NCBI GenBank assembly: GCA_910574865.1
Contig: CAJTDN010000001.1
Location: forward strand, 62,001-126,000
Direction of reading: 5' to 3'
DNA length: 64,000 bases
Source: Lachnospiraceae bacterium
GTDB taxonomy: Bacteria; Bacillota; Clostridia; Lachnospirales; Lachnospiraceae
Position 1 is the first letter of the stretch; every line of letters begins with the position of its first letter. A program made the translations under genes and the position numbers. Shown here in pieces: positions 1 to 64,000 of this stretch. The notes under the pieces were generated by a model. The model saw nothing but the letters and a program-made list of their open reading frames with translations, had not been told where the DNA came from and ran no database searches.

Positions 1-903
1 GCGCCCGGACGGAAAACGGATTTTTCCCAATTTCTTTCCACCCTGCCTTTGATTTCCTACTCCCATTTTTTAGACATCCTCTCCTATCTCCACCTGTGTC
101 TGAACGACAAAGTCGTTCACCTGGGAACGGAAACCGTGACAACCGACCCTTCCGCCACCCCCGGACTGGACAACCGCCATATGAAACAAATTTTTAAGGC
201 AAAAGAAGAACAACATTTCCACAACACGTATCTTTATGAACAAGAGCTATTTTCCTATGTACGCACGGGAGACGAGCATGGCCTGGAAACGTTCCTCGCC
301 CATTCCACCGTCGGCCTGGTGGCGGGCGTGACGGCCAAAAACCCGCTGAGGAACCTAAAAAACCTTTTTATTTCGTCTATCACGCAGGCCACCCGTGCCG
401 CGGTCACCGGAGGTCTTGACACGGAGCAGGCTTATCACCTGAGCGACGTATATATCCAGGAATGTGAGGTTTTACAGGATATCAACGCAGTCGCGCGATT
501 ACAATACTCGATGCTTTTGGACTTTACCAGACGGGTCGCCAAAAGCCGCATTCCGGGGGGAATGTCCACCGAGGTATTCCGCTGCGTGCAGTTCATCTCC
601 TGCCACACGGCGGACTCCATCAGTATCGATGACGTCGTCGCGCATGTCGGGCGCAGCCGCTCCTACCTGACCAAAAAATTCAAAAAGGAACTCGGATTTG
701 ACATGGGCGCGTTCATCATGCGATGTAAGCTGGAGGAGGCCAAAAGCCTGCTGGCCAACACCTCGAAATCATTAAGCGAAATCAGCAACTACCTCTGCTT
801 TTCCAGCCAGTCGTACTTTCAAACCGTGTTCAAAAAACAGTTCGGCATCACGCCGATGCAGTATCGCGACAGTGGAAAAACGGATATACAATCACCCGTT
901 TGA
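1..903 (+). CDS. AraC-family transcriptional regulator (5' end outside window)
   Basis: The frame is open from base 1 with no stop, so the true start lies upstream of the window; about 300 residues are visible. The last ~100 residues form the two helix-turn-helix motifs of AraC/XylS proteins, with the second ending SQSYFQTVFKK then FGITPMQYR. The N-terminal half is the presumed sensor region and matches no domain I can name. It shares layout and a motif (AYHLSDVYIQ) with the complete AraC gene at 1542-2729 (AYARSDHYIQ), so the two are paralogues. The target genes cannot be read from sequence. The stop codon is followed at once by a 210 bp inverted-repeat element. Confidence 0.88.
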   Translation, partial: APGRKTDFSQFLSTLPLISYSHFLDILSYLHLCLNDKVVHLGTETVTTDPSATPGLDNRHMKQIFKAKEEQHFHNTYLYEQELFSYVRTGDEHGLETFLAHSTVGLVAGVTAKNPLRNLKNLFISSITQATRAAVTGGLDTEQAYHLSDVYIQECEVLQDINAVARLQYSMLLDFTRRVAKSRIPGGMSTEVFRCVQFISCHTADSISIDDVVAHVGRSRSYLTKKFKKELGFDMGAFIMRCKLEEAKSLLANTSKSLSEISNYLCFSSQSYFQTVFKKQFGITPMQYRDSGKTDIQSPV

Positions 904-904
904 C

Positions 905-1115
905 AATTTTTCCAACTGTGCGGTTGCAATCCGATGACAGACTGGAATGCAATTTATTGCAATGACAGTCCGTCATTGGATTAGCAACCCATCCTCCAAA
1001 TGAGTAAAACACGGCTGCATTAGCAGACGTGAGAGCGCGTAAGCGCGGGTTTTACGAATGCATGGATGGGTTGGATAATCTTTAGACTATCCAACCGTAC
1101 AGCTGGCAATTTTTT
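905..1115. repeat. ~210 bp inverted-repeat element, copy A
   Basis: The reverse complement of this stretch matches 56266-56476 over its whole length with roughly ten differences. The ends are imperfect inverted repeats of each other (TTCCAACTGTGCGGTTG against CCAGCTGTACGGTTGG), and the inside holds further hairpins, for example around GCGCGTAAGCGC. It starts just after the stop codon of the AraC gene. No reading frame of note is present, so it looks like a MITE or a REP-like structured intergenic element. Confidence 0.8.
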
Positions 1116-1125
1116 GATATTTTTG

Positions 1126-1154
1126 TTGAATTTTTTACAGTCCAAGTGTATAAT
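1126..1154 (+). promoter_or_regulatory. sigma-A-type promoter
   Basis: TTGAAT at 1126-1131, a 17-base spacer and a perfect TATAAT at 1149-1154. It would start a transcript near 1161, just before the hairpin at 1169-1248, and read towards the AraC gene at 1542. Confidence 0.6.
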
Positions 1155-1168
1155 GGTACATACGCGTT

Positions 1169-1248
1169 GTTACAATTTGGAGGCTGCCGGGGAATGACCG
1201 TACGCCAGCGATGTATGGCAGCATTTCCCGGCGGCCCCGAATTGTAAC
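1169..1248 (+). other. long imperfect hairpin in the leader
   Basis: An 80-base inverted repeat bounded by GTTACAATT and AATTGTAAC, with the stem continuing through GGCTGCCGGG/CCCGGCGGCC. It lies right after the promoter at 1126-1154, so it would be the first structure in that RNA. A shorter hairpin with the same ends lies at 48601-48636. No U-tract follows, so it is not a standard terminator. Confidence 0.55.
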
Positions 1249-1262
1249 GGGATGATTCCAGA

Positions 1263-1481
1263 ATGACAGGTGATGACATGAAACATATGTATTTTATGTT
1301 CGAAGACGCAAAACTGGCCGACATTGACTTCAACGATATCGGAAACGTCGTGAAGGCACAGATAGATAAAACCCATACTCACCTGCTGCCATTTTCCGTG
1401 AAAAACGAGGCGGACGCACAAACACCGTTCGTTCCCAGCGCCTCCTTAAAGGTAAGGCTTTCTTACCGCAGGCATTCCTGA
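1263..1481 (+). CDS. small hypothetical protein (doubtful)
   Basis: A 72-codon frame (or 67 from the ATG at 1278) between the leader hairpin and the AraC gene at 1542. No ribosome-binding site of good quality precedes it. The first half (MYFMFEDAKLADIDF and on) looks protein-like; the end is basic and unremarkable. No family is recognised. It may be a degraded gene or simply untranslated leader. Confidence 0.25.
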   Translation: MTGDDMKHMYFMFEDAKLADIDFNDIGNVVKAQIDKTHTHLLPFSVKNEADAQTPFVPSASLKVRLSYRRHS

Positions 1482-1541
1482 TACCGTACAAATCGGCATT
1501 TTTACTATAGATTTATACTACGGAAGCAGAAAGGACACATT

Positions 1542-2729
1542 ATGACACAAAGTGAAAAACTGGATTACGTAAAAGAATTGTTTCTGGCGACGGACTCCCT
1601 CTACACCTGGCACTTTTCCCCGGACATGGAGCTTTTATCACACAACTGCCCCCTGGGGGAGCATTTGAAGGACATGTTTATCCTCAGCGACTGCTTTAAC
1701 TACATGAAACAGTATGTCACGGGGAACGACAAGCCGCTCGCCCTCTGTGACGACTTGTCGTTCTCATGGTTCGTGGTTCCTTCGTACGCGGGAAAAGAAC
1801 TTGACTCCCTCTACCTCGTCGGTCCGGCCTGTGCCTCCCACACGTCGGACGGATTTATCAAGGAAAAGATGGACTCCCTGAACATGTCGGTGCAGGCAAA
1901 ACGGATCATGACCCGCCTGTTAAGCCAGATTCCCGTCATTCCTCCCCTTTTTTTCGACCACTACGCCTGCCAGTTTTATTATACCCTGACCGGAAATGTC
2001 ATCGCTTTGTCGGACGTGTCCTACCAGCTTTCCGTCGAGGACGAGTTACTTCCCGCGCAGACGGGCGAACTGGTTCGGCATAACTCGTACCAATATGAAT
2101 GTCTGATGTTAAAAAACGTGGAAGATGGAAACCAGAACCACTTCCCGGTTCCGGACGGGCTCGTCCAATGCGGCCTCATGTGTCCCGGCAACCCGCTCCG
2201 CCAGACCCAGGACGAGATGCTCGTCTATACGGCCCTCGTCACCCGCGCCGCCATCCGGGGCGGCTATACGCCGGAAAACGCCTACGCGCGCAGCGACCAT
2301 TACATCCAGGCCATCGAGGCGGCCACCACCATCCCGGAAGTCCGGCAAATCGGTGTCACGATGTACAGCGATTTCATCAGCCGCGTCCACGATGCCAAGC
2401 AGAAACCCGTACGCAACGCGCTGGTGCGCAAGTGCATGGACTACCTGGACACGCATCTGACAGAAAAAATCGACCTGGACGCCCTCGCCCAGGAACTGGG
2501 TTACACGAAATATTACCTGACCCGGCGTTTCAAGGAGGAAACCAAGACCGGCATCGCCCAGTACCTCCTGAAAAAACGGATTGCCTACGCGCAAACGCTC
2601 CTCACCGATTCGCGCATCAGCGTGCTGGAAATCAGTGAGAAGCTGCAGTTTTCCTCGCCCAGCCATTTCACTTCGATTTTTCATAAAATGACGGGGACGA
2701 CACCGACGGAATACCGGCAGAACTTTTAA
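1542..2729 (+). CDS. AraC-family transcriptional regulator
   Basis: A 395-residue protein with a start at 1542 preceded by AAAGGA. Residues ~290-395 form the AraC DNA-binding domain: first helix pair around LDALAQELGYTKYYLTRRFK, second around SSPSHFTSIFHK followed by TGTTPTEYR. The first ~280 residues are a probable ligand-sensing region without a family I can name. It is paralogous to the partial regulator at 1-903. It is transcribed from the promoter at 1126-1154, or from one nearer the gene, and ended by the hairpin at 2752-2790. By family habit it would control nearby sugar-use genes such as the GH43 gene next door; that is inference. Confidence 0.88.
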   Translation: MTQSEKLDYVKELFLATDSLYTWHFSPDMELLSHNCPLGEHLKDMFILSDCFNYMKQYVTGNDKPLALCDDLSFSWFVVPSYAGKELDSLYLVGPACASHTSDGFIKEKMDSLNMSVQAKRIMTRLLSQIPVIPPLFFDHYACQFYYTLTGNVIALSDVSYQLSVEDELLPAQTGELVRHNSYQYECLMLKNVEDGNQNHFPVPDGLVQCGLMCPGNPLRQTQDEMLVYTALVTRAAIRGGYTPENAYARSDHYIQAIEAATTIPEVRQIGVTMYSDFISRVHDAKQKPVRNALVRKCMDYLDTHLTEKIDLDALAQELGYTKYYLTRRFKEETKTGIAQYLLKKRIAYAQTLLTDSRISVLEISEKLQFSSPSHFTSIFHKMTGTTPTEYRQNF

Positions 2730-2751
2730 AGATACCACGATGAAATTGACG

Positions 2752-2790
2752 AAACGGGTGATTTGACGACACTTCAAATCGCCCGTTTTA
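2752..2790 (+). terminator. rho-independent terminator of the AraC gene
   Basis: A 15-pair stem (AAACGGGTGATTTGA with TCAAATCGCCCGTTT, one G-U pair), a 7-base loop and a short T-run. It lies 22 bases past the stop codon of the AraC gene. Confidence 0.8.
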
Positions 2791-2929
2791 TATAGGAACG
2801 CGAAGATGTGGAGTTTCGCTATGACACGATTTTTTCAGAACCCCTTCTCTTGGACGAAATGGAATCCATCATCATATGTGGCACAAAATACCCGCCGTGA
2901 TGTTTCCAACTCAATTGACAGCCATACAA

Positions 2930-2970
2930 ATATGGGCATACTCTCATGTAGCATGCCCATATCATTTTTC
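2930..2970. terminator. hairpin between convergent genes
   Basis: ATATGGGCAT at 2930-2939 pairs with ATGCCCATAT at 2953-2962. On the plus strand it is followed by CATTTTTC. It lies 32 bases past the stop of the minus-strand GH43 gene, so it may end transcripts from either side. Between it and the terminator at 2752 I see only a short fragment of frame with no start. Confidence 0.5.
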
Positions 2971-2994
2971 ATAATGTACTATTCACAAACCCCG

Positions 2995-4323
2995 TTACCT
3001 TTCAATCGTCACGGCATGTACCACCGCGTCCCCCGTGCAACGCAGTTCGACCTCGGCAACGCCGCTTTCCGCCTCGTGCCAGCCCTTTCCCCCGATTCGC
3101 ACTTCCACGTCGCCGTCTCCGTCCTTTTCCACCCGCACGCCCTTAACCGGGGCGTCTATTTTCACATAACGGATGACAGCCGCACCCCCGTCGTTCATCA
3201 CCAGGTCGTAGTCGCTGACATAGGCCCCGCCAGCCACCTCGCAGGCGCGCCACCCTTGTATCGCCTCATTCATGGCAAACGGTTCGCCCGCGCCGATGGA
3301 AGTCATCTTCACCTCGTCAATCGTACCGTCCTCGTTAAAATGAATCGGCTCCACACATAACCTCCGCCCGTATTGGCTGTTTTTTGACGAACGATGGTAA
3401 AACACGTACCATTGCCCCCCGAAACACTCAATGCACCCATGGATGTTCCACGACTGGGGGTCACATTTCGCATTGTCAATGATGACACCCCGGTATGTAA
3501 ACGGCCCGAGCGGATTTTCAGACGTGGCATAGGCCAGGCATGTCGGCCTATTGTCTCGATAAATGCACGGGTACACATAATAGTAAATTCCATTCCGTTT
3601 GCGCATGGAGCTTCCCTCATGGAACCCGTGCTCCTCTTCCGTCACAATCTTTTTCACGATTTTTTCCCCGTCAAAAGAAAGCATGTCCGGATTCATTTCC
3701 ACGCCGGACGGCCGGAATTGCCCCCAATAATAATATGCCTTTCCGTCATCATCAACAAAAATGGCCGGGTCGATTCCCGCGCACGGAAGCTGCCGCGGAT
3801 TTTCAAACGGCCCCTCGGGCTTGTCCGAGACGGCCACCCCCTCCAGATTCGCGCTCGTACAGAAATAAAGATAATACTTCCCGTCCTTGCAAATGCAGTC
3901 CGGCGCCCACAGCAAGTATGGATTCTTCACATATTGGCCGAAATCAATCGACTCCGGCAATTCCTCCTCCGGCACCGAGTCCAGTGAAACCTGCATTTCT
4001 TTTGGCAACGTTTTCTGAATATTCTCCACCATTCCCTTAAAAAACGGGGACGGGTCACGTAAATTCATGTCCGTGACATAATAGTTCTTCTTCCCTTCCG
4101 CAAGCCACGGGATTTCCCGCCCGTCAAATGACTTGTCATGAACGGTCCAGTTTTTCATGTCCTTCGTGGACAAGACACAATATTCCTCGCTGCAATAATC
4201 ATCCGGATACTGGTCCCAGCTCCCATATACGTACAAACCGTCCGCAAACGCGTGCGCCTCCCCGTCCGCGATGCAAATCGACGGCGGCAGTATCGGGTTC
4301 CTGCAATTTTCAAATCGTTCCAT
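2995..4323 (-). CDS. glycoside hydrolase family 43 (arabinofuranosidase/xylosidase type)
   Basis: A 442-residue enzyme with a five-bladed beta-propeller and no signal peptide, so it probably acts on imported oligosaccharides. The start at 4323 is chosen because AGGAGGAAGAAACC precedes that ATG. GH43 landmarks in order are the first Asp near residue 20 (ICIADGEAHAF), the second acidic motif GIDPAIFVDDDGKAYYYWG, the general-acid Glu in FHEGSS, and the CIECFGGQWYVFYHR strand. The last ~90 residues are a beta-rich appendage resembling a reduced CBM6-like module. Substrate (arabinan or xylan) cannot be fixed from sequence. It stands alone, next to an AraC regulator. Confidence 0.88.
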   Translation of the reverse strand: MERFENCRNPILPPSICIADGEAHAFADGLYVYGSWDQYPDDYCSEEYCVLSTKDMKNWTVHDKSFDGREIPWLAEGKKNYYVTDMNLRDPSPFFKGMVENIQKTLPKEMQVSLDSVPEEELPESIDFGQYVKNPYLLWAPDCICKDGKYYLYFCTSANLEGVAVSDKPEGPFENPRQLPCAGIDPAIFVDDDGKAYYYWGQFRPSGVEMNPDMLSFDGEKIVKKIVTEEEHGFHEGSSMRKRNGIYYYVYPCIYRDNRPTCLAYATSENPLGPFTYRGVIIDNAKCDPQSWNIHGCIECFGGQWYVFYHRSSKNSQYGRRLCVEPIHFNEDGTIDEVKMTSIGAGEPFAMNEAIQGWRACEVAGGAYVSDYDLVMNDGGAAVIRYVKIDAPVKGVRVEKDGDGDVEVRIGGKGWHEAESGVAEVELRCTGDAVVHAVTIER

Positions 4324-4407
4324 GGTTTCTTCCTCCTGACATTTTCGCTGTGAACGGCACCTGGCAAACGTATACAATTTCATGTTCCATGTGCCTAAAA
4401 TCAATAT

Positions 4408-4416
4408 TTTATAGCA
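4408..4416 (-). promoter_or_regulatory. extended -10 element upstream of GH43
   Basis: On the minus strand TGCTATAAA fits an extended -10 site, about 85 bases before the GH43 start; no clear -35 is seen. Confidence 0.35.
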
Positions 4417-4508
4417 CGTTTTTGAATCTTTGTATTTTAAATTTCATTTTACTGTTATAAATTTGAGTTGCAGTTCAGCCCCGTACCGATGCGAAGCTAA
4501 ATTATAAC

Positions 4509-4537
4509 TTGTTTTTTTCTCTCAAGGCAAGTAAAAT
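4509..4537 (+). promoter_or_regulatory. promoter of the lipoprotein genes
   Basis: TTGTTT at 4509-4514, a 17-base spacer and TAAAAT at 4532-4537, about 47 bases before the start of the FecR lipoprotein gene. Confidence 0.45.
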
Positions 4538-4583
4538 AATACTTGTGACAATGTATTTTACACTGAGAAAGGAGAAACATATC

Positions 4584-5606
4584 ATGAAAAAAGTACTAAC
4601 GTCCCTATTGATTGCCCTGCTTGTGCTGGCATGCGCCGGATGCGGCATTGGCGCGGACGACGCCGGCAAGACCTCCCCCGGCGCCAGGGTCGATGCCAAT
4701 GATGCCGACAAGGGGGACAACACGGCCTCCACCATGCGGCTGGAAAAGTCCGAAGGTTCGGTATCGGTGTCCGATGAAAACGGCAAGGAGCAGGAAGCGC
4801 GGGAAAAATTGCCGCTCTTTAACGGGTACGAAATCACGACCGAGGCCACCAGCTACAGTTGGTTCAACTTAGATGACACGAAACTGGCCAAGATGGACGA
4901 GAGCAGCGAAGCTTCGATTGAAAAAGAGGACAAACACCTGAAACTGCTGGTGAACAAAGGCAGCCTCTATTTCAATATCACGGAGCCGCTGGAGGATGAC
5001 GAGACATTAGAAATCAGTACCAGTTCCATGACCGTGGGCATCCGCGGGACTTGCGGCTGGGTGGACGCGGACACGAACACGGTCTACCTCTTAAGGGGTG
5101 TCGTGGCATGCGGTTCAAAAGAAATGAGCGACGAAGAAGTCGAAATCGCCGAATTCATGTACGCGCATTGTGAGGAAGACGGCATGATTATACCCGACTT
5201 CTTCGAGCCCACGCAGATTCCTCAATTTGTCTGGGACGAGCTGGATGAAGAATTTTTCAACGAATACGGCTTAAGCCCCGACCGCGAGGACTTGTTCGCG
5301 GTGAGGGAACCCGAACCAGAGCCGGAGCCGGAACCAGAGCCGGATGTCGACGTATACGCCTCGAAGGAAACCGCCTATCGGAACGGTACCACCCGAGTAG
5401 TAGCCGTGACCGACACGGAACGGCATGAATTCGTGTACGTGAACGGCGCGATGTCCACTGCCGAATATGACGACGAGGACGGCAAGGGCAGCTGGGGCCT
5501 CGACGGTCTCACCGACATCAGGAGCCAGCCATACTACGGTCTGACCGTGGAAGAACTCGTAGAAAAATTGCAGAGTCAGGGCTATACCGTGACCATCAAC
5601 TATTGA
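4584..5606 (+). CDS. FecR-domain lipoprotein
   Basis: 340 residues from the ATG at 4584, preceded by AAAGGAG. An N-terminal signal with a lipobox-like LACAGC predicts attachment to the outer face of the membrane. Residues ~55-170 match the FecR fold: a start like MRLEKSEGSVSV, FNGYEITTEATSYSWFNL, then SSMTVGIRGTCGWV, the hallmark GIRGT motif. A Pro-Glu repeat linker (EPEPEPEPEPEP) follows near residue 255, then a ~75-residue C-terminal domain rich in Asp and Tyr. FecR domains of Gram-negatives signal to sigma factors; in Gram-positive lipoproteins the role is unknown. Likely co-transcribed with the next lipoprotein. Confidence 0.8.
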   Translation: MKKVLTSLLIALLVLACAGCGIGADDAGKTSPGARVDANDADKGDNTASTMRLEKSEGSVSVSDENGKEQEAREKLPLFNGYEITTEATSYSWFNLDDTKLAKMDESSEASIEKEDKHLKLLVNKGSLYFNITEPLEDDETLEISTSSMTVGIRGTCGWVDADTNTVYLLRGVVACGSKEMSDEEVEIAEFMYAHCEEDGMIIPDFFEPTQIPQFVWDELDEEFFNEYGLSPDREDLFAVREPEPEPEPEPEPDVDVYASKETAYRNGTTRVVAVTDTERHEFVYVNGAMSTAEYDDEDGKGSWGLDGLTDIRSQPYYGLTVEELVEKLQSQGYTVTINY

Positions 5607-5661
5607 AACGATTGCGGCCGCATGGATAATGGCCGGAATAAAGAACAAAGGAGACTTGGTT

Positions 5662-6462
5662 ATGAAAAAATTATTGCTATCCGTCTTGACATTGGCCTTG
5701 ATTGTATCCATGACCGCCTGCGCGAACAAGGCCGACAAGACGTCTTCCCCGGCAAGAGGCACCCCCTCCACGCAGTCCGAAGACTCCAATGGCGCCGACC
5801 AGGAAAAGGACGCGGGCAAGCCGGACTCCACGGATAATTCCGGCAAAATCCCGGATGAAACGGGTTCGTCTGGCATACAGGACACCCCCGACATGGCTGG
5901 AGACACGGATGTTTCCGACCCCGCCATCCTGGAGAGCCTGCAAAAAGCATACGGGAAGGCTCCCGAATACGAGTACATGGCACTTGGCTACTACCAGGAC
6001 TTATTCCGTTCCGACATGGTAAGGGACGGCTACGTCCCTTATGAGGAAAACTACGTGCAGGAACGCACGGACTCGATACGTGGCAAGGCGCACGGCATCA
6101 GCATCCGCCTGCACATGGCTGAGGCTTCCGGCGCGACCGCGGCCGCCGAAACACTAAAACAAGACTATTTCAAACGGCTCGAAGAGCGCGACCTCGTCTA
6201 TGAGACGGACGAAATCACTTCCTATGACAATGACACGCTGGCCATATGTCCCGTGGCATACATGGACGAAAACGAACATCCCGTCATCACGTTCTTATAC
6301 ACGGACATCCGTGACAACGGCGCCGCTTACATGTGTGCCGAAATCGAATTTTACACGGCGGAATTTGATGACACGACCGTTTTGATGCTGCCGGAAGTCG
6401 AAGATATTTTTGCCTTGAATTTCTCCGGCATACTCGGGTTTGACAAACCGGCCGGAAATTAG
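5662..6462 (+). CDS. predicted lipoprotein of unknown function
   Basis: 266 residues from ATG 5662, preceded by AAAGGAG. The signal peptide ends in SMTAC, a good lipobox, so the mature protein is predicted to be lipid-anchored outside the membrane. A low-complexity Ser/Asp/Lys/Gly linker covers residues ~25-85. The remaining ~175 residues form an alpha/beta domain I do not recognise. It starts 55 bases after the FecR lipoprotein stop with no terminator between, so they probably share an mRNA. Confidence 0.75.
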   Translation: MKKLLLSVLTLALIVSMTACANKADKTSSPARGTPSTQSEDSNGADQEKDAGKPDSTDNSGKIPDETGSSGIQDTPDMAGDTDVSDPAILESLQKAYGKAPEYEYMALGYYQDLFRSDMVRDGYVPYEENYVQERTDSIRGKAHGISIRLHMAEASGATAAAETLKQDYFKRLEERDLVYETDEITSYDNDTLAICPVAYMDENEHPVITFLYTDIRDNGAAYMCAEIEFYTAEFDDTTVLMLPEVEDIFALNFSGILGFDKPAGN

Positions 6463-6464
6463 AA

Positions 6465-6720
6465 ATTGTCATAAAGCAACTTATAACAAGCGGAATCTAT
6501 CGTATCAGCCGTAATCCCGCCTTTCTCTGCTTTGATTTAATGTATCTGGGCTTGTTGGCCGCTTTTTTCAATTATCTGCATCTGATTTTCGTGCTTTATG
6601 TGATGGCAACGCTCCATTTGCAGATATTGCAGGAGGAAAAATTCCTGACAGAAACCTTCGGGGAAAAATACGCCGACTACCAGAAACACACGGGCAGATA
6701 TATCAAAAAATTTCCAACCG
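6465..6720 (+). pseudogene. C-terminal remnant of an isoprenylcysteine methyltransferase-like protein
   Basis: Directly after the stop of the previous gene a frame without a start codon reads KQLITSGIYRISRNPAF, then membrane-like sequence, then EEKFLTETFGEKYADYQ and GRY. These are the conserved C-terminal motifs of the isoprenylcysteine carboxyl methyltransferase/phospholipid methyltransferase family. The N-terminal half is missing and the natural stop is replaced by the hairpin at 6709-6742, which the frame reads through. A decayed fragment; an ATG at 6540 exists but lacks the first motif. Confidence 0.7.
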
Positions 6721-6742
6721 CACAGTTGGAAATTTTTTTTAT
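6709..6742. terminator. bidirectional terminator hairpin
   Basis: TTTCCAAC pairs with GTTGGAAA around the loop CGCACA, with an A-run before and a T-run after, so it can end transcripts from both sides. It lies between the lipoprotein/methyltransferase remnant and the convergent aldolase gene. The core matches the tips of the 210 bp elements at 905 and 56266. Confidence 0.75.
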
Positions 6743-6758
6743 AAAAGGCAGACCGTTT

Positions 6759-7751
6759 TCACGTTCCAAGTTCCTTCCTTACCTGCAACGCCACAATCTC
6801 AACCAGCTTTTCCAGTTCCGCCCGGTTCATGGAAGCCACGCTCTTTCCCGTAAGCCCGGCTGACAGGATGTGCTCCCGCGGTGCATACGAACGCTCCGCC
6901 TTCCCGTCGCTCGAAAACAGCCGCATCTTCTTTTCCGTCTCCTGCTTCACCGCCTCGACGGCCGCCGGAATCAAGTCGATGATTCCCTTGTTCATGTTCG
7001 TGAACCTTTTAAATTCCGCTTCCACCGCCGCGATATTGATGTCGGTGAAAATGTTCACCTTGCTGATGCCTTCGGCTATCGCCCGCCTGAAATCCTGGTC
7101 GGTAAGGCCGGAACCGCCATGCAGCACGAGCGGCACGCTGACCGTGTCCGCGATTGCCCGAATCCTTTCAAAGTCCAGCTTCGGCGGCAGCTTGTAGGCC
7201 CCGTGCGCCGTGCCGACCGCGATTGCCAGCGCGTCCACGCCCGTCTTGTCCACGAAGTCCTTCGCCATCTTCGGATCTGTGTAAAATTTAGACGGATCCG
7301 CCATCTGGTCGGAACCTTCCGCAGAACCCTCGTTGTCACCGACATGTCCCAGCTCACCCTCGATTGTCGCGCCATAAGAATGCGCGATGTCCGCCATTTC
7401 CCTCACTTTGCGCACATTGTCCTCGTAAGAATCCGTGGAACAGTCATACATGATGGACGTGAAACCAAGCTCCAACGCTTTCAAACACGTCTCTTTCTTA
7501 AGACCATGATCCAAATGCACGACCACCGGCACGTTCGCCTTTTTCGCCATCGGAATCAGATAGTAAGACACCTCCTCCAGCGGCCCGTAGGGAAACAAAA
7601 CCTCCGCCGTGCCCATGATGACCGGCGACCGTGTCGCCTCCGCCGCGCTGATGATGCCCCTCGCCAGCTCCAGGTTGACCGCGTTGAACAAACCGACGCC
7701 GTAGTGGTTTCGCTTCGCGGGGTACAGCACGTCATTCATATTTACCAGCAT
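6759..7751 (-). CDS. class II fructose-bisphosphate-type aldolase
   Basis: 330 residues; ATG at 7751 preceded by AAGGAGG. A zinc-dependent (beta/alpha)8 aldolase that cleaves a ketose bisphosphate into dihydroxyacetone phosphate and an aldehyde. Visible family motifs: metal-binding HLDHG near residue 80, EGELGHVGDNEG, VGTAHGAYK, and the phosphate-binding LHGGSG and VNIFTDIN. Downstream of the PfkB kinase with the same orientation and a 102-base gap, it would complete an isomerase-kinase-aldolase route for an unidentified sugar. Whether it works on fructose- or tagatose-bisphosphate is not decidable here. Confidence 0.9.
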   Translation of the reverse strand: MLVNMNDVLYPAKRNHYGVGLFNAVNLELARGIISAAEATRSPVIMGTAEVLFPYGPLEEVSYYLIPMAKKANVPVVVHLDHGLKKETCLKALELGFTSIMYDCSTDSYEDNVRKVREMADIAHSYGATIEGELGHVGDNEGSAEGSDQMADPSKFYTDPKMAKDFVDKTGVDALAIAVGTAHGAYKLPPKLDFERIRAIADTVSVPLVLHGGSGLTDQDFRRAIAEGISKVNIFTDINIAAVEAEFKRFTNMNKGIIDLIPAAVEAVKQETEKKMRLFSSDGKAERSYAPREHILSAGLTGKSVASMNRAELEKLVEIVALQVRKELGT

Positions 7752-7787
7752 GATATTTCCTCCTTAAATCCACATATTAACAAAGAC

Positions 7788-7870
7788 GTTCTTTTCGCCA
7801 AGCTCGGCTAAGGAAGTTCTTTTCGCTAAACTCGGCTAAGGAAGTTCTTTTCGCTAAACTCGACTTTCAG
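7788..7870. repeat. 28 bp tandem repeat, about 2.7 copies
   Basis: Copies at 7788-7815 and 7816-7843 and a partial third from 7844, each beginning GTTCTTTTCG and containing CTCGGCTAAGGAA. The third copy runs into the 3' end and stop codon of the PfkB gene, so the array looks like a local duplication of that gene's end. Confidence 0.85.
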
Positions 7871-9059
7871 TCTCGTTAATCCCAAAGAACAACCTCGCAC
7901 TAGGTTCGTCCTTCGCTACGCTTGGACTCACCAAGTTGCTTTCGGTTTTCGGCCATCCGGCGGTGATTTTTTCCCGCAGCTCGTCAAAACTCTTCAAGCC
8001 GCCAAGCGCGTCATAGGCCGCCACGCAGCAGGCGCCGGTGGCCGTGGCCAGTTGCATGCATTCCTCCGGCCCGCACCCTTCCAGAACCGCCGTCAAAAAA
8101 GCCGCGATGCTCGTGTCCCCGGCACCGGTTCCCGAAAGCACCCTCTCCGGGACATAGCTTTTTTCAAACCCTTCCTTGTCCGCCCAGACATCCACGTCAA
8201 GTTCCATCCGTCCGCTGATTTTTTGCAGGGAATCCGCGCCCGCCGTGCGGTAATACATCCCCGGCGCCCCACATTTTATCAGCAGCACCTTGGCCCCGAA
8301 ACTCATGCACTTCTCAGCCAGCGGCCGCACGTCCTTCCCAACATCCAGAATTTCCGTAATATCGCGCCCCCCGGCCCGTTCCTGCCACTCGGTAAACCGT
8401 CCGCGGTCAAGCATGAAGCACAGTTCCTCTACGCTCGGCACGAAAAAATCCACATAGGGAAGCACCCGCTTTAGAATCTTCTCCCAGTCGGCCGCACCCG
8501 CCTCCGATGTCGGGTCAATGGAGGCAAAATCAAGCGACGTGGCCACGCCCGCCGCCTTGACGCTCTGAAATATCCGCAAAAGTTCCTCGCCGTCGTCCTC
8601 ATACATTTTTTTCATCAGCGGCGGATAGCCAAAATGGAACAATGCAGCCTCCCGAAGTTCTTCTTTCGGAATGTCATCCATGCAGAACGTGTCGTTCGCG
8701 CCCGGGTCATGCAGGAAAATCCGATCAATGCCCGGCACCGCCAGCACCACGGAATACGAGGTGGACTCGCCCGGCGCCACCAACAGCCCTTCCTGCGCGC
8801 CATACCCGGCAAAAATGCTCTCCGCCATCTTACCAAACGCGTCATCCCCGATTTTTCCCATCAGGGAAACGTCCGCCCCCAAAATCTTCATGCCAAGGCC
8901 GGTGTTCGCCACGCTCCCGCCGGTGGAAACATTCGCCCCTTCCATGTGAATCAGTTTTCCCGGCTGAAGCAAATCCCCCAATTGTCCCACCTTTTTATCC
9001 GGAAACACCGGCGTGACGTCCAGACAAATGTGTCCGGCGGCAATTACTTTCTTTTTCAT
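7854..9059 (-). CDS. PfkB-family carbohydrate kinase
   Basis: 401 residues from the ATG at 9059, chosen because GAGGTGAGAAA precedes it. Ribokinase-fold sugar or sugar-phosphate kinase: N-terminal motif GGSVANTGLGMKILG and the C-terminal anion-hole/catalytic motif GTGAGDTSIAAFL with the base Asp. It would phosphorylate the sugar (or sugar phosphate) that the aldolase then cleaves. The last ~35 residues (after AGWPKTESN) look unlike the family and run into the tandem repeat, suggesting a replaced or extended tail. The upstream isomerase partner is broken. Confidence 0.88.
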   Translation of the reverse strand: MKKKVIAAGHICLDVTPVFPDKKVGQLGDLLQPGKLIHMEGANVSTGGSVANTGLGMKILGADVSLMGKIGDDAFGKMAESIFAGYGAQEGLLVAPGESTSYSVVLAVPGIDRIFLHDPGANDTFCMDDIPKEELREAALFHFGYPPLMKKMYEDDGEELLRIFQSVKAAGVATSLDFASIDPTSEAGAADWEKILKRVLPYVDFFVPSVEELCFMLDRGRFTEWQERAGGRDITEILDVGKDVRPLAEKCMSFGAKVLLIKCGAPGMYYRTAGADSLQKISGRMELDVDVWADKEGFEKSYVPERVLSGTGAGDTSIAAFLTAVLEGCGPEECMQLATATGACCVAAYDALGGLKSFDELREKITAGWPKTESNLVSPSVAKDEPSARLFFGINETESRV

Positions 9060-9113
9060 TTTCTCACCTCTCTTCCAGCGCCGGCAGTGCCTTTCAGACG
9101 CCGACATGTTCTC

Positions 9114-9158
9114 GCGATAAGGCGCAGGTCAGTCGATGGCCGCTCCGCGCCTTATCGC
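9114..9158. other. perfect 12 bp inverted repeat
   Basis: GCGATAAGGCGC at 9114-9125 and GCGCCTTATCGC at 9147-9158 with a 21-base loop, lying in the gap between the isomerase remnant and the kinase gene. No T-run follows on the minus strand; it may be an operator, an attenuator or an RNA-stability hairpin. Confidence 0.5.
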
Positions 9159-9248
9159 ATCCATTTTCATCCTTATACGGCATTTTGACTGTCTTAACCG
9201 GCCGACGCGATAAACGCGCAGACCCGTCAAACCGCGGCACGGCATTTT

Positions 9249-9503
9249 TCAGTCGATTCCCATCAGAAGATTCATCACGTACATCTCCAACGCCTCAAAA
9301 TCGCGGTTCTCCACGCATTTCTTCTGGAAATCATAATCAAAGCGGTTCACTTTTTCTTCCAGCGCCTTGAAAATGTTCAAACTGTTCTCCAGATGCTTGT
9401 AGCAGTCCTCCTGCTTCGTCGTACGCATCGCCTTCACGTCCAGCCCGACATACTCGCCGTGCTCGCCGTATCCGTTCTCCTTCAGTACCTTCACCTTAGG
9501 CAT
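9249..9503 (-). pseudogene. C-terminal remnant of a xylose-isomerase-like TIM-barrel protein
   Basis: 84 residues remain: GYGEHGEYVGLDVKAMRT followed by HLENSLNIF and FEALEMYVMNLLMG, which resemble the C-terminal end of xylose-isomerase-type sugar isomerases. The rest of the barrel, with its metal ligands, is absent, and the fragment stops exactly where the transposon begins. The apparent Met start comes from the junction. No matching N-terminal piece lies on the far side of the transposon. It precedes the kinase and aldolase genes and was probably their operon partner. Confidence 0.65.
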
Positions 9504-11181
9504 TTGTTAAATGCCAAAACCCATTGATTTTATTGGGTTTCTTGAATTTTTTATATAAATTTTCTCTCCGCTCATGGTATAATGTAAGTGACCAAACAAA
9601 CCCCATACCACTCACGGAGGAGAAAATTTATGGCTACTAAATACCGTCAGATTACTTTAAAGGATACCTTTTCAAACTGTCAGGACTTGTTCATGGACGA
9701 ATCCCCGTCTTTCTTCCAACTCCTTGACGAGCATTTTGACATCCAGGAATTTATTCCCCTTGTCTTTACCAATGCCTTTTACCAGCAACTTGGCCGAAAA
9801 CGCACCTACCCTTTGACAGGATTTCTTTCGGCCCTCATCTTACAGAAAATTTTTTCCATCCCGTCCGACTCCCTGCTGATTCTTTTCCTTTCACTGTGCA
9901 AGGAACTCCGTGACTTCTGCGGTTTCTCCAAGGTTCCCGATGCCCCGCTCTTCACGAGGTTTCGGCAGAACTTTGAGCCCTTCATCGAGCTCATGTTCCG
10001 GCAGATGGTCGACTTCACCGAGCCGATTTGCCAGCTCATTGACTCCTCGCTGGCCCAGATCCTCACCTTTGACACGTCCGGCATCGAGCTTTTTGTTGCC
10101 GAAAACAACCCGAAGACCCTCAATTCCCTCATCAAAAGGCTGAAAGCCTTTTACAAGGACAAGCCGGATGTCGACCCCTACAAGATGGCCTATGGCCTCA
10201 TGCCGTCCCAGGCCGCATCCTGCCCGGATGCCAAACAGCAATATATCAACGGACATTTTTGTTATGCGGACAAGTTCGGGCTGCTTACCAACGGCCTTGG
10301 CATCGTCAGGGACATTGTCTTCCTCGATGATGCTTTCAAGGCGAACCATCCTGAAATTCCTGTCGAGAAAAAATCGGATTCCCCCGAAGAGGACAAGACA
10401 ATCAGCGATTCCACGGCCCTTAAGCCCATCCTTTCCGACTTTTTCAAGGCGCATCCGGACTTTCACCCGGACACGTTTCTCGGCGATGCCGCCTTTGACT
10501 CCGCCGACATCTATGGTTTCCTGAAAAATGATTTCGGTTTCCAAAAGGCCCTCATCCCTTACAACCCCCGTAACGAGAGCACGCTCGAAAGAGTCGGCTA
10601 CAACGGGTACGGCTATCCCACCTGCCCCAAGGATTCTTCTCTTGACATGAAATACTGTGGCGTCACGAAGGAAAAGGGACGTTCCGACCGTGTCAAATGG
10701 TGCTGCCCGAAAGTGCACATGGTAAAGGGACAATATGTCTGCGACTGCAAAGAGCCATGCACTACCGCCAAAAAAGGGCGAACCACCTATACCTATGAAA
10801 ACATGGACTTCCGCATGTTCCCCGGCATCCAGAGGGATTCTTCCGAGTGGAACGACCTTTATAAAATCAGAACCAGCATTGAAAGGGCAATCAACCATTT
10901 CAAACTGAACATGTGCGTCGCGGGCAAGCGAACCAGAAACCATGCGACGACCAAGGCCGACGTGTTCCTGGCTGGAATTGCCAGCCAGCTCACGGTAATC
11001 GTGGCCCACCGGATGAACCAACATGAGTACATACGGAGCCTGAAGCCACTAGTTGCTTGAAAAGATATTCGATTTTCATGGTACATTTCAATTTCGGGCT
11101 AAAAGTGCGCCCAAAAATCTGACGTTTCTGTCAATCCAGCGTTCACCTGAACGACAACATGTTTTTTCTTCTTACCTAAGG
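9494..11181 (+). mobile_element. insertion sequence, IS4/IS1182-like
   Basis: A single-gene transposon between an abruptly truncated sugar isomerase and the glycosylation cluster. The exact ends are not certain: CCTTAGG at 9494-9500 and its complement CCTAAGG at 11175-11181 are the only matching ends I can find, and I see no target duplication. A palindrome GGCATTT/AAATGCC sits at the left edge. Confidence 0.6.
9630..11060 (+). CDS. IS4/IS1182-like DDE transposase
   Basis: 476 residues from ATG 9630, preceded by GGAGGAGAA. A DDE transposase: first Asp in LTFDTSGIELF, second in FLGDAAFDSADIYGFL, and the Glu in YKIRTSIERAINHFK, which fits the Y-(2)-R-(3)-E-(6)-K signature of the IS4/IS5/IS1182 group. 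The N-terminal ~120 residues hold the helical DUF772-like domain and a Cys-rich insert lies at ~360-390. The frame is intact, so the element may be active. Family name within the IS4-like group is a best guess. Confidence 0.88.
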   Translation: MATKYRQITLKDTFSNCQDLFMDESPSFFQLLDEHFDIQEFIPLVFTNAFYQQLGRKRTYPLTGFLSALILQKIFSIPSDSLLILFLSLCKELRDFCGFSKVPDAPLFTRFRQNFEPFIELMFRQMVDFTEPICQLIDSSLAQILTFDTSGIELFVAENNPKTLNSLIKRLKAFYKDKPDVDPYKMAYGLMPSQAASCPDAKQQYINGHFCYADKFGLLTNGLGIVRDIVFLDDAFKANHPEIPVEKKSDSPEEDKTISDSTALKPILSDFFKAHPDFHPDTFLGDAAFDSADIYGFLKNDFGFQKALIPYNPRNESTLERVGYNGYGYPTCPKDSSLDMKYCGVTKEKGRSDRVKWCCPKVHMVKGQYVCDCKEPCTTAKKGRTTYTYENMDFRMFPGIQRDSSEWNDLYKIRTSIERAINHFKLNMCVAGKRTRNHATTKADVFLAGIASQLTVIVAHRMNQHEYIRSLKPLVA

Positions 11182-11215
11182 AGCCGTCATCCTCATAATC
11201 TTGCCATAAAAACAT

Positions 11216-13485
11216 TTAACAATTACCTAAAGCATACTGACGCTTTATACCATTAATAGAATCCTCCTTCTCCCGCAATGATTCATATAGCTGAAGCATC
11301 ATTTTCACGGAAGCGTTATCGCTTTTTGGCTTGATTTCAATGTTCAATGCCGAATGAAGCCATTCTAAAGCTTCTCTACGTTTTAATTCTATGCGTTCAT
11401 GAACAGACTCATAATCTATCTCCGGGAAAATGTAATCTGCTTTTAATGACGGCGAACCGTCCTCAAAAAACAAGGATGGGCATTCTGTCAGCTTTGCCAA
11501 TGAATCGAAACGAGCCTTCTGCCTCGCCTTAATCGCCACAAACTTCTTCCTATACATCATAGAAAAACACGCGCCGTGAAAAGAATCTGTGATAATGTAA
11601 TCGGCATGCTGAAAATATGCTAACCAATCTATAAAACCGGGAACAACAATATTTTCACCCATATTCATCGTTCTTCTATTTGCTTCAACATTAACTTCCA
11701 TATCCAATATCACGACAAGCTCTTTATTCAGTTTTTTCGCCGCTTCAAGAATCACTTGACGCTTATACTGCGTCGGCTCCAGTATATAGGCGAGCAAGTA
11801 TTTCTCGTCAAATTTGATTTGCGATTTTGCCCCCAGTTCGTCCCAAACCTCCCTTTTGCACAAAAGAACAGGATCCAGTACTTGCTTTGCATGAATGCCA
11901 AACAATTCTTTGCACATGTCAACCCCATAATCCTCACGCACGGATACCGCATCAAAGCGTTTCAAGTAATAAGAGCACAATGCCCTGGCATCCTCATCCA
12001 TCCCTTTCCTTTCCCCAAAGGACGGCGCGTATGAGATAATCCGTTTTGTTTCATCCACAAAACCAAACATCATAAATGGAAGAATTTTATCCAATGGAGT
12101 CAATGTCCAATTCCATGACATGTCCGAACCAACGACAAACGTATCAAAGCATTGATTCGCCGACTGCCAGTCATTATTTTCCATAAAATCGCCACACAAT
12201 TTCATATGTTCTCTGGCAAATCTTATGGATTCGTTATTCCCCTTAAAAAACAAATGATTTAAAACCGCAGCCTTTCTCCCAGTCTCATTGATTGCCCTAT
12301 AAAGAGCATAATTTGTCGCAATACTTCCATAATTATCTGACATAAAAAGCATAAGTCCCACATCAAATTTATGCAACGACGCATGAACCGCACGTTCAAA
12401 TTCCATCTTGGAACAGTTCTCGAAAAAATCATGACGCTTTGAAACATCACTGTGTCCAGCAGATGCCGAAAATATATTCTCATTCAACAGCTTAATGTTA
12501 CAAGGACTTTCAACGCTCTCCCCATACAATTTTTGAACATGAAACTGATACCCTGATTTAGATAAAGCATCCTGAAATAACCCTTTTCCTTTTTCACTAT
12601 TAACCAAGACGACGGACACGCCTTTTCTGTATTCAAAAGACAATTTCAAATAACCAGCCGTCCACAAATCGCCTATCGTTACATCTCCTTGGCGCGGGAG
12701 TTTGCTATATTGACATTGAAAACACGAGGCTCGCAAATTAACATCCTGCAGATAAGACTGCATATACACTCCTCTATCATTAGAAGATGTTCTAACCACT
12801 CCATTTTTTAATTTCACTCTGAATAGCGTTGCCCATCCTTCCCGACTTCGGAATTCAACATCTTTGATATTTTCCCTTCCACCAAAACAGTTCTTCAGAT
12901 GCTCCTGAAACAATTTCGGTGAGGGAACTCCATGGCACAGCACCTCTACCGTATACAGTTTATCATAATCCTTTTCCAAAAAACGCAATAATCCAGCTAT
13001 CTGACATGGACAACCACTATATAAAACATATTCTCCTTTTTCCAAAAGTTCTTTCGTCTGTCTATATGTCTCGCCAGTGGAACTTTGCAAATATTTAGAA
13101 CGACGAATTTTATCCAGTTCTTCTACCGTGTGTATCACAACATGGTTCACATGAAAAGTCGAATCAAATGCCGCACCTACAACATACCCGTCCATTTGCA
13201 ATATATGCTCTGCAAGAAATGTAAATACACCGCCAGAGGAACTGTCATAAAGAACCTTTTCCTCAGCAGAAAAAGCAAAAACATCTGGTTCCGAACTGTT
13301 CAAATACTGTTGATTTATAGACGGACATACCTTTTTACATTTGCCACAAGAAATACATTTCTCCTCATCTACAATAGGTTCCAAAAAACTTCCGCATTTT
13401 CCTCCATGCTAATGGCATTTGTCGGACATGCATTAAAACATGCACCACAACCATAACAAGCTTCCATATTATCCAGTATTCTCAT
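11216..13485 (-). CDS. F420-dehydrogenase beta-like / polysaccharide pyruvyl transferase fusion, frameshifted near its start
   Basis: From ATG 13485 (preceded by AGAGGAGAAAAATC) the first 33 codons encode one 4Fe-4S cluster motif (CYGCGACFNACP); the frame then breaks at a run of six T (13383-13388 on the plus strand shows A6). One extra T would join it to the long frame, which continues with a second cluster (CISCGKCKKVCP), the coenzyme F420 hydrogenase/dehydrogenase beta domain (GCPCQIAGLLRFL) and, from ~residue 350 of the long frame, a pyruvyl transferase domain (DNYGSIATNYALYRA, DSFHGACFSMMY). The long frame alone is 11216-13384 from a TTG. Such fusions sit in polysaccharide clusters. Last gene of the accessory Sec island; either broken or a base-call error. 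Confidence 0.75.
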
Positions 13486-13615
13486 GATTTTTCTCCTCTA
13501 TAAGCCGCATATCCACATACTAAACATTCCTGATTTTATACCCAAGGGCATCCCGTGTCTGTTATGCTTCGCGCCAGCGAACCCTTCGGGTTCATCAAGG
13601 TCTAATTTTCGATTT

Positions 13616-14959
13616 CTATTTTTTCTCATCTTCTTTCGACTTCAAGAGTTCCTTCCAAATCGCCTTCTTTTTCCTTTGCTGCACTAATAATAGTTTCTGC
13701 ATCAATTCGGGGCTTTTCATCACATACTTTATCACCAACACCATTTTTTTATAGTCCTGCCTGGAAAACTTGCATCCTTTTACAAGCAGTTCTCCATGAT
13801 GTAGCGTATTTTCAAATCCCATAATCAGCAAGTTGTTCTGATGTGCCACATTCACTGCATCGTATATCTCCCGCCAATGGTTAATATCCAGATAAAAATC
13901 ACACTTATCCCACAACTCCTTTAGTTTCTCTTGACTTACACACGGATATATATTTACATTTTCTTTCTCTCCTAATCTATTTAACTTGTCTGATACCAAG
14001 GTATTGGCAGCGATATGAAATGTCATTCCTGGCAATTCTTGCGTTAGATCCTCAATCCGTTCAATCTGGTCAGACATCGTCAATATCAATGCCTCACTCC
14101 TCGCCTTATTTTCTGAATAATTCTCCGGTATCGCATAAAATCGAATTCCATTCTTTCCACCCAGACTTATATATTTATTCAACAAATCTCCATTTGAGAA
14201 CAACGCGTAATTCCATGCTTGTTCACTATCCGGTTTTATATCCAGAGCCTCCAACATCTTTTCATCTTGTACAAATATCGCTCGCTTTTCATTCCTACTT
14301 ACTTCCTCTACATAATATTCCAAAAACTCTTTACGAGAATTAAAAAAAGCTTTTACAACTCCATTCTCCAACAACGTTACCACGTTATTTCCTGGATATT
14401 CCACAATTATCTCCTGATTTCTATCGGAATAAAACACTTTTGATTCCACGAATCCATTTGTATCCCGAAACTCGCTGGCGTATTTTAAAGCGTATTTATA
14501 ATAAAAATCAACTCGATAAACCCATCCACTTTCCAAATGCCATTCCACGCGTTCAACAACACCTTTTTTCATTACCTTTGCCGCATCAAGGCTCCCCTTT
14601 TCCATCGCAAAATTATTACATTCCAAAGTGCCTTCTGAATTTCCCTTTAATTCTACGGCTCTTTGTTCACGAAAATATATAGTTGCACGCTCACACCCCA
14701 TATAGTAAATTTTAACATCTTTCCCATTATCGTAAACATCCCAGTACTCTGGCACCGGCAAGGAATCATAAAACAATGTATTTTCCGAATGCCCCCCTCT
14801 ATTCTGTTTACCAATGTAATACTCATATGGTGAAGTAATCCCACTTGGCAAAAATGCTTCATCCTCACAAACCACAATTTTCATGCCCGTCCCCAAACAA
14901 TCCAATGTTTTTCGCAATTCCCCTATTCTCTCAGTGTATCTATCAGATAAGAATATCAT
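13616..14959 (-). CDS. second GtfB-like glycosyltransferase chaperone
   Basis: 447 residues, ATG 14959 preceded by GAGGAG. It aligns along its length with the GtfB at 17151-18530: shared EDEAFLPSGITSPYEYYIG-type start, SLPVPEYWDVY, the HIA and NVNIYPCVS region, and CDFYLDINHWREI. GtfB proteins are inactive partners that bind the acceptor and hold GtfA in an active complex on serine-rich adhesins. Here it sits next to a GtfA-like/GT2 chimera rather than a normal GtfA, so it probably partners that protein. More AT-rich than the downstream-numbered Sec genes. Confidence 0.8.
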   Translation of the reverse strand: MIFLSDRYTERIGELRKTLDCLGTGMKIVVCEDEAFLPSGITSPYEYYIGKQNRGGHSENTLFYDSLPVPEYWDVYDNGKDVKIYYMGCERATIYFREQRAVELKGNSEGTLECNNFAMEKGSLDAAKVMKKGVVERVEWHLESGWVYRVDFYYKYALKYASEFRDTNGFVESKVFYSDRNQEIIVEYPGNNVVTLLENGVVKAFFNSRKEFLEYYVEEVSRNEKRAIFVQDEKMLEALDIKPDSEQAWNYALFSNGDLLNKYISLGGKNGIRFYAIPENYSENKARSEALILTMSDQIERIEDLTQELPGMTFHIAANTLVSDKLNRLGEKENVNIYPCVSQEKLKELWDKCDFYLDINHWREIYDAVNVAHQNNLLIMGFENTLHHGELLVKGCKFSRQDYKKMVLVIKYVMKSPELMQKLLLVQQRKKKAIWKELLKSKEDEKK

Positions 14960-14962
14960 TGT

Positions 14963-15061
14963 CTATCTCCTCAAAATCTTTTGTTTTCGAACGGATATAT
15001 CCACTAAAGCAACTACACCTACAATTAAAATCAATACATCCGTTTTCCTTCCTCGCCACAT
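14963..15061 (-). CDS. candidate 32-residue single-span membrane peptide
   Basis: Between the chimeric glycosyltransferase and the second GtfB-like gene a frame reads MWRGRKTDVLILIVGVVALV and ends in a basic tail. It starts 9 bases after the upstream stop and ends 3 bases before the next start. One strongly hydrophobic segment flanked by positive charges suggests a membrane peptide. The ribosome-binding site is weak and no homologue is known to me, so this could be chance. Confidence 0.35.
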   Translation of the reverse strand: MWRGRKTDVLILIVGVVALVDISVRKQKILRR

Positions 15062-15070
15062 TTCACATTT

Positions 15071-17116
15071 TTAATAATTTTTATCAATCCACTCCCACAG
15101 CTTCCCATACTCCTCATACGCAAATGTTCTTTCCCATCGAAGCAAATCTGTCTTTGCCGCCATCTTCAATAATTTGCGTCGTTTCGGATTCCCATTTTCC
15201 ACATAAAATAAAACCGCTCTCTTTCTCTGCTCGAACACTTCTTGTTTTGAATGATTTTTTAGCAGTTCGCTCGAAAGTGTATTATCACGGATTGTCCGAT
15301 TCCAATCATAAGAACAATCATCCAGGTAACAAACCATGTCCGCATAAGACAATATGCACGGAGTCCATGCCGTATCTTCATATGGGAACTCAGGGAGCAG
15401 ACGCTTTTTCACAAGAGACGCACGATATAACTTATTCCATACCACTACGCCAAGTTCATTCCCCACATAAGCCCGGAAAAACATTTCTGTTGTCATAGCA
15501 GTATTCTCTTTCAACATATACTGCAAGTATTTTACATATTTATCGTCAATCACCGTATATGCCGATGTAACCGCAATGTCACAATCATTTGTAATGGCAG
15601 AATTATATAGTCTCGTTATCATGTCAGGGCGAATCGTATCATCACTATCCATAAATCCTATATAGTCACCTTGAGCCACTTCTATCCCTTTATTTCTTGT
15701 TGATGCAGCTCCCCTATTTTCTTGGTGTATTACGGATATATTGGGATACTTTTCGGCATACCAATCAATAATATCCGCAGTAGAATCCATACTTCCATCA
15801 TCCACGACAATAATTTCTAAATCCGAAAAGGATTGTGCCAACGCGGTATCCAGACCTTTTACAATATAAGCATCCGCATTATAAGCCGGTATTATCACAC
15901 TCACCGTCGGCTTCCCATATTTCCCTACGTGTAGACGTATCATTTCTGACTCTGCCACCACCACTTTTCCTTTTATTGTATCAACAAAGGCCTTTAAGAT
16001 GAAACCGCTTTCCAACTCATAATCTTTTATCAAAAAATAATGCTGATGCATATCTCGTGTTTCACATATTTGCGTCCCTATCTCGTCATATATGAGAAAT
16101 CCATCCGGCTCTCCTTTAAATTCCCACGACAAAGCAAGGTTTCCACCATAGGATTCACGCAATACACCATAGGTAAATTCGCCATCTATCGGTATCACCT
16201 TGATATCGGGAACCTTGCAATGATACTCTCCCAATTCATTTTTCAAGGCATCCTTTTGATTTTCTGTCGATACCACCACAGTATCAATAGACTCAACATA
16301 AGGAAACCAGTCATAATAATATCCGGTAGAAAAAAATTCTTTGTCCCTCTTATTTTTTATAGTCCCACCTCTGACATGAAGTAACACAACAATTCGTGCC
16401 CACTTTCCAAATGCAAAAACAGCCTGCAAAAACTCAACCGACACAGAATCATTTAACACAATGACATCTTGTTCTGACAACTGCAATTTTTTAACAAATT
16501 CTTCAACAAACTGTGACTTCTCCAGAATTTCACCATCGGGAAACACAAACCACTCCTTTTTCCCTTCAAATATCTGATTATACGCCACGCTCCCATCTTC
16601 ATCATAAAATGTACGCTTTGTCAATTTCGCATACAATCCTTGTTCAGACTTTGCAGTCACATATGAATTTGCATAAATAATGTCATCCATATAAACTTCC
16701 ATATGAATCAGCTTTGCCTGACTAAAATAAAGAATTCCCCATAAGCGGTCCTTATTCATTTTGTCTAGCAAAACCGTAGCAATGACATAACCATCTTTTA
16801 TCAGCTGTATTTCCGAATCTGAACGATTCATACTTGTATAATGTAAAACATTTTTCAATTCCCCCATTTTATCTTCTACTTTTATTGAATATGTCAAGGA
16901 ATGATTATTGGCTAGATATTGATACATATTCACCAACTGTTCCACATCAATTCCCATCTTCCTATAGTCATCAATTTTTGATTTCTCCGGTACATCTGCA
17001 AATATATACTTGATTGGAGCAAATGTTTTTTCAAACATCTGCTCTTTATATTTCTGCATACAAGTTCCACTATTTAATATATTTTCAATCTCCTGACTCA
17101 ATATATAAATTGCCAC
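15071..17116 (-). CDS. chimeric glycosyltransferase: GtfA-like N-terminal half fused to a GT2 domain
   Basis: 681 residues. Residues ~1-320 align with the N-terminal half of the GtfA at 18509-19999 (for example RTFYDEDGSVAYNQI against RYFNEDGTVAYEEI, then FPDGEILEKSQFVEEF and VVVSTENQKDALKNEL against YVTSTDTQNQLLKNQF). A beta-rich linker follows. Residues ~400-681 are a GT2 (GT-A fold) enzyme: SVIIPAYNADAYI, EIIVVDDGSMDSTADI and the metal-binding IGFMDSDDTI. So the retaining GT4-type catalytic domain of GtfA has been replaced by an inverting GT2 domain. It likely adds a sugar to the adhesin together with the GtfB-like protein encoded next. Starts 34 bases after gtfB. Confidence 0.82.
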   Translation of the reverse strand: MAIYILSQEIENILNSGTCMQKYKEQMFEKTFAPIKYIFADVPEKSKIDDYRKMGIDVEQLVNMYQYLANNHSLTYSIKVEDKMGELKNVLHYTSMNRSDSEIQLIKDGYVIATVLLDKMNKDRLWGILYFSQAKLIHMEVYMDDIIYANSYVTAKSEQGLYAKLTKRTFYDEDGSVAYNQIFEGKKEWFVFPDGEILEKSQFVEEFVKKLQLSEQDVIVLNDSVSVEFLQAVFAFGKWARIVVLLHVRGGTIKNKRDKEFFSTGYYYDWFPYVESIDTVVVSTENQKDALKNELGEYHCKVPDIKVIPIDGEFTYGVLRESYGGNLALSWEFKGEPDGFLIYDEIGTQICETRDMHQHYFLIKDYELESGFILKAFVDTIKGKVVVAESEMIRLHVGKYGKPTVSVIIPAYNADAYIVKGLDTALAQSFSDLEIIVVDDGSMDSTADIIDWYAEKYPNISVIHQENRGAASTRNKGIEVAQGDYIGFMDSDDTIRPDMITRLYNSAITNDCDIAVTSAYTVIDDKYVKYLQYMLKENTAMTTEMFFRAYVGNELGVVVWNKLYRASLVKKRLLPEFPYEDTAWTPCILSYADMVCYLDDCSYDWNRTIRDNTLSSELLKNHSKQEVFEQRKRAVLFYVENGNPKRRKLLKMAAKTDLLRWERTFAYEEYGKLWEWIDKNY

Positions 17117-17150
17117 TTTTTATTTCCTCACCTTATTACTTTTTATCCTA

Positions 17151-18530
17151 TTACATTTTTCCCAAGTTCTGATAACTTTTCACCGTCTCCGACAACGCCG
17201 CCTTCTTTTGCTTTTGCAACATTTTCTTCGCCACTTTCACGTCTTCCATGGCCACTTCCACATCCGCAAGCATCCGCTCCCACCCAGCTACCGGATAAAC
17301 ATGCTCTTCCACCACATAATCCGCATTGTGCATCGTCTCTTTGAACGCGAAAATCAAATGATTATGTAAAAACGCCTTATGCACTGCTGAGACAATTTCC
17401 GATTCGTGGTTGATATCAAAATAATAATCACATGTCTCAAACAACTCGTCCAAAATCGAAGTCTTCACGCCCGGATACAGACTCACGTTATCATAAGCGT
17501 CCAACGCGGTCAGCTTGGAAGACATCTCTGTCAAAGCTGTGATATGGAAATGCATCTGTGGCAATGCCTTGACCAACTCCTCACAATGCTCGATATTATC
17601 TGAATTCGTACAAATAAGAGCCTCCGGCTGATGTTTGTTCTCTTTCGCAAACGGATAAATAAATCCAAGCTTGTGTACCATGTCCTTCTTCGCCCCAAGC
17701 TCAATCAACTTGTCATAAGACTTTTTCTTTTGCACCATAACCGTAGCCGTACGACTGGCCTCACCATTAAAAATGGACAACATATTACCCGGTATATCAT
17801 CCCGTGTCGGCTCCTGCCAGAACAGCACATCCCGCTTCACCTGCGACTTCAATCGATTGGACACGAAGAACGGCGTGGACAAGGAATTGAAGAAAATCCT
17901 GCTCTGCTTGAAATTCGCCCGCACGAAAAAATGCAACACGAGTTCCGTCTTGTTGCGGAAAATATGCGTTTCATTCTCCTCGTTCAAAATAATATCACCC
18001 GTAACAAAATTCTCTACAATGATTTCCTTTCCCTCTACTGAAAAATAAGACTTATTCACTTTCTGCCCTTTGTTATTAAAAATCGTCCTGCCATAAATCG
18101 CCCCATAACGATTGTAATGGTCGCTGGAACGAACCACGCCCCGCTCATCATACCAATCCACGATTTTCACAAGCCGCTTGTGCTTCGGCTCGGCATAAAA
18201 CATCCTGCCACGTTCCTTGTACAAATCCTGCACTTTACCATTACTATTCGTCCCACTGATCTCCCAATAATCCGGCACCGTGATTTCATTAAAATATTTC
18301 GGCCTTGCCTTATCTCCTAACATGGCCTTGAAATCACCCAGAAAATACCCATATACCGACATCACGTCGTCAGGCAAGAAGCCATCGTCCTCGATGACTA
18401 CCGCTGGGCAATCAAAACCTGCCATTTTCAAAGATGTATGCAAAGCCTGGCTGTCCTGGTTGTAATTGTCAAACAATAAAATGGCATCATTTAATCTGAG
18501 ATTTTCACTCACTTTAATACTTTTTCCCAT
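17151..18530 (-). CDS. gtfB: accessory Sec glycosylation chaperone GtfB
   Basis: 459 residues. The ATG at 18530 lies inside the end of gtfA (22-base overlap) with GGAGGT nine bases before it, so translation is coupled. GtfB lacks the catalytic residues of GtfA; with GtfA it forms the O-GlcNAc transferase that starts glycosylation of serine-rich repeat adhesins in the cytoplasm. Landmarks are EDDGFLPDDVMSVYGYFLG, the central EBD-like beta region, and CDYYFDINHESEIVSAVHK near the C-terminus. A second, diverged copy lies at 13616-14959. Confidence 0.9.
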   Translation of the reverse strand: MGKSIKVSENLRLNDAILLFDNYNQDSQALHTSLKMAGFDCPAVVIEDDGFLPDDVMSVYGYFLGDFKAMLGDKARPKYFNEITVPDYWEISGTNSNGKVQDLYKERGRMFYAEPKHKRLVKIVDWYDERGVVRSSDHYNRYGAIYGRTIFNNKGQKVNKSYFSVEGKEIIVENFVTGDIILNEENETHIFRNKTELVLHFFVRANFKQSRIFFNSLSTPFFVSNRLKSQVKRDVLFWQEPTRDDIPGNMLSIFNGEASRTATVMVQKKKSYDKLIELGAKKDMVHKLGFIYPFAKENKHQPEALICTNSDNIEHCEELVKALPQMHFHITALTEMSSKLTALDAYDNVSLYPGVKTSILDELFETCDYYFDINHESEIVSAVHKAFLHNHLIFAFKETMHNADYVVEEHVYPVAGWERMLADVEVAMEDVKVAKKMLQKQKKAALSETVKSYQNLGKM

Positions 18531-19999
18531 TGTTGTTCCACCTCCTCAGTAAAATATTCCTTTGCCTTTTCATAAGAATGTTGATGAAATGCTTTCAAAT
18601 CCGCTTCCGTGAACAAGCGAACGATACATTCCGTCAGACATTGAACCCTCTCCTTCTTTTCCATCTTGTCGTGCACGGCAATCAAATATCCGTTCTTTCC
18701 GTCATCGATAAAATTCTGATTCCCATAGCGCACGTCAAAACCGATAATTGGCAACCCTGAACCCACCGCTTCCATCAAAGTAAGTCCAAACCCTTCACTG
18801 GTAGACCCTGACAAGTAAGCTTCATAATCCTTATATACCTCATCAAGATTATGCTGCCCGCAAAGTCGTACATAATCGCCACATTTCAACGTCTCAATCA
18901 ATTTCTTTAACTTAACTTCCTCCCCACCTTTTCCGTAAATATCCAGCGAAATGCCTGGCACTTGCTCCCTTGCCTTTGCAACCGCCTCTATCAACCAATC
19001 CACATGTTTTTCATCTGCCAACCTTGATGCCGTAATCAGCGAATGCTTCTTTCTCTCTTTTTTCGGACGCTTTAACTCATCAATACTTCCCACCGGAATC
19101 GTCACAATCTTTGGAATAACGCCCTCATATTTCTTAAATTGATTTTTCAGCAACTGATTTTGAGTATCCGTGGAAGTCACATAAAACTTAACATGCTTAT
19201 TCTGAGCGAAAGAATATTCATAATAGTTATTCCAGAGGACATGTTCTTCATCCGTGCTACCCTCGCTGAAATGATCCGCATGAATTACGATACCAATCCG
19301 TGCCGGAGCCGCATTTTGCATAATCGCTTGTCCAATTCCCGTCGTTCTATCAATGATAACCACATCTTTCCGTGTCAGCTTCAAGCGTGACACCATGTAC
19401 CCCACCAATTCCTCCTTCGAACAAATCAACCTATCCGGAAACTGATACATCACCACGTCGTTATCCGAGATTTCCTCATAGGCAACCGTCCCATCTTCGT
19501 TGAAATATCTCCGCTGGTAAAGATGAGCTTTATTGTCCAACGGCGCATAATACTCCGAATAAATCCGACAATATGTATAATAATCTTTTCGAATCAGGCA
19601 ACCATTAGAAACCATTTCCACACGATGCACCCTGTTTTCCTTTTCATTTACCAAGTACACCATATAATAACTGTTTGTTCCGGGAAACGTATACTTGGCC
19701 GTGGCCCCCTCCCTCGAACACGTAAAACGCCCGCTACCAAACGTTTTTTCCAGTTGTCGTAAAGTGTACGTTACCGGTGAAGTCTTACAGTCCGTGAAAA
19801 ATGTATATAACCAAATAACCTCCGAATCCAAGAATCCTATATTCTCTGCCATGTGCTGAATATTGTCCCTCGGAAACATATCCGTAAACACGAATTTCGC
19901 TTCTTGCCCAATCTTGCGCAAGACCTTCGCCCGATAAGCTTGCGCATATTCCACTCCGCTACTTGCCCATCCAATTCCTAAGTTAAAATTGTAAACCAT
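18509..19999 (-). CDS. gtfA: accessory Sec glycosyltransferase GtfA
   Basis: 496 residues from ATG 19999, preceded by GAGGAGTGA; the start MVYNFNLGIGWASSGVEYAQ is typical of GtfA. Residues 1-~200 include the extended beta-sheet domain that binds GtfB and acceptor; residues ~310-500 hold the retaining GT-B catalytic half with the E-x7-E motif in EGFGLTLMEAVGSG. It transfers GlcNAc from UDP-GlcNAc to serines of the adhesin before export. Lies between gtf3 and gtfB in the order seen in lactic acid bacteria. Confidence 0.92.
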   Translation of the reverse strand: MVYNFNLGIGWASSGVEYAQAYRAKVLRKIGQEAKFVFTDMFPRDNIQHMAENIGFLDSEVIWLYTFFTDCKTSPVTYTLRQLEKTFGSGRFTCSREGATAKYTFPGTNSYYMVYLVNEKENRVHRVEMVSNGCLIRKDYYTYCRIYSEYYAPLDNKAHLYQRRYFNEDGTVAYEEISDNDVVMYQFPDRLICSKEELVGYMVSRLKLTRKDVVIIDRTTGIGQAIMQNAAPARIGIVIHADHFSEGSTDEEHVLWNNYYEYSFAQNKHVKFYVTSTDTQNQLLKNQFKKYEGVIPKIVTIPVGSIDELKRPKKERKKHSLITASRLADEKHVDWLIEAVAKAREQVPGISLDIYGKGGEEVKLKKLIETLKCGDYVRLCGQHNLDEVYKDYEAYLSGSTSEGFGLTLMEAVGSGLPIIGFDVRYGNQNFIDDGKNGYLIAVHDKMEKKERVQCLTECIVRLFTEADLKAFHQHSYEKAKEYFTEEVEQQWEKVLK

Positions 20000-20044
20000 A
20001 TTCACTCCTCCTCGTTTCAATTAGATTATAATATTTTTATAAAA

Positions 20045-21061
20045 TCAATCATATAGCAAATGAAAAACCGCATCTGTTAATGCCTTTTTTGTAAAATATC
20101 CTTTCCGTATTAATTCTCCAAATTTGTCTACACTTCGTACCATTTGATTATATTGCTCCTTAGACATTCCATCTACTTTTTCAACTGCTTCATCAAGAGA
20201 GTCTACAACTAGCCCTAATTTCTTACGATTAATCGTACTCGCCTCCGAAATACTACTATGAACGATTACAGGAATACCTGCTGCAAGATAAAGACTTAAT
20301 TTGCTACAAGCATTTAGTTTCATATATTCTCCCCAGTATCCATTTTCCGTCCATAACAAACCGAATCCTCCGCCATTTCTCAACACATTTACCAATGCAT
20401 TTTGATTTTGAAACCACCCCAAAAACTTAATATTCTCACCGTGCTTCCAAGCTCCCTCCCTAGCTGTGACTGCTAATTTAACATTATTATATTTCCATTT
20501 TTGAACAAATGAAAATTTATCACCATCTGTTTTCCCGGCAAAACTTATCTGCTTATTAAATTGAGGGATTACTGAAGTATCAACCAAAACTTGACAATCC
20601 CACATTCTCTGTATGACAATCTTCCGTACCTTGAGCCCTTCCGAAGATAACAATTCAACCATCTTCTTAGATGGCACAATTATCACATCCGCTTGATTAT
20701 ATAGTTCAACATATCTTCCCAAAAGATAGCGATTGTTTTCAAACATCAGCGGTGTAACATCATTTATAAAAAATATTTTTTTTATTCCTCTATATATGTT
20801 CACTCGTTTAATTAAAGATTCGTCAAAAGCTATGCCATTCCATGACGGACACTGAAAAATTACAATGTCTTCCTCTCCCAGTGCTGCCAAAATACCATCC
20901 AATCTTGCCCGAAGCATCTCTGAAGAATCTGACTCTACCGGATAATGATATATTCCTAATTCATTAAAACCTAATACATCTTTTGCGATATCCGCCACCA
21001 TATGCTGAGACTCCATTGCAGCTCCTACAACATTATAGACATTCGTAATATGAATTTTCAT
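20045..21061 (-). CDS. gtf3: Gtf3-type glucosyltransferase
   Basis: 338 residues with a GT-B fold and the layout of Gtf3/Nss enzymes, which add glucose to the GlcNAc placed by GtfA/GtfB. Family-like features: NVYNVVGAAMESQHMVADIA at the start, FINDVTPLMFENNRYLL, SFAGKTDGDKFSF, and CSKLSLYLAAGIPVIV near the nucleotide-sugar site. The gene is clearly AT-richer than secA2 next to it. It lies 45 bases before gtfA in the same operon; ATG 21061 is preceded by GGGGAGGAGCGG. Confidence 0.85.
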   Translation of the reverse strand: MKIHITNVYNVVGAAMESQHMVADIAKDVLGFNELGIYHYPVESDSSEMLRARLDGILAALGEEDIVIFQCPSWNGIAFDESLIKRVNIYRGIKKIFFINDVTPLMFENNRYLLGRYVELYNQADVIIVPSKKMVELLSSEGLKVRKIVIQRMWDCQVLVDTSVIPQFNKQISFAGKTDGDKFSFVQKWKYNNVKLAVTAREGAWKHGENIKFLGWFQNQNALVNVLRNGGGFGLLWTENGYWGEYMKLNACSKLSLYLAAGIPVIVHSSISEASTINRKKLGLVVDSLDEAVEKVDGMSKEQYNQMVRSVDKFGELIRKGYFTKKALTDAVFHLLYD

Positions 21062-21139
21062 TCATCCGCTCCTCCCCATAAAATCAAGTATTTTTTATTA
21101 ATTTTATATGATGCTACTAGACAACTTGAAATTTGCATC

Positions 21140-23536
21140 TTATGGAAACACGATATGCATTCGTTTCTCTTCATCCACATACACATTACTCAACATGATG
21201 CTCCGCATCGCGTTTTCAAACACCGTATTTTGCATTTTTTCAAACGAATCAAACGCCTCATTCTGGTACTCAAACAACACATTTCTCTGAGCCGTCGACC
21301 TTCCTGATACTGCCGCCTGAAGCTGTTGCATGTAGTCGACCTGCTCCACCCATGCGTTATCAATCGCGCTAAGCACTGCTACGCGAACAAACGAGTTGGT
21401 ATCCTCCACACCCAAGTCCCTTTCCCGCTCGTCCAACCGTTGTTCCACTTTCCCAAGCAGATATTCCTCGATGGATGCGCGGTCACTCGTCGTGGTATCT
21501 GGAATGTCCTTTTCCAAATGATAAGAAATATTATCCAAAATGTATCTGGTTAGCGTTCTTCTATCTATGCATCCGGCTCCCCCACTCTGTAAGTCAAGAA
21601 AGTTTTCTATATTCTTCCTCGCCATCTCCAATATCTGCTCTCGCTCAATGTTCCCGCCATCCAGCAAATGGTTTCTGGTTTCATAAATCAGATTTCTCTG
21701 CCGTTGCATAATCTTATCATAATCGACCGAGCTTTTCCGCGACATTACGGACGATTCTTCCCCCACTTTCTGGGCTTTGTCAATGATTTTTTTCAGTTTC
21801 CGTCGGCTGATTTTCTTTTCACCTTCGATATATTTCTCATATCGTTCCGATTTTCCACCATCTACCACGCTGTCTTCTAGCGAAACGAAGAAACAACTGG
21901 TTCCCACGTCCCCTTGTCTTCCGGCGCGTCCCCTCGCCTGGCGTTCCGTGCGGACATTCATCATCCGCCCGACACCAATAACGGCAAGACCGCCCAAGTC
22001 TTCCACGCCCTCGCCCAATTTGATGTCCGTACCACGTCCGGCCATAGACGTGGCCACGGTCACCGTGCCATACTGCCCGGCTTCTTTGACAATCTGAGCC
22101 TCCCAGGCCGCATTGTTCGCGTTCAACACGTTATGCGGGACTTGTTCTTCCAACAACCCTTTAGAAACAGCTTCCGTGTCCACGATGTTAGAAGCCACAA
22201 TTAGCACGGGGCGTCCCGTCGCGTGAAGTTCCAGCGTTTCTTCTACTGCCGCTCGTATCTGTTCCTCCTTGTTTCGAAAATAGCGGTCTGGCAAATCCAC
22301 CCGCTGGCTCGGAAGATTCGGCGGAATCACCAACACCTTCACCCCATACACGCTTCGGAGCTCATCCACCGCGTCAGCCATCGTGCCACTCATGCCAGCC
22401 ATTTTGGGAAACAGCAGGAACAGATTTTGGTAAGTGACTGCCGCCACGGAACGGTTTTCCTGCGAGATTTCCACGCCTTCTTTTGCCTCCAACGCCTGAT
22501 GCTGACCGCCGCGCAGCTTCATTCCATTCATCAAGCGCCCGGTACTACTATCTAAAAGCGTCACTTTCCCATCCTTCGTCACCATGTAGCCATCGCCTTT
22601 TTCAAACATCTTGTGGGCACGCAATGCCAAAGTCACATGGCGGTTGATTTCAAAATATTCCTCACTATAAAAGTTATCTGTCTGAAAAAACGTCTCGGCA
22701 TATTTGATTCCGTCATCCGTCAACCATACCGTCTTATCTTCCTCTTCATAATCCTCGTCTTCCACCATGGTCGTGACAAAAAAATCTGCCATCGTATAAA
22801 GGTTTGATTGCACTCTCGGCAAGCCGGAAATAACAAGCGGAGTTTGCGCTCCATCCAAAAGCACGGAATCCGCCTCGTCAATAATCACATAATAGAACTC
22901 CCGCAAAAATCGTTCTTCTGCTCTTGTCACCAAGTTATTTAAAAGATAATCAAATCCAATCACACTATGGGTCGTATAGAGAATGTCAGCCGCATACATC
23001 TCCTTTTTATCCGCATTTGAAGATTTTACCGCCCCGACTTTCCCTGATTTGGAATTTTCCATCGCATTTCCTTGTTTGGATTCATCCTCCTCTTTTCCCA
23101 CTGATGCCACGGAAAGTCCCATGAATCGGTACACCGGCCCCATCTCTTCCGCATCACGTCTGGCAAGGTATTCGTTTGATGTCACCAGTATGACGCTTTT
23201 CCCGGTAAGGGCATTAAGATACAAAGGCATCGTAGCTACCAAGGTTTTTCCCTCACCTGTATTCATCTCTGCCAGATATCCCTGATGTAGGGCAATTCCT
23301 CCCAACACTTGCACGTCATATGGGGCCATCCCCAGTATCCGATAATCCGCCTCACAAATGGCCGCGAACGCTTCCGGCAAAAGGTCATCCAAGCTCTCGC
23401 CTTCCGCCAGCCGTTCCTTGAATTCCGCAGTCAAATGCGACAATTCCTCGTCTGTTAATGGCTCGTACTTCTCCTGCCACCTTCTGACCTCACGCACGAT
23501 TCTATTCAGTTTCCTTAGTTTCCATCTCTGCCTCAT
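21140..23536 (-). CDS. secA2: accessory Sec translocase ATPase SecA2
   Basis: 798 residues. ATP-driven motor for export of the glycosylated adhesin. Motifs: Walker A MNTGEGKTLVAT, DEAD-box IIDEADSVLLDG, GMSGTMADA, and SMAGRGTDIKLGEG with ARGRAGRQGD. It lacks the Cys-rich zinc-binding tail of housekeeping SecA, as SecA2 proteins do, and carries a ~35-residue charged insert before ADILYTTHSVIGFDYLLNN. The ATG at 23536 lies just past the asp3 stop; a GTG at 23542 overlapping that stop is an alternative start. Confidence 0.95.
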   Translation of the reverse strand: MRQRWKLRKLNRIVREVRRWQEKYEPLTDEELSHLTAEFKERLAEGESLDDLLPEAFAAICEADYRILGMAPYDVQVLGGIALHQGYLAEMNTGEGKTLVATMPLYLNALTGKSVILVTSNEYLARRDAEEMGPVYRFMGLSVASVGKEEDESKQGNAMENSKSGKVGAVKSSNADKKEMYAADILYTTHSVIGFDYLLNNLVTRAEERFLREFYYVIIDEADSVLLDGAQTPLVISGLPRVQSNLYTMADFFVTTMVEDEDYEEEDKTVWLTDDGIKYAETFFQTDNFYSEEYFEINRHVTLALRAHKMFEKGDGYMVTKDGKVTLLDSSTGRLMNGMKLRGGQHQALEAKEGVEISQENRSVAAVTYQNLFLLFPKMAGMSGTMADAVDELRSVYGVKVLVIPPNLPSQRVDLPDRYFRNKEEQIRAAVEETLELHATGRPVLIVASNIVDTEAVSKGLLEEQVPHNVLNANNAAWEAQIVKEAGQYGTVTVATSMAGRGTDIKLGEGVEDLGGLAVIGVGRMMNVRTERQARGRAGRQGDVGTSCFFVSLEDSVVDGGKSERYEKYIEGEKKISRRKLKKIIDKAQKVGEESSVMSRKSSVDYDKIMQRQRNLIYETRNHLLDGGNIEREQILEMARKNIENFLDLQSGGAGCIDRRTLTRYILDNISYHLEKDIPDTTTSDRASIEEYLLGKVEQRLDERERDLGVEDTNSFVRVAVLSAIDNAWVEQVDYMQQLQAAVSGRSTAQRNVLFEYQNEAFDSFEKMQNTVFENAMRSIMLSNVYVDEEKRMHIVFP

Positions 23537-23538
23537 CG

Positions 23539-24072
23539 TCACTTATTCCGCTTCTTCATCTTTTCCTTTTTCTCACGCCTTTTTTCCTTTTTCGACTTTC
23601 TCTGCCACCACTTGCGCTTTGGCTCTTCTTCTGGCTCCTGCTCCACCTCTTGTACATCAATCGAATGAAAACGAAACCGCGTCATCCCGCTATTAATCAA
23701 CTGCATCCGATAGCTATAAGTCTTAAGCGGGCACCGGAAGCTCGTCCCCGTCTCCCGGATAGTGACACTCCCCGCTTCCACGTCGTACTTGTCATAAAAC
23801 ACCAAACGTACAATCCATGCCTCGCCTTCCCGGCAGTCAATGTCAACCAGCATCTGATACTCGCTCTCCCCATCAATCATCGGCAAAGCCGGCTCGATTC
23901 TCTGTGCCTGGTAATTTGTCTTGGAATGCCATTGTTTTATTATCGTCCCGGGCGGCATCAGCAAATTTTCAAATTCCACGTCGTCTATCTTGTGATACCA
24001 TATTTCCGAACCATAAAGATACGTGTCCGAGGAATGCTCGTTCCAATAGATTTTCCACTTTTCCCCTATCAT
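23539..24072 (-). CDS. asp3: accessory Sec system protein Asp3
   Basis: 177 residues from the ATG at 24072, which overlaps the asp2 stop by four bases and is preceded by GGAAAGA. Asp3 binds Asp1 and Asp2 to form the complex that guides the glycoprotein to SecA2. Recognisable Asp3 sequence: KIYWNEHSSDTYLYGSEI, NLLMPPGTIIKQWHS, and LPMIDGESEYQM. The last ~35 residues are a Lys/Arg-rich tail (KRKWWQRKSKKEKRREK), longer and more basic than I would expect. Confidence 0.88.
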   Translation of the reverse strand: MIGEKWKIYWNEHSSDTYLYGSEIWYHKIDDVEFENLLMPPGTIIKQWHSKTNYQAQRIEPALPMIDGESEYQMLVDIDCREGEAWIVRLVFYDKYDVEAGSVTIRETGTSFRCPLKTYSYRMQLINSGMTRFRFHSIDVQEVEQEPEEEPKRKWWQRKSKKEKRREKKEKMKKRNK

Positions 24073-25616
24073 TTCTTTCCTTTTCTCCTGCCAAAATCCT
24101 CGGCCAATATTTTTCCATACTGATTCAAAAACCAACTTATAATGCCTGATGAATTGTCATTATGGCGACCATGCAATCCTTTCCCATACACCTGTGCCCC
24201 TTCTGACTGAATATGGGAAATCAGCATCTGGTAGGCATTTGCATCATAATCATCCTCCATCATATAAGAAATGGCAAACTTGGAGTTCCCCCAATCGGTC
24301 GTCTCAAATTTATTCCAGAATTTCGCGTTCAACGCTCGTATGGCTTCCTCATCCGATGCCCCGCACTGGAAACGCAATACGTCCAACGAAGTCGGGAACC
24401 CGCCCGGACGGACGTATTTTTCATTCGCCGCCACGTCTCCCACGCTGGCCAGTGGTTTTCCCAAAATAATGGCATGTGGTCGTATATCGCACCCATAATA
24501 CAACGCCCCGTATGTGCCCATGGACAATCCCGACAGTACGACCTGATCCGCCGTAAATCCAAGTTCTTTCATATACTTTCGAATCATCTCGACATATATT
24601 TTCTCATACTCTTCCGAGCCCATATAGAAAGCCCCGCCTTCTAAACGTGGTTCCGCTATTAACAAATACGGGCAACCCATCCCCTTCATCATGTAATAGC
24701 CTTCAAACCCCTGCAACGTTTTGTATCCCGAAAAATAGACACAAAGCGGTGGCTGCAAATCACCCGGCTCAAAGTAGCAGAAAGCCTCTTCCCCATTAGC
24801 TGTCACATGTCGTTCACCGCCTGGTAAAAAGTACCCATGGCTTCCTCTTGACTTTCTTTGGTGCAACGCGATAATCTCAAGCTTTCCTTTCCCTTTAGCA
24901 GAAATCGAAATAAACACCGGCCCCGTTCCCTTGCTTTCAAGTTGAATCACCTGTTGCAAATCCTCTTCATCAAATTTCCATTGTCCAATAACATGTGAAA
25001 TACTACCATTTGCAAACTGCGTGATTTCCATAGATATGGAAACCGTCGAATCCTTACTATATTCTAACCACAAGTCGCTTCCTTGCCCTTGGCTCAAGAA
25101 CGTATTATATCGCCAATAGGCCACCTGGCGAAACTCTTCTCCAAAATCATTTTCCAATTCTACGCTATAATTTCCGTTCCACTTCACTTTTCCTGAAAAT
25201 CCTTGGGCGATAGCAATATCCTTCATATTAAACTTGGAACCATATGGCTTTGGAAAATAGTACTTCGTCTCTTCCAGCAAAAACCTCTGGATATCTATGG
25301 ACGTAATATGCTGCGCCCTTTTGCAGCGGCAAAGCCATGCCACATCCCCTTCTATTTCCACGTTCTTCGTAATAAAAAGCGTATATGCCTTTATCGCCTG
25401 ATATAACGGCTTTATCTCTTCCTCCAACGGCGTTCTGTCAAAAAAGAACATGTCATATGGTTTCATAGGCTTCTTCGGCCTTTTTCCCTCGTCCTCTTCC
25501 GGCACGTCTTCCTCTTTTCCAAAACATTCCACATAATCCAAATGTACCCACTCCGGCAATGTATAAACGTTACTCCAATTCTCGTTCCCCAACTGTAAGA
25601 TATGAATCTCCTCCAA
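24069..25616 (-). CDS. asp2: accessory Sec system protein Asp2
   Basis: 515 residues; the start is uncertain (TTG at 25616, overlapping the end of asp1 by 47 bases). The C-terminal half is an alpha/beta-hydrolase-like domain with the nucleophile motif GLSMGTYGALYYG. In streptococci Asp2 is both part of the Asp1-3 export complex and an acetyltransferase acting on GlcNAc of the adhesin. Other Asp2 features: HILQLGNENWSNVYTLPEW at the N-terminus and a central beta domain. Overlaps asp1 and asp3. Confidence 0.9.
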   Translation of the reverse strand: MEEIHILQLGNENWSNVYTLPEWVHLDYVECFGKEEDVPEEDEGKRPKKPMKPYDMFFFDRTPLEEEIKPLYQAIKAYTLFITKNVEIEGDVAWLCRCKRAQHITSIDIQRFLLEETKYYFPKPYGSKFNMKDIAIAQGFSGKVKWNGNYSVELENDFGEEFRQVAYWRYNTFLSQGQGSDLWLEYSKDSTVSISMEITQFANGSISHVIGQWKFDEEDLQQVIQLESKGTGPVFISISAKGKGKLEIIALHQRKSRGSHGYFLPGGERHVTANGEEAFCYFEPGDLQPPLCVYFSGYKTLQGFEGYYMMKGMGCPYLLIAEPRLEGGAFYMGSEEYEKIYVEMIRKYMKELGFTADQVVLSGLSMGTYGALYYGCDIRPHAIILGKPLASVGDVAANEKYVRPGGFPTSLDVLRFQCGASDEEAIRALNAKFWNKFETTDWGNSKFAISYMMEDDYDANAYQMLISHIQSEGAQVYGKGLHGRHNDNSSGIISWFLNQYGKILAEDFGRRKGKK

Positions 25617-27204
25617 CGCTCTCCATCACCTCTCTCCATTTTTCCAACAGCTTCTCTGTCGTGTACTCCTTGACCAGTTCATAAGAACAGACCATCGCCC
25701 GGTTCCAGTTTCTTAAGCCGTCCAAATAATAATGCAACGCCTTTGGCAACCTTTCCATGTCCCTCAATATGATTCCGTTCCTGCTGTGCTCAACAAATTC
25801 CGTCTTCGTACGCACGATTTGGGGAATCCCGATGCTGATTGCCGTAATCTGCAAATACAGCTCTGGCACCTCGCGCATGTCGACCAGCACCCGCTGCTCC
25901 CGCATGCACTTGCTCACCGACAACTCATCCACGCATTGTTCCACAAAAAAACGTATCGGAACCGGTTCTTCCAACTCCAGAATATTCTCCGCGACATTCC
26001 CTTTTTCTTCCTCGACCGCCCACCCCTCTTCCAAGCCTGCCAGCCGAAGCTCGTTGCGGGCATGTTCCAGCACCTTTTGCTTTCGGTCATACTCCGCACT
26101 TCTGGTAAAGAGGTGAATCTGCGCGTTTTCATTCATCAGAAGGTACTCTCCCAAAAGCCGTATCAATTCTGCAAATTCCTCATCCGCGATACCGTCTATC
26201 GGAACCATGATTTTCTGCACATCAAATTGCAGGCTTATCCCCGCATCCACCCGTGAATCATAAGGGGGAATCGCCATAATGTTGGAAAGCAGCATCCCCG
26301 CCTCTTCCTGGAGTTTGTCCACGCTTTTATTCGAGTCCACGACAAGGTAATCCGCCTCTTTTATCATGTCCGGCCCTTCCGGATGTGATGCCACCGAATA
26401 GCGTTCCTCAAAAAATGACAAAATCCTTTTTTTATTTTTTAACGCCTCTCCCAATAACCTGACATGCTGCCCATGCATTGCCACGCAGAAAATATCTCGC
26501 TCATCCGTCAAATCCAAATAAGACGTGAGCACTTCATAAATGACTTGTTCCAGATTGTCATAGCGTAGCTTTGCATATCGCTTACGGTATTCCTCTCCCT
26601 GATACTGCAACAAATATTCAGGGCATTTTTCATTAATCTCTACATGACCGTCCCGCAGGAAATGGCGCATTTTCCATGTCCCATTCTCCATCAGATAATC
26701 CTGGTGGAGCGGCTGTTCGTTTTCAAAAATAATCGTACTGGAAATGAATCCTCTGTCATCATAATTGTTGCGACGATGCAACTTGCCATTCTGATACAAA
26801 TCAATTCGGATGGGGTTCCCATCCTCCCCGAAATCTATCTGCGCGTATCTTTCCTTTTTCAACATGGCAACGACCACGAACGGCGTATAGACAAACTCGA
26901 TTCCTTCCGGCCACTTCAAATTGTGAAAAGACAGCACGACCGCCTTTTTCCTCCGCACCTCTTGCATCGCGTCGAAGCACGACCAATATGGGGCACGATA
27001 CATCCCCTGCCGATGGAGGAAATGGCGGAAATTCGGGGCAAAACTAAGGAGCATAATCTGGTACGGGTAAGCCTTATTGCGGTGAAATAACTGTATCTGC
27101 TTCACGGTGTCATCAAACTCCGTGTGCATACGCCGAACCGTCCATCTCTGCTCGTTTTCACACCACTGATTCTGTTGATACCAAGCCGGAATAAAATATA
27201 GCAT
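25570..27204 (-). CDS. asp1: accessory Sec system protein Asp1
   Basis: 544 residues from ATG 27204, preceded by GGAGGAAAAG. Asp1 has a GT-B-like fold without known catalysis and forms the scaffold of the Asp1-3 complex that binds the glycosylated adhesin and SecA2. N-terminal signature MLYFIPAWYQQNQWCENEQR, then YDDRGFISSTIIFENEQPLH as in GtfB-like beta domains. It lies 18 bases after secY2 and overlaps asp2. Confidence 0.9.
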   Translation of the reverse strand: MLYFIPAWYQQNQWCENEQRWTVRRMHTEFDDTVKQIQLFHRNKAYPYQIMLLSFAPNFRHFLHRQGMYRAPYWSCFDAMQEVRRKKAVVLSFHNLKWPEGIEFVYTPFVVVAMLKKERYAQIDFGEDGNPIRIDLYQNGKLHRRNNYDDRGFISSTIIFENEQPLHQDYLMENGTWKMRHFLRDGHVEINEKCPEYLLQYQGEEYRKRYAKLRYDNLEQVIYEVLTSYLDLTDERDIFCVAMHGQHVRLLGEALKNKKRILSFFEERYSVASHPEGPDMIKEADYLVVDSNKSVDKLQEEAGMLLSNIMAIPPYDSRVDAGISLQFDVQKIMVPIDGIADEEFAELIRLLGEYLLMNENAQIHLFTRSAEYDRKQKVLEHARNELRLAGLEEGWAVEEEKGNVAENILELEEPVPIRFFVEQCVDELSVSKCMREQRVLVDMREVPELYLQITAISIGIPQIVRTKTEFVEHSRNGIILRDMERLPKALHYYLDGLRNWNRAMVCSYELVKEYTTEKLLEKWREVMESVGGDSYLTVGERELE

Positions 27205-27222
27205 CTTTTCCTCCAAGTTGTT

Positions 27223-28428
27223 TTAAAATAGCGGATGGCATGCGTCATATTTACGTATGGAAACCAATTCCCGATATATCGTACACCAGAAGCTGGTCAT
27301 CATCATGATGGAAGATGGCAGCATCGTAAGCGTGCTATCTATGTTCCCCCTCAACTGTAAAACTAACGGCACCAATATGCACACGCCCATGACCGTGGCA
27401 CTGGAAAGGCTGGTGCGCCACATGACTTTTCGCAGATACCGTCTCGTGTCACGCCCCGCATGAAGATTCACGATACTGTCACCGCTTTTTAAAAACTGCT
27501 CCGTAATGTCCTTGGGACTGACCATGAGCATCGCAAGTCCTATCGTGAGCAGATACTCGCACGCGATATACATCGCGATTCCGACCGGATTTGTCAAGTT
27601 CATGTTCATCTGCAGCCACACAAAGCCTTCATACTGCGGGAACAAACTTCCCAGCAAAGAAAGCAGGAGCCGGACCAGCATAAGCACGGCCGATGAAAAC
27701 ATGACCGGCATGACCCCCACCGGGTTCAACTTGATTGCCATATAGTTCTTGTCCGCATAGACATTGTGTATGGACACCCGCTGCACGGGAATCCGCATCT
27801 CCGCATTTTCCATGACGAGCGTAATCAGCATCACGCCTAACGATATCGCCAACGGAACCACCAGCTTCTCCATGTCATGGTTTCGCAATGTCACCGAAAT
27901 CCTCTCCAAAATATTGACCAGACCCACAATCATCCGCCCGCCGACCCCGTATCTGCCATTTCGGTTGGACAACCACATGATGATCATGACACCGGTAACC
28001 ATTTCCAGTCCCGCCATCAGCTCCGCATAAAAAAGGTTCTCATCTGCCACCGCGAATTTCAATTGCGGAACTTGAACTATCGCCTGCAATATGGCGATAA
28101 CAAGCATCACCGTGACCATCGCCTTGCTCATTGTCTTCGGGGACACCCTTGTCTTGGTAAACAGACCCCGAATCGCAAAGGCAACTTGCACCAATATGCT
28201 TGATATCATAAACGGAAAAATACCTAGCGCAAAAACCGAGGAACGATACGCGTCCCCGCTAATCGCCTGCATCAGTATTTCTTCCGCACCGACCGATTTG
28301 TAAGAATAGGCAGACAAATCTATGCCATATAGGGGAATACATTTCCCCAATGTATATATAAGAAGTATTAAGCCCGTGTACGCAAGCTTGTACTTCATCG
28401 CATTCTCTTTTTGATTGGTTCGTGACAA
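27223..28428 (-). CDS. secY2: accessory Sec translocon SecY2
   Basis: About 401 residues. The start is not certain: the TTG at 28428 has AGGAG seven bases before it; the ATG at 28401 is an alternative. About ten hydrophobic segments match a SecY-type channel (LAYTGLILLIYTLGKCIPL first; ALGIFPFMISSILVQVAFAI; NPVGVMPVMFSSAVLMLV). Shorter in the cytoplasmic loops than housekeeping SecY, as is usual for SecY2. It forms the membrane pore used by SecA2 and the Asp complex. A strong hairpin at 28451-28487 lies just upstream. Confidence 0.9.
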   Translation of the reverse strand: MSRTNQKENAMKYKLAYTGLILLIYTLGKCIPLYGIDLSAYSYKSVGAEEILMQAISGDAYRSSVFALGIFPFMISSILVQVAFAIRGLFTKTRVSPKTMSKAMVTVMLVIAILQAIVQVPQLKFAVADENLFYAELMAGLEMVTGVMIIMWLSNRNGRYGVGGRMIVGLVNILERISVTLRNHDMEKLVVPLAISLGVMLITLVMENAEMRIPVQRVSIHNVYADKNYMAIKLNPVGVMPVMFSSAVLMLVRLLLSLLGSLFPQYEGFVWLQMNMNLTNPVGIAMYIACEYLLTIGLAMLMVSPKDITEQFLKSGDSIVNLHAGRDTRRYLRKVMWRTSLSSATVMGVCILVPLVLQLRGNIDSTLTMLPSSIMMMTSFWCTIYRELVSIRKYDACHPLF

Positions 28429-28450
28429 AATAACTCTCCTAATTTTCATG

Positions 28451-28487
28451 AATCGGCAGCCACCACGTTTCATGGTGGCCGCCGATT
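28451..28487 (-). other. strong intra-operon hairpin
   Basis: AATCGGCAGCCACCA pairs with TGGTGGCCGCCGATT (one mismatch) around a 7-base loop, between the 50-residue gene and secY2. No U-run follows on the minus strand, so it looks like a processing or mRNA-stability structure rather than a full terminator. It could set a high adhesin-to-translocon ratio. Confidence 0.6.
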
Positions 28488-28497
28488 TCGTTTCATA

Positions 28498-28650
28498 CTA
28501 TTGCTCTGACAATTGATTTTGCAATTCTTTCTTTTCTACGTTTAGCTTATGTCTCCTCACGAAGAACACTATCGTAAGCGCAATCAGAAGTATCACTGCG
28601 GGAATATCCCACCAGCAAAATCCCAATGTCAAATTTTCCCAAAATCCCAT
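28498..28650 (-). CDS. 50-residue single-span membrane protein between adhesin and secY2
   Basis: Starts 9 bases after the adhesin stop: MGFWENLTLGFCWWDIPAVI leads into one hydrophobic helix, then a charged tail VRRHKLNVEKKELQNQLSEQ that could form a coiled coil. The tail resembles the helix-plus-KK/E-rich end of the adhesin itself. The position and size recall the small Asp4/Asp5 subunits (SecE/SecG-like) of streptococcal systems, which are otherwise missing here, but I see no clear sequence match. Coupled translation with the adhesin is likely. Confidence 0.7.
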   Translation of the reverse strand: MGFWENLTLGFCWWDIPAVILLIALTIVFFVRRHKLNVEKKELQNQLSEQ

Positions 28651-28659
28651 TGATTTCTT

Positions 28660-31600
28660 TTACCTTTCTTCATCTTCAAGCCCTTTTTTCAGCTCGGCGA
28701 TTTCTTTCTTCTGCTTCCTTGTGCCAATATAAACGCCACCCGTGAGGACTGCCAAAATCACCTCGATGATATGGATAACGTAATGTCTTACATTTGCAGC
28801 AAGATTCGTGTTGGCCAACGGAACATCCTCTTCCTCGACGGATGTCAGTCCCTGACCGCCCACTAGTTGCTCAGCCAACTGTTGGAGTTCGTCATCCAAA
28901 TCCATAACGCCCAACGGAACTTCCTCGTCCGGTACCGTAACGACTGGTGCCACTGGTGTTACTGCCGCTGCCGGTGTCGGTGCTACTGGTGCCGTCGGAG
29001 CCGTTGCTGCCGGACCTGGTGCCGGAACCACGCCCACGCCTGCCGCCGGACCGTCACCCGCCGGAGCAGTCGGAACAGTCGGGCCATCGCCACCTGGTAC
29101 TACTAAGCCCGCGCTTGAACTTTCGCTCATTGACACGCTATCACTTGCACTTACGCTCTCGCTCGTGGACATGCTGTCACTTGCACTTACGCTCTCGCTT
29201 GCTGACGCGCTCAAGCTTTCACTCTCACTTGCAGATGCACTTAAGCTTGCACTTTCACTTGCCGATACACTCAAGCTTTCGCTTATGCTCTGGCTTTCGC
29301 TCAAAGATACACTCAGGCTTGCGCTTTCACTTGCCGACGCACTCAAGCTTTCACTCGTCGATACACTCTGGCTCAAAGAGGAACTAGCACTGTTACTAAC
29401 ATTCTCGCTTATAGAAACACTTTCCGATGCGCTCTCACTTGCACTTTCGGACGCGCTCTTGCTTGCACTCTCCGATGCACTTTCGGACGCACTCTCTGAT
29501 GCGCTTTCAGATGCGCTCTCGCTTGCACTCTCCGATGCGCTTTCAGATGCACTCTCGCTTGCGCTCTCTGATGCGCTCTCACTTGCACTTTCGGACGCAC
29601 TCTCACTTGCACTTTCCGATGCGCTCTCGGACGCACTCTCCGATGCACTCTCCGATGCACTTTCGGACGCACTCTCGCTTGCACTTTCGGACGCACTCTC
29701 GCTTGCACTCTCCGATGCACTTTCGGACGCGCTCTCACTTGCACTTTCGGACGCGCTCTCGCTTGCACTCTCCGATGCACTTTCGGACGCACTCTCTGAT
29801 GCGCTTTCAGATGCGCTCTCACTTGCACTCTCTGACGCACTCTCCGATGCACTTTCGGACGCACTCTCTGATGCGCTTTCAGATGCGCTCTCGCTTGCGC
29901 TTTCGGACGCACTCTCGCTTGCACTCTCCGATGCACTCTCGGACGCGCTCTCGCTTGCACTCTCCGATGCACTTTCGGACGCGCTTTCCGATGCACTCTC
30001 GGACGCGCTCTCACTTGCACTTTCCGATGCGCTCTCAGACGCACTCTCGCTTGCGCTCTCTGATGCACTTTCGCTTGCGCTCTCCGATGCGCTCTCGCTT
30101 GCACTCTCCGATGCGCTCTCACTTGCGCTTTCGCTTGCACTCTCTGATGCACTCTCACTTGCGCTTTCCGATGCGCTCTCGGACGCGCTCTCGCTTGCAC
30201 TCTCCGATGCACTTTCGGACGCGCTCTCGCTTGCACTTTCCGATGCACTCTCGCTTGCACTCTCCGATGCACTTTCGCTTGCACTCTCTGATGCACTCTC
30301 ACTTGCGCTTTCAGATGCGCTCTCGGACGCACTCTCACTTGCACTTTCAGATGCACTTTCGCTTGCGCTTTCCGATGCGCTCTCGCTTGCGCTTTCGGAC
30401 GCACTCTCGCTTGCACTCTCGGACGCGCTCTCGCTTGCACTCTCCGATGCACTTTCGGACGCGCTCTCGCTTGCGCTTTCGGACGCACTCTCGCTTGCAC
30501 TCTCCGATGCACTTTCGGACGCGCTCTCACTTGCACTTTCGGACGCACTCTCACTTGCACTTTCAGATGCACTTTCGCTTGCACTCTCGGACGCGCTCTC
30601 GCTTGCGCTTTCCGATGCACTTTCGGACGCGCTCTCACTTGCGCTTTCCGATGCGCTCTCGCTTGCACTTTCGGACGCGCTTTCGCTTGCACTCTCTGAT
30701 GCACTCTCACTTGCGCTTTCAGATGCGCTCTCGCTTGCACTCTCCGATGCGCTCTCACTTGCACTCTCCGATGCACTTTCGGACGCACTCTCACTTGCGC
30801 TCTCGCTTGCACTCTCTGACGCACTCTCGCTTGCGCTCTCACTTGCACTCTCTGATGCACTTTCGGACGCACTCTCGCTTGCACTCTCCGATGCACTTTC
30901 GGACGCGCTCTCGCTTGCACTCTCTGATGCACTCTCGCTTGCACTCTCTGACGCGCTCTCGCTTGCGCTTTCAGATGCACTTTCGCTTGCGCTTTCCGAT
31001 GCGCTCTCGCTTGCACTTTCCGATGCACTCTCACTTGCACTCTCGGACGCGCTTTCCGATGCGCTCTCGCTTGCACTCTCTGACGCACTCTCCGATGCAC
31101 TCTCACTTGCGCTCTCTGATGCGCTCTCACTTGCGCTTTCCGATGCGCTCTCGCTTGCACTCTCGGACGCACTTTCGGATGCGCTCTCGCTTGCACTCTC
31201 CGACGCACTTTCGCTTGCGCTCTCCGATGCACTTTCGGACGCGCTCTCACTTGCGCTTTCCGATGCACTTTCGCTTGCACTCTCCGACGCGCTCTCACTT
31301 GCACTCTCCGATGCACTCTCACTTGCGCTTTCCGACGCGCTCTCACTTGCACTCTCCGATGCACTTTCGGACGCGCTCTCGCTTGCACTCTCGGACGCAC
31401 TCTCGCTCGCACTCTCCGATGCACTTTCGGACGCACTCTCACTTGCACTTTCGCTTGCACTCTCCGATGCACTCTCCGATGCGCTCTCACTTGCGCTTTC
31501 GCTTGCACTCTCTGATGCACTCTCACTTGCGCTTTCCGATGCGCTCTCGGACGCACTCTCACTTGCACTTTCCGATGCACTTTCGCTTGCACTCTCCGAC

Positions 31601-34600
31601 GCGCTCTCGCTTGCGCTTTCCGATGCACTTTCGCTTGCACTCTCTGATGCGCTTTCGCTTGCACTTTCGGATGCGCTCTCACTTGCGCTTTCCGATGCGC
31701 TCTCGCTTGCACTCTCCGATGCGCTTTCCGATGCACTCTCGCTTGCACTCTCCGATGCACTTTCGGACGCGCTTTCCGATGCACTCTCGGACGCGCTCTC
31801 ACTTGCACTTTCCGATGCGCTCTCAGACGCACTCTCGCTTGCGCTCTCTGATGCACTTTCGCTTGCGCTCTCCGATGCGCTCTCGCTTGCACTCTCCGAT
31901 GCGCTCTCACTTGCGCTTTCGCTTGCACTCTCTGATGCACTCTCACTTGCGCTTTCCGATGCGCTCTCGGACACACTCTCACTTGCACTTTCCGATGCAC
32001 TTTCGCTTGCACTCTCCGACGCGCTCTCGCTTGCGCTTTCCGATGCACTTTCGCTTGCACTCTCTGATGCGCTTTCGGATGCACTTTCGCTTGCACTCTC
32101 TGATGCGCTTTCGGATGCGCTCTCACTTGCACTCTCCGATGCGCTCTCACTTGCACTCTCCGATGCACTTTCGGACGCGCTCTCGCTTGCACTCTCCGAT
32201 GCACTTTCGGACGCACTCTCTGATGCGCTTTCAGATGCGCTCTCGCTTGCGCTTTCGGACGCACTCTCGCTTGCACTCTCCGACGCGCTCTCGCTTGCAC
32301 TTTCCGATGCACTTTCGGACGCGCTCTCGCTTGCACTTTCCGATGCGCTTTCGGACGCGCTTTCCGATGCACTCTCGGACGCGCTCTCGCTTGCACTCTC
32401 CGATGCACTTTCGGACGCACTCTCTGATGCGCTTTCAGATGCGCTCTCGCTTGCGCTTTCGGACGCACTCTCGCTTGCACTCTCGGACGCGCTCTCGCTT
32501 GCACTCTCCGATGCACTTTCGGACGCGCTCTCGCTTGCGCTTTCGGACGCACTCTCGCTTGCACTCTCCGATGCACTTTCGGACGCGCTCTCACTTGCAC
32601 TTTCGGACGCACTCTCACTTGCGCTCTCTGATGCGCTCTCGCTTGCACTCTCCGACGCGCTTTCAGATGCGCTCTCACTTGCACTCTCCGATGCACTTTC
32701 GGACGCGCTTTCGCTTGCACTCTCTGATGCACTCTCACTTGCGCTTTCCGATGTGCTCTCGGACGCACTCTCACTTGCACTTTCAGATGCACTTTCGCTT
32801 GCGCTTTCCGATGCGCTCTCGCTTGCGCTTTCCGATGCACTTTCGCTTGCACTCTCTGATGCGTTTTCGCTTGCGCTCTCTGATGCGCTCTCACTTGCGC
32901 TTTCCGATGCGCTCTCGCTTGCACTCTCCGATGCACTTTCGGACGCACTCTCACTTGCGCTTTCCGATGCGCTCTCGCTTGCGCTTTCCGAGCTTAGTCT
33001 TTCCGATATACTCTCCGACACACTCTTATACACTGACAGAGACTCGCTATAACTTGTCGATCTTGATTCACTTGTCGACTGTGATGTACTGGCACTCGTA
33101 TAAGCGGATGCACTAACTGAAGCAGCTTCACTTGCACTTGTTGATGCACTACCACTATTGCGACTGCTTATTGACTCAAAATTACTTAATGAAGCAGACT
33201 TAACTTCGCTTTCATGTTCTGAAACAGCAGTGCTCGCTTCGCTCCACTTTCGTTCTGCCGCAGTAAGTTCGGAACGGAGTGAATTGTATTCATCACTTCC
33301 TTCCTTAAAGGTCTTCTCGACAAAAACCGGATTATCTTTATCTTGCACTTTGTCTTTCCAATAGGGCACCTGTCCTTTTCCTGGTTTAATTATAGTGCCC
33401 ACCGGATTACCCTTATTGAAGATTGCGATGCCATATACTTTACTAATATCGTTGCCCAGATATCGAGTACCATCTTCATTCACATACCAATAGTCATAAT
33501 ATGCCTTTTCTTGGGCTCCTCCAGTTTCATAGACCACTTCATAATAATTATCCCTATCTGTGTTTCCTAACGGATTGTATCCTTTTTTTTGTTCTGCAGA
33601 AGCATCTGGATTTACAAGTTTTACACCCTGCCCTAATGTTTCGACCTTGAATGCATATTTCGTTAATGCCCATGCCAACTTATTTGTATACGCGTAGAAT
33701 TCATAATTCTTATCCATACTCTGATTACTTGCCGTCCGCACATATTCTTGAAGTTCCTTTTGAGCACTTTCAACCTCTCTAATCAATGCTTCCAGCTCAT
33801 CATCATAATATGGGTTTTTCTTAAATTCTTCCAGTTTACTAGCGTATTCTGATTGTACAAACGAAGCACTTTCAGACATTGAATTCTGCTCACTTGTCGC
33901 GGTAGACAAACTCAATGACAAACTAGTACTTTCATTTTGAGAAGCCAACACTACCGACGCAGACTGCGATGCTACCGTTGAAGCTTCTTGTGATCTCAGT
34001 ATACTTACACTTGTTGATTCAGCCGACAAACTAGCGTCCATCTTCTCCAACGATGTACTCGCAGATGTTGAAGCCTCCTTCAACGCTTTCAGTTCCGCAT
34101 CTTCTTCCTCTGTCAGACTTCCTTCGCTCGTGCTCTTCGCCATCAAAGCATTATACCTGGCGGCATTAAACACCTGGACTTCCGGCATCTCGACCTGCTC
34201 TTCGGATATCTCGGATTGCTCCTCGGACTTCAAGCTGTCAGCAACACTTGCACTCAGGCTCTCGCTCGCACTTACGCTCAGACTTTCACTTGCACGCAAA
34301 GATTCCTCCACTGACAGAGAATCGACTTCATCCTCGGATGTGGATTCCATCGACTCCGTATCGGATTCTGAACCTTCCTCGGTCGGCTCCGTCACATCGT
34401 CCTGATTTTCATCAGAAGTCTGTTCCTCGTCGACCAAATCCGTCTCATCCGACTCGTCTGCCTGGTCTTCCTGATTCATCCCATCTAACTCTTGGTCAGA
34501 ATCTTCCATCCCAACCGCGTTCAAATCTTCCGATGGTTCTGCAAGTTTCGTGCCTTCGTTGATAATTCCGTTCTCTGTGTTATTTCCCGGTATCTCAGCA

Positions 34601-35013
34601 GTGTCCGCTGACGGAGCATCTGCATTTTGCACAGTCTCGACTGGCGCGGTCGCGTTATTTTGCACGGCTTCCGCTGACGCGGCTGCCTCATTTTCCACAG
34701 TACCGGCTGGCGCGGCCACGTTCTCTGCCACGCTCGCCGCTTCTTCGTACGAAGTTGCCGCTGCCGCTTCTTCCGCTATCGACTTCTCGGCAGAAGGAAT
34801 GATGACTTCGTTCGACGTGTCGAACTGATCAAGTTCACCCTCGGCGGCGTATACAACATTCGCGTCAGCAAGCATGTCAACTCCGCCAATTGCGACACCG
34901 GCGGCCACGACACCCTTTAAGAGCGTCTTTGCCTTCTTGCTCTTAACATTTTTCTTTTTGCTCATGTTATTACCTCTATTCCTTTCTTTGCTCATGGACG
35001 TGCCACGAAGCAT
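28660..35013 (-). CDS. serine-rich repeat adhesin, accessory Sec substrate
   Basis: About 2,117 residues from ATG 35013 (GGGAGG seven bases before); ATG 34965 with GAGGT is an alternative. The N-terminus has a basic stretch, a Gly-rich hydrophobic core ([14 protein letters not shown]) and cleavage near VVYA-AEG, like GspB-type SecA2 signals. Then an acidic, Ser/Ala-rich region, a first serine-rich segment, a ~200-residue non-repetitive domain (around [19 protein letters not shown] and [21 protein letters not shown]) that is the likely binding region, then about 300 SASE units. The C-terminus has VPLANTN, one membrane helix and a [16 protein letters not shown] tail; there is no LPXTG. Surface adhesin, glycosylated by the Gtf proteins before export. 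Confidence 0.93.
29410..33000 (-). repeat. 12-bp coding repeat array (SASE units)
   Basis: About 3.6 kb of a 12-base unit encoding Ser-Ala-Ser-Glu, close to 300 copies, with synonymous variation between units (AGC/TCG/TCC, GCA/GCG) and very few amino-acid changes (single Asn, Thr, Val, Lys and Leu variants). No stop codons arise in most frames, which produces long false frames on both strands. The array is expected to change length by recombination or slippage. Confidence 0.95.
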
Positions 35014-35043
35014 CATGACACCTCCCACACGGATGCAAAGTGT

Positions 35044-35125
35044 CCGGCGGCCGGGCTGGCATAGTACCTAAAGCACCTTAGCCCCCTTAGCTTTGCGTCC
35101 CGCCGTTTCCAACGGTTTGCTAATT
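35044..35125 (-). promoter_or_regulatory. c-di-GMP-I (GEMM) riboswitch 3, nearest the adhesin
   Basis: On the minus strand: TTAGCAAACC, a short stem with a GAAA-type loop (CCGTTGGAAACGGCGG), the conserved GGACGCAAAGC, GGGGGCTAAGG, and TATGCCAGCCCGG. It ends about 30 bases before the start codon. GACAC at its edge (35040-35044) can pair with GTGTC at 35017-35021, next to the GGGAGG ribosome-binding site, so control of translation is possible. Confidence 0.85.
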
Positions 35126-35126
35126 G

Positions 35127-35268
35127 AATTAGCAACCGGGCTGACGTAGTCTTTGCGCCAACGCCTTGCTTGCAAAACGTTTTGCGCCCGCTTGTCACGG
35201 TTGCCCATGACAAAAAGACCGTAGTCCCCATGGCTTTGCGTCCCGCCGTTTCCGGCGGTTTGCTAATT
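35127..35268 (-). promoter_or_regulatory. c-di-GMP-I (GEMM) riboswitch 2, with enlarged arm
   Basis: AATTAGCAAACC at the 5' side pairs with GGTTGCTAATT at the 3' side to close the structure. The GNRA-like stem CCGCCGGAAACGGCGG is followed by GGACGCAAAGCC, GGGGACTACGG and ACGTCAGCCCGG. The third arm is about 70 bases longer than in its neighbours and folds into extra hairpins (TTGTCA...TGACAA, GCAAAACGTTTTGC). Confidence 0.85.
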
Positions 35269-35269
35269 G

Positions 35270-35360
35270 AATTAGCAACCAGGCTGACATAGTGTCAAAT
35301 GTAAAGACACCTTAGTCCCTATGGCTTTGCGTCCTACCGTTTCCGATAGTTTGCCAAAAT
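35270..35360 (-). promoter_or_regulatory. c-di-GMP-I (GEMM) riboswitch 1, promoter-proximal
   Basis: TTGGCAAAC, stem CTATCGGAAACGGTAG, GGACGCAAAGCC, AGGGACTAAGG, a TGTC.../GACA arm and TATGTCAGCCTGGTTGC. All core motifs of the class are present; the closing stem is weaker on the 5' side. Confidence 0.82.
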
Positions 35361-35372
35361 GTGTTCGCACGT

Positions 35373-35880
35373 TATTCTTATGCGAGCCATCCGTTTACGT
35401 TGCCATCCCCGCTGACATTGACGGCTCTTGACAATGGGTCGATATGTCTGGCAGACACATCCGCCGCCCCCTCCTTCCCGCGCATACTCACCACCACTTC
35501 GCGCTCTTTCACCACTATGCCTGACACGCTCCGTCGGCTCCGACGTTTTCCGGCACGGCGAGTATCAGGAGACCCGCACGAATGTGCCAGTCCATCCATC
35601 TTTGCCATGCCCGCTTGCCCGTCCCTGGCAACGCCAGGTTTTACCACGCACAAGCCAACAGCCCCGCGGTAATCAGCGAAGTTGTTCGTCCTCCCGCCTA
35701 CAATAACGGGGTATGTGTCCCGCGATGTACGTTAGCGCCCTTTATGGAGCCACGGCTCGTTACCCGCAGGAACCAGTTTGTCAAGGTGTACCCGTCCGGG
35801 TATCCCACATCAAACGCGCTCCGCGCCAGCGGACTCTTACGAGTCCGTCAAAGTACACTTTGGCGAACTGGATAACACAC
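35373..35880 (-). ncRNA. hairpin-rich ~0.5 kb leader of unknown class
   Basis: This GC-rich stretch lies between the promoter and the riboswitches and would be transcribed. It is dense in perfect small hairpins: CAAAG/CTTTG, GGACTC-GTAA-GAGTCC (a GNRA loop), TACCC/GGGTA, GAGCC/GGCTC, CCTGGC-GTT-GCCAGG, CGTCGG-AG-CCGACG. CCAGTT and AACTGG could close the first ~100 bases. Its reading frames are short and mutually out of register. A large structured RNA, or a decayed element, are both possible; I cannot name a class. Confidence 0.4.
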
Positions 35881-36028
35881 AGAAAAAACATTCATAATTT
35901 ATGTATGTTTTTACTAGTATATCCCTTTTCTTTAACACTGTCAATTATTTGAGGTCTATATTTGCGAGAAATTTGCCATTAAAAAGCTATATATATGTAT
36001 TTTCCTTGTATTCGCCAAAGTGTGCTTT
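35850..36028. repeat. invertible promoter segment (inverton) with 18 bp inverted repeats
   Basis: The arms are 35850-35867 (minus strand TTCGCCAAAGTGTACTTT) and 36011-36028 (plus strand TTCGCCAAAGTGTGCTTT), 17 of 18 identical, in opposite orientation, 143 bp apart. Each centres on a GT dinucleotide flanked by CAAAGT and (A/G)CTTT(G/C), the layout of serine-recombinase crossover sites. The enclosed DNA is AT-rich and carries the only good promoter for the adhesin operon, now pointing towards it (ON). A serine recombinase gene lies 47 bp away. Confidence 0.8.
35916..35944 (-). promoter_or_regulatory. promoter of the adhesin/accessory Sec operon
   Basis: Minus strand: perfect TTGACA (35944-35939), 17-base spacer, TATACT (35921-35916). 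Transcription would start near 35908, inside the invertible segment, giving a leader of about 900 bases. Confidence 0.85.
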
Positions 36029-36074
36029 CATGAACTTCGACAAATCTTTCGTGCTTTTTCTGCAGATTGCCTTG

Positions 36075-36677
36075 TCAAAGTCCCAATTGTTTTACATATT
36101 TAAAAAAGTACGTGCGCCCGATTCCCAGTTCCGTCAGCGCCTCTTCCAGCCCGATTTCCTTCTGCCGCCATTTTCCAACCACGTCCTCGAACGCGTCCGG
36201 CAGTGGCTTGCCCGGATTTCCAAAATGCACGCCCCGCTCCCTGGCCGCCGCGATTCCTTGTGCCTGGCGTTTCCGAATGTTTTCCCGCTCGTTCTGCGCC
36301 ACGTAAGATAGGATTTGCAAGACCAGGTCCGCAACGAATTTTCCCGTCAAATCCTTCCCCTTGTCCCTCGTGTCCAAAAGCGGCATGTCCAAGACGACGA
36401 TGTCCACCTGCTTTTTGCGGGTGAGCATGCGCCATTGCTCCAGGATTTCCTCATAGTTGCGCCCCAGCCGGTCAATGGACTGCACCACGAGAAGATCGCC
36501 CTTCTTTATTTTCCTCAGCATTTTCTGATAAGATTTCCGCTCAAAATCCTTCCCGCTCTGCTTGTCCATGAAAATGTGCTCCTCCGCGATTTCAAAATTT
36601 TGCAGGGCGATTTTCTGCCTGGCCTCGTTTTGCTCCTTGGTCGATACGCGGACGTATCCATAAACCGTGCTTTTCAT
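36075..36677 (-). CDS. small serine recombinase (resolvase/invertase family)
   Basis: 200 residues, the size of Hin/Gin-type invertases. The N-terminal catalytic domain has the nucleophile Ser in YGYVRVSTKEQ and the arginine motif QSIDRLGRNYEEI; the long helix ends in NERENIRKRQAQGIAAARERG; residues ~155-200 are a short helix-turn-helix. ATG 36677 is preceded by GGAGGATTGAATAA. It is transcribed towards the inverted repeats flanking the adhesin promoter and is the obvious enzyme to flip that segment. A transposon-type resolvase is the alternative, but no transposase lies beside it. Confidence 0.9.
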   Translation of the reverse strand: MKSTVYGYVRVSTKEQNEARQKIALQNFEIAEEHIFMDKQSGKDFERKSYQKMLRKIKKGDLLVVQSIDRLGRNYEEILEQWRMLTRKKQVDIVVLDMPLLDTRDKGKDLTGKFVADLVLQILSYVAQNERENIRKRQAQGIAAARERGVHFGNPGKPLPDAFEDVVGKWRQKEIGLEEALTELGIGRTYFFKYVKQLGL

Positions 36678-36908
36678 TTATTCAATCCTCCATTTTCAAC
36701 TTAATGTACCTGATTATTGTACTTCAAAATTAAGATTTACTCCCTTGAAATGAAAAATCTCTTCCAGACGGTGCGCGGATACAACCGGTAATCCACAACC
36801 GAAGTAAAATAGGGATTGTCAAAATATTTTTCACAAAAGATTTTTATTTTCTGCAAAAATCCTCTTGAAATTTTCCGACAATGCCCTACAACGAAGGGAG
36901 AATTGTTT

Positions 36909-37242
36909 ATGGAGAAACGAACGTTGCAGGAATTGAACTTGTTGGACGACTTCCTATTTGGAAAGATAGTCACCTACCCGGGAATCGGGGAGCGGTTTTG
37001 CAAACAGCCTCCCGACACCGTCTTGGGTGTGAAACTGGACAAGATAAAAATTGTCCCACAGGAAATGTACTTAGGCGCGGACACGAATCTGCACGGTGCC
37101 AGACTGGATGTCTACATCGAGGAGGAGAATGGATAGCGAAGTGACTTTGGACTATATGAAAACATTTGAACATGACAAAATGATATATGAAAAGTGCACG
37201 GAGCTTTTGAAGCAACTCCGACAAGGCCTCAACAAGATTTAA
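36909..37242 (+). pseudogene. Rpn / PD-(D/E)XK nuclease-family transposase, internally deleted
   Basis: From ATG 36909 (AAGGGAGAA before it) a frame reads MEKRTLQELNLLDDFLFGKI and ends at 37136 with ARLDVYIEEENG, the start of the Rpn/PDDEXK nuclease domain up to an acidic active-site motif. A shifted frame from 37129 gives EVTLDYMKTFEHDKMIYE, like the C-terminal end of the same family, stopping at 37242. The ~200 residues between are missing. Complete members are ~300 residues and spread in clostridial genomes. Confidence 0.7.
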
Positions 37243-37278
37243 GCAAGCGAGACAAACGCTCCCAATTGCTACGCCTCC

Positions 37279-37320
37279 CGAAACGTGCTAGAATCCAAGC
37301 ACATATCCGGGAGGCGAAGT
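37279..37320. other. hairpin past yqeY
   Basis: GCCTCCCG pairs with CGGGAGGC, with an inner GTGCT/AAGCAC pairing. It lies ~35 bases beyond the yqeY stop and also just after the Rpn remnant. No T-run is present. Confidence 0.4.
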
Positions 37321-37351
37321 CTTTCAGGCTTCTTCAAGAACGCCACCCGTC

Positions 37352-37801
37352 TCATCTCATCATGGACGCGACAATCTCATTTACCTGTTTGCCGTCCGCC
37401 TTGCCTTTCACCTTGGGCATCAACTCTTTCATGATGCGTCCCTTGTCCTTTCCGGTCGGTTCCGTGATGCCAAGTTCGGCCAACACGTCCTTGACAATGG
37501 AACGAATCTCGTCTTCTCCCATCATCTTGGGCGCGTATTCATCAAGCACGGCCAGACGGTGCTCGCACTCGGCGATAATGTCGGTGCGGTCTTCCGGGGT
37601 GAGGGACAATGTCTCCTTGACCTGCTTGATTTCCTTTAACACGACTTGCGCCTCCTCTTCGGCGGTCAAATCGGCCCGCTTGTCAATCGCCTTGTTCTTT
37701 AAGGAAGACAGCAAGAACGAAAGGGACTCCTTGCGCTCCTTGTCCTTGGCCTTCATGGCGGCCACCATCGCGCTTCTCACTTCATCAATCATGCTCATCA
37801 T
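37352..37801 (-). CDS. yqeY: GatB/YqeY-domain protein
   Basis: 149 residues; ATG 37801 (or 37798) preceded by GGAGGT. Small helical protein with the YqeY domain, also found at the C-terminus of the amidotransferase subunit GatB, where it contacts tRNA. Conserved stretches: DEVRSAMVAAMKAKDKERKE, LSFLLSSLKNKAID, and GKDKGRIMKELMPKVKGKADG. Free-standing YqeY is widespread in Firmicutes, often near rpsU or phoH; its role is unknown. Here it follows pduL after a 166 bp gap. Confidence 0.88.
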   Translation of the reverse strand: MMSMIDEVRSAMVAAMKAKDKERKESLSFLLSSLKNKAIDKRADLTAEEEAQVVLKEIKQVKETLSLTPEDRTDIIAECEHRLAVLDEYAPKMMGEDEIRSIVKDVLAELGITEPTGKDKGRIMKELMPKVKGKADGKQVNEIVASMMR

Positions 37802-37831
37802 TCACTACCTCCATCCATATTTCATATTGTG

Positions 37832-37858
37832 CCCACGGCAAATTTTATTTGCCGTGGG
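37832..37858. other. perfect hairpin between pduL and yqeY
   Basis: CCCACGGCAAA and TTTGCCGTGGG pair perfectly (11 bp) around a TTTTAT-type loop. A second inverted repeat (ATACTG/CAGTAT) lies at 37918-37952. Neither has a T-run on the minus strand. Confidence 0.45.
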
Positions 37859-37967
37859 AATTGCCCCACTCCAGCCGCAAAGCGGCGAAGTTCCTTACGC
37901 GAATCACGCGCATCCATCTATACTGCGGGACAAATGTCTCCGCCCCACAGTATAAGTCATTCCCGCC

Positions 37968-38609
37968 TCAGCGATGTATGCCGGCCTGCAATTCTTCTGC
38001 CCATGCCTGCAAGTTGTAGGTGTACCCGTCAAATAATTTGAGTATGACGCCGGTCGGGTCGTCATCGTTGGCAAATGCGTTTGCCTCGTCGGTGTCCACG
38101 TGCATCGCCAGCCGGAACGAGGGGCTGACGCGGACAACCACGTCGGAAAAAATCAAGGAACGTTCGTAACTGGTGGTGATGACGAAGACGATGTCATTGT
38201 CCCGGACGTGTGCCCGGATTGCGTCAAGCGGCGCCATGTGGATGTGCCGTTTGGCGACGATGACCCCTTCTTTCAATTCCAGGCTCCCGCAGGGGCCGAC
38301 CAGCGTGCAGCCCGGCGTGCCGGCTATGTCGCCGGATTGGCGGATGATGCCCGGGATGCCGAGCTTGCGCGCGTCCGTCACGGAAATTTCCACCTGCGTG
38401 CGCGGACGGAACGGTCCAAGCACCACGACGCTGTCGAACCGCCCCTTGGGGCCGACGACGGCCAGACGTTCCTGGCAGGCGTACTGCCCCGGCTGGCTTA
38501 ATTCCTTGATATAGTTCAACTTGCCCTCCGGGCCGAACAAAGTCTTAAAATCTTCCTCGGCCAAGTGAATGTGCCTGGCCGAAGTCTCAATGGGAATTGT
38601 CAGGCTCAT
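37968..38609 (-). CDS. pduL: phosphate propanoyltransferase PduL
   Basis: 213 residues from ATG 38609 (ACGAGGT upstream). PduL interconverts acyl-CoA and acyl phosphate. The two repeated zinc-site motifs are visible: SARHIHLAEEDF near the start and AKRHIHMAPLDA in the middle, then AMHVDTDEANAF. No encapsulation peptide precedes the first motif and no microcompartment genes are near, so this is probably a cytosolic phosphotransacylase used in acetate or propionate formation instead of Pta. Confidence 0.9.
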   Translation of the reverse strand: MSLTIPIETSARHIHLAEEDFKTLFGPEGKLNYIKELSQPGQYACQERLAVVGPKGRFDSVVVLGPFRPRTQVEISVTDARKLGIPGIIRQSGDIAGTPGCTLVGPCGSLELKEGVIVAKRHIHMAPLDAIRAHVRDNDIVFVITTSYERSLIFSDVVVRVSPSFRLAMHVDTDEANAFANDDDPTGVILKLFDGYTYNLQAWAEELQAGIHR

Positions 38610-38807
38610 GGAAAAATACCTCGTCTTTTGTTTTTTCATGACTCATGCCATTACCCGCAGCCAATCCGACAGACGGCCATGGCCATTTAAAATGGATGAT
38701 ACAAGTAACGACTTTTTCCATTTTATCAGAAGGAGGCGCATTTTTCAAGTGGGATGGTCATATAATTGAGAAAAGAGAGACCTTGAAAAAAGGGAAGGGA
38801 TTTGCGC

Positions 38808-39194
38808 ATGGAAAAAACGACAAGTCAAGAACTGAACTTACATATAAAGGGGGCCTGGATATTGAAGGCAATGCTGGGTTCCTACCTGGTCACGGGCGTT
38901 TCACTGTTGCTGTTGGCATTTTTGATGTATAAATGGAACTGGGACGAAGGAAAAATATCCGTGGGCATCATCGTGGTTTACGTGCTTTCAACCTTTGTCG
39001 GCGGCTTCATAATCGGGAAATGTGCAAAAAGCAGGAAGTTCCTATGGGGCTTGGCATCGGGAATTTTATATTTTTCCCTTTTGCTCATCATTTCATTGGC
39101 ATTTTACCATTCATTGCAAGACGATGGCGGGAACGCGCTGTTTTCGCTCCTTTTGTGCGCGGGTGGCGGAACGCTTGGCGGGATGGTGTCATGA
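38808..39194 (+). CDS. TIGR04086-type membrane protein
   Basis: 128 residues, ATG 38808 with GAAGGG upstream (a TTG at 38802 is possible). Four hydrophobic helices: AMLGSYLVTGVSLLLLAFLM, ISVGIIVVYVLSTFVGGFII, GLASGILYFSLLLIISLAF, and a Gly-rich C-terminal one ending GGTLGGMVS. This is the pattern of the small Clostridia/Bacilli family TIGR04086 of unknown function. It stands alone, divergent from pduL. Confidence 0.8.
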   Translation: MEKTTSQELNLHIKGAWILKAMLGSYLVTGVSLLLLAFLMYKWNWDEGKISVGIIVVYVLSTFVGGFIIGKCAKSRKFLWGLASGILYFSLLLIISLAFYHSLQDDGGNALFSLLLCAGGGTLGGMVS

Positions 39195-39461
39195 CGGGCG
39201 CGTGCCCATGCGACGCCGCCCATGACAAACGTGTGCCCCGGGCGGAACGGTATCGTGATTTCGTTTTTGAAATTTGGCGTGAATAATTCTCCATTTTTTA
39301 CAGATACTAGAAATACTTTTATTGGACGGATGCCGCGCGGCACGGCCCAAGGCACCGTGAAAAGAAAAGGAACCTCAAATGATGGTGAAGCTGCAAATGG
39401 TGGCAAAAATGCAAATGATGGGAATATTGCAAATGATAGTAAAAATGGAGGAACTTGGACT

Positions 39462-40007
39462 ATGAAGGCAACAGGAATTGTGCGTAGAATAGATGATCTT
39501 GGACGTGTCGTGATTCCAAAGGAGATACGCCGCACGCTGCGGATTCGGGAGGGGGATCCGCTGGAAATATTTACGGACCGTGAGGGCGAGGTTATCCTGA
39601 AAAAATATTCGCCAATCGGTGAACTGGGCACGTTGGCAAAACAGTATTCGGAGAGCCTGGCACAGACAATGAACTGTACGGTTTGCATTACCGACAATGA
39701 CCAGGTGGTGGCTGCCGCCGGGGCGGGCAAAAAGGACTTGCATGAAAAATACATCAGCAAGGAGTTGGAGGAGACATTGCAGCAACGCGGCCAGGTGCTT
39801 GCCGGAGCGGACAATAAAAATTTCGTGAACATCGCGGAAGGAGCGGCAGAATATAGGGAAGAGGCCATTTGCCCCATCATCAGCGAGGGCGACGTGATTG
39901 GCGGCGTGATTCTATTAAATAAGGAAGAAAAAAGGAAATTCGGCGAGCTGGAGCAAAAGGTGGCGATGAGTGCGGCCGGATTCCTGGGGAAACAGATGGA
40001 ACAGTAA
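39462..40007 (+). CDS. spoVT: stage V sporulation protein T
   Basis: 181 residues from ATG 39462, preceded by GGAGG. N-terminal AbrB-type swapped-hairpin DNA-binding domain (GIVRRIDDLGRVVIPKEIRR, LRIREGDPLEIF) and C-terminal GAF domain from ~residue 60 (NCTVCITDNDQVVAAAGAG, CPIISEGDVIGGVILLNK). SpoVT tunes sigma-G-dependent genes in the forespore, which supports a spore-former. The frame is open ~240 bases upstream but that part is low-complexity and not SpoVT-like. Confidence 0.92.
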   Translation: MKATGIVRRIDDLGRVVIPKEIRRTLRIREGDPLEIFTDREGEVILKKYSPIGELGTLAKQYSESLAQTMNCTVCITDNDQVVAAAGAGKKDLHEKYISKELEETLQQRGQVLAGADNKNFVNIAEGAAEYREEAICPIISEGDVIGGVILLNKEEKRKFGELEQKVAMSAAGFLGKQMEQ

Positions 40008-40015
40008 AAAAGAGG

Positions 40016-40046
40016 CGGCATGACCCACGAGGCCATGCCGTTTTTT
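40016..40046 (+). terminator. spoVT terminator
   Basis: CGGCATG pairs with CATGCCG, followed by six T. It starts 8 bases after the spoVT stop. Confidence 0.85.
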
Positions 40047-40106
40047 GCTTCCCGGCATCGTTCACACGAATTCAGCAAAGCAAGCACTTAATTCGTGCAA
40101 ACCATA

Positions 40107-40745
40107 CTAATTCGCGCAACCCGAATCCCATTTTTTGTAAACACTCTCCAGCGCGTCCACCACGCCGTCGATTCCCAGAAGGCTTGCGTTGAACATCATC
40201 TGGTGCGCCTCGATGCCCCCCCATTCCCGTCCGGTATGCTCTTCATAATAGGCCTTCCTGCCCCTGTCAACCCGCTTGATTTTCTCCCACGCTTTCCTTT
40301 CGTCCAAATTATAAAGTTCCATGATTCGGCGGATTCGGTCTTCCTTGTATGCATAAATGAACACATTAATACAATTCGAATAATCTCCCAGAACGTAATC
40401 CGAGCAACGGCCAACGAAAATCGCCGGGCCGCGCTGCGCCAGCTTCTGGATTAAGGCGGACTGTTTTTCATACACCTGATCCGTCAACGATTCCTCGAAC
40501 ATTTTCCCGCTCATGAACGTGATGTAATCCGTCGGGTCGGTAATGAGGGCCGACCTATATTTTCCCAGCAAGGATTCGTCCACCCGCGCCGCGTCTTCCA
40601 TGGAAATCTTCAATTCGCCCGCCGCCATCCGAATCAGGTTGTGGTCGTACAACGGAAGGTCCAACCGCCCGGCCAGCCTGTTGCCAATATCATGCCCACC
40701 ACTCCCGAACTGCCTGCCAATCGAAATCACCGTATGCTTCGTCAT
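40107..40745 (-). CDS. cytidylate kinase-like protein
   Basis: 212 residues from ATG 40745, preceded by AAAGGAG. P-loop kinase fold with an altered Walker A (SIGRQFGSGGHDIGNRLA), as in the cytidylate-kinase-like family (AAA_26-type) that is common in Clostridia and distinct from true Cmk. Other motifs: FVGRCSDYVL and RGRKAYYEEHTGREWG. Substrate unknown. It starts 5 bases after the GH36 stop, so the two are co-translated. Confidence 0.85.
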   Translation of the reverse strand: MTKHTVISIGRQFGSGGHDIGNRLAGRLDLPLYDHNLIRMAAGELKISMEDAARVDESLLGKYRSALITDPTDYITFMSGKMFEESLTDQVYEKQSALIQKLAQRGPAIFVGRCSDYVLGDYSNCINVFIYAYKEDRIRRIMELYNLDERKAWEKIKRVDRGRKAYYEEHTGREWGGIEAHQMMFNASLLGIDGVVDALESVYKKWDSGCAN

Positions 40746-40750
40746 AAAAA

Positions 40751-43333
40751 TCACTCCTTTCCGAAGTGGAGAACCACTTCCTCCATAAAGTACATCCTCG
40801 CGTCAAAGTCCTGGTACAGCCTCGTGTTTTTTTCATATCCGCCGCCCGCGAACCCCTGGCTTAGCTTGACCCCCACCTGGTTTAAGCAGGCTCCGGAAAC
40901 CTCCACGCATTCCCGCTCCCCGTCCATTTTGATGAACTTGTCCGCCACCTGCATCGCCAGCCCGTCCTTTTTAACGGCCACCGGTGAAATCAGGTTGACG
41001 AGGTCGCCAAAGCGGCGAATGGACACCTTGCGTTCCTGGTTCGTGAAACGGTACGTTTTCTCCGGAGCAAGCCCCCGCGCACGAAATTCCTCGTAAGCGT
41101 GGTTCGGGGACACCATTCCTTGTACCATCACCCCGACGGCCCCACTCTTGTCCGGAGCCACGCACAACCATTTGCACGCCTGCTGCCCCGGCCTCGGCCC
41201 GTCCTGCGCCGACGCGCCTAGTACCGCCAAAACATTTTCCATGCCCAGGCAATTTCGCGCGGCCGAACTGTCCAGCCGGTACCAGTCCCCGTACTGCAGC
41301 GTCCGCCGCCATTTCTTGTAAAGGGCCACCTGCGCCGCGATTTCCTCCCGTTCCTGCTTGCTCATCGCCGCCAGGTTGCACTCATATCCGAGCACGCCGA
41401 ACGCGGCCACGCAAAACCGGGTGTCGAGCGGCGTCTCCCGCAACGTCTGGTGGTTCGGGCATCCCGACACGTGCGCGCCGATGACCGACTGCGGATACCC
41501 ATAACTATACCCGTTCTGAATGCGGGCGCGGCACAACGCGTCCGTGTTGTCGCTTCCCCAAATCTGCGGCATGTAACAGAGGATGCCAAGGTCGAAGCGG
41601 TTACCGCCCGACGCGCACCCCTCGAACAAAATATGCGGGAAGCGTTCCGTCAGTGTCTTCATCACCTCGTACAAGCCCATGACGTAGCGGTGGGAAAATT
41701 CTTTCTGCCTCTGCGGTGGCAGCTGGGACGAATATACGTCGGAAAAGTTACGGTTCATGTCCCATTTTACATATTGGATGTCCGCCGAGGAAAACACCTC
41801 CGTCAATTGGGCAATGATTTCGTCCCGCACGTCCTTTCGCGTAAAGTCAAGAATCCGCTGGTTGCGTCCCTCGGAATGCGCCCGCCCGGTAATCTGCACC
41901 GCGTAATCGGGATGCGCCCGGTACAAGTCGGAATCGACGTTCACCATCTCCGGCTCCACCCATATGCCGAGCCGCATGCCCATCGCCTTCAATTTTTCGG
42001 CCAGGCCGGCAAAACCATGGGGAAGTTTTTTCGGATTGACTTTCCAGTCCCCCAGCGAGCACGTGTCATTGTTGCGCCGCCCAAACCAGCCGTCGTCCAC
42101 GACGAACAGCTCGATTCCGGCCTGCGCCCCCGCCTTGGCAAGTGAAAGGAGTTTACGCTCGTCAAAATGAAAATACGCCGCCTCCCATGAATTTAGAAGT
42201 ACCGGCCGCTCCTTGTGCTTCCACTCGCCGCGCACCACGTGCTCCCGCACGAAATGGTGCATGTGCCTTGAAATGTCCGAAAACCCGTGCGCGGAAACCG
42301 TCATCACCGCCTGCGGGGTCTCGAAAAATTCCCCGCTCTCCAGCATCCATGCGAACTCCTCTTCATTGATGCCGGCCAGGAAACGGCTCTTGCCATGCCC
42401 GTCCACCTCCACCAGTTCTTTATGGTTGCCGGAATAAATCAGGTTGCAGGCAAAGCATTCCCCGAAAGTCTCCGTCGCTTCCGGATGCGCCAGCATCACG
42501 AAGGGGTTGGCCACGTTGGAGGAATTCCCCGTGCGGGAGGAAATGCTTGCGCACCCCTTTTGTACGAGCGTCTCCGCATGGTTCATCTCGCTGGCCCAGT
42601 GGCCGCCAAACGTCACGAAGCGGTAGCCGCCGCGCTCCAGGTCGAGCTGCGTGCTCATCAAACGGTCGATGCAAAGGCGCGCCCCGCTCCGATTGGTAAG
42701 GATTGCCCCGCGCACGATGCAATCCGCTTCCGGGTACACCGTGTAATATAATTCCAAACGAATATTTTCATGCCGCTCCTTCAAGCACACGTACAACGTC
42801 TGCACTCCGGCCGAACCCGGTGCGTCCGGCCGTCCCGGTTCCACGCACGCGCCTGGCCGCGCGCCATCCTCCACCCCCGCCTTCGCGCCATCCCCCGGAT
42901 TTGCACACGCGCCCGGCCGCTCCGCCTCCACATATGCAAAGGGCAGTGTTTCAAGCCTCGGTGCCCCGTCCTCGACACGATAACTTTCATAACGAAAATC
43001 CGTCGTCCGGCAACCGTTCGACAATGTCAGCTTGATGAACGGCTGGCGAAAATCCCCCTTTCCCTCGCCGGACGCCTCCAGGCAATACTCCTCCAAATAG
43101 ACGTTTTTTCCTTTCACGCCACCAAACTCCTCCTCGGAGTAGGAAAGCCCGCATCCCATCGCGTTGACCGCCTTGTGCCGCATCGCCTCGTATTCTCCCC
43201 GGCCGATGTCCAGAAATTCCCCATAATACAAATGCTCCAGATGGCCGCTCGGCAATTTGGCAAACGCATATGTCGTATGATCCGTGTTCAGTACGAACAA
43301 GCCGTTTTCTTCTTTGATTCCCCGTCCTTGCAT
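40751..43333 (-). CDS. GH36 alpha-galactosidase
   Basis: 860 residues, above the usual ~730. N-terminal beta-supersandwich, (beta/alpha)8 barrel from ~residue 370, C-terminal beta domain. Catalytic nucleophile Asp in YVKWDMNRNF and acid/base Asp in WGSDNTDALCRARIQNGYSY; also VLLNSWEAAYFHFDE and FVVDDGWFGRRNND. No signal peptide, so it hydrolyses imported alpha-galactosides (melibiose, raffinose type). A ~40-residue Pro/Gly/Ala insert with repeated RPGAC motifs (around residues 140-180) interrupts the N-terminal domain. No transporter is adjacent. Confidence 0.92.
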   Translation of the reverse strand: MQGRGIKEENGLFVLNTDHTTYAFAKLPSGHLEHLYYGEFLDIGRGEYEAMRHKAVNAMGCGLSYSEEEFGGVKGKNVYLEEYCLEASGEGKGDFRQPFIKLTLSNGCRTTDFRYESYRVEDGAPRLETLPFAYVEAERPGACANPGDGAKAGVEDGARPGACVEPGRPDAPGSAGVQTLYVCLKERHENIRLELYYTVYPEADCIVRGAILTNRSGARLCIDRLMSTQLDLERGGYRFVTFGGHWASEMNHAETLVQKGCASISSRTGNSSNVANPFVMLAHPEATETFGECFACNLIYSGNHKELVEVDGHGKSRFLAGINEEEFAWMLESGEFFETPQAVMTVSAHGFSDISRHMHHFVREHVVRGEWKHKERPVLLNSWEAAYFHFDERKLLSLAKAGAQAGIELFVVDDGWFGRRNNDTCSLGDWKVNPKKLPHGFAGLAEKLKAMGMRLGIWVEPEMVNVDSDLYRAHPDYAVQITGRAHSEGRNQRILDFTRKDVRDEIIAQLTEVFSSADIQYVKWDMNRNFSDVYSSQLPPQRQKEFSHRYVMGLYEVMKTLTERFPHILFEGCASGGNRFDLGILCYMPQIWGSDNTDALCRARIQNGYSYGYPQSVIGAHVSGCPNHQTLRETPLDTRFCVAAFGVLGYECNLAAMSKQEREEIAAQVALYKKWRRTLQYGDWYRLDSSAARNCLGMENVLAVLGASAQDGPRPGQQACKWLCVAPDKSGAVGVMVQGMVSPNHAYEEFRARGLAPEKTYRFTNQERKVSIRRFGDLVNLISPVAVKKDGLAMQVADKFIKMDGERECVEVSGACLNQVGVKLSQGFAGGGYEKNTRLYQDFDARMYFMEEVVLHFGKE

Positions 43334-43418
43334 GGTTTTTCACCCCCGCTTGAATTTTTTCATTCCTCACCCGGCGTGCCGTTTGCCTTCATTTGGCGCG
43401 CCATTGTTTCCATTTCCC

Positions 43419-46400
43419 TTAGCCCTCGCTTGGCGCGCCTTCGCCCCGCCTCGCGCGTTTCTTCTCCCGCCCGTTCTCGCGCAGGTAATATATCGTCGGC
43501 ACGACCACCATCGTCAGCCCGGTCGAGCATATCAACCCGAACAAGAGCACGACCGCCATCGGCGATGTCATCGGGTCGTTGGAAATAATCAACGGCACCA
43601 GGCCGATGCACGTCGTGATGCTGGAAATCATGATTGGACGGAACCGCAACTTCACCGCCTCGTGGCAGGCTTCCTCGATGGACACGCCCTCATTCCGCTG
43701 CGCGTCGATCACCTCAATCAGCAGGATTCCGTTATTTACCACGATGCCGAACAAGCTGACCACGCCCAAGAGCGCCATGACCTGCAGGTCCATCCGCATG
43801 ATCCAGAGCCCGAAAAAGCAGCCGATCAGGCTCAACGGGATACTGGTCAGGATGTTGAGCGGCTTGGCAAAATCCTTGAACTGCAAAAGAAGGATGATAT
43901 AAATCACCAAGACGGCCCCACCTCCCGCATAAATCAGGTTGACCATCAAATCCATCATATTGCTCATCTCGCCCTGTTCGACGATGGAGACGCCCTCCGT
44001 GTCCATCCCGGACACGTAATCATCCATGAATTCCGTTTCAATGCGCCCGGACACGTAACCCGGCAGCACGTCCGAGAGCACGTTGATGTAACGCTTCCCG
44101 TTATAATGCTTGATAAGCGGAATCTGCGGTTCCAGTGTGATGTCCGCCACCTGCCCCAGCAGCACTTTCGTCTCGCTGATGGAGGAAGAAACCGGCATCT
44201 GCTGCAGCTCTTCCAGACTACTGATATTGGCCCGTACGACAATGTCCATCTCGCTGCCGGACGCGGTATAGGTGGAGGCCGTCGCCCCCATCAGGCTGGT
44301 GTTCAACTGCTTGATCACGTCGTATTTGAGCAGCCCGTAACTGGAAAGCAGCTCGCTGTCCAGGTTCACCTTGTACTGGTACTGCGGAATAATGGCGCTG
44401 TCACGCACGTTGTTCGTCCCGTCAATCTCGTTCAGGGCGTTGCACATTTCCTCCGCCAGGGCGTTCAACTGGTTTACGTCCTCGCCATAGACGGTATAGG
44501 TAATCTTCGCCTCCGTCGGCATCGAGTACTCCAATCCCTTTACCTCGACGGTCGCTCCCGCAATCCGCTCGTTCATCAACACCTGCAGTTCCCTGGCCGC
44601 CTCTTCTGCCGTTCCCGCCCCTTTCAATTTCTCCTCGTTGAGTTGAATCATGACCTGGCCGACGTTGTCCGCGTCGCTTAAAGAGGGAACCGTCAGGAAA
44701 AAGCTCGGCAGGCCGCCGCCGACCGACGCGGTATAATTATCCACCAGTTCCTCCTCGTCCAGAATGTCCCCAATCTGCTCGATGATTTTGCCGGTCTGCT
44801 CCAGGTTCATCGTCTCGCCCGTGATATTGATGTAGGCGACCGGCTTGGACGCGTACGGGAAGAACTGTAACCCCAACTGCAATACCAGCACCACGGCCAC
44901 GCCCAGCGTGGCAAAGCACCCCACAAGCGTCAGGACCGGATGCTTGATTCCGACGTTCAAAAGGCCGTAAAACCCTTTTCGGACCACGGTCTCCTTCTCC
45001 GCCCGCTCCTTCGGCTCCGGCTTGAAGAAATAGTACGCAAGTACCGGGATCCCGCACATTGACATGAAGTAGCTGGCCGTCAGGGAGGCGATGACCACGG
45101 TCGGAATCGTCCCCGCCACCGCGCCGACCACGCCCGGCACGAAATAAATGGTGCCAAACGTGACCACCGTCGTCAACGTGCTTGTCAGCACCGGAACCCA
45201 CGTCGTCTTGACCGCACCGCAAATCGCCGCCTCGCGCTCCATGCCGACGTTTAAGTTGTGTTGTATTTCCTCGCTCACCACCACCGCGTTATCTACCAAG
45301 ATACCCAGGCTGACAATCAGCGCGGCAATGGACACGAACTGGAACTCGATTTTCAACAAGTTCATCACCACGAACGTAATCAGGATGCTGATTGGCAACG
45401 CCGTGCTGACGACCAACGCATTGCGGATACGCACGCCTATCATGACCACGATCATGATAAGGATAATGCTCTCCACCAGATTTACCAGAAAACTGTTGAT
45501 ATTGGCCGCAATGTCCTCCGGCGCGTACATGACCTCGTGGAAAATCAGCCCGTCCGGCAGTTCCTCCTTCAGCACGTCAATTTCCTTGCGAAGCCTTGTC
45601 CCGATATTGACCGCGTTCTTGCCTTCCGTGAACTTCCCGACCAGCAAAATGGTGTCGCGCCCATCCTGCACGTAATATTTGTCGCTCGTGTCCTCGATAT
45701 AGACACTGGCCACGTCCTTGAGCTTGACGAATGAAAGCCCTTCCTCGCCCCCGCCGATGACCGTGTTTTCAATGTCCCGAAGATTTTCAAACAACCCGCT
45801 GCTTGATACCGTTACCGTCCCGCTGTCATACGAGATGCTCCCCGCCGGTATCGTCAGGTTCTGGGCCTGCATCAGGGAAAGGATGTTCTCTATGGAAACG
45901 CCATACGTCCGCATCTGCTGGATGTTTGCCTCCACCACGACCTGCTTTTCCTTCTCGCCATAGACCGTGACGCTGGAAACGTCCTCCACGTCCTGCAGGC
46001 GGCTTTGTATCGTCTGCCCGTAGGACACCAGTTCCTCCGCCGAATACACGTCGCTGGAGAGGCTGATGATGAACTGGTTGTTGCTGATCAAATCCGTGTT
46101 TACCTCGCTGGCCATGCAAGTGTCCGGGAGACTGCCCTGCACGTCCTCCACCGTCTGGCGCAAATCGTCAATCACGTCCTCCATCAGGACGCTGTCCTCA
46201 TAATATATAATAATCACGCTGGCGGAATCCATGCTCATGCTCGTGTAGTAGTCCACCTTTTCCAGTTTGCCAATCTCCGTCTCCAGCTTCTCCGTGACAA
46301 ATTTCTCCACGTCCTCGGGCGCGCCGCCCGGATAAATCGTGCTGACCACGGCCACCGCGATGGTCGTGTCGGGATTCTCCTGCTTGGGAATCACGTAGTA

Positions 46401-46487
46401 GCTGTAGATTCCGATTCCCACGATAATGAAGAGGAAAAACACCACGATGGCACGGTTCTTCAAGAGGACTTTTGTCAATTTATCCAT
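43419..46487 (-). CDS. RND-family efflux transporter, inner-membrane pump
   Basis: 1,022 residues with the duplicated RND layout: one helix at the start (IVVFFLFIIVGIGIYSYYVI), a large external loop, helices 2-6, then the repeat. Helix 4 reads LGILVDNAVVVSEEI, where AcrB has DD; the second Asp of the proton relay is Asn here. The second half ends GVVSLFGIVVNNGILLIEVI and SSITTCIGLVPLIISNDPM. It starts 9 bases after its adaptor gene, so the two form one unit. In a Gram-positive there is no outer-membrane channel; substrates are unknown. Confidence 0.92.
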   Translation of the reverse strand: MDKLTKVLLKNRAIVVFFLFIIVGIGIYSYYVIPKQENPDTTIAVAVVSTIYPGGAPEDVEKFVTEKLETEIGKLEKVDYYTSMSMDSASVIIIYYEDSVLMEDVIDDLRQTVEDVQGSLPDTCMASEVNTDLISNNQFIISLSSDVYSAEELVSYGQTIQSRLQDVEDVSSVTVYGEKEKQVVVEANIQQMRTYGVSIENILSLMQAQNLTIPAGSISYDSGTVTVSSSGLFENLRDIENTVIGGGEEGLSFVKLKDVASVYIEDTSDKYYVQDGRDTILLVGKFTEGKNAVNIGTRLRKEIDVLKEELPDGLIFHEVMYAPEDIAANINSFLVNLVESIILIMIVVMIGVRIRNALVVSTALPISILITFVVMNLLKIEFQFVSIAALIVSLGILVDNAVVVSEEIQHNLNVGMEREAAICGAVKTTWVPVLTSTLTTVVTFGTIYFVPGVVGAVAGTIPTVVIASLTASYFMSMCGIPVLAYYFFKPEPKERAEKETVVRKGFYGLLNVGIKHPVLTLVGCFATLGVAVVLVLQLGLQFFPYASKPVAYINITGETMNLEQTGKIIEQIGDILDEEELVDNYTASVGGGLPSFFLTVPSLSDADNVGQVMIQLNEEKLKGAGTAEEAARELQVLMNERIAGATVEVKGLEYSMPTEAKITYTVYGEDVNQLNALAEEMCNALNEIDGTNNVRDSAIIPQYQYKVNLDSELLSSYGLLKYDVIKQLNTSLMGATASTYTASGSEMDIVVRANISSLEELQQMPVSSSISETKVLLGQVADITLEPQIPLIKHYNGKRYINVLSDVLPGYVSGRIETEFMDDYVSGMDTEGVSIVEQGEMSNMMDLMVNLIYAGGGAVLVIYIILLLQFKDFAKPLNILTSIPLSLIGCFFGLWIMRMDLQVMALLGVVSLFGIVVNNGILLIEVIDAQRNEGVSIEEACHEAVKLRFRPIMISSITTCIGLVPLIISNDPMTSPMAVVLLFGLICSTGLTMVVVPTIYYLRENGREKKRARRGEGAPSEG

Positions 46488-46496
46488 AACTGCCTC

Positions 46497-48167
46497 CTAT
46501 TCGTCCGCGTCCGGCGCGTCATCTGCATTTTCAGCGCCGTTTCCACCTGCCACGCCGTTCTCGCTTCCTGCTCCACTTGGCGCGTCATCTGCATTTTCCA
46601 CGTCGTCAGGCGCGTCCTTCTCATAACTGACCGCGCTTCCCGTCTTGACGAGTTTCATGCCCTCGCTGATGACGATGTTGCCCTCGCCCAGGCCCGACAC
46701 CATCACCATGTCGTTATTAACTTCCTCGATGACGACGTTCTGCCGCTTCGCGCGGCCGTCCTCCACCAGGTAGACATAGTCCTCGCCATCGTTCAAAATC
46801 ACGGACAACGGCAGCCAGATGCCCTGCCTGGCCCCGATATTTATTTTCACCGTGGCCAATTCGCCAAGGTAAAAGTTGTCCTCGGTGAGAATCACCACGT
46901 CCGTCGCGTAAGTGCGGCTTGACTCGTCCGGCATCAGGCCGATTTTACTGATATATCCGTCGAACGGCGCGCCGTTGACCGTGATTTTTGCCCCCAGCCC
47001 CTGGTAAATGTCGCGGATGTCGCTCTGTGACACGCCAAAGTTGACGACACAGCGGTTGCTGCCAAGTACCACCGCCGGCATGATGGGATTGGCCATGCCG
47101 CCCTCGGTGACGCTCACCTGTATCACGTAACCGTCGCTTTTCGCCCGCAAAACACAGTCTTCCAGCGTCTCCACCGCGCTGTCATAATTGTTTTTCGCCG
47201 AATCGTACGTGGCCTGGGAAGACGTGACCGAATTGTCCGCCGTGTCGCACACTTCTTTCTGCGCCTTCGCCTCCCGTGACTGCGCGCCTTTTTCCAGCTT
47301 GTCGTCATACGCCTGCTGCGCGTTGTCCACTCCCTCGTTGTACGTGGTCAGGGTGGACTGGGCCGCGTCTAACTCCGTCTGCTTGGCCCGGTAATTAATC
47401 TGTGCCTGCGTGTACTCTGTCTGCTTCGTCTCGTGGGTCGCGCGCGCCTCGTTCACCTTGTTATCCGCCTCACTCAGTTCCGCCTGCTTGGCATCAATCT
47501 GCTCCTGCGTCGCCGTCCCGGAATTCTTCAACATGTCCAGTTCCGCGGACTTCGTCGCATAATCGCTCTGGGCGGACACAAGGTCGTTTCGTGCCTGGTC
47601 GTACTCGTCCTTCGTGCGCGTCTGCTCCGCCTCCGCCGTCACCATGTCCGAGGAAAGATTGTCCACCTTCTGCGTCTGCTCGTCGCGCCGCTCTATCGCG
47701 TTGTCCAGCGCCTCCCTCTCATTATCCGCGCCGCACGCCTCCCGGTAGTCCTCGTAGGCGTTGTCCCTCTGCTTGATGGCCGTGTCCAGGTTCGTCTGGG
47801 CGATTTTCAGGCTGTTCGCGTTATTTTCCACCTGCCGCCGGGCTTCCGTGTCGTCCATCGTGGCCAGCACGTCCCCCGCCTTTACCTGTTGCCCTTCCGT
47901 CACGTAAACGTGGTTCACGGTCCCTATCGAGGAAAATGTCGCCTGCTGTGTCTCCTCCGGCTGCACGATGCCCGTATAAGTCAGTTCCACGTCGTTGCCC
48001 ATCGCCCCCACCTCGATGACGGAAACCTTGTAGACCTTCTCCTCCTTTTGCACCGGTTCCTCTTTTTTCCCAAAAAAGACCACGAAAATGACGGCCAGAG
48101 CCACCACCACGACTGCCGCCAAAACGACCACCCACTTGGGAACGTTCTTTTTCTTTAACGTATCCAA
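46497..48167 (-). CDS. RND/HlyD-type membrane fusion adaptor protein
   Basis: 556 residues from a TTG at 48167 preceded by GGGAGGAG. One N-terminal membrane helix (WVVVLAAVVVVALAVIFVVF), a lipoyl half-motif (YVTEGQQVKAGDVLATMDD), a ~200-residue coiled-coil hairpin (about residues 115-330), the second lipoyl half (LRAKSDGYVIQVSVTEGG) and beta-barrel domains. The C-terminal ~40 residues are acidic low-complexity with ENADDAP twice. The coiled coil is unusually long for an adaptor in a one-membrane cell. Operates with the RND pump downstream. Confidence 0.9.
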   Translation of the reverse strand: MDTLKKKNVPKWVVVLAAVVVVALAVIFVVFFGKKEEPVQKEEKVYKVSVIEVGAMGNDVELTYTGIVQPEETQQATFSSIGTVNHVYVTEGQQVKAGDVLATMDDTEARRQVENNANSLKIAQTNLDTAIKQRDNAYEDYREACGADNEREALDNAIERRDEQTQKVDNLSSDMVTAEAEQTRTKDEYDQARNDLVSAQSDYATKSAELDMLKNSGTATQEQIDAKQAELSEADNKVNEARATHETKQTEYTQAQINYRAKQTELDAAQSTLTTYNEGVDNAQQAYDDKLEKGAQSREAKAQKEVCDTADNSVTSSQATYDSAKNNYDSAVETLEDCVLRAKSDGYVIQVSVTEGGMANPIMPAVVLGSNRCVVNFGVSQSDIRDIYQGLGAKITVNGAPFDGYISKIGLMPDESSRTYATDVVILTEDNFYLGELATVKINIGARQGIWLPLSVILNDGEDYVYLVEDGRAKRQNVVIEEVNNDMVMVSGLGEGNIVISEGMKLVKTGSAVSYEKDAPDDVENADDAPSGAGSENGVAGGNGAENADDAPDADE

Positions 48168-48695
48168 ACCCGTCTCCTCCCTTTACGCATATATTATAAC
48201 TGAAATAATTCATCATTTTTAGGATATTCTCCCACTATCTGTCTATTATATCAGACCGCCGTCAAGAAAGGAACCACAAAAAAATGAATTTTCTATGAAA
48301 AGAGATACCCCGGTTACTGTTCACGGGGCTGTGCGCTTCTACGCTCCCGCTCCGGTCCGTGCCAAACGTGTGCCACCGGCACACGGCACCGCCGCACGGC
48401 CACCGTCCAGTGAAATACCCCGCAGCAAGCTACGGGGCATCATAGCTTGAATACGCAGCAAGCTGCGGGGTATTGCACCCTCGCGGCAGTCGCCAAGGTC
48501 ATGCAAGCATGACTTTGGCTCGTTGCTCGCGGGAATAAAGTAATGGAACCAAATGGGCATCCAGCCCATTGCCGCAGGCAATTATGAATGGCTGGATGCC
48601 GTTACAATCGCGGCCGGTTAGGCCGTGAATTGTAACACACCCCGGCTGACTTCATGGCAAACCGGGGCTTGTTATATTAAACGTTATTCTTTTTA
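48168..48695. other. 528 bp hairpin-dense intergenic region
   Basis: No credible gene. Successive inverted repeats: ATACCCCGCAGC/GCTGCGGGGTAT (about 48415-48470), GTCATGC/GCATGAC near 48505, GGCATCCAGCCCATT/AATGGCTGGATGCC (48556-48600, with an inner TTGCC/GGCAA), and GTTACAAT...ATTGTAAC (48601-48636). CCCCGG/CCGGGG at about 48641-48668 may end the minus-strand operon to its right or serve as an RNA-stability element. A TATAAT-like site for the adaptor gene lies near 48191 on the minus strand. Confidence 0.55.
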
Positions 48696-50111
48696 TTATT
48701 GCAAATCTGCCGCGGGTATCGTAAAATCCCCGGTCAGTTGTTCACTGACGGCCGTCACGTAATGCAGCTTTAGCGGATCGCCTTCGGCCGTCGCCACGGC
48801 ATCCTTTGAGTTGGTCAGCGTCAACGTACCGCCCTCGTAGCTGTAGGTTCCCAAATCCTCTACATTATAGGTATCAAACACGAAACGGTACGTGCCGTCA
48901 GCACGGAAGGTAATGGTGGTCGCCCCGTCATCGCTGGTGACCGTGACATCCCCCTGCGCGGACGCATCCGCCGGATTTTCCACGCCACCGTCATCGGCAG
49001 AAGATGCCGCGCCGCCCGTTTCAGATGCCTTCACCCATCCTTTGACGGCACCGCCTTCCATAGTCCAAATCGTCTCCGGCACATAATCCAATACGGCGGG
49101 CACGTCCCCACTGTCATAAACACCATCTTCCTCATTTCCGGCGACGTTCATGCCAAAGGCCGACTTAATCTGCGAAGAGTACGTGTCCGACTGCATTTCC
49201 ACCACGGCATGCGTCGGAACGGAAGTCGTATACGTGCCGTCCTCGTTCTCCATGTAAGTTCCTTCCGCGTTCATGGTCAGAACCAGTCCGAGTCCCGTGT
49301 CATCGCCGATTTCACAGCGTTTGTCAGATTCCACCACGTAAGCTTCGGAGAACAACGTGTAACCACCCTGGCCGTCAAGCGTCAAAGCGACATCCGTAAA
49401 GAACCGGCTGTCCGCCGCCACCAGACCTTTAAAGTCACTGCACAAGAACTGGTAATTTGGCATGTCCTCTGCATTCCCGTTATTCGCGTTGAACGAAACC
49501 TTGTACGTCCCGCCCGACTGCGTATGGACAAAATTTTCGGTATCGCCGCCTTCTTTGCCATTCCCGTTTCCTTTAACCAGGTTCATGGTCGGTATCAGCA
49601 CGGCCAGGAGGACAAGCACGGTCGAAAGTCCAAATCCAATCACACGCGCGGTACTTTTTCCCTTTATAAATGCTTTTTCTGCCACCTTGTCCCGCGCGAA
49701 ACTGCCGATGATGTTATAAACGACGGCGACGAGCAGGAGGATGGAAGCCGCGGCGGACAAATAGATGGCTTCCTCGCCGCCATGGCCGGAGTCATAATCC
49801 GTGACAATACAATTGCCGATGCCTTCCACACGGTCGCCGATAATCAGCATGGACGCTGCCGCGAAAAGGGCTGTCACGCCAAACGTCAGCAGTTTCGGCC
49901 AGAAGGCCTCCGGGATTTTCCCGCGAACGAACAACGCCACGATTTCCGCAAGAATGCCCGCTCCCAATAATATGGTAATGAGAATTGACTGCATCTGGCC
50001 GAACGTGTAATAGCCGGTCGTATAGCTGAAAGCGAACAGCACCACCGCCGCCACGGCCAAAACCAGGGCGGCGACGCCCGTGGTAAATTCCAATCCGTTT
50101 CTTTTGGTCAT
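48696..50111 (-). CDS. membrane protein with extracytoplasmic lipocalin-like C-terminal region, coupled to GH3
   Basis: 471 residues from ATG 50111 (AGGAGG seven bases before), one base after the GH3 stop, so translationally coupled. Four hydrophobic helices in the first ~180 residues (GVAALVLAVAAVVLFAFSY, ILITILLGAGILAEIVALF, LTFGVTALFAAASMLIIG, VIGFGLSTVLVLLAVLI), then a Gly/Asn linker and ~270 residues of beta-rich external sequence with repeated GTYxF/Y motifs (GTYRFVFDTYNVEDLGTYSY). Family not recognised. It may hold or aid the membrane-anchored GH3 enzyme. Confidence 0.75.
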   Translation of the reverse strand: MTKRNGLEFTTGVAALVLAVAAVVLFAFSYTTGYYTFGQMQSILITILLGAGILAEIVALFVRGKIPEAFWPKLLTFGVTALFAAASMLIIGDRVEGIGNCIVTDYDSGHGGEEAIYLSAAASILLLVAVVYNIIGSFARDKVAEKAFIKGKSTARVIGFGLSTVLVLLAVLIPTMNLVKGNGNGKEGGDTENFVHTQSGGTYKVSFNANNGNAEDMPNYQFLCSDFKGLVAADSRFFTDVALTLDGQGGYTLFSEAYVVESDKRCEIGDDTGLGLVLTMNAEGTYMENEDGTYTTSVPTHAVVEMQSDTYSSQIKSAFGMNVAGNEEDGVYDSGDVPAVLDYVPETIWTMEGGAVKGWVKASETGGAASSADDGGVENPADASAQGDVTVTSDDGATTITFRADGTYRFVFDTYNVEDLGTYSYEGGTLTLTNSKDAVATAEGDPLKLHYVTAVSEQLTGDFTIPAADLQ

Positions 50112-50112
50112 G

Positions 50113-53100
50113 TCATGACCTCCTTTCAATATCCCCGCCTTCTGAAGCAGAACGGGAAGCTGCAACGGTATCCACGGATGAGTCTTCCTTCTTCGTGCTT
50201 CGGATGAACAGAATAAAGCATACGATAAAACCGACAAAACTTAATCCGCCAAGAATCCGCAAAATCAGTTTCCACCATACAATCGTGATGCCGGCGGCAG
50301 ATTCTTTCGTGACACCATTCATCAGGACACTATTTACATAAAAATATAGCTTGCGGTGATAGGACTCACGCAGGGCCGACTGCAGGACGATGTCCTTGGA
50401 AACGGTCTCCTCCGTGAATTCCCATGCCTTGCCGTTGTTGGAGCCGCCAAGCATCATGTCGTTGCCCGCCATGAGACATTCCCTGGGCAGAAAATACTGG
50501 GCGGATTTTACCGAGTCGGTAATCATCAGTCCGTTAAATCCCCACTCACCACGAAGAATGCCGTTCATCAGTCCGGTATGCGCGCCCACGTGGAGACAAC
50601 CGATCCGGTTGAACGCGGACATCAACCCTTTTAAACTGCCGTCACGAATCGGAATCTGAAACCCACGCAACTCATTTTCACGCGCCGCCTGCTCGTTCAA
50701 GAATACGGCAAGCCCGTCGCGGTTCGTCTCCTGATCATTGAAGGCAAAATGTTTTGTGTTCGTCACGACGCCCTTTTCATACAAACTGCGATGCACGTAT
50801 ACGGCCGTCAGTCCGGTGAGCACGGAATCTTCGGAATAATAGCCGACGTTGCGTCCGTTATACGGCGTGCGGTGCAGGTTCAGTCCGGGGCCAAACCATG
50901 TACTGTAACCGCTCCAGAGCGCGTCATTGGCAATCAGCCGTCCTTCCTCAGCCTGCAAAAACGGGCTGAAGGTGGCGGCCACGACAGGTCCGCCCACGTA
51001 CGCGTTCGTATGATAGCCATAGGCCGGATCATCCTCTGACACCTCATAGACTGTCCCCTTAGTCCGCTGTCCGATGGTTCCGACAATGCCTAACGGGGAA
51101 TCCGACGGATTTTCCTTGGGCATCATGATGCCCGGCAATTCTTCCAAGTAAGCTATGTATTGGTTGACCAAATCTTCCAATGTCATCTCGTCCAAAACCT
51201 TCTCATACAACGGGTCGTCATAGTCAAGCCCGACCAATTCAACCGCCTCCGCCCCGTTGTCCGCGCCATAGGTAAATTCTTTCGGCCCTTCGTACTGGGA
51301 TGCCTCAAGCTTTGCGTTGTAAACCGCGTTGCGGAGCATATAAATCATTTCGGACGTGGCCGAAAGGCTCTCGACGCTTTCCGGGAACGTGTTGGCCCAG
51401 TCGTTCCGCGTCAAATAGGTAACGGAAACGTCGGTTTCCAGGTTATTTAAGTCGGCATCGTCCAACTGGTTCTGGATAATGACGTCGTTTGTTTTCGTCA
51501 AATAGGTGTCCGTGGTCAGGGCCTCGCCATATACCGCGCCCGTGGGCTCCATCCCGTCCGCCTTGTCCGGGTACATTTCTTTTAACACGGCTTGTACCGC
51601 GTCATGCGCGCCGTTTCCGGTGGCAAAATAATATTCTCCCGCCTCAAGCACATAAGCGCCCTTCACCCCGTCATGGGCGTAACCGGTATCATAACTATAG
51701 AAATCCTGGGCGTTGAAGCTTAACGTGACCTCTTCGGATTTCCCCGGCTCCAACAAGACGATGTCCGCATAAGTCTGCTCGTCAGCCTCTCCCGTCTTAC
51801 CATAGGCGACAAGCTGGATGGCAGATTTTTCAACACCGTTCTTGCGGTCATTCTCCGTATACGGAAGGGAGACGTAGAGCTGCACCGCGTGCTTCGCGGC
51901 CTTATCGCCGATGTTGGTGACTTTGACGGTCACGGCGGACTCGCCCTCCCCGCTCCAGTCGATATCAGCGTCTACGATTTCCTCTTCAAACTCAGAACCT
52001 TCCACGCCATAGCCAAAACTATAAGAAACTTCCTTATCGTAGTTCCAGACGCGCCCGCCGTCCACGGTTTCCCCTTTCATGGCGTTCGTGGCGTTTCCTT
52101 GCCCGGCAACACTGTCAAAATAACGTGTCTCATAATATTTATAACCGGTGTAAATGTTTTCACTTTCTACCAGGTACCAGCTGCCGCGCAGGGCGTTATT
52201 CGTGGTAGTCTCAATTTCATTCGCATTGTCGAACGTGTAAATCCCCAAATTCTGCGCCGCCGGGGATAGTGAGGAATTGACCGCAAACGTATCGGGCAAA
52301 TGGCCGGACGGCAGCATTTCGCCAGAGAGCAGCTTGGCAATGCCGTAAGTGCCATAGGCTCCCGGGTTCCCAATCCAGACAACGCAGTCCACCGCCTCGT
52401 CTTTTTTCAGTTCCTCGATTTCCATGGCCGAGGACGAGTTCAACAATACCACGATTTTGGAAAATCCTTGATTTTTCACAAAACTCAAAAGATCCCGCTC
52501 GTCGTTGGACAAGCTTAAAATGTTCCCGGTGGGGCTATTGGAAAATTCACCTGGATTTTTCAGGCCGTTGATTCCGGGATAAAAGCAGCAGCTTTCCCCC
52601 GCATCACGCCCGAACACGATGACGGCCGCGTCCTTATAGTCCCCGATGTCGGCCGCGTTATATTCGCCAACCGGCACTTCATTGACCGTGGCTCCCTGGT
52701 CGTCATAACTGCTGACGACATTGCCGCCGGAAGCACGGCCGGGAGTATACTCCGCTTCCTTACTCTTATAAAACTGTACCATGTCCGGATTTACGGAAAA
52801 TCCGTTTTCCGCCATGGCATCGGCCAGGGACACGATGTTCGACGCGTCGGTCAGTTCCCCCATGGAACCGCCAAACTGCATCTTGTCCCCGCTTCGCATG
52901 CCAAACAACGTGACGTTCGTACCGTCTATGCCCGGCATCCCTTTCAACACGACCGAACCCTCGGCGGCCAGTCGGGTGTTTAAATCAATCTGTGCCTGAA
53001 TCAAATCCGACGGTTGCTCAAAATCCGAGCGGTACAGATAATCGTCCGGATTATCACTGCGCTCGATGCTTGCATCCGAGGTGCCAAGCAATTCGTTTAT

Positions 53101-53205
53101 TTTCCCGCTCCAGGCATCTGCCACGCCGGCGACAATTTCCGTTATCACCAACAAGGCGAGAAGGATACTTGCCAGCCCCCGGAACACATGACTTTTCTTT
53201 TTCAT
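50113..53205 (-). CDS. membrane-anchored GH3 beta-glucosidase, domain-permuted
   Basis: 1,030 residues; ATG 53205 preceded by AGGAGG. N-terminal membrane helix (LASILLALLVITEIVAG) and a second near the C-terminus (LILRILGGLSFVGFIVCFIL) place the enzyme outside the cell. The order is reversed from most GH3: the GH3_C domain (residues ~70-340, with EGSVVLKG and SGHLPDTF) comes first, then a fibronectin-III-like domain (~400-540), then the TIM-barrel catalytic domain (~690-960; FGPGLNLHRTPYNGRN, VTNTKHFAFNDQETNR). The nucleophile region reads GLMITDSVK where SDW is usual. Permuted GH3 are known in ruminal clostridia. Divergent from the GH5 gene. Confidence 0.9.
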   Translation of the reverse strand: MKKKSHVFRGLASILLALLVITEIVAGVADAWSGKINELLGTSDASIERSDNPDDYLYRSDFEQPSDLIQAQIDLNTRLAAEGSVVLKGMPGIDGTNVTLFGMRSGDKMQFGGSMGELTDASNIVSLADAMAENGFSVNPDMVQFYKSKEAEYTPGRASGGNVVSSYDDQGATVNEVPVGEYNAADIGDYKDAAVIVFGRDAGESCCFYPGINGLKNPGEFSNSPTGNILSLSNDERDLLSFVKNQGFSKIVVLLNSSSAMEIEELKKDEAVDCVVWIGNPGAYGTYGIAKLLSGEMLPSGHLPDTFAVNSSLSPAAQNLGIYTFDNANEIETTTNNALRGSWYLVESENIYTGYKYYETRYFDSVAGQGNATNAMKGETVDGGRVWNYDKEVSYSFGYGVEGSEFEEEIVDADIDWSGEGESAVTVKVTNIGDKAAKHAVQLYVSLPYTENDRKNGVEKSAIQLVAYGKTGEADEQTYADIVLLEPGKSEEVTLSFNAQDFYSYDTGYAHDGVKGAYVLEAGEYYFATGNGAHDAVQAVLKEMYPDKADGMEPTGAVYGEALTTDTYLTKTNDVIIQNQLDDADLNNLETDVSVTYLTRNDWANTFPESVESLSATSEMIYMLRNAVYNAKLEASQYEGPKEFTYGADNGAEAVELVGLDYDDPLYEKVLDEMTLEDLVNQYIAYLEELPGIMMPKENPSDSPLGIVGTIGQRTKGTVYEVSEDDPAYGYHTNAYVGGPVVAATFSPFLQAEEGRLIANDALWSGYSTWFGPGLNLHRTPYNGRNVGYYSEDSVLTGLTAVYVHRSLYEKGVVTNTKHFAFNDQETNRDGLAVFLNEQAARENELRGFQIPIRDGSLKGLMSAFNRIGCLHVGAHTGLMNGILRGEWGFNGLMITDSVKSAQYFLPRECLMAGNDMMLGGSNNGKAWEFTEETVSKDIVLQSALRESYHRKLYFYVNSVLMNGVTKESAAGITIVWWKLILRILGGLSFVGFIVCFILFIRSTKKEDSSVDTVAASRSASEGGDIERRS

Positions 53206-53392
53206 GTGTCACTTCCTCCTTTTTGTTTGTGCCGTTCATGCGGCACCTTTTTTCCAATCTTGGATGACTGCATTATAAAATAGAAAAGAAACGCTTTTCA
53301 ACCGTCTGGCACGAGCGGCACGGTTTCTGGCGCGGACAGCACGGGGGATGTCATTCACGCCAAAAAACGGGTGTCTGTGCCAAACGTATGGA

Positions 53393-53416
53393 AACATGAA
53401 GCGATATTCGCTATGA
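53393..53416 (+). promoter_or_regulatory. candidate promoter of the GH5 gene
   Basis: TGGAAA (near 53388-53393), about 17 bases, then TATGAT (53411-53416), ~40 bases before the GH5 start in the divergent gap with GH3. Confidence 0.35.
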
Positions 53417-53456
53417 TGAGTACGAAACAAGAACAATCATGGAAAGGACAGTCACG

Positions 53457-54683
53457 ATGAAAAAAGGAACGAAAGCCAGGAAATGGCTGAAACGCATTTT
53501 TCTGGTGCCGGCCATCGGTTTTCTGACCCTGACGGCCGCGTTGGCAGCATTCGTCGGCCTACACAAAAACACGGAGCTTTCCTGGGTGCGCGGGGTCAAC
53601 CTGGGCAGTTGGCTGGTATTGGAACATTGGATGACGCCGGAAGTGTTTTACGGAACGGAAAGCTATGACGAGTACACGCTGGCCAGGGAGCTTGAAGCCG
53701 AGGACTATGCAAAACGGATAAAAAAACACCGCGACACATATATCACGGAAAAGGATTTCGCGGCCATGGCAGACATGGGAATCAACGTCGCTCGCATCCC
53801 GGTTCCCTATTATATTTTTGGCGACCGTACAGACGAACCTTACCTCGCGTGCATCGACAAGTTGGACGAGGCCTTTGACTGGGCTGAAAAATATGGGATA
53901 CAAGTATTAATCGACATGCACATGGTACCCGGCAGCCAGAACGGATTTGACAATGGCGGAATCGGCGGGGTATGCACATGGGCGCAAAATCCCGACGATG
54001 TGGAGTACGTGCTGGACGTGTTGGAACGGCTGGCGAAACGTTACGGGAAACGAGAAGGACTGTTCGGAATCCAGCCGCTCAACGAACCGCTGGTTGGCAA
54101 TGAAGACTGGGCCGACATGGACGTAAGGAAACGCTACAAGCCGGTTGACGAGGCGATGTACGCGGCCTCGGCGCCGATTTCACTGGACTTCTTAAAAGAA
54201 TACTACCTCCAGGCTTACGGGCGGCTGCGCCCGCTTTTGCCGGAAGGGAAATGGATTGTGTACCATGACGCGTTCTCCATGTGGAATTGGTTTACCTTCA
54301 TGTCAGACAAACATTACGAAGGCGTGGTGTTTGACACGCATGTATATTTGTTCAACGTGGAATCCGTGGGATTGGAAGGAAAATTCTGGAACAGCGCGTT
54401 CATTCACGGAAACGGCCTCCTCATGCGAATCATGCAGACGCGTTTTCCGGTAATCTGCGGGGAATGGAGCTTGTTCAGTAATTACGCCATGACCTTGGAA
54501 TACGAGGAGCGGGAAGCATACTATGCGGATGTCGCCAAAGAACAGCTGGAGGCCTGGAACCATTATGGGGCAGGAGGGATTTATTGGAATTACCGCATGG
54601 GCGACGGCGCCCAGGAGGAAAAAAACCAGGCCTGGGATTTGCGGCATGCCTGGGAAAATGGATGGATTTCCATGGAACAGTGA
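53457..54683 (+). CDS. GH5 beta-glucanase, membrane-anchored
   Basis: 408 residues from ATG 53457 (AAAGGA upstream; ATG 53439 is possible). An N-terminal helix (WLKRIFLVPAIGFLTLTAA...) anchors or exports it. GH5 barrel: RGVNLGSWLVLEHWMTPEVF, GINVARIPVPYYIFGD, DMHMVPGSQNGFDNGG, acid/base Glu in IQPLNEPL and nucleophile Glu in VICGEWSLF. The pattern resembles exo-beta-1,3-glucanase-like GH5 members. It is paralogous to the GH5 gene at 55140, which lacks the anchor, so one would cut outside and one inside the cell. Confidence 0.9.
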   Translation: MKKGTKARKWLKRIFLVPAIGFLTLTAALAAFVGLHKNTELSWVRGVNLGSWLVLEHWMTPEVFYGTESYDEYTLARELEAEDYAKRIKKHRDTYITEKDFAAMADMGINVARIPVPYYIFGDRTDEPYLACIDKLDEAFDWAEKYGIQVLIDMHMVPGSQNGFDNGGIGGVCTWAQNPDDVEYVLDVLERLAKRYGKREGLFGIQPLNEPLVGNEDWADMDVRKRYKPVDEAMYAASAPISLDFLKEYYLQAYGRLRPLLPEGKWIVYHDAFSMWNWFTFMSDKHYEGVVFDTHVYLFNVESVGLEGKFWNSAFIHGNGLLMRIMQTRFPVICGEWSLFSNYAMTLEYEEREAYYADVAKEQLEAWNHYGAGGIYWNYRMGDGAQEEKNQAWDLRHAWENGWISMEQ

Positions 54684-55139
54684 GAACAAAGTCCGGCCGG
54701 ACTCTCGCGCTGGAGCGCGGCTGCGGCAGCAGCCATTTTCCTTAGGCGCGAAGTGCGCATCCACCCGGAGGGTTTTGTGTCATCCTATGACATGATACAA
54801 GCGTCAAAAGGTCATGCGTTTCATGCTTGCATGAAAAAGGATGACTTTGGGACGCGCAAAACACCGAAAAGTAGCCATTTTTCGCAGAAAAATGAGCGGA
54901 TTTGAGGTGTTTTAGGATTACGGGAGTGCGTTAGCACGGAGTAATCCGTGTATCATGAGCGTCAAAATACCTTTTGACGCTCTAATCATGACATAAAAAG
55001 ACCTGCTTTTCGTGACGAAAATGTGGTTACCTGGGACAAGGTACTGGTAAAAAGAGGAAAAATAAGATAAGATGCTGCCTGAAATGAAACGTGCCACACA
55101 CGCGGAAAACGGGACATGAAAATAGTTGGGAGGTAAATC
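54684..55139. other. 456 bp intergenic region with nested hairpins
   Basis: No gene. Inverted repeats in order: GGCTGC/GCAGCC near 54718, AAAACACC/GGTGTTTT (about 54858-54915) enclosing CATTTTT/AAAAATG, GGATTAC/GTAATCC with an inner GTGC/GCAC (about 54914-54948), and GAGCGTCAAAA/TTTTGACGCTC (54958-54983). The last could terminate the upstream GH5 transcript. The GH5 start at 55140 has TTGGGAGGT before it. Confidence 0.5.
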
Positions 55140-56264
55140 ATGGAAAAGATAAGAGGAACCAATCTTGGCAACTGGCTGGTACTGGAAGAATGGATGCAGC
55201 CGGAATTTTTTGAGGGAACCGGCGCGAAGGATGAAATTTGGCTGGGAAGAAAGCTCCCGGCAGACGTCCTGGCACAAAAGTTGAAAAAACACCGTGACAG
55301 CTACGTGACGGAAGAAGATTTCGCTTTTATCGCACGGCAAGGATTAAACCTGGTGCGGATTCCGGTACCATTTTTTATTTTCGGGGACCGGCCGCCTTAC
55401 CCGGGCTGTGTCGAGTATCTTGACCTGGCCTTCGAATGGGCACAAAAATATAAGCTCAAGGTGCTGATTGACCTGCACACGGTTCCCGGCAGCCAAAACG
55501 GCTATGACAACGGGGGCATTACCGGGGTATGCAAATGGTGTAAGAATCCTGCGGAGGTCGAATTCGCACTTGGCATCCTGGAACGCTTGGCCAAACGGTA
55601 TGGCACGCACGAATGGCTTTATGGGATTGAAGTCTTAAATGAGCCAATCAGCTTTAGTGTTTATATAACGGCTCCATCCACCGGAAAAGCGGTGGACAAG
55701 GAAGAGGCGAAAGGTTCCGGCCACGTGCCGATGTCTTTTTTAAAAAATTTTTATTGTGACGCTTACCAGCGGCTGCGAAGCATTTTGCCGGAAGATAAGG
55801 TTATCGTGTTCCATGACGGGTTCCGCTTGCGCGCATGGAAGGATTTTTTCATAAAGCGCCAGATGAAAAACGTGATACTGGACACGCATATTTACATATT
55901 CGCGATGGAAAACTTCGTGCCGGTCCCAAAGCCCTGGGTTTACCAGATTTATATCAATTCCGAAAAACGCAAGATTGTCAACGCGAGCAAGTACACGCCC
56001 GTGATGGTGGGGGAATGGTGCATTTGTAATAAATATGCGGTAAACGCGAGAAAAATCGGACATGGCGGGGAAGAGTCCCTGCTGGAAGAAGCACGCCGCT
56101 ACCGTGAAATCGCGGACATGGAAGTGACAGCGTGGGAGGCGAGCGCGGGCTGGGTATATTGGAATTACCAGATGAACAAAGACATCCAAAAGCCGATGGA
56201 CGAGGCCTGGAAGGAAAGCTGGGATTTGCGCCGCTGTATCAAAAACGGCTGGTTTGAATTGTAG
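55140..56264 (+). CDS. GH5 beta-glucanase/beta-glucosidase, cytoplasmic
   Basis: 374 residues; ATG 55140 after GGGAGGTAAATC. No signal peptide: the protein starts straight with the barrel (RGTNLGNWLVLEEWMQPEFF). Motifs match the paralogue at 53457: LNLVRIPVPFFIFGDRPP, DLHTVPGSQNGYDNGG, acid/base Glu in IEVLNEPIS and nucleophile Glu in VMVGEWCICN. Probably hydrolyses oligosaccharides brought in by the symporter encoded next at 56517. The 210 bp repeat begins at once after the stop codon. Confidence 0.9.
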   Translation: MEKIRGTNLGNWLVLEEWMQPEFFEGTGAKDEIWLGRKLPADVLAQKLKKHRDSYVTEEDFAFIARQGLNLVRIPVPFFIFGDRPPYPGCVEYLDLAFEWAQKYKLKVLIDLHTVPGSQNGYDNGGITGVCKWCKNPAEVEFALGILERLAKRYGTHEWLYGIEVLNEPISFSVYITAPSTGKAVDKEEAKGSGHVPMSFLKNFYCDAYQRLRSILPEDKVIVFHDGFRLRAWKDFFIKRQMKNVILDTHIYIFAMENFVPVPKPWVYQIYINSEKRKIVNASKYTPVMVGEWCICNKYAVNARKIGHGGEESLLEEARRYREIADMEVTAWEASAGWVYWNYQMNKDIQKPMDEAWKESWDLRRCIKNGWFEL

Positions 56265-56265
56265 A

Positions 56266-56476
56266 AAAAATTTCCAGCTGTGCGGTTGGATAATCCAAAG
56301 ATTATCCAACCCATCCATACATTCGTAAAACTCGCGCTTACGCGCTCTCACGTCTGCTAATGCAGCCGTGTTTTACTCATTTGGAGGATGGGTTGCTAGT
56401 CCGATGACGGACTGTCATTGCAATAAATTGCATTCCGGTCTGTCATCGGATTGCAACCGCACAGTTGGAAAAATTT
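56266..56476. repeat. ~210 bp inverted-repeat element, copy B
   Basis: Opposite-orientation partner of the element at 905-1115. Ends CCAGCTGTGCGGTTGG and CAACCGCACAGTTGG form an imperfect inverted repeat; a small hairpin GGATAATCC/GGATTATCC-type and GCGCTTACGCGC lie inside. Sits between the GH5 stop and the symporter gene. Confidence 0.8.
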
Positions 56477-56516
56477 CAAATGAAATCGCGTCGGAAATTG
56501 CAGGAGGAAGATGGAC

Positions 56517-58025
56517 ATGGACATATTGAAAAAAAAAATCTGGAACAGCCCGCTGCTTCGGTCGAAGGCAAAAAAGGAAGTGGGATTGGCGGAAATGTTT
56601 TTTGGCTATTTTATCGGCCCGTTCTGCGTGCTGGCAATGACCAGCGTGGTCGGTTCCTATTACCTGACGTTTTACCGTACATATGACGACATCGTGAATC
56701 AGGGGGCGTTTTTAACACTGCTCCCGCTGGTTTCAGTCATCCCCATGGCAGTTACCAACATCATTGTGGGAATCGTGGTGGGAAAAACCAGAACCCGGGC
56801 CGGAAAAGCCAGGCCTTATATCTTGACGGCCGCGCCGCTGTTACTGGTGTTCGGGATTTTGATGTTTTGCATCCCCTACCTTTCACTGGGGGTGCGCATG
56901 GCATGGATGGCCGTCACCTATAATTTATTTGCCGCCATTGCCAGCCCGATTTACGGAACCGCCCATTACCTGATGGTGTCGCTTTCCACCAGGGATTTGG
57001 CAAAACGCGGGCAACTGTCGGTGGTCGCCAACATTCCGGCGGTCGCCGGGAACGGCCTTATGAGTTCGATACTGATGCCCATGATATTGAACTGGATTAA
57101 CGCCGTACCAAGAAATGACTTGGTACAAAACCGCTGGCAGATGACGATGGTCTGCTTCTCGGCCGCGGCATTTGCGGGATGCCTTTTGGAATACTTTTTT
57201 ACCCGGGAGCGCATCACGGAAGAGGACATGGCAGAACCGGAACAAGCACGGGAACAAAGCCCAGGACAAGCCCAGGAGCAAAAACCGGACTTGGGTAATG
57301 CAGAACTGCCCCCGACCGGCGTCCAACTAAAATCCGCCATGAAAGATAAGTTTTGGTGGATTATCATGGTATTTTACCTCCTCTACCAGATGGGCGTCAT
57401 GTTCAAGGGCGGATATGTGTTCAACATTTTCTGCCATGAATATTTTTCGCAAATCACGGTGTTTGGCACGACGCTCTCGGCAGACATGGTCCAGTCCGTG
57501 CTGGCATTGATCAGCGGAATCCCATTGGCGGCGGGAATGCTTTTCATCTGGCCTTTGGCAAATAAGTTCGGGAAAAAGAACGTAATCGTGGCCGGATGCG
57601 TGATTTCCATCGCTGGAAGCCTGATTTGCCTGGCGAACCCCGCGAACTTCGTCGTCATGCTGATTGGCCAGACTTTCAAGGGATTTTCCAGTATCCCCGG
57701 GGCTTACGTGATGATGGCGTTGTTCGCGGACGTGCTGGATCATCTGGAGGCCCGGTTCGGATATCGCGTCGACGGGGTGTCCATGTCGGTATATAACACG
57801 GTGATAACCGTTGTCAACGGCCTGGCTGTCGCGGTGTTTAATTTCTTTTACGACAGCGCGCTGTTTCCCGCGCAAAAGGTTGCCAGCTTCTTTTTCCTGG
57901 GATTTGAAATCGTGGCTCACGGGATATTAATCGTCTTGCTACAATTTTTGACGGTGGAAAAAAACATCGAGGCAGAACAAAAGTTAATCGCAGAGCGGAA
58001 AGCGGCAGAACAGAATCAAAATTAA
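56517..58025 (+). CDS. GPH-family sugar:cation symporter (MFS)
   Basis: 502 residues from ATG 56517, nine bases after AGGAGG (ATG 56511 is only three bases from it). Twelve hydrophobic helices split by a ~50-residue polar central loop rich in Glu/Gln (EQAREQSPGQAQEQKPDLG). GPH features: GLAEMFFGYFIGPFCVLAM at the start and GKTRTRAGKARPYILTAAPL in loop 2-3 (the R-x-GK-RP motif). Imports glycosides, here presumably beta-linked glucose oligomers for the GH5 enzyme upstream. Substrate is inferred from neighbours only. Confidence 0.88.
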   Translation: MDILKKKIWNSPLLRSKAKKEVGLAEMFFGYFIGPFCVLAMTSVVGSYYLTFYRTYDDIVNQGAFLTLLPLVSVIPMAVTNIIVGIVVGKTRTRAGKARPYILTAAPLLLVFGILMFCIPYLSLGVRMAWMAVTYNLFAAIASPIYGTAHYLMVSLSTRDLAKRGQLSVVANIPAVAGNGLMSSILMPMILNWINAVPRNDLVQNRWQMTMVCFSAAAFAGCLLEYFFTRERITEEDMAEPEQAREQSPGQAQEQKPDLGNAELPPTGVQLKSAMKDKFWWIIMVFYLLYQMGVMFKGGYVFNIFCHEYFSQITVFGTTLSADMVQSVLALISGIPLAAGMLFIWPLANKFGKKNVIVAGCVISIAGSLICLANPANFVVMLIGQTFKGFSSIPGAYVMMALFADVLDHLEARFGYRVDGVSMSVYNTVITVVNGLAVAVFNFFYDSALFPAQKVASFFFLGFEIVAHGILIVLLQFLTVEKNIEAEQKLIAERKAAEQNQN

Positions 58026-58044
58026 AAGGAACACTTGGAAAAAG

Positions 58045-58088
58045 GAAATCCGCAGGTTCCATAACACCAGGACCTGCGGATTTCTTTT
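58045..58088. terminator. terminator between symporter and histidine kinase
   Basis: GAAATCCGCAGGT pairs with ACCTGCGGATTTC, followed by TTTTCC on the plus strand and preceded by an A-rich run, so it can serve both convergent genes. Confidence 0.8.
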
Positions 58089-58122
58089 CCAGAAAATGGT
58101 AAAATCCATCCGTCGTTACCGC

Positions 58123-59502
58123 TCAGGCAGGCTTTCTCGTTTCCAACGGTATCATCACCTGCAGGCCGAACGTTCTTTTTTCCTGGCTGATTTGGACGTC
58201 CCCTTTATACTTTTTCGCGATCATGCGGATGCTGCGCACACCAAATCCGTGATAATCCTTGTCCGCTTTGCTTGTAACAAGATATCCGTTTTTTAGCTTC
58301 AGTTTCCCTTCAAAATAATTATCGATAAAAATATGCAGCATCTGTCCCTGCTCACGGATTGTCAGACTGATAACGCGCTTTTCTTTTTCATATTTCATCA
58401 CCGCCTCAATCGCGTTGTCGAGCGCGTTTCCAAGCAGCGTGTAGATGTCCAGCACATCCATGAACGCGATGTCATGGATTTTGATGTTGCAGGAAAGATT
58501 AATCTCGTGCAAAGTGCATGCCATGCTTTTCTCCGTCAATATCGTGTCCAGCACCTCGTTTCCCGTCTGCACGGCCGCGTCATAAAACCGGATGGCGCGG
58601 CTTGTCTCTGCAAAAGCCTCCGCCCGTCTCGCGTCATCAACCAGCTCCAACGCGCGCAATTGATGTTTCAAGTCATGGCATTTCTGATTAATCAAATCAA
58701 TATTGTCCCTGGAAAGCTGGTACTTCTGCTCTTTCTCCTTCTGCAGGACACGCATCATCTGCCTATCCTGCTGCAGGTAAATAATTTCGTACAGCAAATA
58801 TAGGAACACGAACATTACCACACAAAATACCGCCAGCATCCACGTCAGATAATACGGCAGAATCACCTCGTTCAGCACTTCCGCAGACGCGTACGCGTCC
58901 CCCGGCGTCTTCACCCAGGCAAACAATCCGCTGGTCAGATTCTGTACCAACGTAAATAACAAGCAGTTCACGACATTCCCCCACAAAATCCGCGACGAAT
59001 CCAAAACCGAGGCATGCTCCTGTAAATGCAGGTGTCCTGACATGACACGATAAAGAAGAAGATACACGCTCCCATAAATCAGGAACAAGATGGCCGTGTA
59101 GGCTGCCGGGTGCTCTTCCGGGAACCGCGGCATCCAGATTCCAATCCACAAATAGCGGATGAATACCGTCATTAATTCCTGCAGCACCGTGCCAAGTATC
59201 AGGCAAAACACCCCCGTCCCGACCGTAATGTCATAGCAAAACAGTAAAAACAGAAGCGTGAGCCAACTCGCGGCCAACCACCAAAACGCGCCAGCCACGC
59301 TTCCGACCATGATTGGAACGGGCAGATTACTTACCAGGAAATAGGTAAATGTAAACATCCACAAGAAAACGCAGCCCCCGGCAAAACGACACCAAAAACG
59401 CGGGCGGCGCTCCTGCTCATAATGCAGAAATACCAGCTCCGCAAAAACCAGGCCGAACATGAAGCGCACCATATCCAACAAATTCAAGTATGTCATCCCC
59501 AT
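58123..59502 (-). CDS. GHKL sensor histidine kinase (LytTR partner)
   Basis: 459 residues, ATG 59502 inside the end of the regulator gene (10-base overlap). About six membrane helices in the first ~240 residues form the sensor; a coiled linker (LQQDRQMMRVLQKEKEQKYQ) precedes the phospho-acceptor His in CHDLKHQLRALE; the ATPase domain has the N-box NALDNAIEA and G-box FGVRSIRMIAKKYKGDVQ. This is the AgrC/VirS-like GHKL type, which pairs with LytTR regulators and often senses peptides. No peptide gene is seen nearby. Confidence 0.88.
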   Translation of the reverse strand: MGMTYLNLLDMVRFMFGLVFAELVFLHYEQERRPRFWCRFAGGCVFLWMFTFTYFLVSNLPVPIMVGSVAGAFWWLAASWLTLLFLLFCYDITVGTGVFCLILGTVLQELMTVFIRYLWIGIWMPRFPEEHPAAYTAILFLIYGSVYLLLYRVMSGHLHLQEHASVLDSSRILWGNVVNCLLFTLVQNLTSGLFAWVKTPGDAYASAEVLNEVILPYYLTWMLAVFCVVMFVFLYLLYEIIYLQQDRQMMRVLQKEKEQKYQLSRDNIDLINQKCHDLKHQLRALELVDDARRAEAFAETSRAIRFYDAAVQTGNEVLDTILTEKSMACTLHEINLSCNIKIHDIAFMDVLDIYTLLGNALDNAIEAVMKYEKEKRVISLTIREQGQMLHIFIDNYFEGKLKLKNGYLVTSKADKDYHGFGVRSIRMIAKKYKGDVQISQEKRTFGLQVMIPLETRKPA

Positions 59503-60209
59503 ACCGGCACCTCACCCCTCACGTATTTCATATAAGCCGTCTTAACCTTGTCCTTATATCCCCGCCCCACCGGCAATATCTGGCCGCCTACCGTCACTTC
59601 TTTGCTGAGTATCTTTTCCACATACCGCAAACCCACCAAATAAGAACGATGAATCCGCACAAACCCGTATCCCGCCAGTTCCTGCTCGATTTCGGCCATG
59701 CTGCCCCGGCACCGGTACTGCGCCGCCGTTGTATGAATGTACAAATAATGGGACAATACTTCCACATAGACAATGGTATCTGTTCGCAGCCTGCGCAATC
59801 CCTCGGTGGTGTCCACCTGGATGACATGATTCCTTTTCTGTGATGCCTTGGCCACCGTCCGATGGAATTTCATGGAAAAATCATAATACCCTATCGGTTT
59901 GATGATATAGTCCACGGCATCCACCTCATAACCGTTAATCGCGTACTGCGCGATATTCGTCACAAAAATAATCGTCACCTCCGAATCCGTCTCGCGCAAT
60001 TTCCGCGCGGTATCTATGCCGTTCGTCCCCGGCATGTCGATATCAAAAATAATGATATCGTACACCTTCTGGTAATGTTCCAAAAACGCGTCGCCCGATG
60101 GGAAGGACACATTCTCCATTGCCACGCCGGACTCCTCTTCGAATCTTGCCACATACTGCTGCAATCGTTCTCGTTCCGCCCTCTCGTCATCTACAATCGC
60201 AATCCGCAT
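59493..60209 (-). CDS. LytTR-family response regulator
   Basis: 238 residues from ATG 60209 (GGGAAG upstream). Receiver domain: acidic pair in AIVDDERAERERLQQY, phospho-acceptor Asp in IIIFDIDMPGTNGID, Thr/Lys motifs FVTN and YIIKPIGYYDF. LytTR DNA-binding domain from ~residue 135: YVEVLSHYLYIHT, GFVRIHRSYLVGLRYVEKI. Operon with the kinase that overlaps its end. Targets unknown; the cassette lies beside glucan-use genes but families of this type usually control bacteriocins or surface traits. Confidence 0.9.
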   Translation of the reverse strand: MRIAIVDDERAERERLQQYVARFEEESGVAMENVSFPSGDAFLEHYQKVYDIIIFDIDMPGTNGIDTARKLRETDSEVTIIFVTNIAQYAINGYEVDAVDYIIKPIGYYDFSMKFHRTVAKASQKRNHVIQVDTTEGLRRLRTDTIVYVEVLSHYLYIHTTAAQYRCRGSMAEIEQELAGYGFVRIHRSYLVGLRYVEKILSKEVTVGGQILPVGRGYKDKVKTAYMKYVRGEVPVWG

Positions 60210-60396
60210 CGTTTTCTTCCCGTTTCCTTTCACGCTTTAACGTCAACATATAAACATTATCATCATACCATTCCCACGCAAAAATTTCCATCCTTTCTTT
60301 TGGGTTTTGGGATTACTTTTCGCAGCCGTGTGGGCACCCCCCCCGTGAAAAATAACGAAAATCCGTTGAGTAAAATCTCCCAAAAGAATATAAGAA

Positions 60397-60429
60397 GGCC
60401 GTGCGCCCATTTACATGAAACGCACGGCC
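60397..60429. other. hairpin upstream of the response regulator
   Basis: GGCCGTGCG (60397-60405) and CGCACGGCC (60421-60429) form a perfect 9 bp stem. The 60210-60596 gap otherwise shows only a gene fragment at 60432-60563. Confidence 0.45.
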
Positions 60430-60431
60430 AT

Positions 60432-60563
60432 TCACCTAGCCCGCAGCTCCTTTATCTCAGCATCTAATTCTTCCACGCTTCTTCCGGTTTTCGTTACATA
60501 TATGTCTGTTTCAATTATTTTTTCCCTCTTTCCAACACGGTATTCGTTCTCTTTAAAGCGTCC
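60432..60563 (-). pseudogene. unidentified C-terminal gene fragment
   Basis: A 43-codon minus-strand frame without a start codon, ending VTKTGRSVEELDAEIKELRA. The charged, helix-forming composition looks protein-like. No family recognised. It may be what is left of a gene removed when the neighbouring araC gene decayed. Confidence 0.25.
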
Positions 60564-60596
60564 CTATTTAAAAAGGAGCAAAACCCGTCCGACAAC

Positions 60597-61016
60597 TTGA
60601 TTTTCCGCTTTTTAAAGAATAATATCGAGAAAACTCATGAGAACACGAAAGACTTCCTTGACTTCATGCCGCGCATCAGCGAAACGCAGCAAAAAATCAT
60701 GGTGCACAATATTTTTCGAGCAGATTATAAAAACGCTGCTGGAGCCGTACTATGGCGCCACCTACTGGCTGCAGGACCTATTTTGCCAGTTGATTGACAT
60801 CCTCTCCAACGCGCAGTACTATAACGTGCAGCATGACGTTCACCATGGCCGCGGCGGGAAACATGCTGAAAAACACAAAAAAATGTGTCGCAGATAATGG
60901 AAGAATTGCATTTTTCCAACCGGACACATTTTTATAAGTTATTTAATGAACATTACCACATGACGCCGAGGCAATACCGTGAAACCCATACGGAATTTCA
61001 CAACAAACCGTCATAA
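60597..61016 (+). pseudogene. decayed AraC-family regulator
   Basis: Pieces of one protein appear in different frames: EQIIKTLLEPYYGATYWLQD and LIDILSN in one, then SQIMEELHFSNRTHFYKLF, EHYHMTPRQYRETH and a stop at 61014-61016 in another. The last piece is the end of an AraC second helix-turn-helix. The middle, including most of the DNA-binding domain, is missing or shifted. No usable start. Confidence 0.6.
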
Positions 61017-61025
61017 GGACAGCCC

Positions 61026-62135
61026 CTAATACCTCACGTAAACCATGCTGCTCGGAACCGGGCCGACAATCACGCCCACGCTGGTGTTCGCCGCATGTAT
61101 CATCTGTCCCCCGCCGATATAAACGCCGCAATGCGTCGCGTTCACCGCGATGTCGCCCGGCTGTGGGTCGCTTACGCGCGGCCACGTCAAAAACGTGTAT
61201 GTAGTCCCCAACCGGGAATAAGAACCGGTCAGGCAGTAGCTTACGAAACCGGAACAGTCAAACGCTCCCGGGCTGCACGCGCCCCACACGTAATCCGCGT
61301 TCCCCACCCAGCTATAGGCGCGGTCGACAATCGCGTTCCCGGTAGCCACGTTGTAAACAGGCTCCCGTTTCGGCTTGCTCGTAGAGCCTGACGATGAGCT
61401 GGAAGAATTGTTCGCCGCGGCCGCCTGCTCGGCCGCCCGGCGTTCCGCCGCCAGCCTTTCCTGCTCAAGCCGCTCGGCTTCCCGCCTGGCCTCTTCCTCG
61501 CGCCGCCTCTGGGCCTCCTGGGCAATCCGCGCCGCCTCCTGGATCATGTCGTCCAGGTTCGCGATATCCACGCGCTTGCTCTCAATCAGCTGCGTGACCT
61601 CGTCCGACTTCGCCTGGTACTCCGCCTCTTTCTGGCGTAGTTCCTCGGCCTCCTGTTCCAGCCGCGCCTTCAAGTCCTTCACGTTCTGCACGGCCTCCTG
61701 GTACACCGCAAGCTGCGCCCTGTCATACTCGTGAAGCTTCTGCGCATATTCCGCCTTCGTCAGGGCCTCGGAAAAGCTGCCCGCCGAGAAAAAGTTCTCC
61801 ACCGGGGTGGAATCCCCCTCCTCGTACATGCACTTGATACGCTTCAGCAAGGCCTGGTACTGGGCCTCCTCCTCTTCCTGCGCGGCCTGCAAATCCAACT
61901 CTGCCTGGGCAATCTCCTGCCCTTTCTCAATCAGCTGCAGTTCCAAATCGTTAATGGTACCCAGCAAATCGTTCAACTGGTTCTGCAAATCGTTCATCTC
62001 CGACTCGGCCTGGGCTTTCTCTCCCTCAAGTTCCACCACCCGGTCATCCTCGGGTGCCGCCAAAACCGGCGATACGACCATCGCGCAAACCATAACGAGT
62101 GATACTAATGTCCGACGTACTTTTTTTAGTTTCAT
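61026..62135 (-). CDS. secreted NlpC/P60 peptidoglycan hydrolase with PcsB-like coiled coil
   Basis: 369 residues; ATG 62135 preceded by AAAGGTGAAAGG. Signal peptide (LVSLVMVCAMVVSPVLA), a long coiled coil (~residues 30-235, broken by YEEGDSTPVENFFSAGSFSE as in PcsB/CwlO-type proteins), a Ser-rich linker, and a C-terminal NlpC/P60 domain with catalytic Cys in GAFDCSGFVSYCL and His in NATHCGVYIGGGQMIHA. It cuts peptide stems of peptidoglycan, probably under control of FtsEX-like partners elsewhere. Transcribed alone from the promoter at 62185-62214. Confidence 0.92.
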   Translation of the reverse strand: MKLKKVRRTLVSLVMVCAMVVSPVLAAPEDDRVVELEGEKAQAESEMNDLQNQLNDLLGTINDLELQLIEKGQEIAQAELDLQAAQEEEEAQYQALLKRIKCMYEEGDSTPVENFFSAGSFSEALTKAEYAQKLHEYDRAQLAVYQEAVQNVKDLKARLEQEAEELRQKEAEYQAKSDEVTQLIESKRVDIANLDDMIQEAARIAQEAQRRREEEARREAERLEQERLAAERRAAEQAAAANNSSSSSSGSTSKPKREPVYNVATGNAIVDRAYSWVGNADYVWGACSPGAFDCSGFVSYCLTGSYSRLGTTYTFLTWPRVSDPQPGDIAVNATHCGVYIGGGQMIHAANTSVGVIVGPVPSSMVYVRY

Positions 62136-62184
62136 CCTTTCACCTTTCCTTTTATTAATTATTTATGTCCCCACATATGTCTGT

Positions 62185-62214
62185 ATCATAACACGGTTCA
62201 AGTACATTTTTCAA
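62185..62214 (-). promoter_or_regulatory. promoter of the NlpC/P60 gene
   Basis: Minus strand TTGAAA, 18-base spacer, TATGAT; about 50 bases before the start codon. The AT-rich 62215-62440 stretch beyond it shows no gene. Confidence 0.65.
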
Positions 62215-62446
62215 CAGTTTTAGCAAAAGAAACATAAACTTTTTATATTTTTGTAAGAAAATGTAAAATTTCTTCCTTTTTTCAAAGGTTATTGTGAAAT
62301 TTATTATAATACACCAGAAATGGTTTTGCAATATCCTTGTAACAATTTCGAAATATTTTATATTATTCGGGTACTTTTCACGGCTATTTGGATGTCCTCC
62401 CATGAAAAATAACTATAATCGGACGGAAAAACCACAAAATTTACAG

Positions 62447-62475
62447 TTTACAAACGTCAAAAAATGCGGTATAGT
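62447..62475 (+). promoter_or_regulatory. promoter of gltB
   Basis: TTTACA (62447-62452), 17-base spacer, TATAGT (62470-62475); ~55 bases before the gltB start. No riboswitch or T-box is visible in the short leader. Confidence 0.65.
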
Positions 62476-62535
62476 AGGTGAAACGGTAACTGCAAATGGT
62501 TGCCGGGTCCCGCCAAGGGGCAAGAGGAAGAAAGG

Positions 62536-64000
62536 ATGACGGTTATGGGAAAAGTGAATAAGGCTCGGTTTGAGGGCTTGTATCGGCCCGAATTCGAGCA
62601 TGACAACTGCGGTATTGGCGCGGTGGTGAACATCAAGGGCGCAAAGAGCCACGAGACGGTGGCGGACGCGCTGAAGATTGTAGAAAACCTTGAACATAGG
62701 GCAGGCAAGGACGCCGAGGGTAAGACAGGAGACGGAGTGGGAATCTTGTTACAGATTTCTCACAAGTTTTTCTCCAAGGTCTGTGAACCCCTCGGCTTTT
62801 CTTTGCCCTCCGAACGGGAATACGGGGTGGGAATGTTCTTCCTGCCGCAGGACGAACTGAAGCGCAACCAGGCGAAGAACATTTTCGAGGTCATCGTGGC
62901 CAAGGAGGGCCTTACGTTCCTCGGCTGGCGGAAGGTGCCCGTCGACCCGTCCGTGCTCGGCAAGAAGGCCGCCGAGTGCATGCCCTACATCATGCAGGCG
63001 TTTATTGAGAAACCGGGGCGCGTCGAAAAGGGACTGCCCTTTGACCGGCGCCTCTACGTCGTGCGGCGCATTTTCGAGCAGAGCAGCGACGACACCTACG
63101 TGGCCTCGCTCTCCAGCCGCACCATCGTCTACAAGGGAATGTTTTTGGTGGGACAGCTGCGCTTGTTTTTTGGCGATTTACAAGATACGGATTACGAATC
63201 GGCAATCGCCATGGTGCACTCCCGTTTCAGCACGAACACGAACCCGAGCTGGGAGCGCGCGCACCCGAACCGTTTCATGGTACATAACGGGGAAATCAAC
63301 ACGATCCGCGGAAATGCCGACAAGATGCGGGCGCGCGAGGAAACGATGGAATCCTGCTTCCTCAAGGGCGATCTGCACAAGGTGCTGCCGGCCATCAATT
63401 CGTCGGGTTCCGATTCGGCGATGCTTGACAACGCCTTGGAATTCATGGTGATGAGCGGCATGGAACTGCCGCTGGCGGTCATGGCCGCCATTCCCGAGCC
63501 GTGGGAAAATAACCGCGGCATGCCGCAGAAGATCAAGGATTTTTACCAATATTACGCGACGATGATGGAACCGTGGGACGGCCCGGCCTCCATCCTCTTT
63601 TCCGACGGGGACTGCATGGGCGCGGTACTTGACCGTAACGGCCTGCGTCCGTCGCGCTACTACGTCACGGACGACGACCGGCTGATCCTCTCCTCCGAGG
63701 TGGGCGTGCTTGACATCGACCCGAAAAAAATCCTGGTCAAGGAACGGCTGCACCCGGGGAAAATGTTGCTGGTCGACACCGTGCAAGGCAAGGTAATCAG
63801 CGACGAGGAATTGAAAGAATATTACGCCGGCCAGGAGCCATACGGCGAATGGATTGACGGCAACATGATTTTGTTGAAGGATCTGAAAATCCCCAACCGC
63901 GACATTCCCGAGTACACGAAGGAAGAATGCCAGCGGCTGCAAAAGGCCTTCGGCTATTCTTACGAGGAAGTGAAAAGCTCCATTTTAAATATGGCGAAAA
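62536..64000 (+). CDS. gltB: glutamate synthase large subunit (3' end outside window)
   Basis: Open from ATG 62536 (AGAGGAAGAAAGG before it; ATG 62545 is possible) to the window end, 488 codons of a protein normally ~1,500 long. The N-terminal glutaminase domain is visible: catalytic Cys in EHDNCGIGAVVNIKG, then NLEHRAGKDAEGKTGDG, MVHSRFSTNTNPSWERAHPN, HNGEINTIRGN, SSGSDSAMLDNALE and DRNGLRPSRYYVTDD. GltB takes ammonia from glutamine and makes glutamate from 2-oxoglutarate with the FMN/Fe-S part encoded further on. A propeptide of ~20 residues precedes the Cys. Confidence 0.95.
   Translation, partial: MTVMGKVNKARFEGLYRPEFEHDNCGIGAVVNIKGAKSHETVADALKIVENLEHRAGKDAEGKTGDGVGILLQISHKFFSKVCEPLGFSLPSEREYGVGMFFLPQDELKRNQAKNIFEVIVAKEGLTFLGWRKVPVDPSVLGKKAAECMPYIMQAFIEKPGRVEKGLPFDRRLYVVRRIFEQSSDDTYVASLSSRTIVYKGMFLVGQLRLFFGDLQDTDYESAIAMVHSRFSTNTNPSWERAHPNRFMVHNGEINTIRGNADKMRAREETMESCFLKGDLHKVLPAINSSGSDSAMLDNALEFMVMSGMELPLAVMAAIPEPWENNRGMPQKIKDFYQYYATMMEPWDGPASILFSDGDCMGAVLDRNGLRPSRYYVTDDDRLILSSEVGVLDIDPKKILVKERLHPGKMLLVDTVQGKVISDEELKEYYAGQEPYGEWIDGNMILLKDLKIPNRDIPEYTKEECQRLQKAFGYSYEEVKSSILNMAK

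Follow-up and report, generated by a model that had tools for sequence, protein, structure and literature searches.

Genes and leader of the adhesin locus

The window, i.e., the whole 64,000-nucleotide stretch of Lachnospiraceae DNA analysed here, contains the genes for SecY2, SecA2, Asp1, Asp2, Asp3, GtfA and GtfB together with a serine-rich substrate, a combination that marks an accessory Sec/serine-rich adhesin locus. All of them were found on the minus strand, and the adhesin and accessory Sec island described in the earlier note on this DNA was thus recovered (Table 1). Residues 641-1940 of the adhesin consist of 50% Ser, 24% Glu and 24% Ala. Its open frame reaches a GTG at 35028 and contains another in-frame ATG at 35016; the start adopted in Table 1 is matched in L141, a locus of genome G273 from another genus of the family. 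Beyond the last of the accessory Sec and glycosyltransferase genes lies a transposase-like gene (DUF772/DDE; 9588-11060, plus strand), and elsewhere in the window a Clostridiales-1 RNA was found (54793-54955, plus strand, 115 bits).

Table 1. Predicted genes and regulatory features of the adhesin locus, with positions in the window
Feature	Position	Strand	Evidence or remark
GtfB glycosylation chaperone	17151..18530	-	TIGR02919, 506 bits, cut-off 338
GtfA-type glycosyltransferase	18509..20020	-	Pfam GtfA_EBD 3.3e-41
Sugar transferase (PRK09814 type)	20045..21061	-	NCBIfam 4.4e-121, 404 bits, below equivalog cut-off 491
SecA2	21140..23542	-	Pfam SecA_DEAD 7.6e-102
Asp3	23539..24135	-	Pfam Sec-ASP3 4.5e-46
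Asp2	24069..25616	-	Pfam Asp2 7.2e-185
Asp1	25570..27216	-	Pfam Asp1 1.6e-107
SecY2	27223..28473	-	Pfam SecY 5.7e-42
Serine-rich repeat adhesin, 2101 aa	28660..34965	-	ATG at 34965, stop at 28660
c-di-GMP-I aptamer 3	35043..35131	-	RF01051, 70.2 bits; just ahead of adhesin start region
c-di-GMP-I aptamer 2	35196..35274	-	RF01051, 39 bits, above gathering 35; whole-genome search only, absent from cmscan output
c-di-GMP-I aptamer 1	35271..35365	-	Rfam RF01051, 72.9 bits, gathering 35
Putative distal crossover site	35842..35867	-	Central GT on minus strand, inverted relative to proximal site
Putative invertible segment	35868..36010		143 bp; reversed relative to collinear flanks in L029/G008
Predicted sigma-70-type promoter, TTGACA-17-TATACT	35916..35944	-	11/12 match; faces adhesin in this assembly (ON)
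Putative recombinase-proximal crossover site	36011..36036	+	Central dinucleotide GT
Serine recombinase, 200 aa, Hin-sized	36075..36677	-	Pfam Resolvase E 4.1e-31

The leader between the presumed switch and the adhesin is about 940 nt long and carries three tandem c-di-GMP-I riboswitches according to Rfam, which had escaped the earlier note. The stretch of aptamer 2 contains an enlarged hairpin (positions 35120-35280 fold with z -5.55), and an 81-nt direct repeat is common to the aptamer 2 and aptamer 3 regions. These three were the only RF01051 matches found in the 5.3-Mb genome of the window, for which 150 of 509 first-look candidates were scored. A 475-base riboswitch leader was matched over its full length in 2 of 61 relatives (the window's own genome, G000, and G008) and over short stretches in four others, G273 lying outside this sample. 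No terminator-like site turned up between 34800 and 37200, a range that includes the leader in full, and a translational or Rho-dependent output of the riboswitches is therefore more likely than a simple terminator. Given three riboswitches in the leader, a DNA switch ahead of them would be only the first of two probable controls.

Inverted sites, promoter and recombinase

The 18-bp inverted arms reported in the earlier note are present at the positions given there and are identical at 17 of 18 nucleotides. In a repeat search they lengthened to 26 nt, being 85% complementary with 143 nt between them, and the 18-bp arms are the cores of two 26-nt sites of invertase type in inverted orientation. 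Both sites are imperfectly palindromic about GT and their GT cores are oppositely oriented, a layout that a serine invertase needs. Among 400 dinucleotide shuffles of 34800-37200, none contained an inverted pair matching at 17/18 with a spacer of 50-400 nt; of 30 shuffles of the entire 64 kb, two did. When the genome was searched for the 18-bp site pattern with at most three mismatches, 15 places were found versus 12 for a reversed-pattern control. The 13 places outside the switch are thus at background level; they were rejected as further genomic targets of the recombinase, and no second target is claimed.

The promoter within the segment, predicted by its match to the consensus, had been called perfect. 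This holds for the -35 hexamer, but the -10 hexamer TATACT matches at just 5 of 6 positions, giving 11/12 overall. At the scan threshold it is the sole promoter-like site on the minus strand of 34800-36100, and a weak match (9/12) lies on the plus strand inside the segment at 35869-35898. When the spacer was shuffled 1000 times, 20 of the shuffles gave a match of at least 11/12.

The gene next to the proximal site does encode a Hin-sized serine recombinase (Table 1). Its place beyond one arm was correctly read, but the distance from its stop codon to the 18-bp arm is 46 bp rather than 47; from the edge of the 26-nt arm it is 38 bp. Relatives of known structure are Sin (7.2e-31), gamma-delta resolvase (3.4e-19) and a DNA-invertase (4.2e-15), and the translation contains an RVS motif, which we take to be the site of the presumed serine nucleophile.

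A comparison with assemblies of relatives, as the earlier note had suggested, was made at the level of related species and revealed the segment in the reversed orientation between collinear flanks. The locus concerned, L029 (contig CAOKHZ010000038.1, G008:C38), is from the same genus as the window, encodes a recombinase 92% identical to that of the window and carries both sites, the leader with the two strong c-di-GMP-I aptamers, and the start of the adhesin; the contig breaks off within the adhesin, and a search of the G008 assembly gave no Asp1. The segment aligned to that of the window with a score of 163 when inverted versus 37 in the same direction. The downstream flank aligned collinearly with 830 identities, 74 mismatches and 136 gap positions, and the flank on the recombinase side, also collinear, with 594 identities, 102 mismatches and 7 gap positions. 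In the comparison with G008, the segment and its arms matched on the plus strand and the flanks on the minus strand. As the segment is reversed between collinear flanks, the window would be in the ON orientation, with the promoter directed to the adhesin, and L029 in the OFF orientation, with the promoter directed to the recombinase; the promoter hexamers of L029 are identical and point the opposite way. Inversion is therefore directly supported, at the level of sequence, by one genome pair representing two species of one genus. The difference in orientation could possibly be caused by an assembly artefact, L029 being one contig of a metagenome-assembled genome, or be an old inversion fixed in an element that no longer switches. 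This is very unlikely, since the sites still match within each genome (17/18 in the window, 18/18 in L029) despite a diverged spacer, the recombinase frame is open in both, and ordinary reads can span repeats as short as 18-26 bp.

Relatives of the recombinase, taken as the best 80 of 332 found in genome contigs, showed a similar arrangement. Within 320 bp downstream of the gene, 20 of 74 loci had inverted pairs matching at 20/24 or better, compared with 2 of 78 upstream stretches of 320 bp and 0 of 74 shuffles; these counts were drawn from the 80 loci after exclusion of those with less than 320 bp. In a looser scan covering 1 kb on each side, 31 of the 80 loci had an inverted pair versus 12 of 400 shuffles, some of the 31 pairs lying upstream of or overlapping the gene, so that they need not be sites. 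A recombinase tree was built from 46 rows, i.e., the window, 28 of the 80 loci and 17 paralogues, the row of L184 being artefactual. The window and L029 formed a pair (99/96) within a clade of 11 rows (98/94) that also contained L030-L038. Eight of the 11 clade members, the window included, have an inverted pair of GT-core sites just downstream of the recombinase at no more than 6 substitutions in 22 from the distal site of the window; L034, L036 and L037 have no pair at this threshold. Between the sites, a promoter-like match of 11-12/12 is found in seven members (the window, L029-L033 and L035) and one of 9/12 in L038. Inverted sites and a promoter thus recur beside close relatives of the recombinase, which together with the reversed segment in L029/G008 upholds the inversion proposed in the earlier note. 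The element has the features of a serine-invertase invertible promoter: inverted sites with a common core, a small recombinase nearby, an internal promoter (by sequence match) and both orientations in nature (between two species of one genus).

In the window, the best promoter-like match is directed away from the recombinase, whereas in the other seven of the eight it is directed at the 3' end of the recombinase gene (L038 having just 9/12). The genes that follow vary, e.g., an alpha-L-fucosidase second in line in L030, an epimerase-like gene in L032 and a VTC-domain protein in L035. Both observations would also fit a flip that mainly controls the recombinase, with the OFF promoter making antisense RNA to the recombinase gene and so stabilising the OFF state while the adhesin is a bystander. 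For the window this is highly improbable, as the promoter there is aimed at a conserved leader of riboswitches and adhesin, and as the same leader in G273 comes after an unrelated but likewise organised element (see below).

It is scarcely credible that a fixed promoter simply happens to lie between meaningless repeats next to an unrelated resolvase. The distal arm lies partly in a dispersed repeat (35802-35858) and so need not have arisen as a site, but the shuffle controls, the site pair found across the clade and the reversed segment of L029 all speak against chance; on the first two of these, a chance origin of the repeats was rejected. The dispersed repeat, which adjoins and partly takes in the distal arm, has 16 more copies in the window's genome and many in G008 and G011. 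In six copies inspected by eye its boundary looks like half a recombinase site, and the distal site may therefore have originated at a copy of the repeat.

A model in which a stochastic flip acts in series with c-di-GMP sensing to govern an accessory-Sec glycoprotein, with a dedicated recombinase inverting the 143-bp segment and the ON promoter driving the leader, the adhesin and probably the Sec genes, is in our view highly probable. The Hin-sized serine recombinase would bind the two inverted GT-core sites and flip the segment between them. In the ON orientation, that of this assembly, transcription is predicted to start at the promoter of the segment, which would be active and read through the leader into the adhesin, and the transcript would probably continue into secY2-asp1-3-secA2-gtf as one operon. 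In the OFF orientation, that of L029, the promoter would fire back to the 3' end of the recombinase gene. The flip would determine in which cells the adhesin can be transcribed, and whether this happens in ON cells would depend on c-di-GMP, presumably sensed through the three aptamers. With three tandem c-di-GMP-I riboswitches in the leader, a cell would need both the ON orientation and a permissive level of c-di-GMP.

The earlier note had expected inversion to turn the whole island off. An effect of the switch on the Sec genes may be expected from their co-orientation with the adhesin on the same strand; they may also have some expression of their own, given two promoter-like matches of 10/12 ahead of secY2 on the minus strand (28755-28726 and 28632-28603). 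It is also conceivable, if unlikely, that the segment inverts while the adhesin is mainly transcribed by read-through from the promoter of the recombinase, with the orientation acting after initiation, as reported for Rho at the flagellar switch of Clostridioides difficile. The recombinase and the adhesin do share a strand, and the recombinase stop codon is close to the nearer site, but the presence of an 11/12 promoter in the segment, the conservation of its hexamers in L029 and the promoters of 11-12/12 between the sites of L030-L033 and L035 all argue for initiation within the segment.

Accessory Sec loci in other genomes of the family

Asp1 was present in 10 of 299 genomes of the family, in 17 of 392 sampled in the order (the two sets overlap) and in 4 of 12 of the genus. 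Twenty-five accessory-Sec loci were scanned, of which 12 were assessable, i.e., had an adhesin-like frame and at least 773 bp of upstream DNA; seven of the other 13 were without an adhesin-like frame and six were at a contig end. A switch-like element was identified in three of the 12, in G273 by the scan and in the window and G002 by separate analyses, as the automated scan took a wrong frame as the adhesin of the window and the sites of G002 were under its threshold. In the remaining nine, no inverted pair reached 17/20 within 3.5 kb; in several of them (e.g., L173, L174, L178 and L180) the chosen frame is a long way from secY2, and the true substrate may be another one. At the gathering score, c-di-GMP-I was found in 2 of 10 loci of one set (L141 and the locus of G008, L149) and in 0 of 7 and 0 of 7 loci of two further sets, these sets comprising loci other than L154, L172 and L179-L182. 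With nine of 12 loci lacking a pair and with few c-di-GMP-I or leader matches, accessory-Sec loci of the family do not generally have either part.

The leader and adhesin start of L141 aligned to those of the window with 446 identities, 69 mismatches and 110 gap positions, and the leader contains two strong c-di-GMP-I aptamers and a weak third below the cut-off of the Rfam family. Ahead of it are two arms matching at 23/24 and lying 123 bp apart, and the segment between them holds a promoter-like TTGACT-17-TAAAAT (10/12) directed away from the adhesin. In neither orientation is this segment more similar to that of the window than shuffles are, 49 and 154 of 200 of these scoring equally high. 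The contig starts 299 bases before the first arm, which limits the stretch available for a neighbouring recombinase.

In G002, which belongs to the genus of the window, a paralogous recombinase (9.7e-63 to that of the window) is accompanied by two sites with GTAGAC/GTCTAC cores, read by eye and below the thresholds used, and by a 10/12 promoter-like match directed to the next genes. After this match follow a GGDEF gene (Pfam 3e-35), a BTAD regulator gene, a serine-rich frame of 1728 codons and accessory Sec genes. The stretch with the adhesin, L155, has no c-di-GMP-I riboswitch at the gathering level. The diguanylate cyclase (GGDEF) gene, at L155:7499-8584 on the minus strand, lies between the recombinase and the accessory-Sec adhesin, and the switched stretch may thus bring its own source of c-di-GMP.

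These loci lead us to favour, by a narrow balance, the proposal that accessory-Sec adhesins of Lachnospiraceae have on more than one occasion come to be controlled in two stages, a stochastic promoter flip and, in series with it, c-di-GMP. For the second stage, the genera of the window and of G273 would use a conserved triple riboswitch leader, and G002 a diguanylate cyclase gene on the switched stretch. As the flip module can apparently be swapped for an unrelated one while the leader and the adhesin persist, the phase-variable logic, and not one particular recombinase, would be what is kept.

Known switches and recombinase paralogues

In the flagellar phase variation of Salmonella, a promoter-bearing segment between inverted sites is acted on by Hin, a serine recombinase, and the hin gene lies inside the invertible segment together with a Fis-bound enhancer. 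The window resembles this system in its Hin-sized serine recombinase and its promoter-bearing segment between inverted sites, and differs in that the recombinase gene is outside the segment, with 38 bp between it and the proximal site. In C. difficile, RecV is a tyrosine recombinase encoded away from the flagellar switch. As in the flgB and cmrRST operons of C. difficile, an invertible element and a c-di-GMP riboswitch are combined on one surface-related operon of a gut clostridium (PMC6837544; PMC9286219; PMC7446863). Going by the available portions of these papers, RecV inverts the C. difficile flagellar switch (PMC7446863), an invertible promoter is described for pdcB (PMC9286219), and the targets are flagella and a signalling system, unlike the glycoprotein adhesin with its own Sec system, the adjacent serine recombinase, the promoter inside the segment and the three tandem aptamers found here. 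In a C. difficile figure legend, class II riboswitches are shown with the factors that they up-regulate and class I riboswitches with those that they down-regulate (PMC9286219). For an adhesin, by contrast, a rise with c-di-GMP would be expected by analogy.

We know of no c-di-GMP riboswitch at the capsule loci of gut Bacteroides. There too, as far as the available text goes, promoter inversion governs surface structures of a gut commensal, of another phylum and with another target (PMC12355684). Three tandem c-di-GMP riboswitches in one 5' leader are found in Bc3-5 of Bacillus thuringiensis, where reporter control was more stringent and digital than with one or two riboswitches; the target is cspABCDE, and the abstract mentions no invertible promoter (PMC4759541). 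The streptococcal accessory Sec systems likewise export a serine-rich adhesin by means of SecY2, SecA2 and Asp proteins, with neither a DNA switch nor a c-di-GMP riboswitch mentioned in the opening parts of the abstracts (PMC5578698; PMC5076819). The parts of the present locus are therefore of known kinds, and their combination was not found in the literature searched. An invertible promoter joined with an accessory Sec system was not encountered in this search, beyond which most subscription papers lay. Titles and abstract openings on phase variation of serine-rich repeat or accessory Sec systems gave no DNA inversion at such a locus, and the pairing of a c-di-GMP riboswitch with accessory Sec returned, in partial text, just an RNase survey and a C. 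difficile envelope paper. The terms looked for were absent from the available portions of two papers on gut invertons (PMC11892184; PMC10939037).

If the model is true, gut Lachnospiraceae would hedge their bets in displaying a giant and probably glycosylated adhesin, with c-di-GMP as the gate, and the state of the switch could be read from metagenome DNA. It would also be a second case, in another bacterial lineage and with another class of recombinase, of an operon under both DNA inversion and c-di-GMP riboswitches, which suggests that the logic is convergent with that of C. difficile.

The genome of the window encodes four more recombinases with 49-57% identity to the one described here. 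A more distant paralogue, in L168 of the same genome (G000:C16:1-15000), lies at 3878-4549 ahead of csrA and flagellin genes, recognised by likeness of their translations, with two inverted-looking sites visible downstream of the recombinase; L168 is a probable flagellar phase switch. Other such distant paralogues precede csrA (Pfam) and flagellin genes in L164 (G008:C12) and flagellin (Pfam) in L163 and L166. The presence of recombinase paralogues by csrA and flagellin genes in the same genomes offers an entry to asking whether switches of adhesion and motility are coordinated. In L170 (G000:C1:440000-459999), again of the window's genome, a recombinase at 9260-9904 is followed by a gene (7851-9107) with BTAD and a GGDEF match just under the Pfam cut-off, and one clear site was seen. 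In G006:C25, a Cas12f1-like TNB-domain protein (L161:7236-8663, minus strand) is encoded directly downstream of a gene of the recombinase family.
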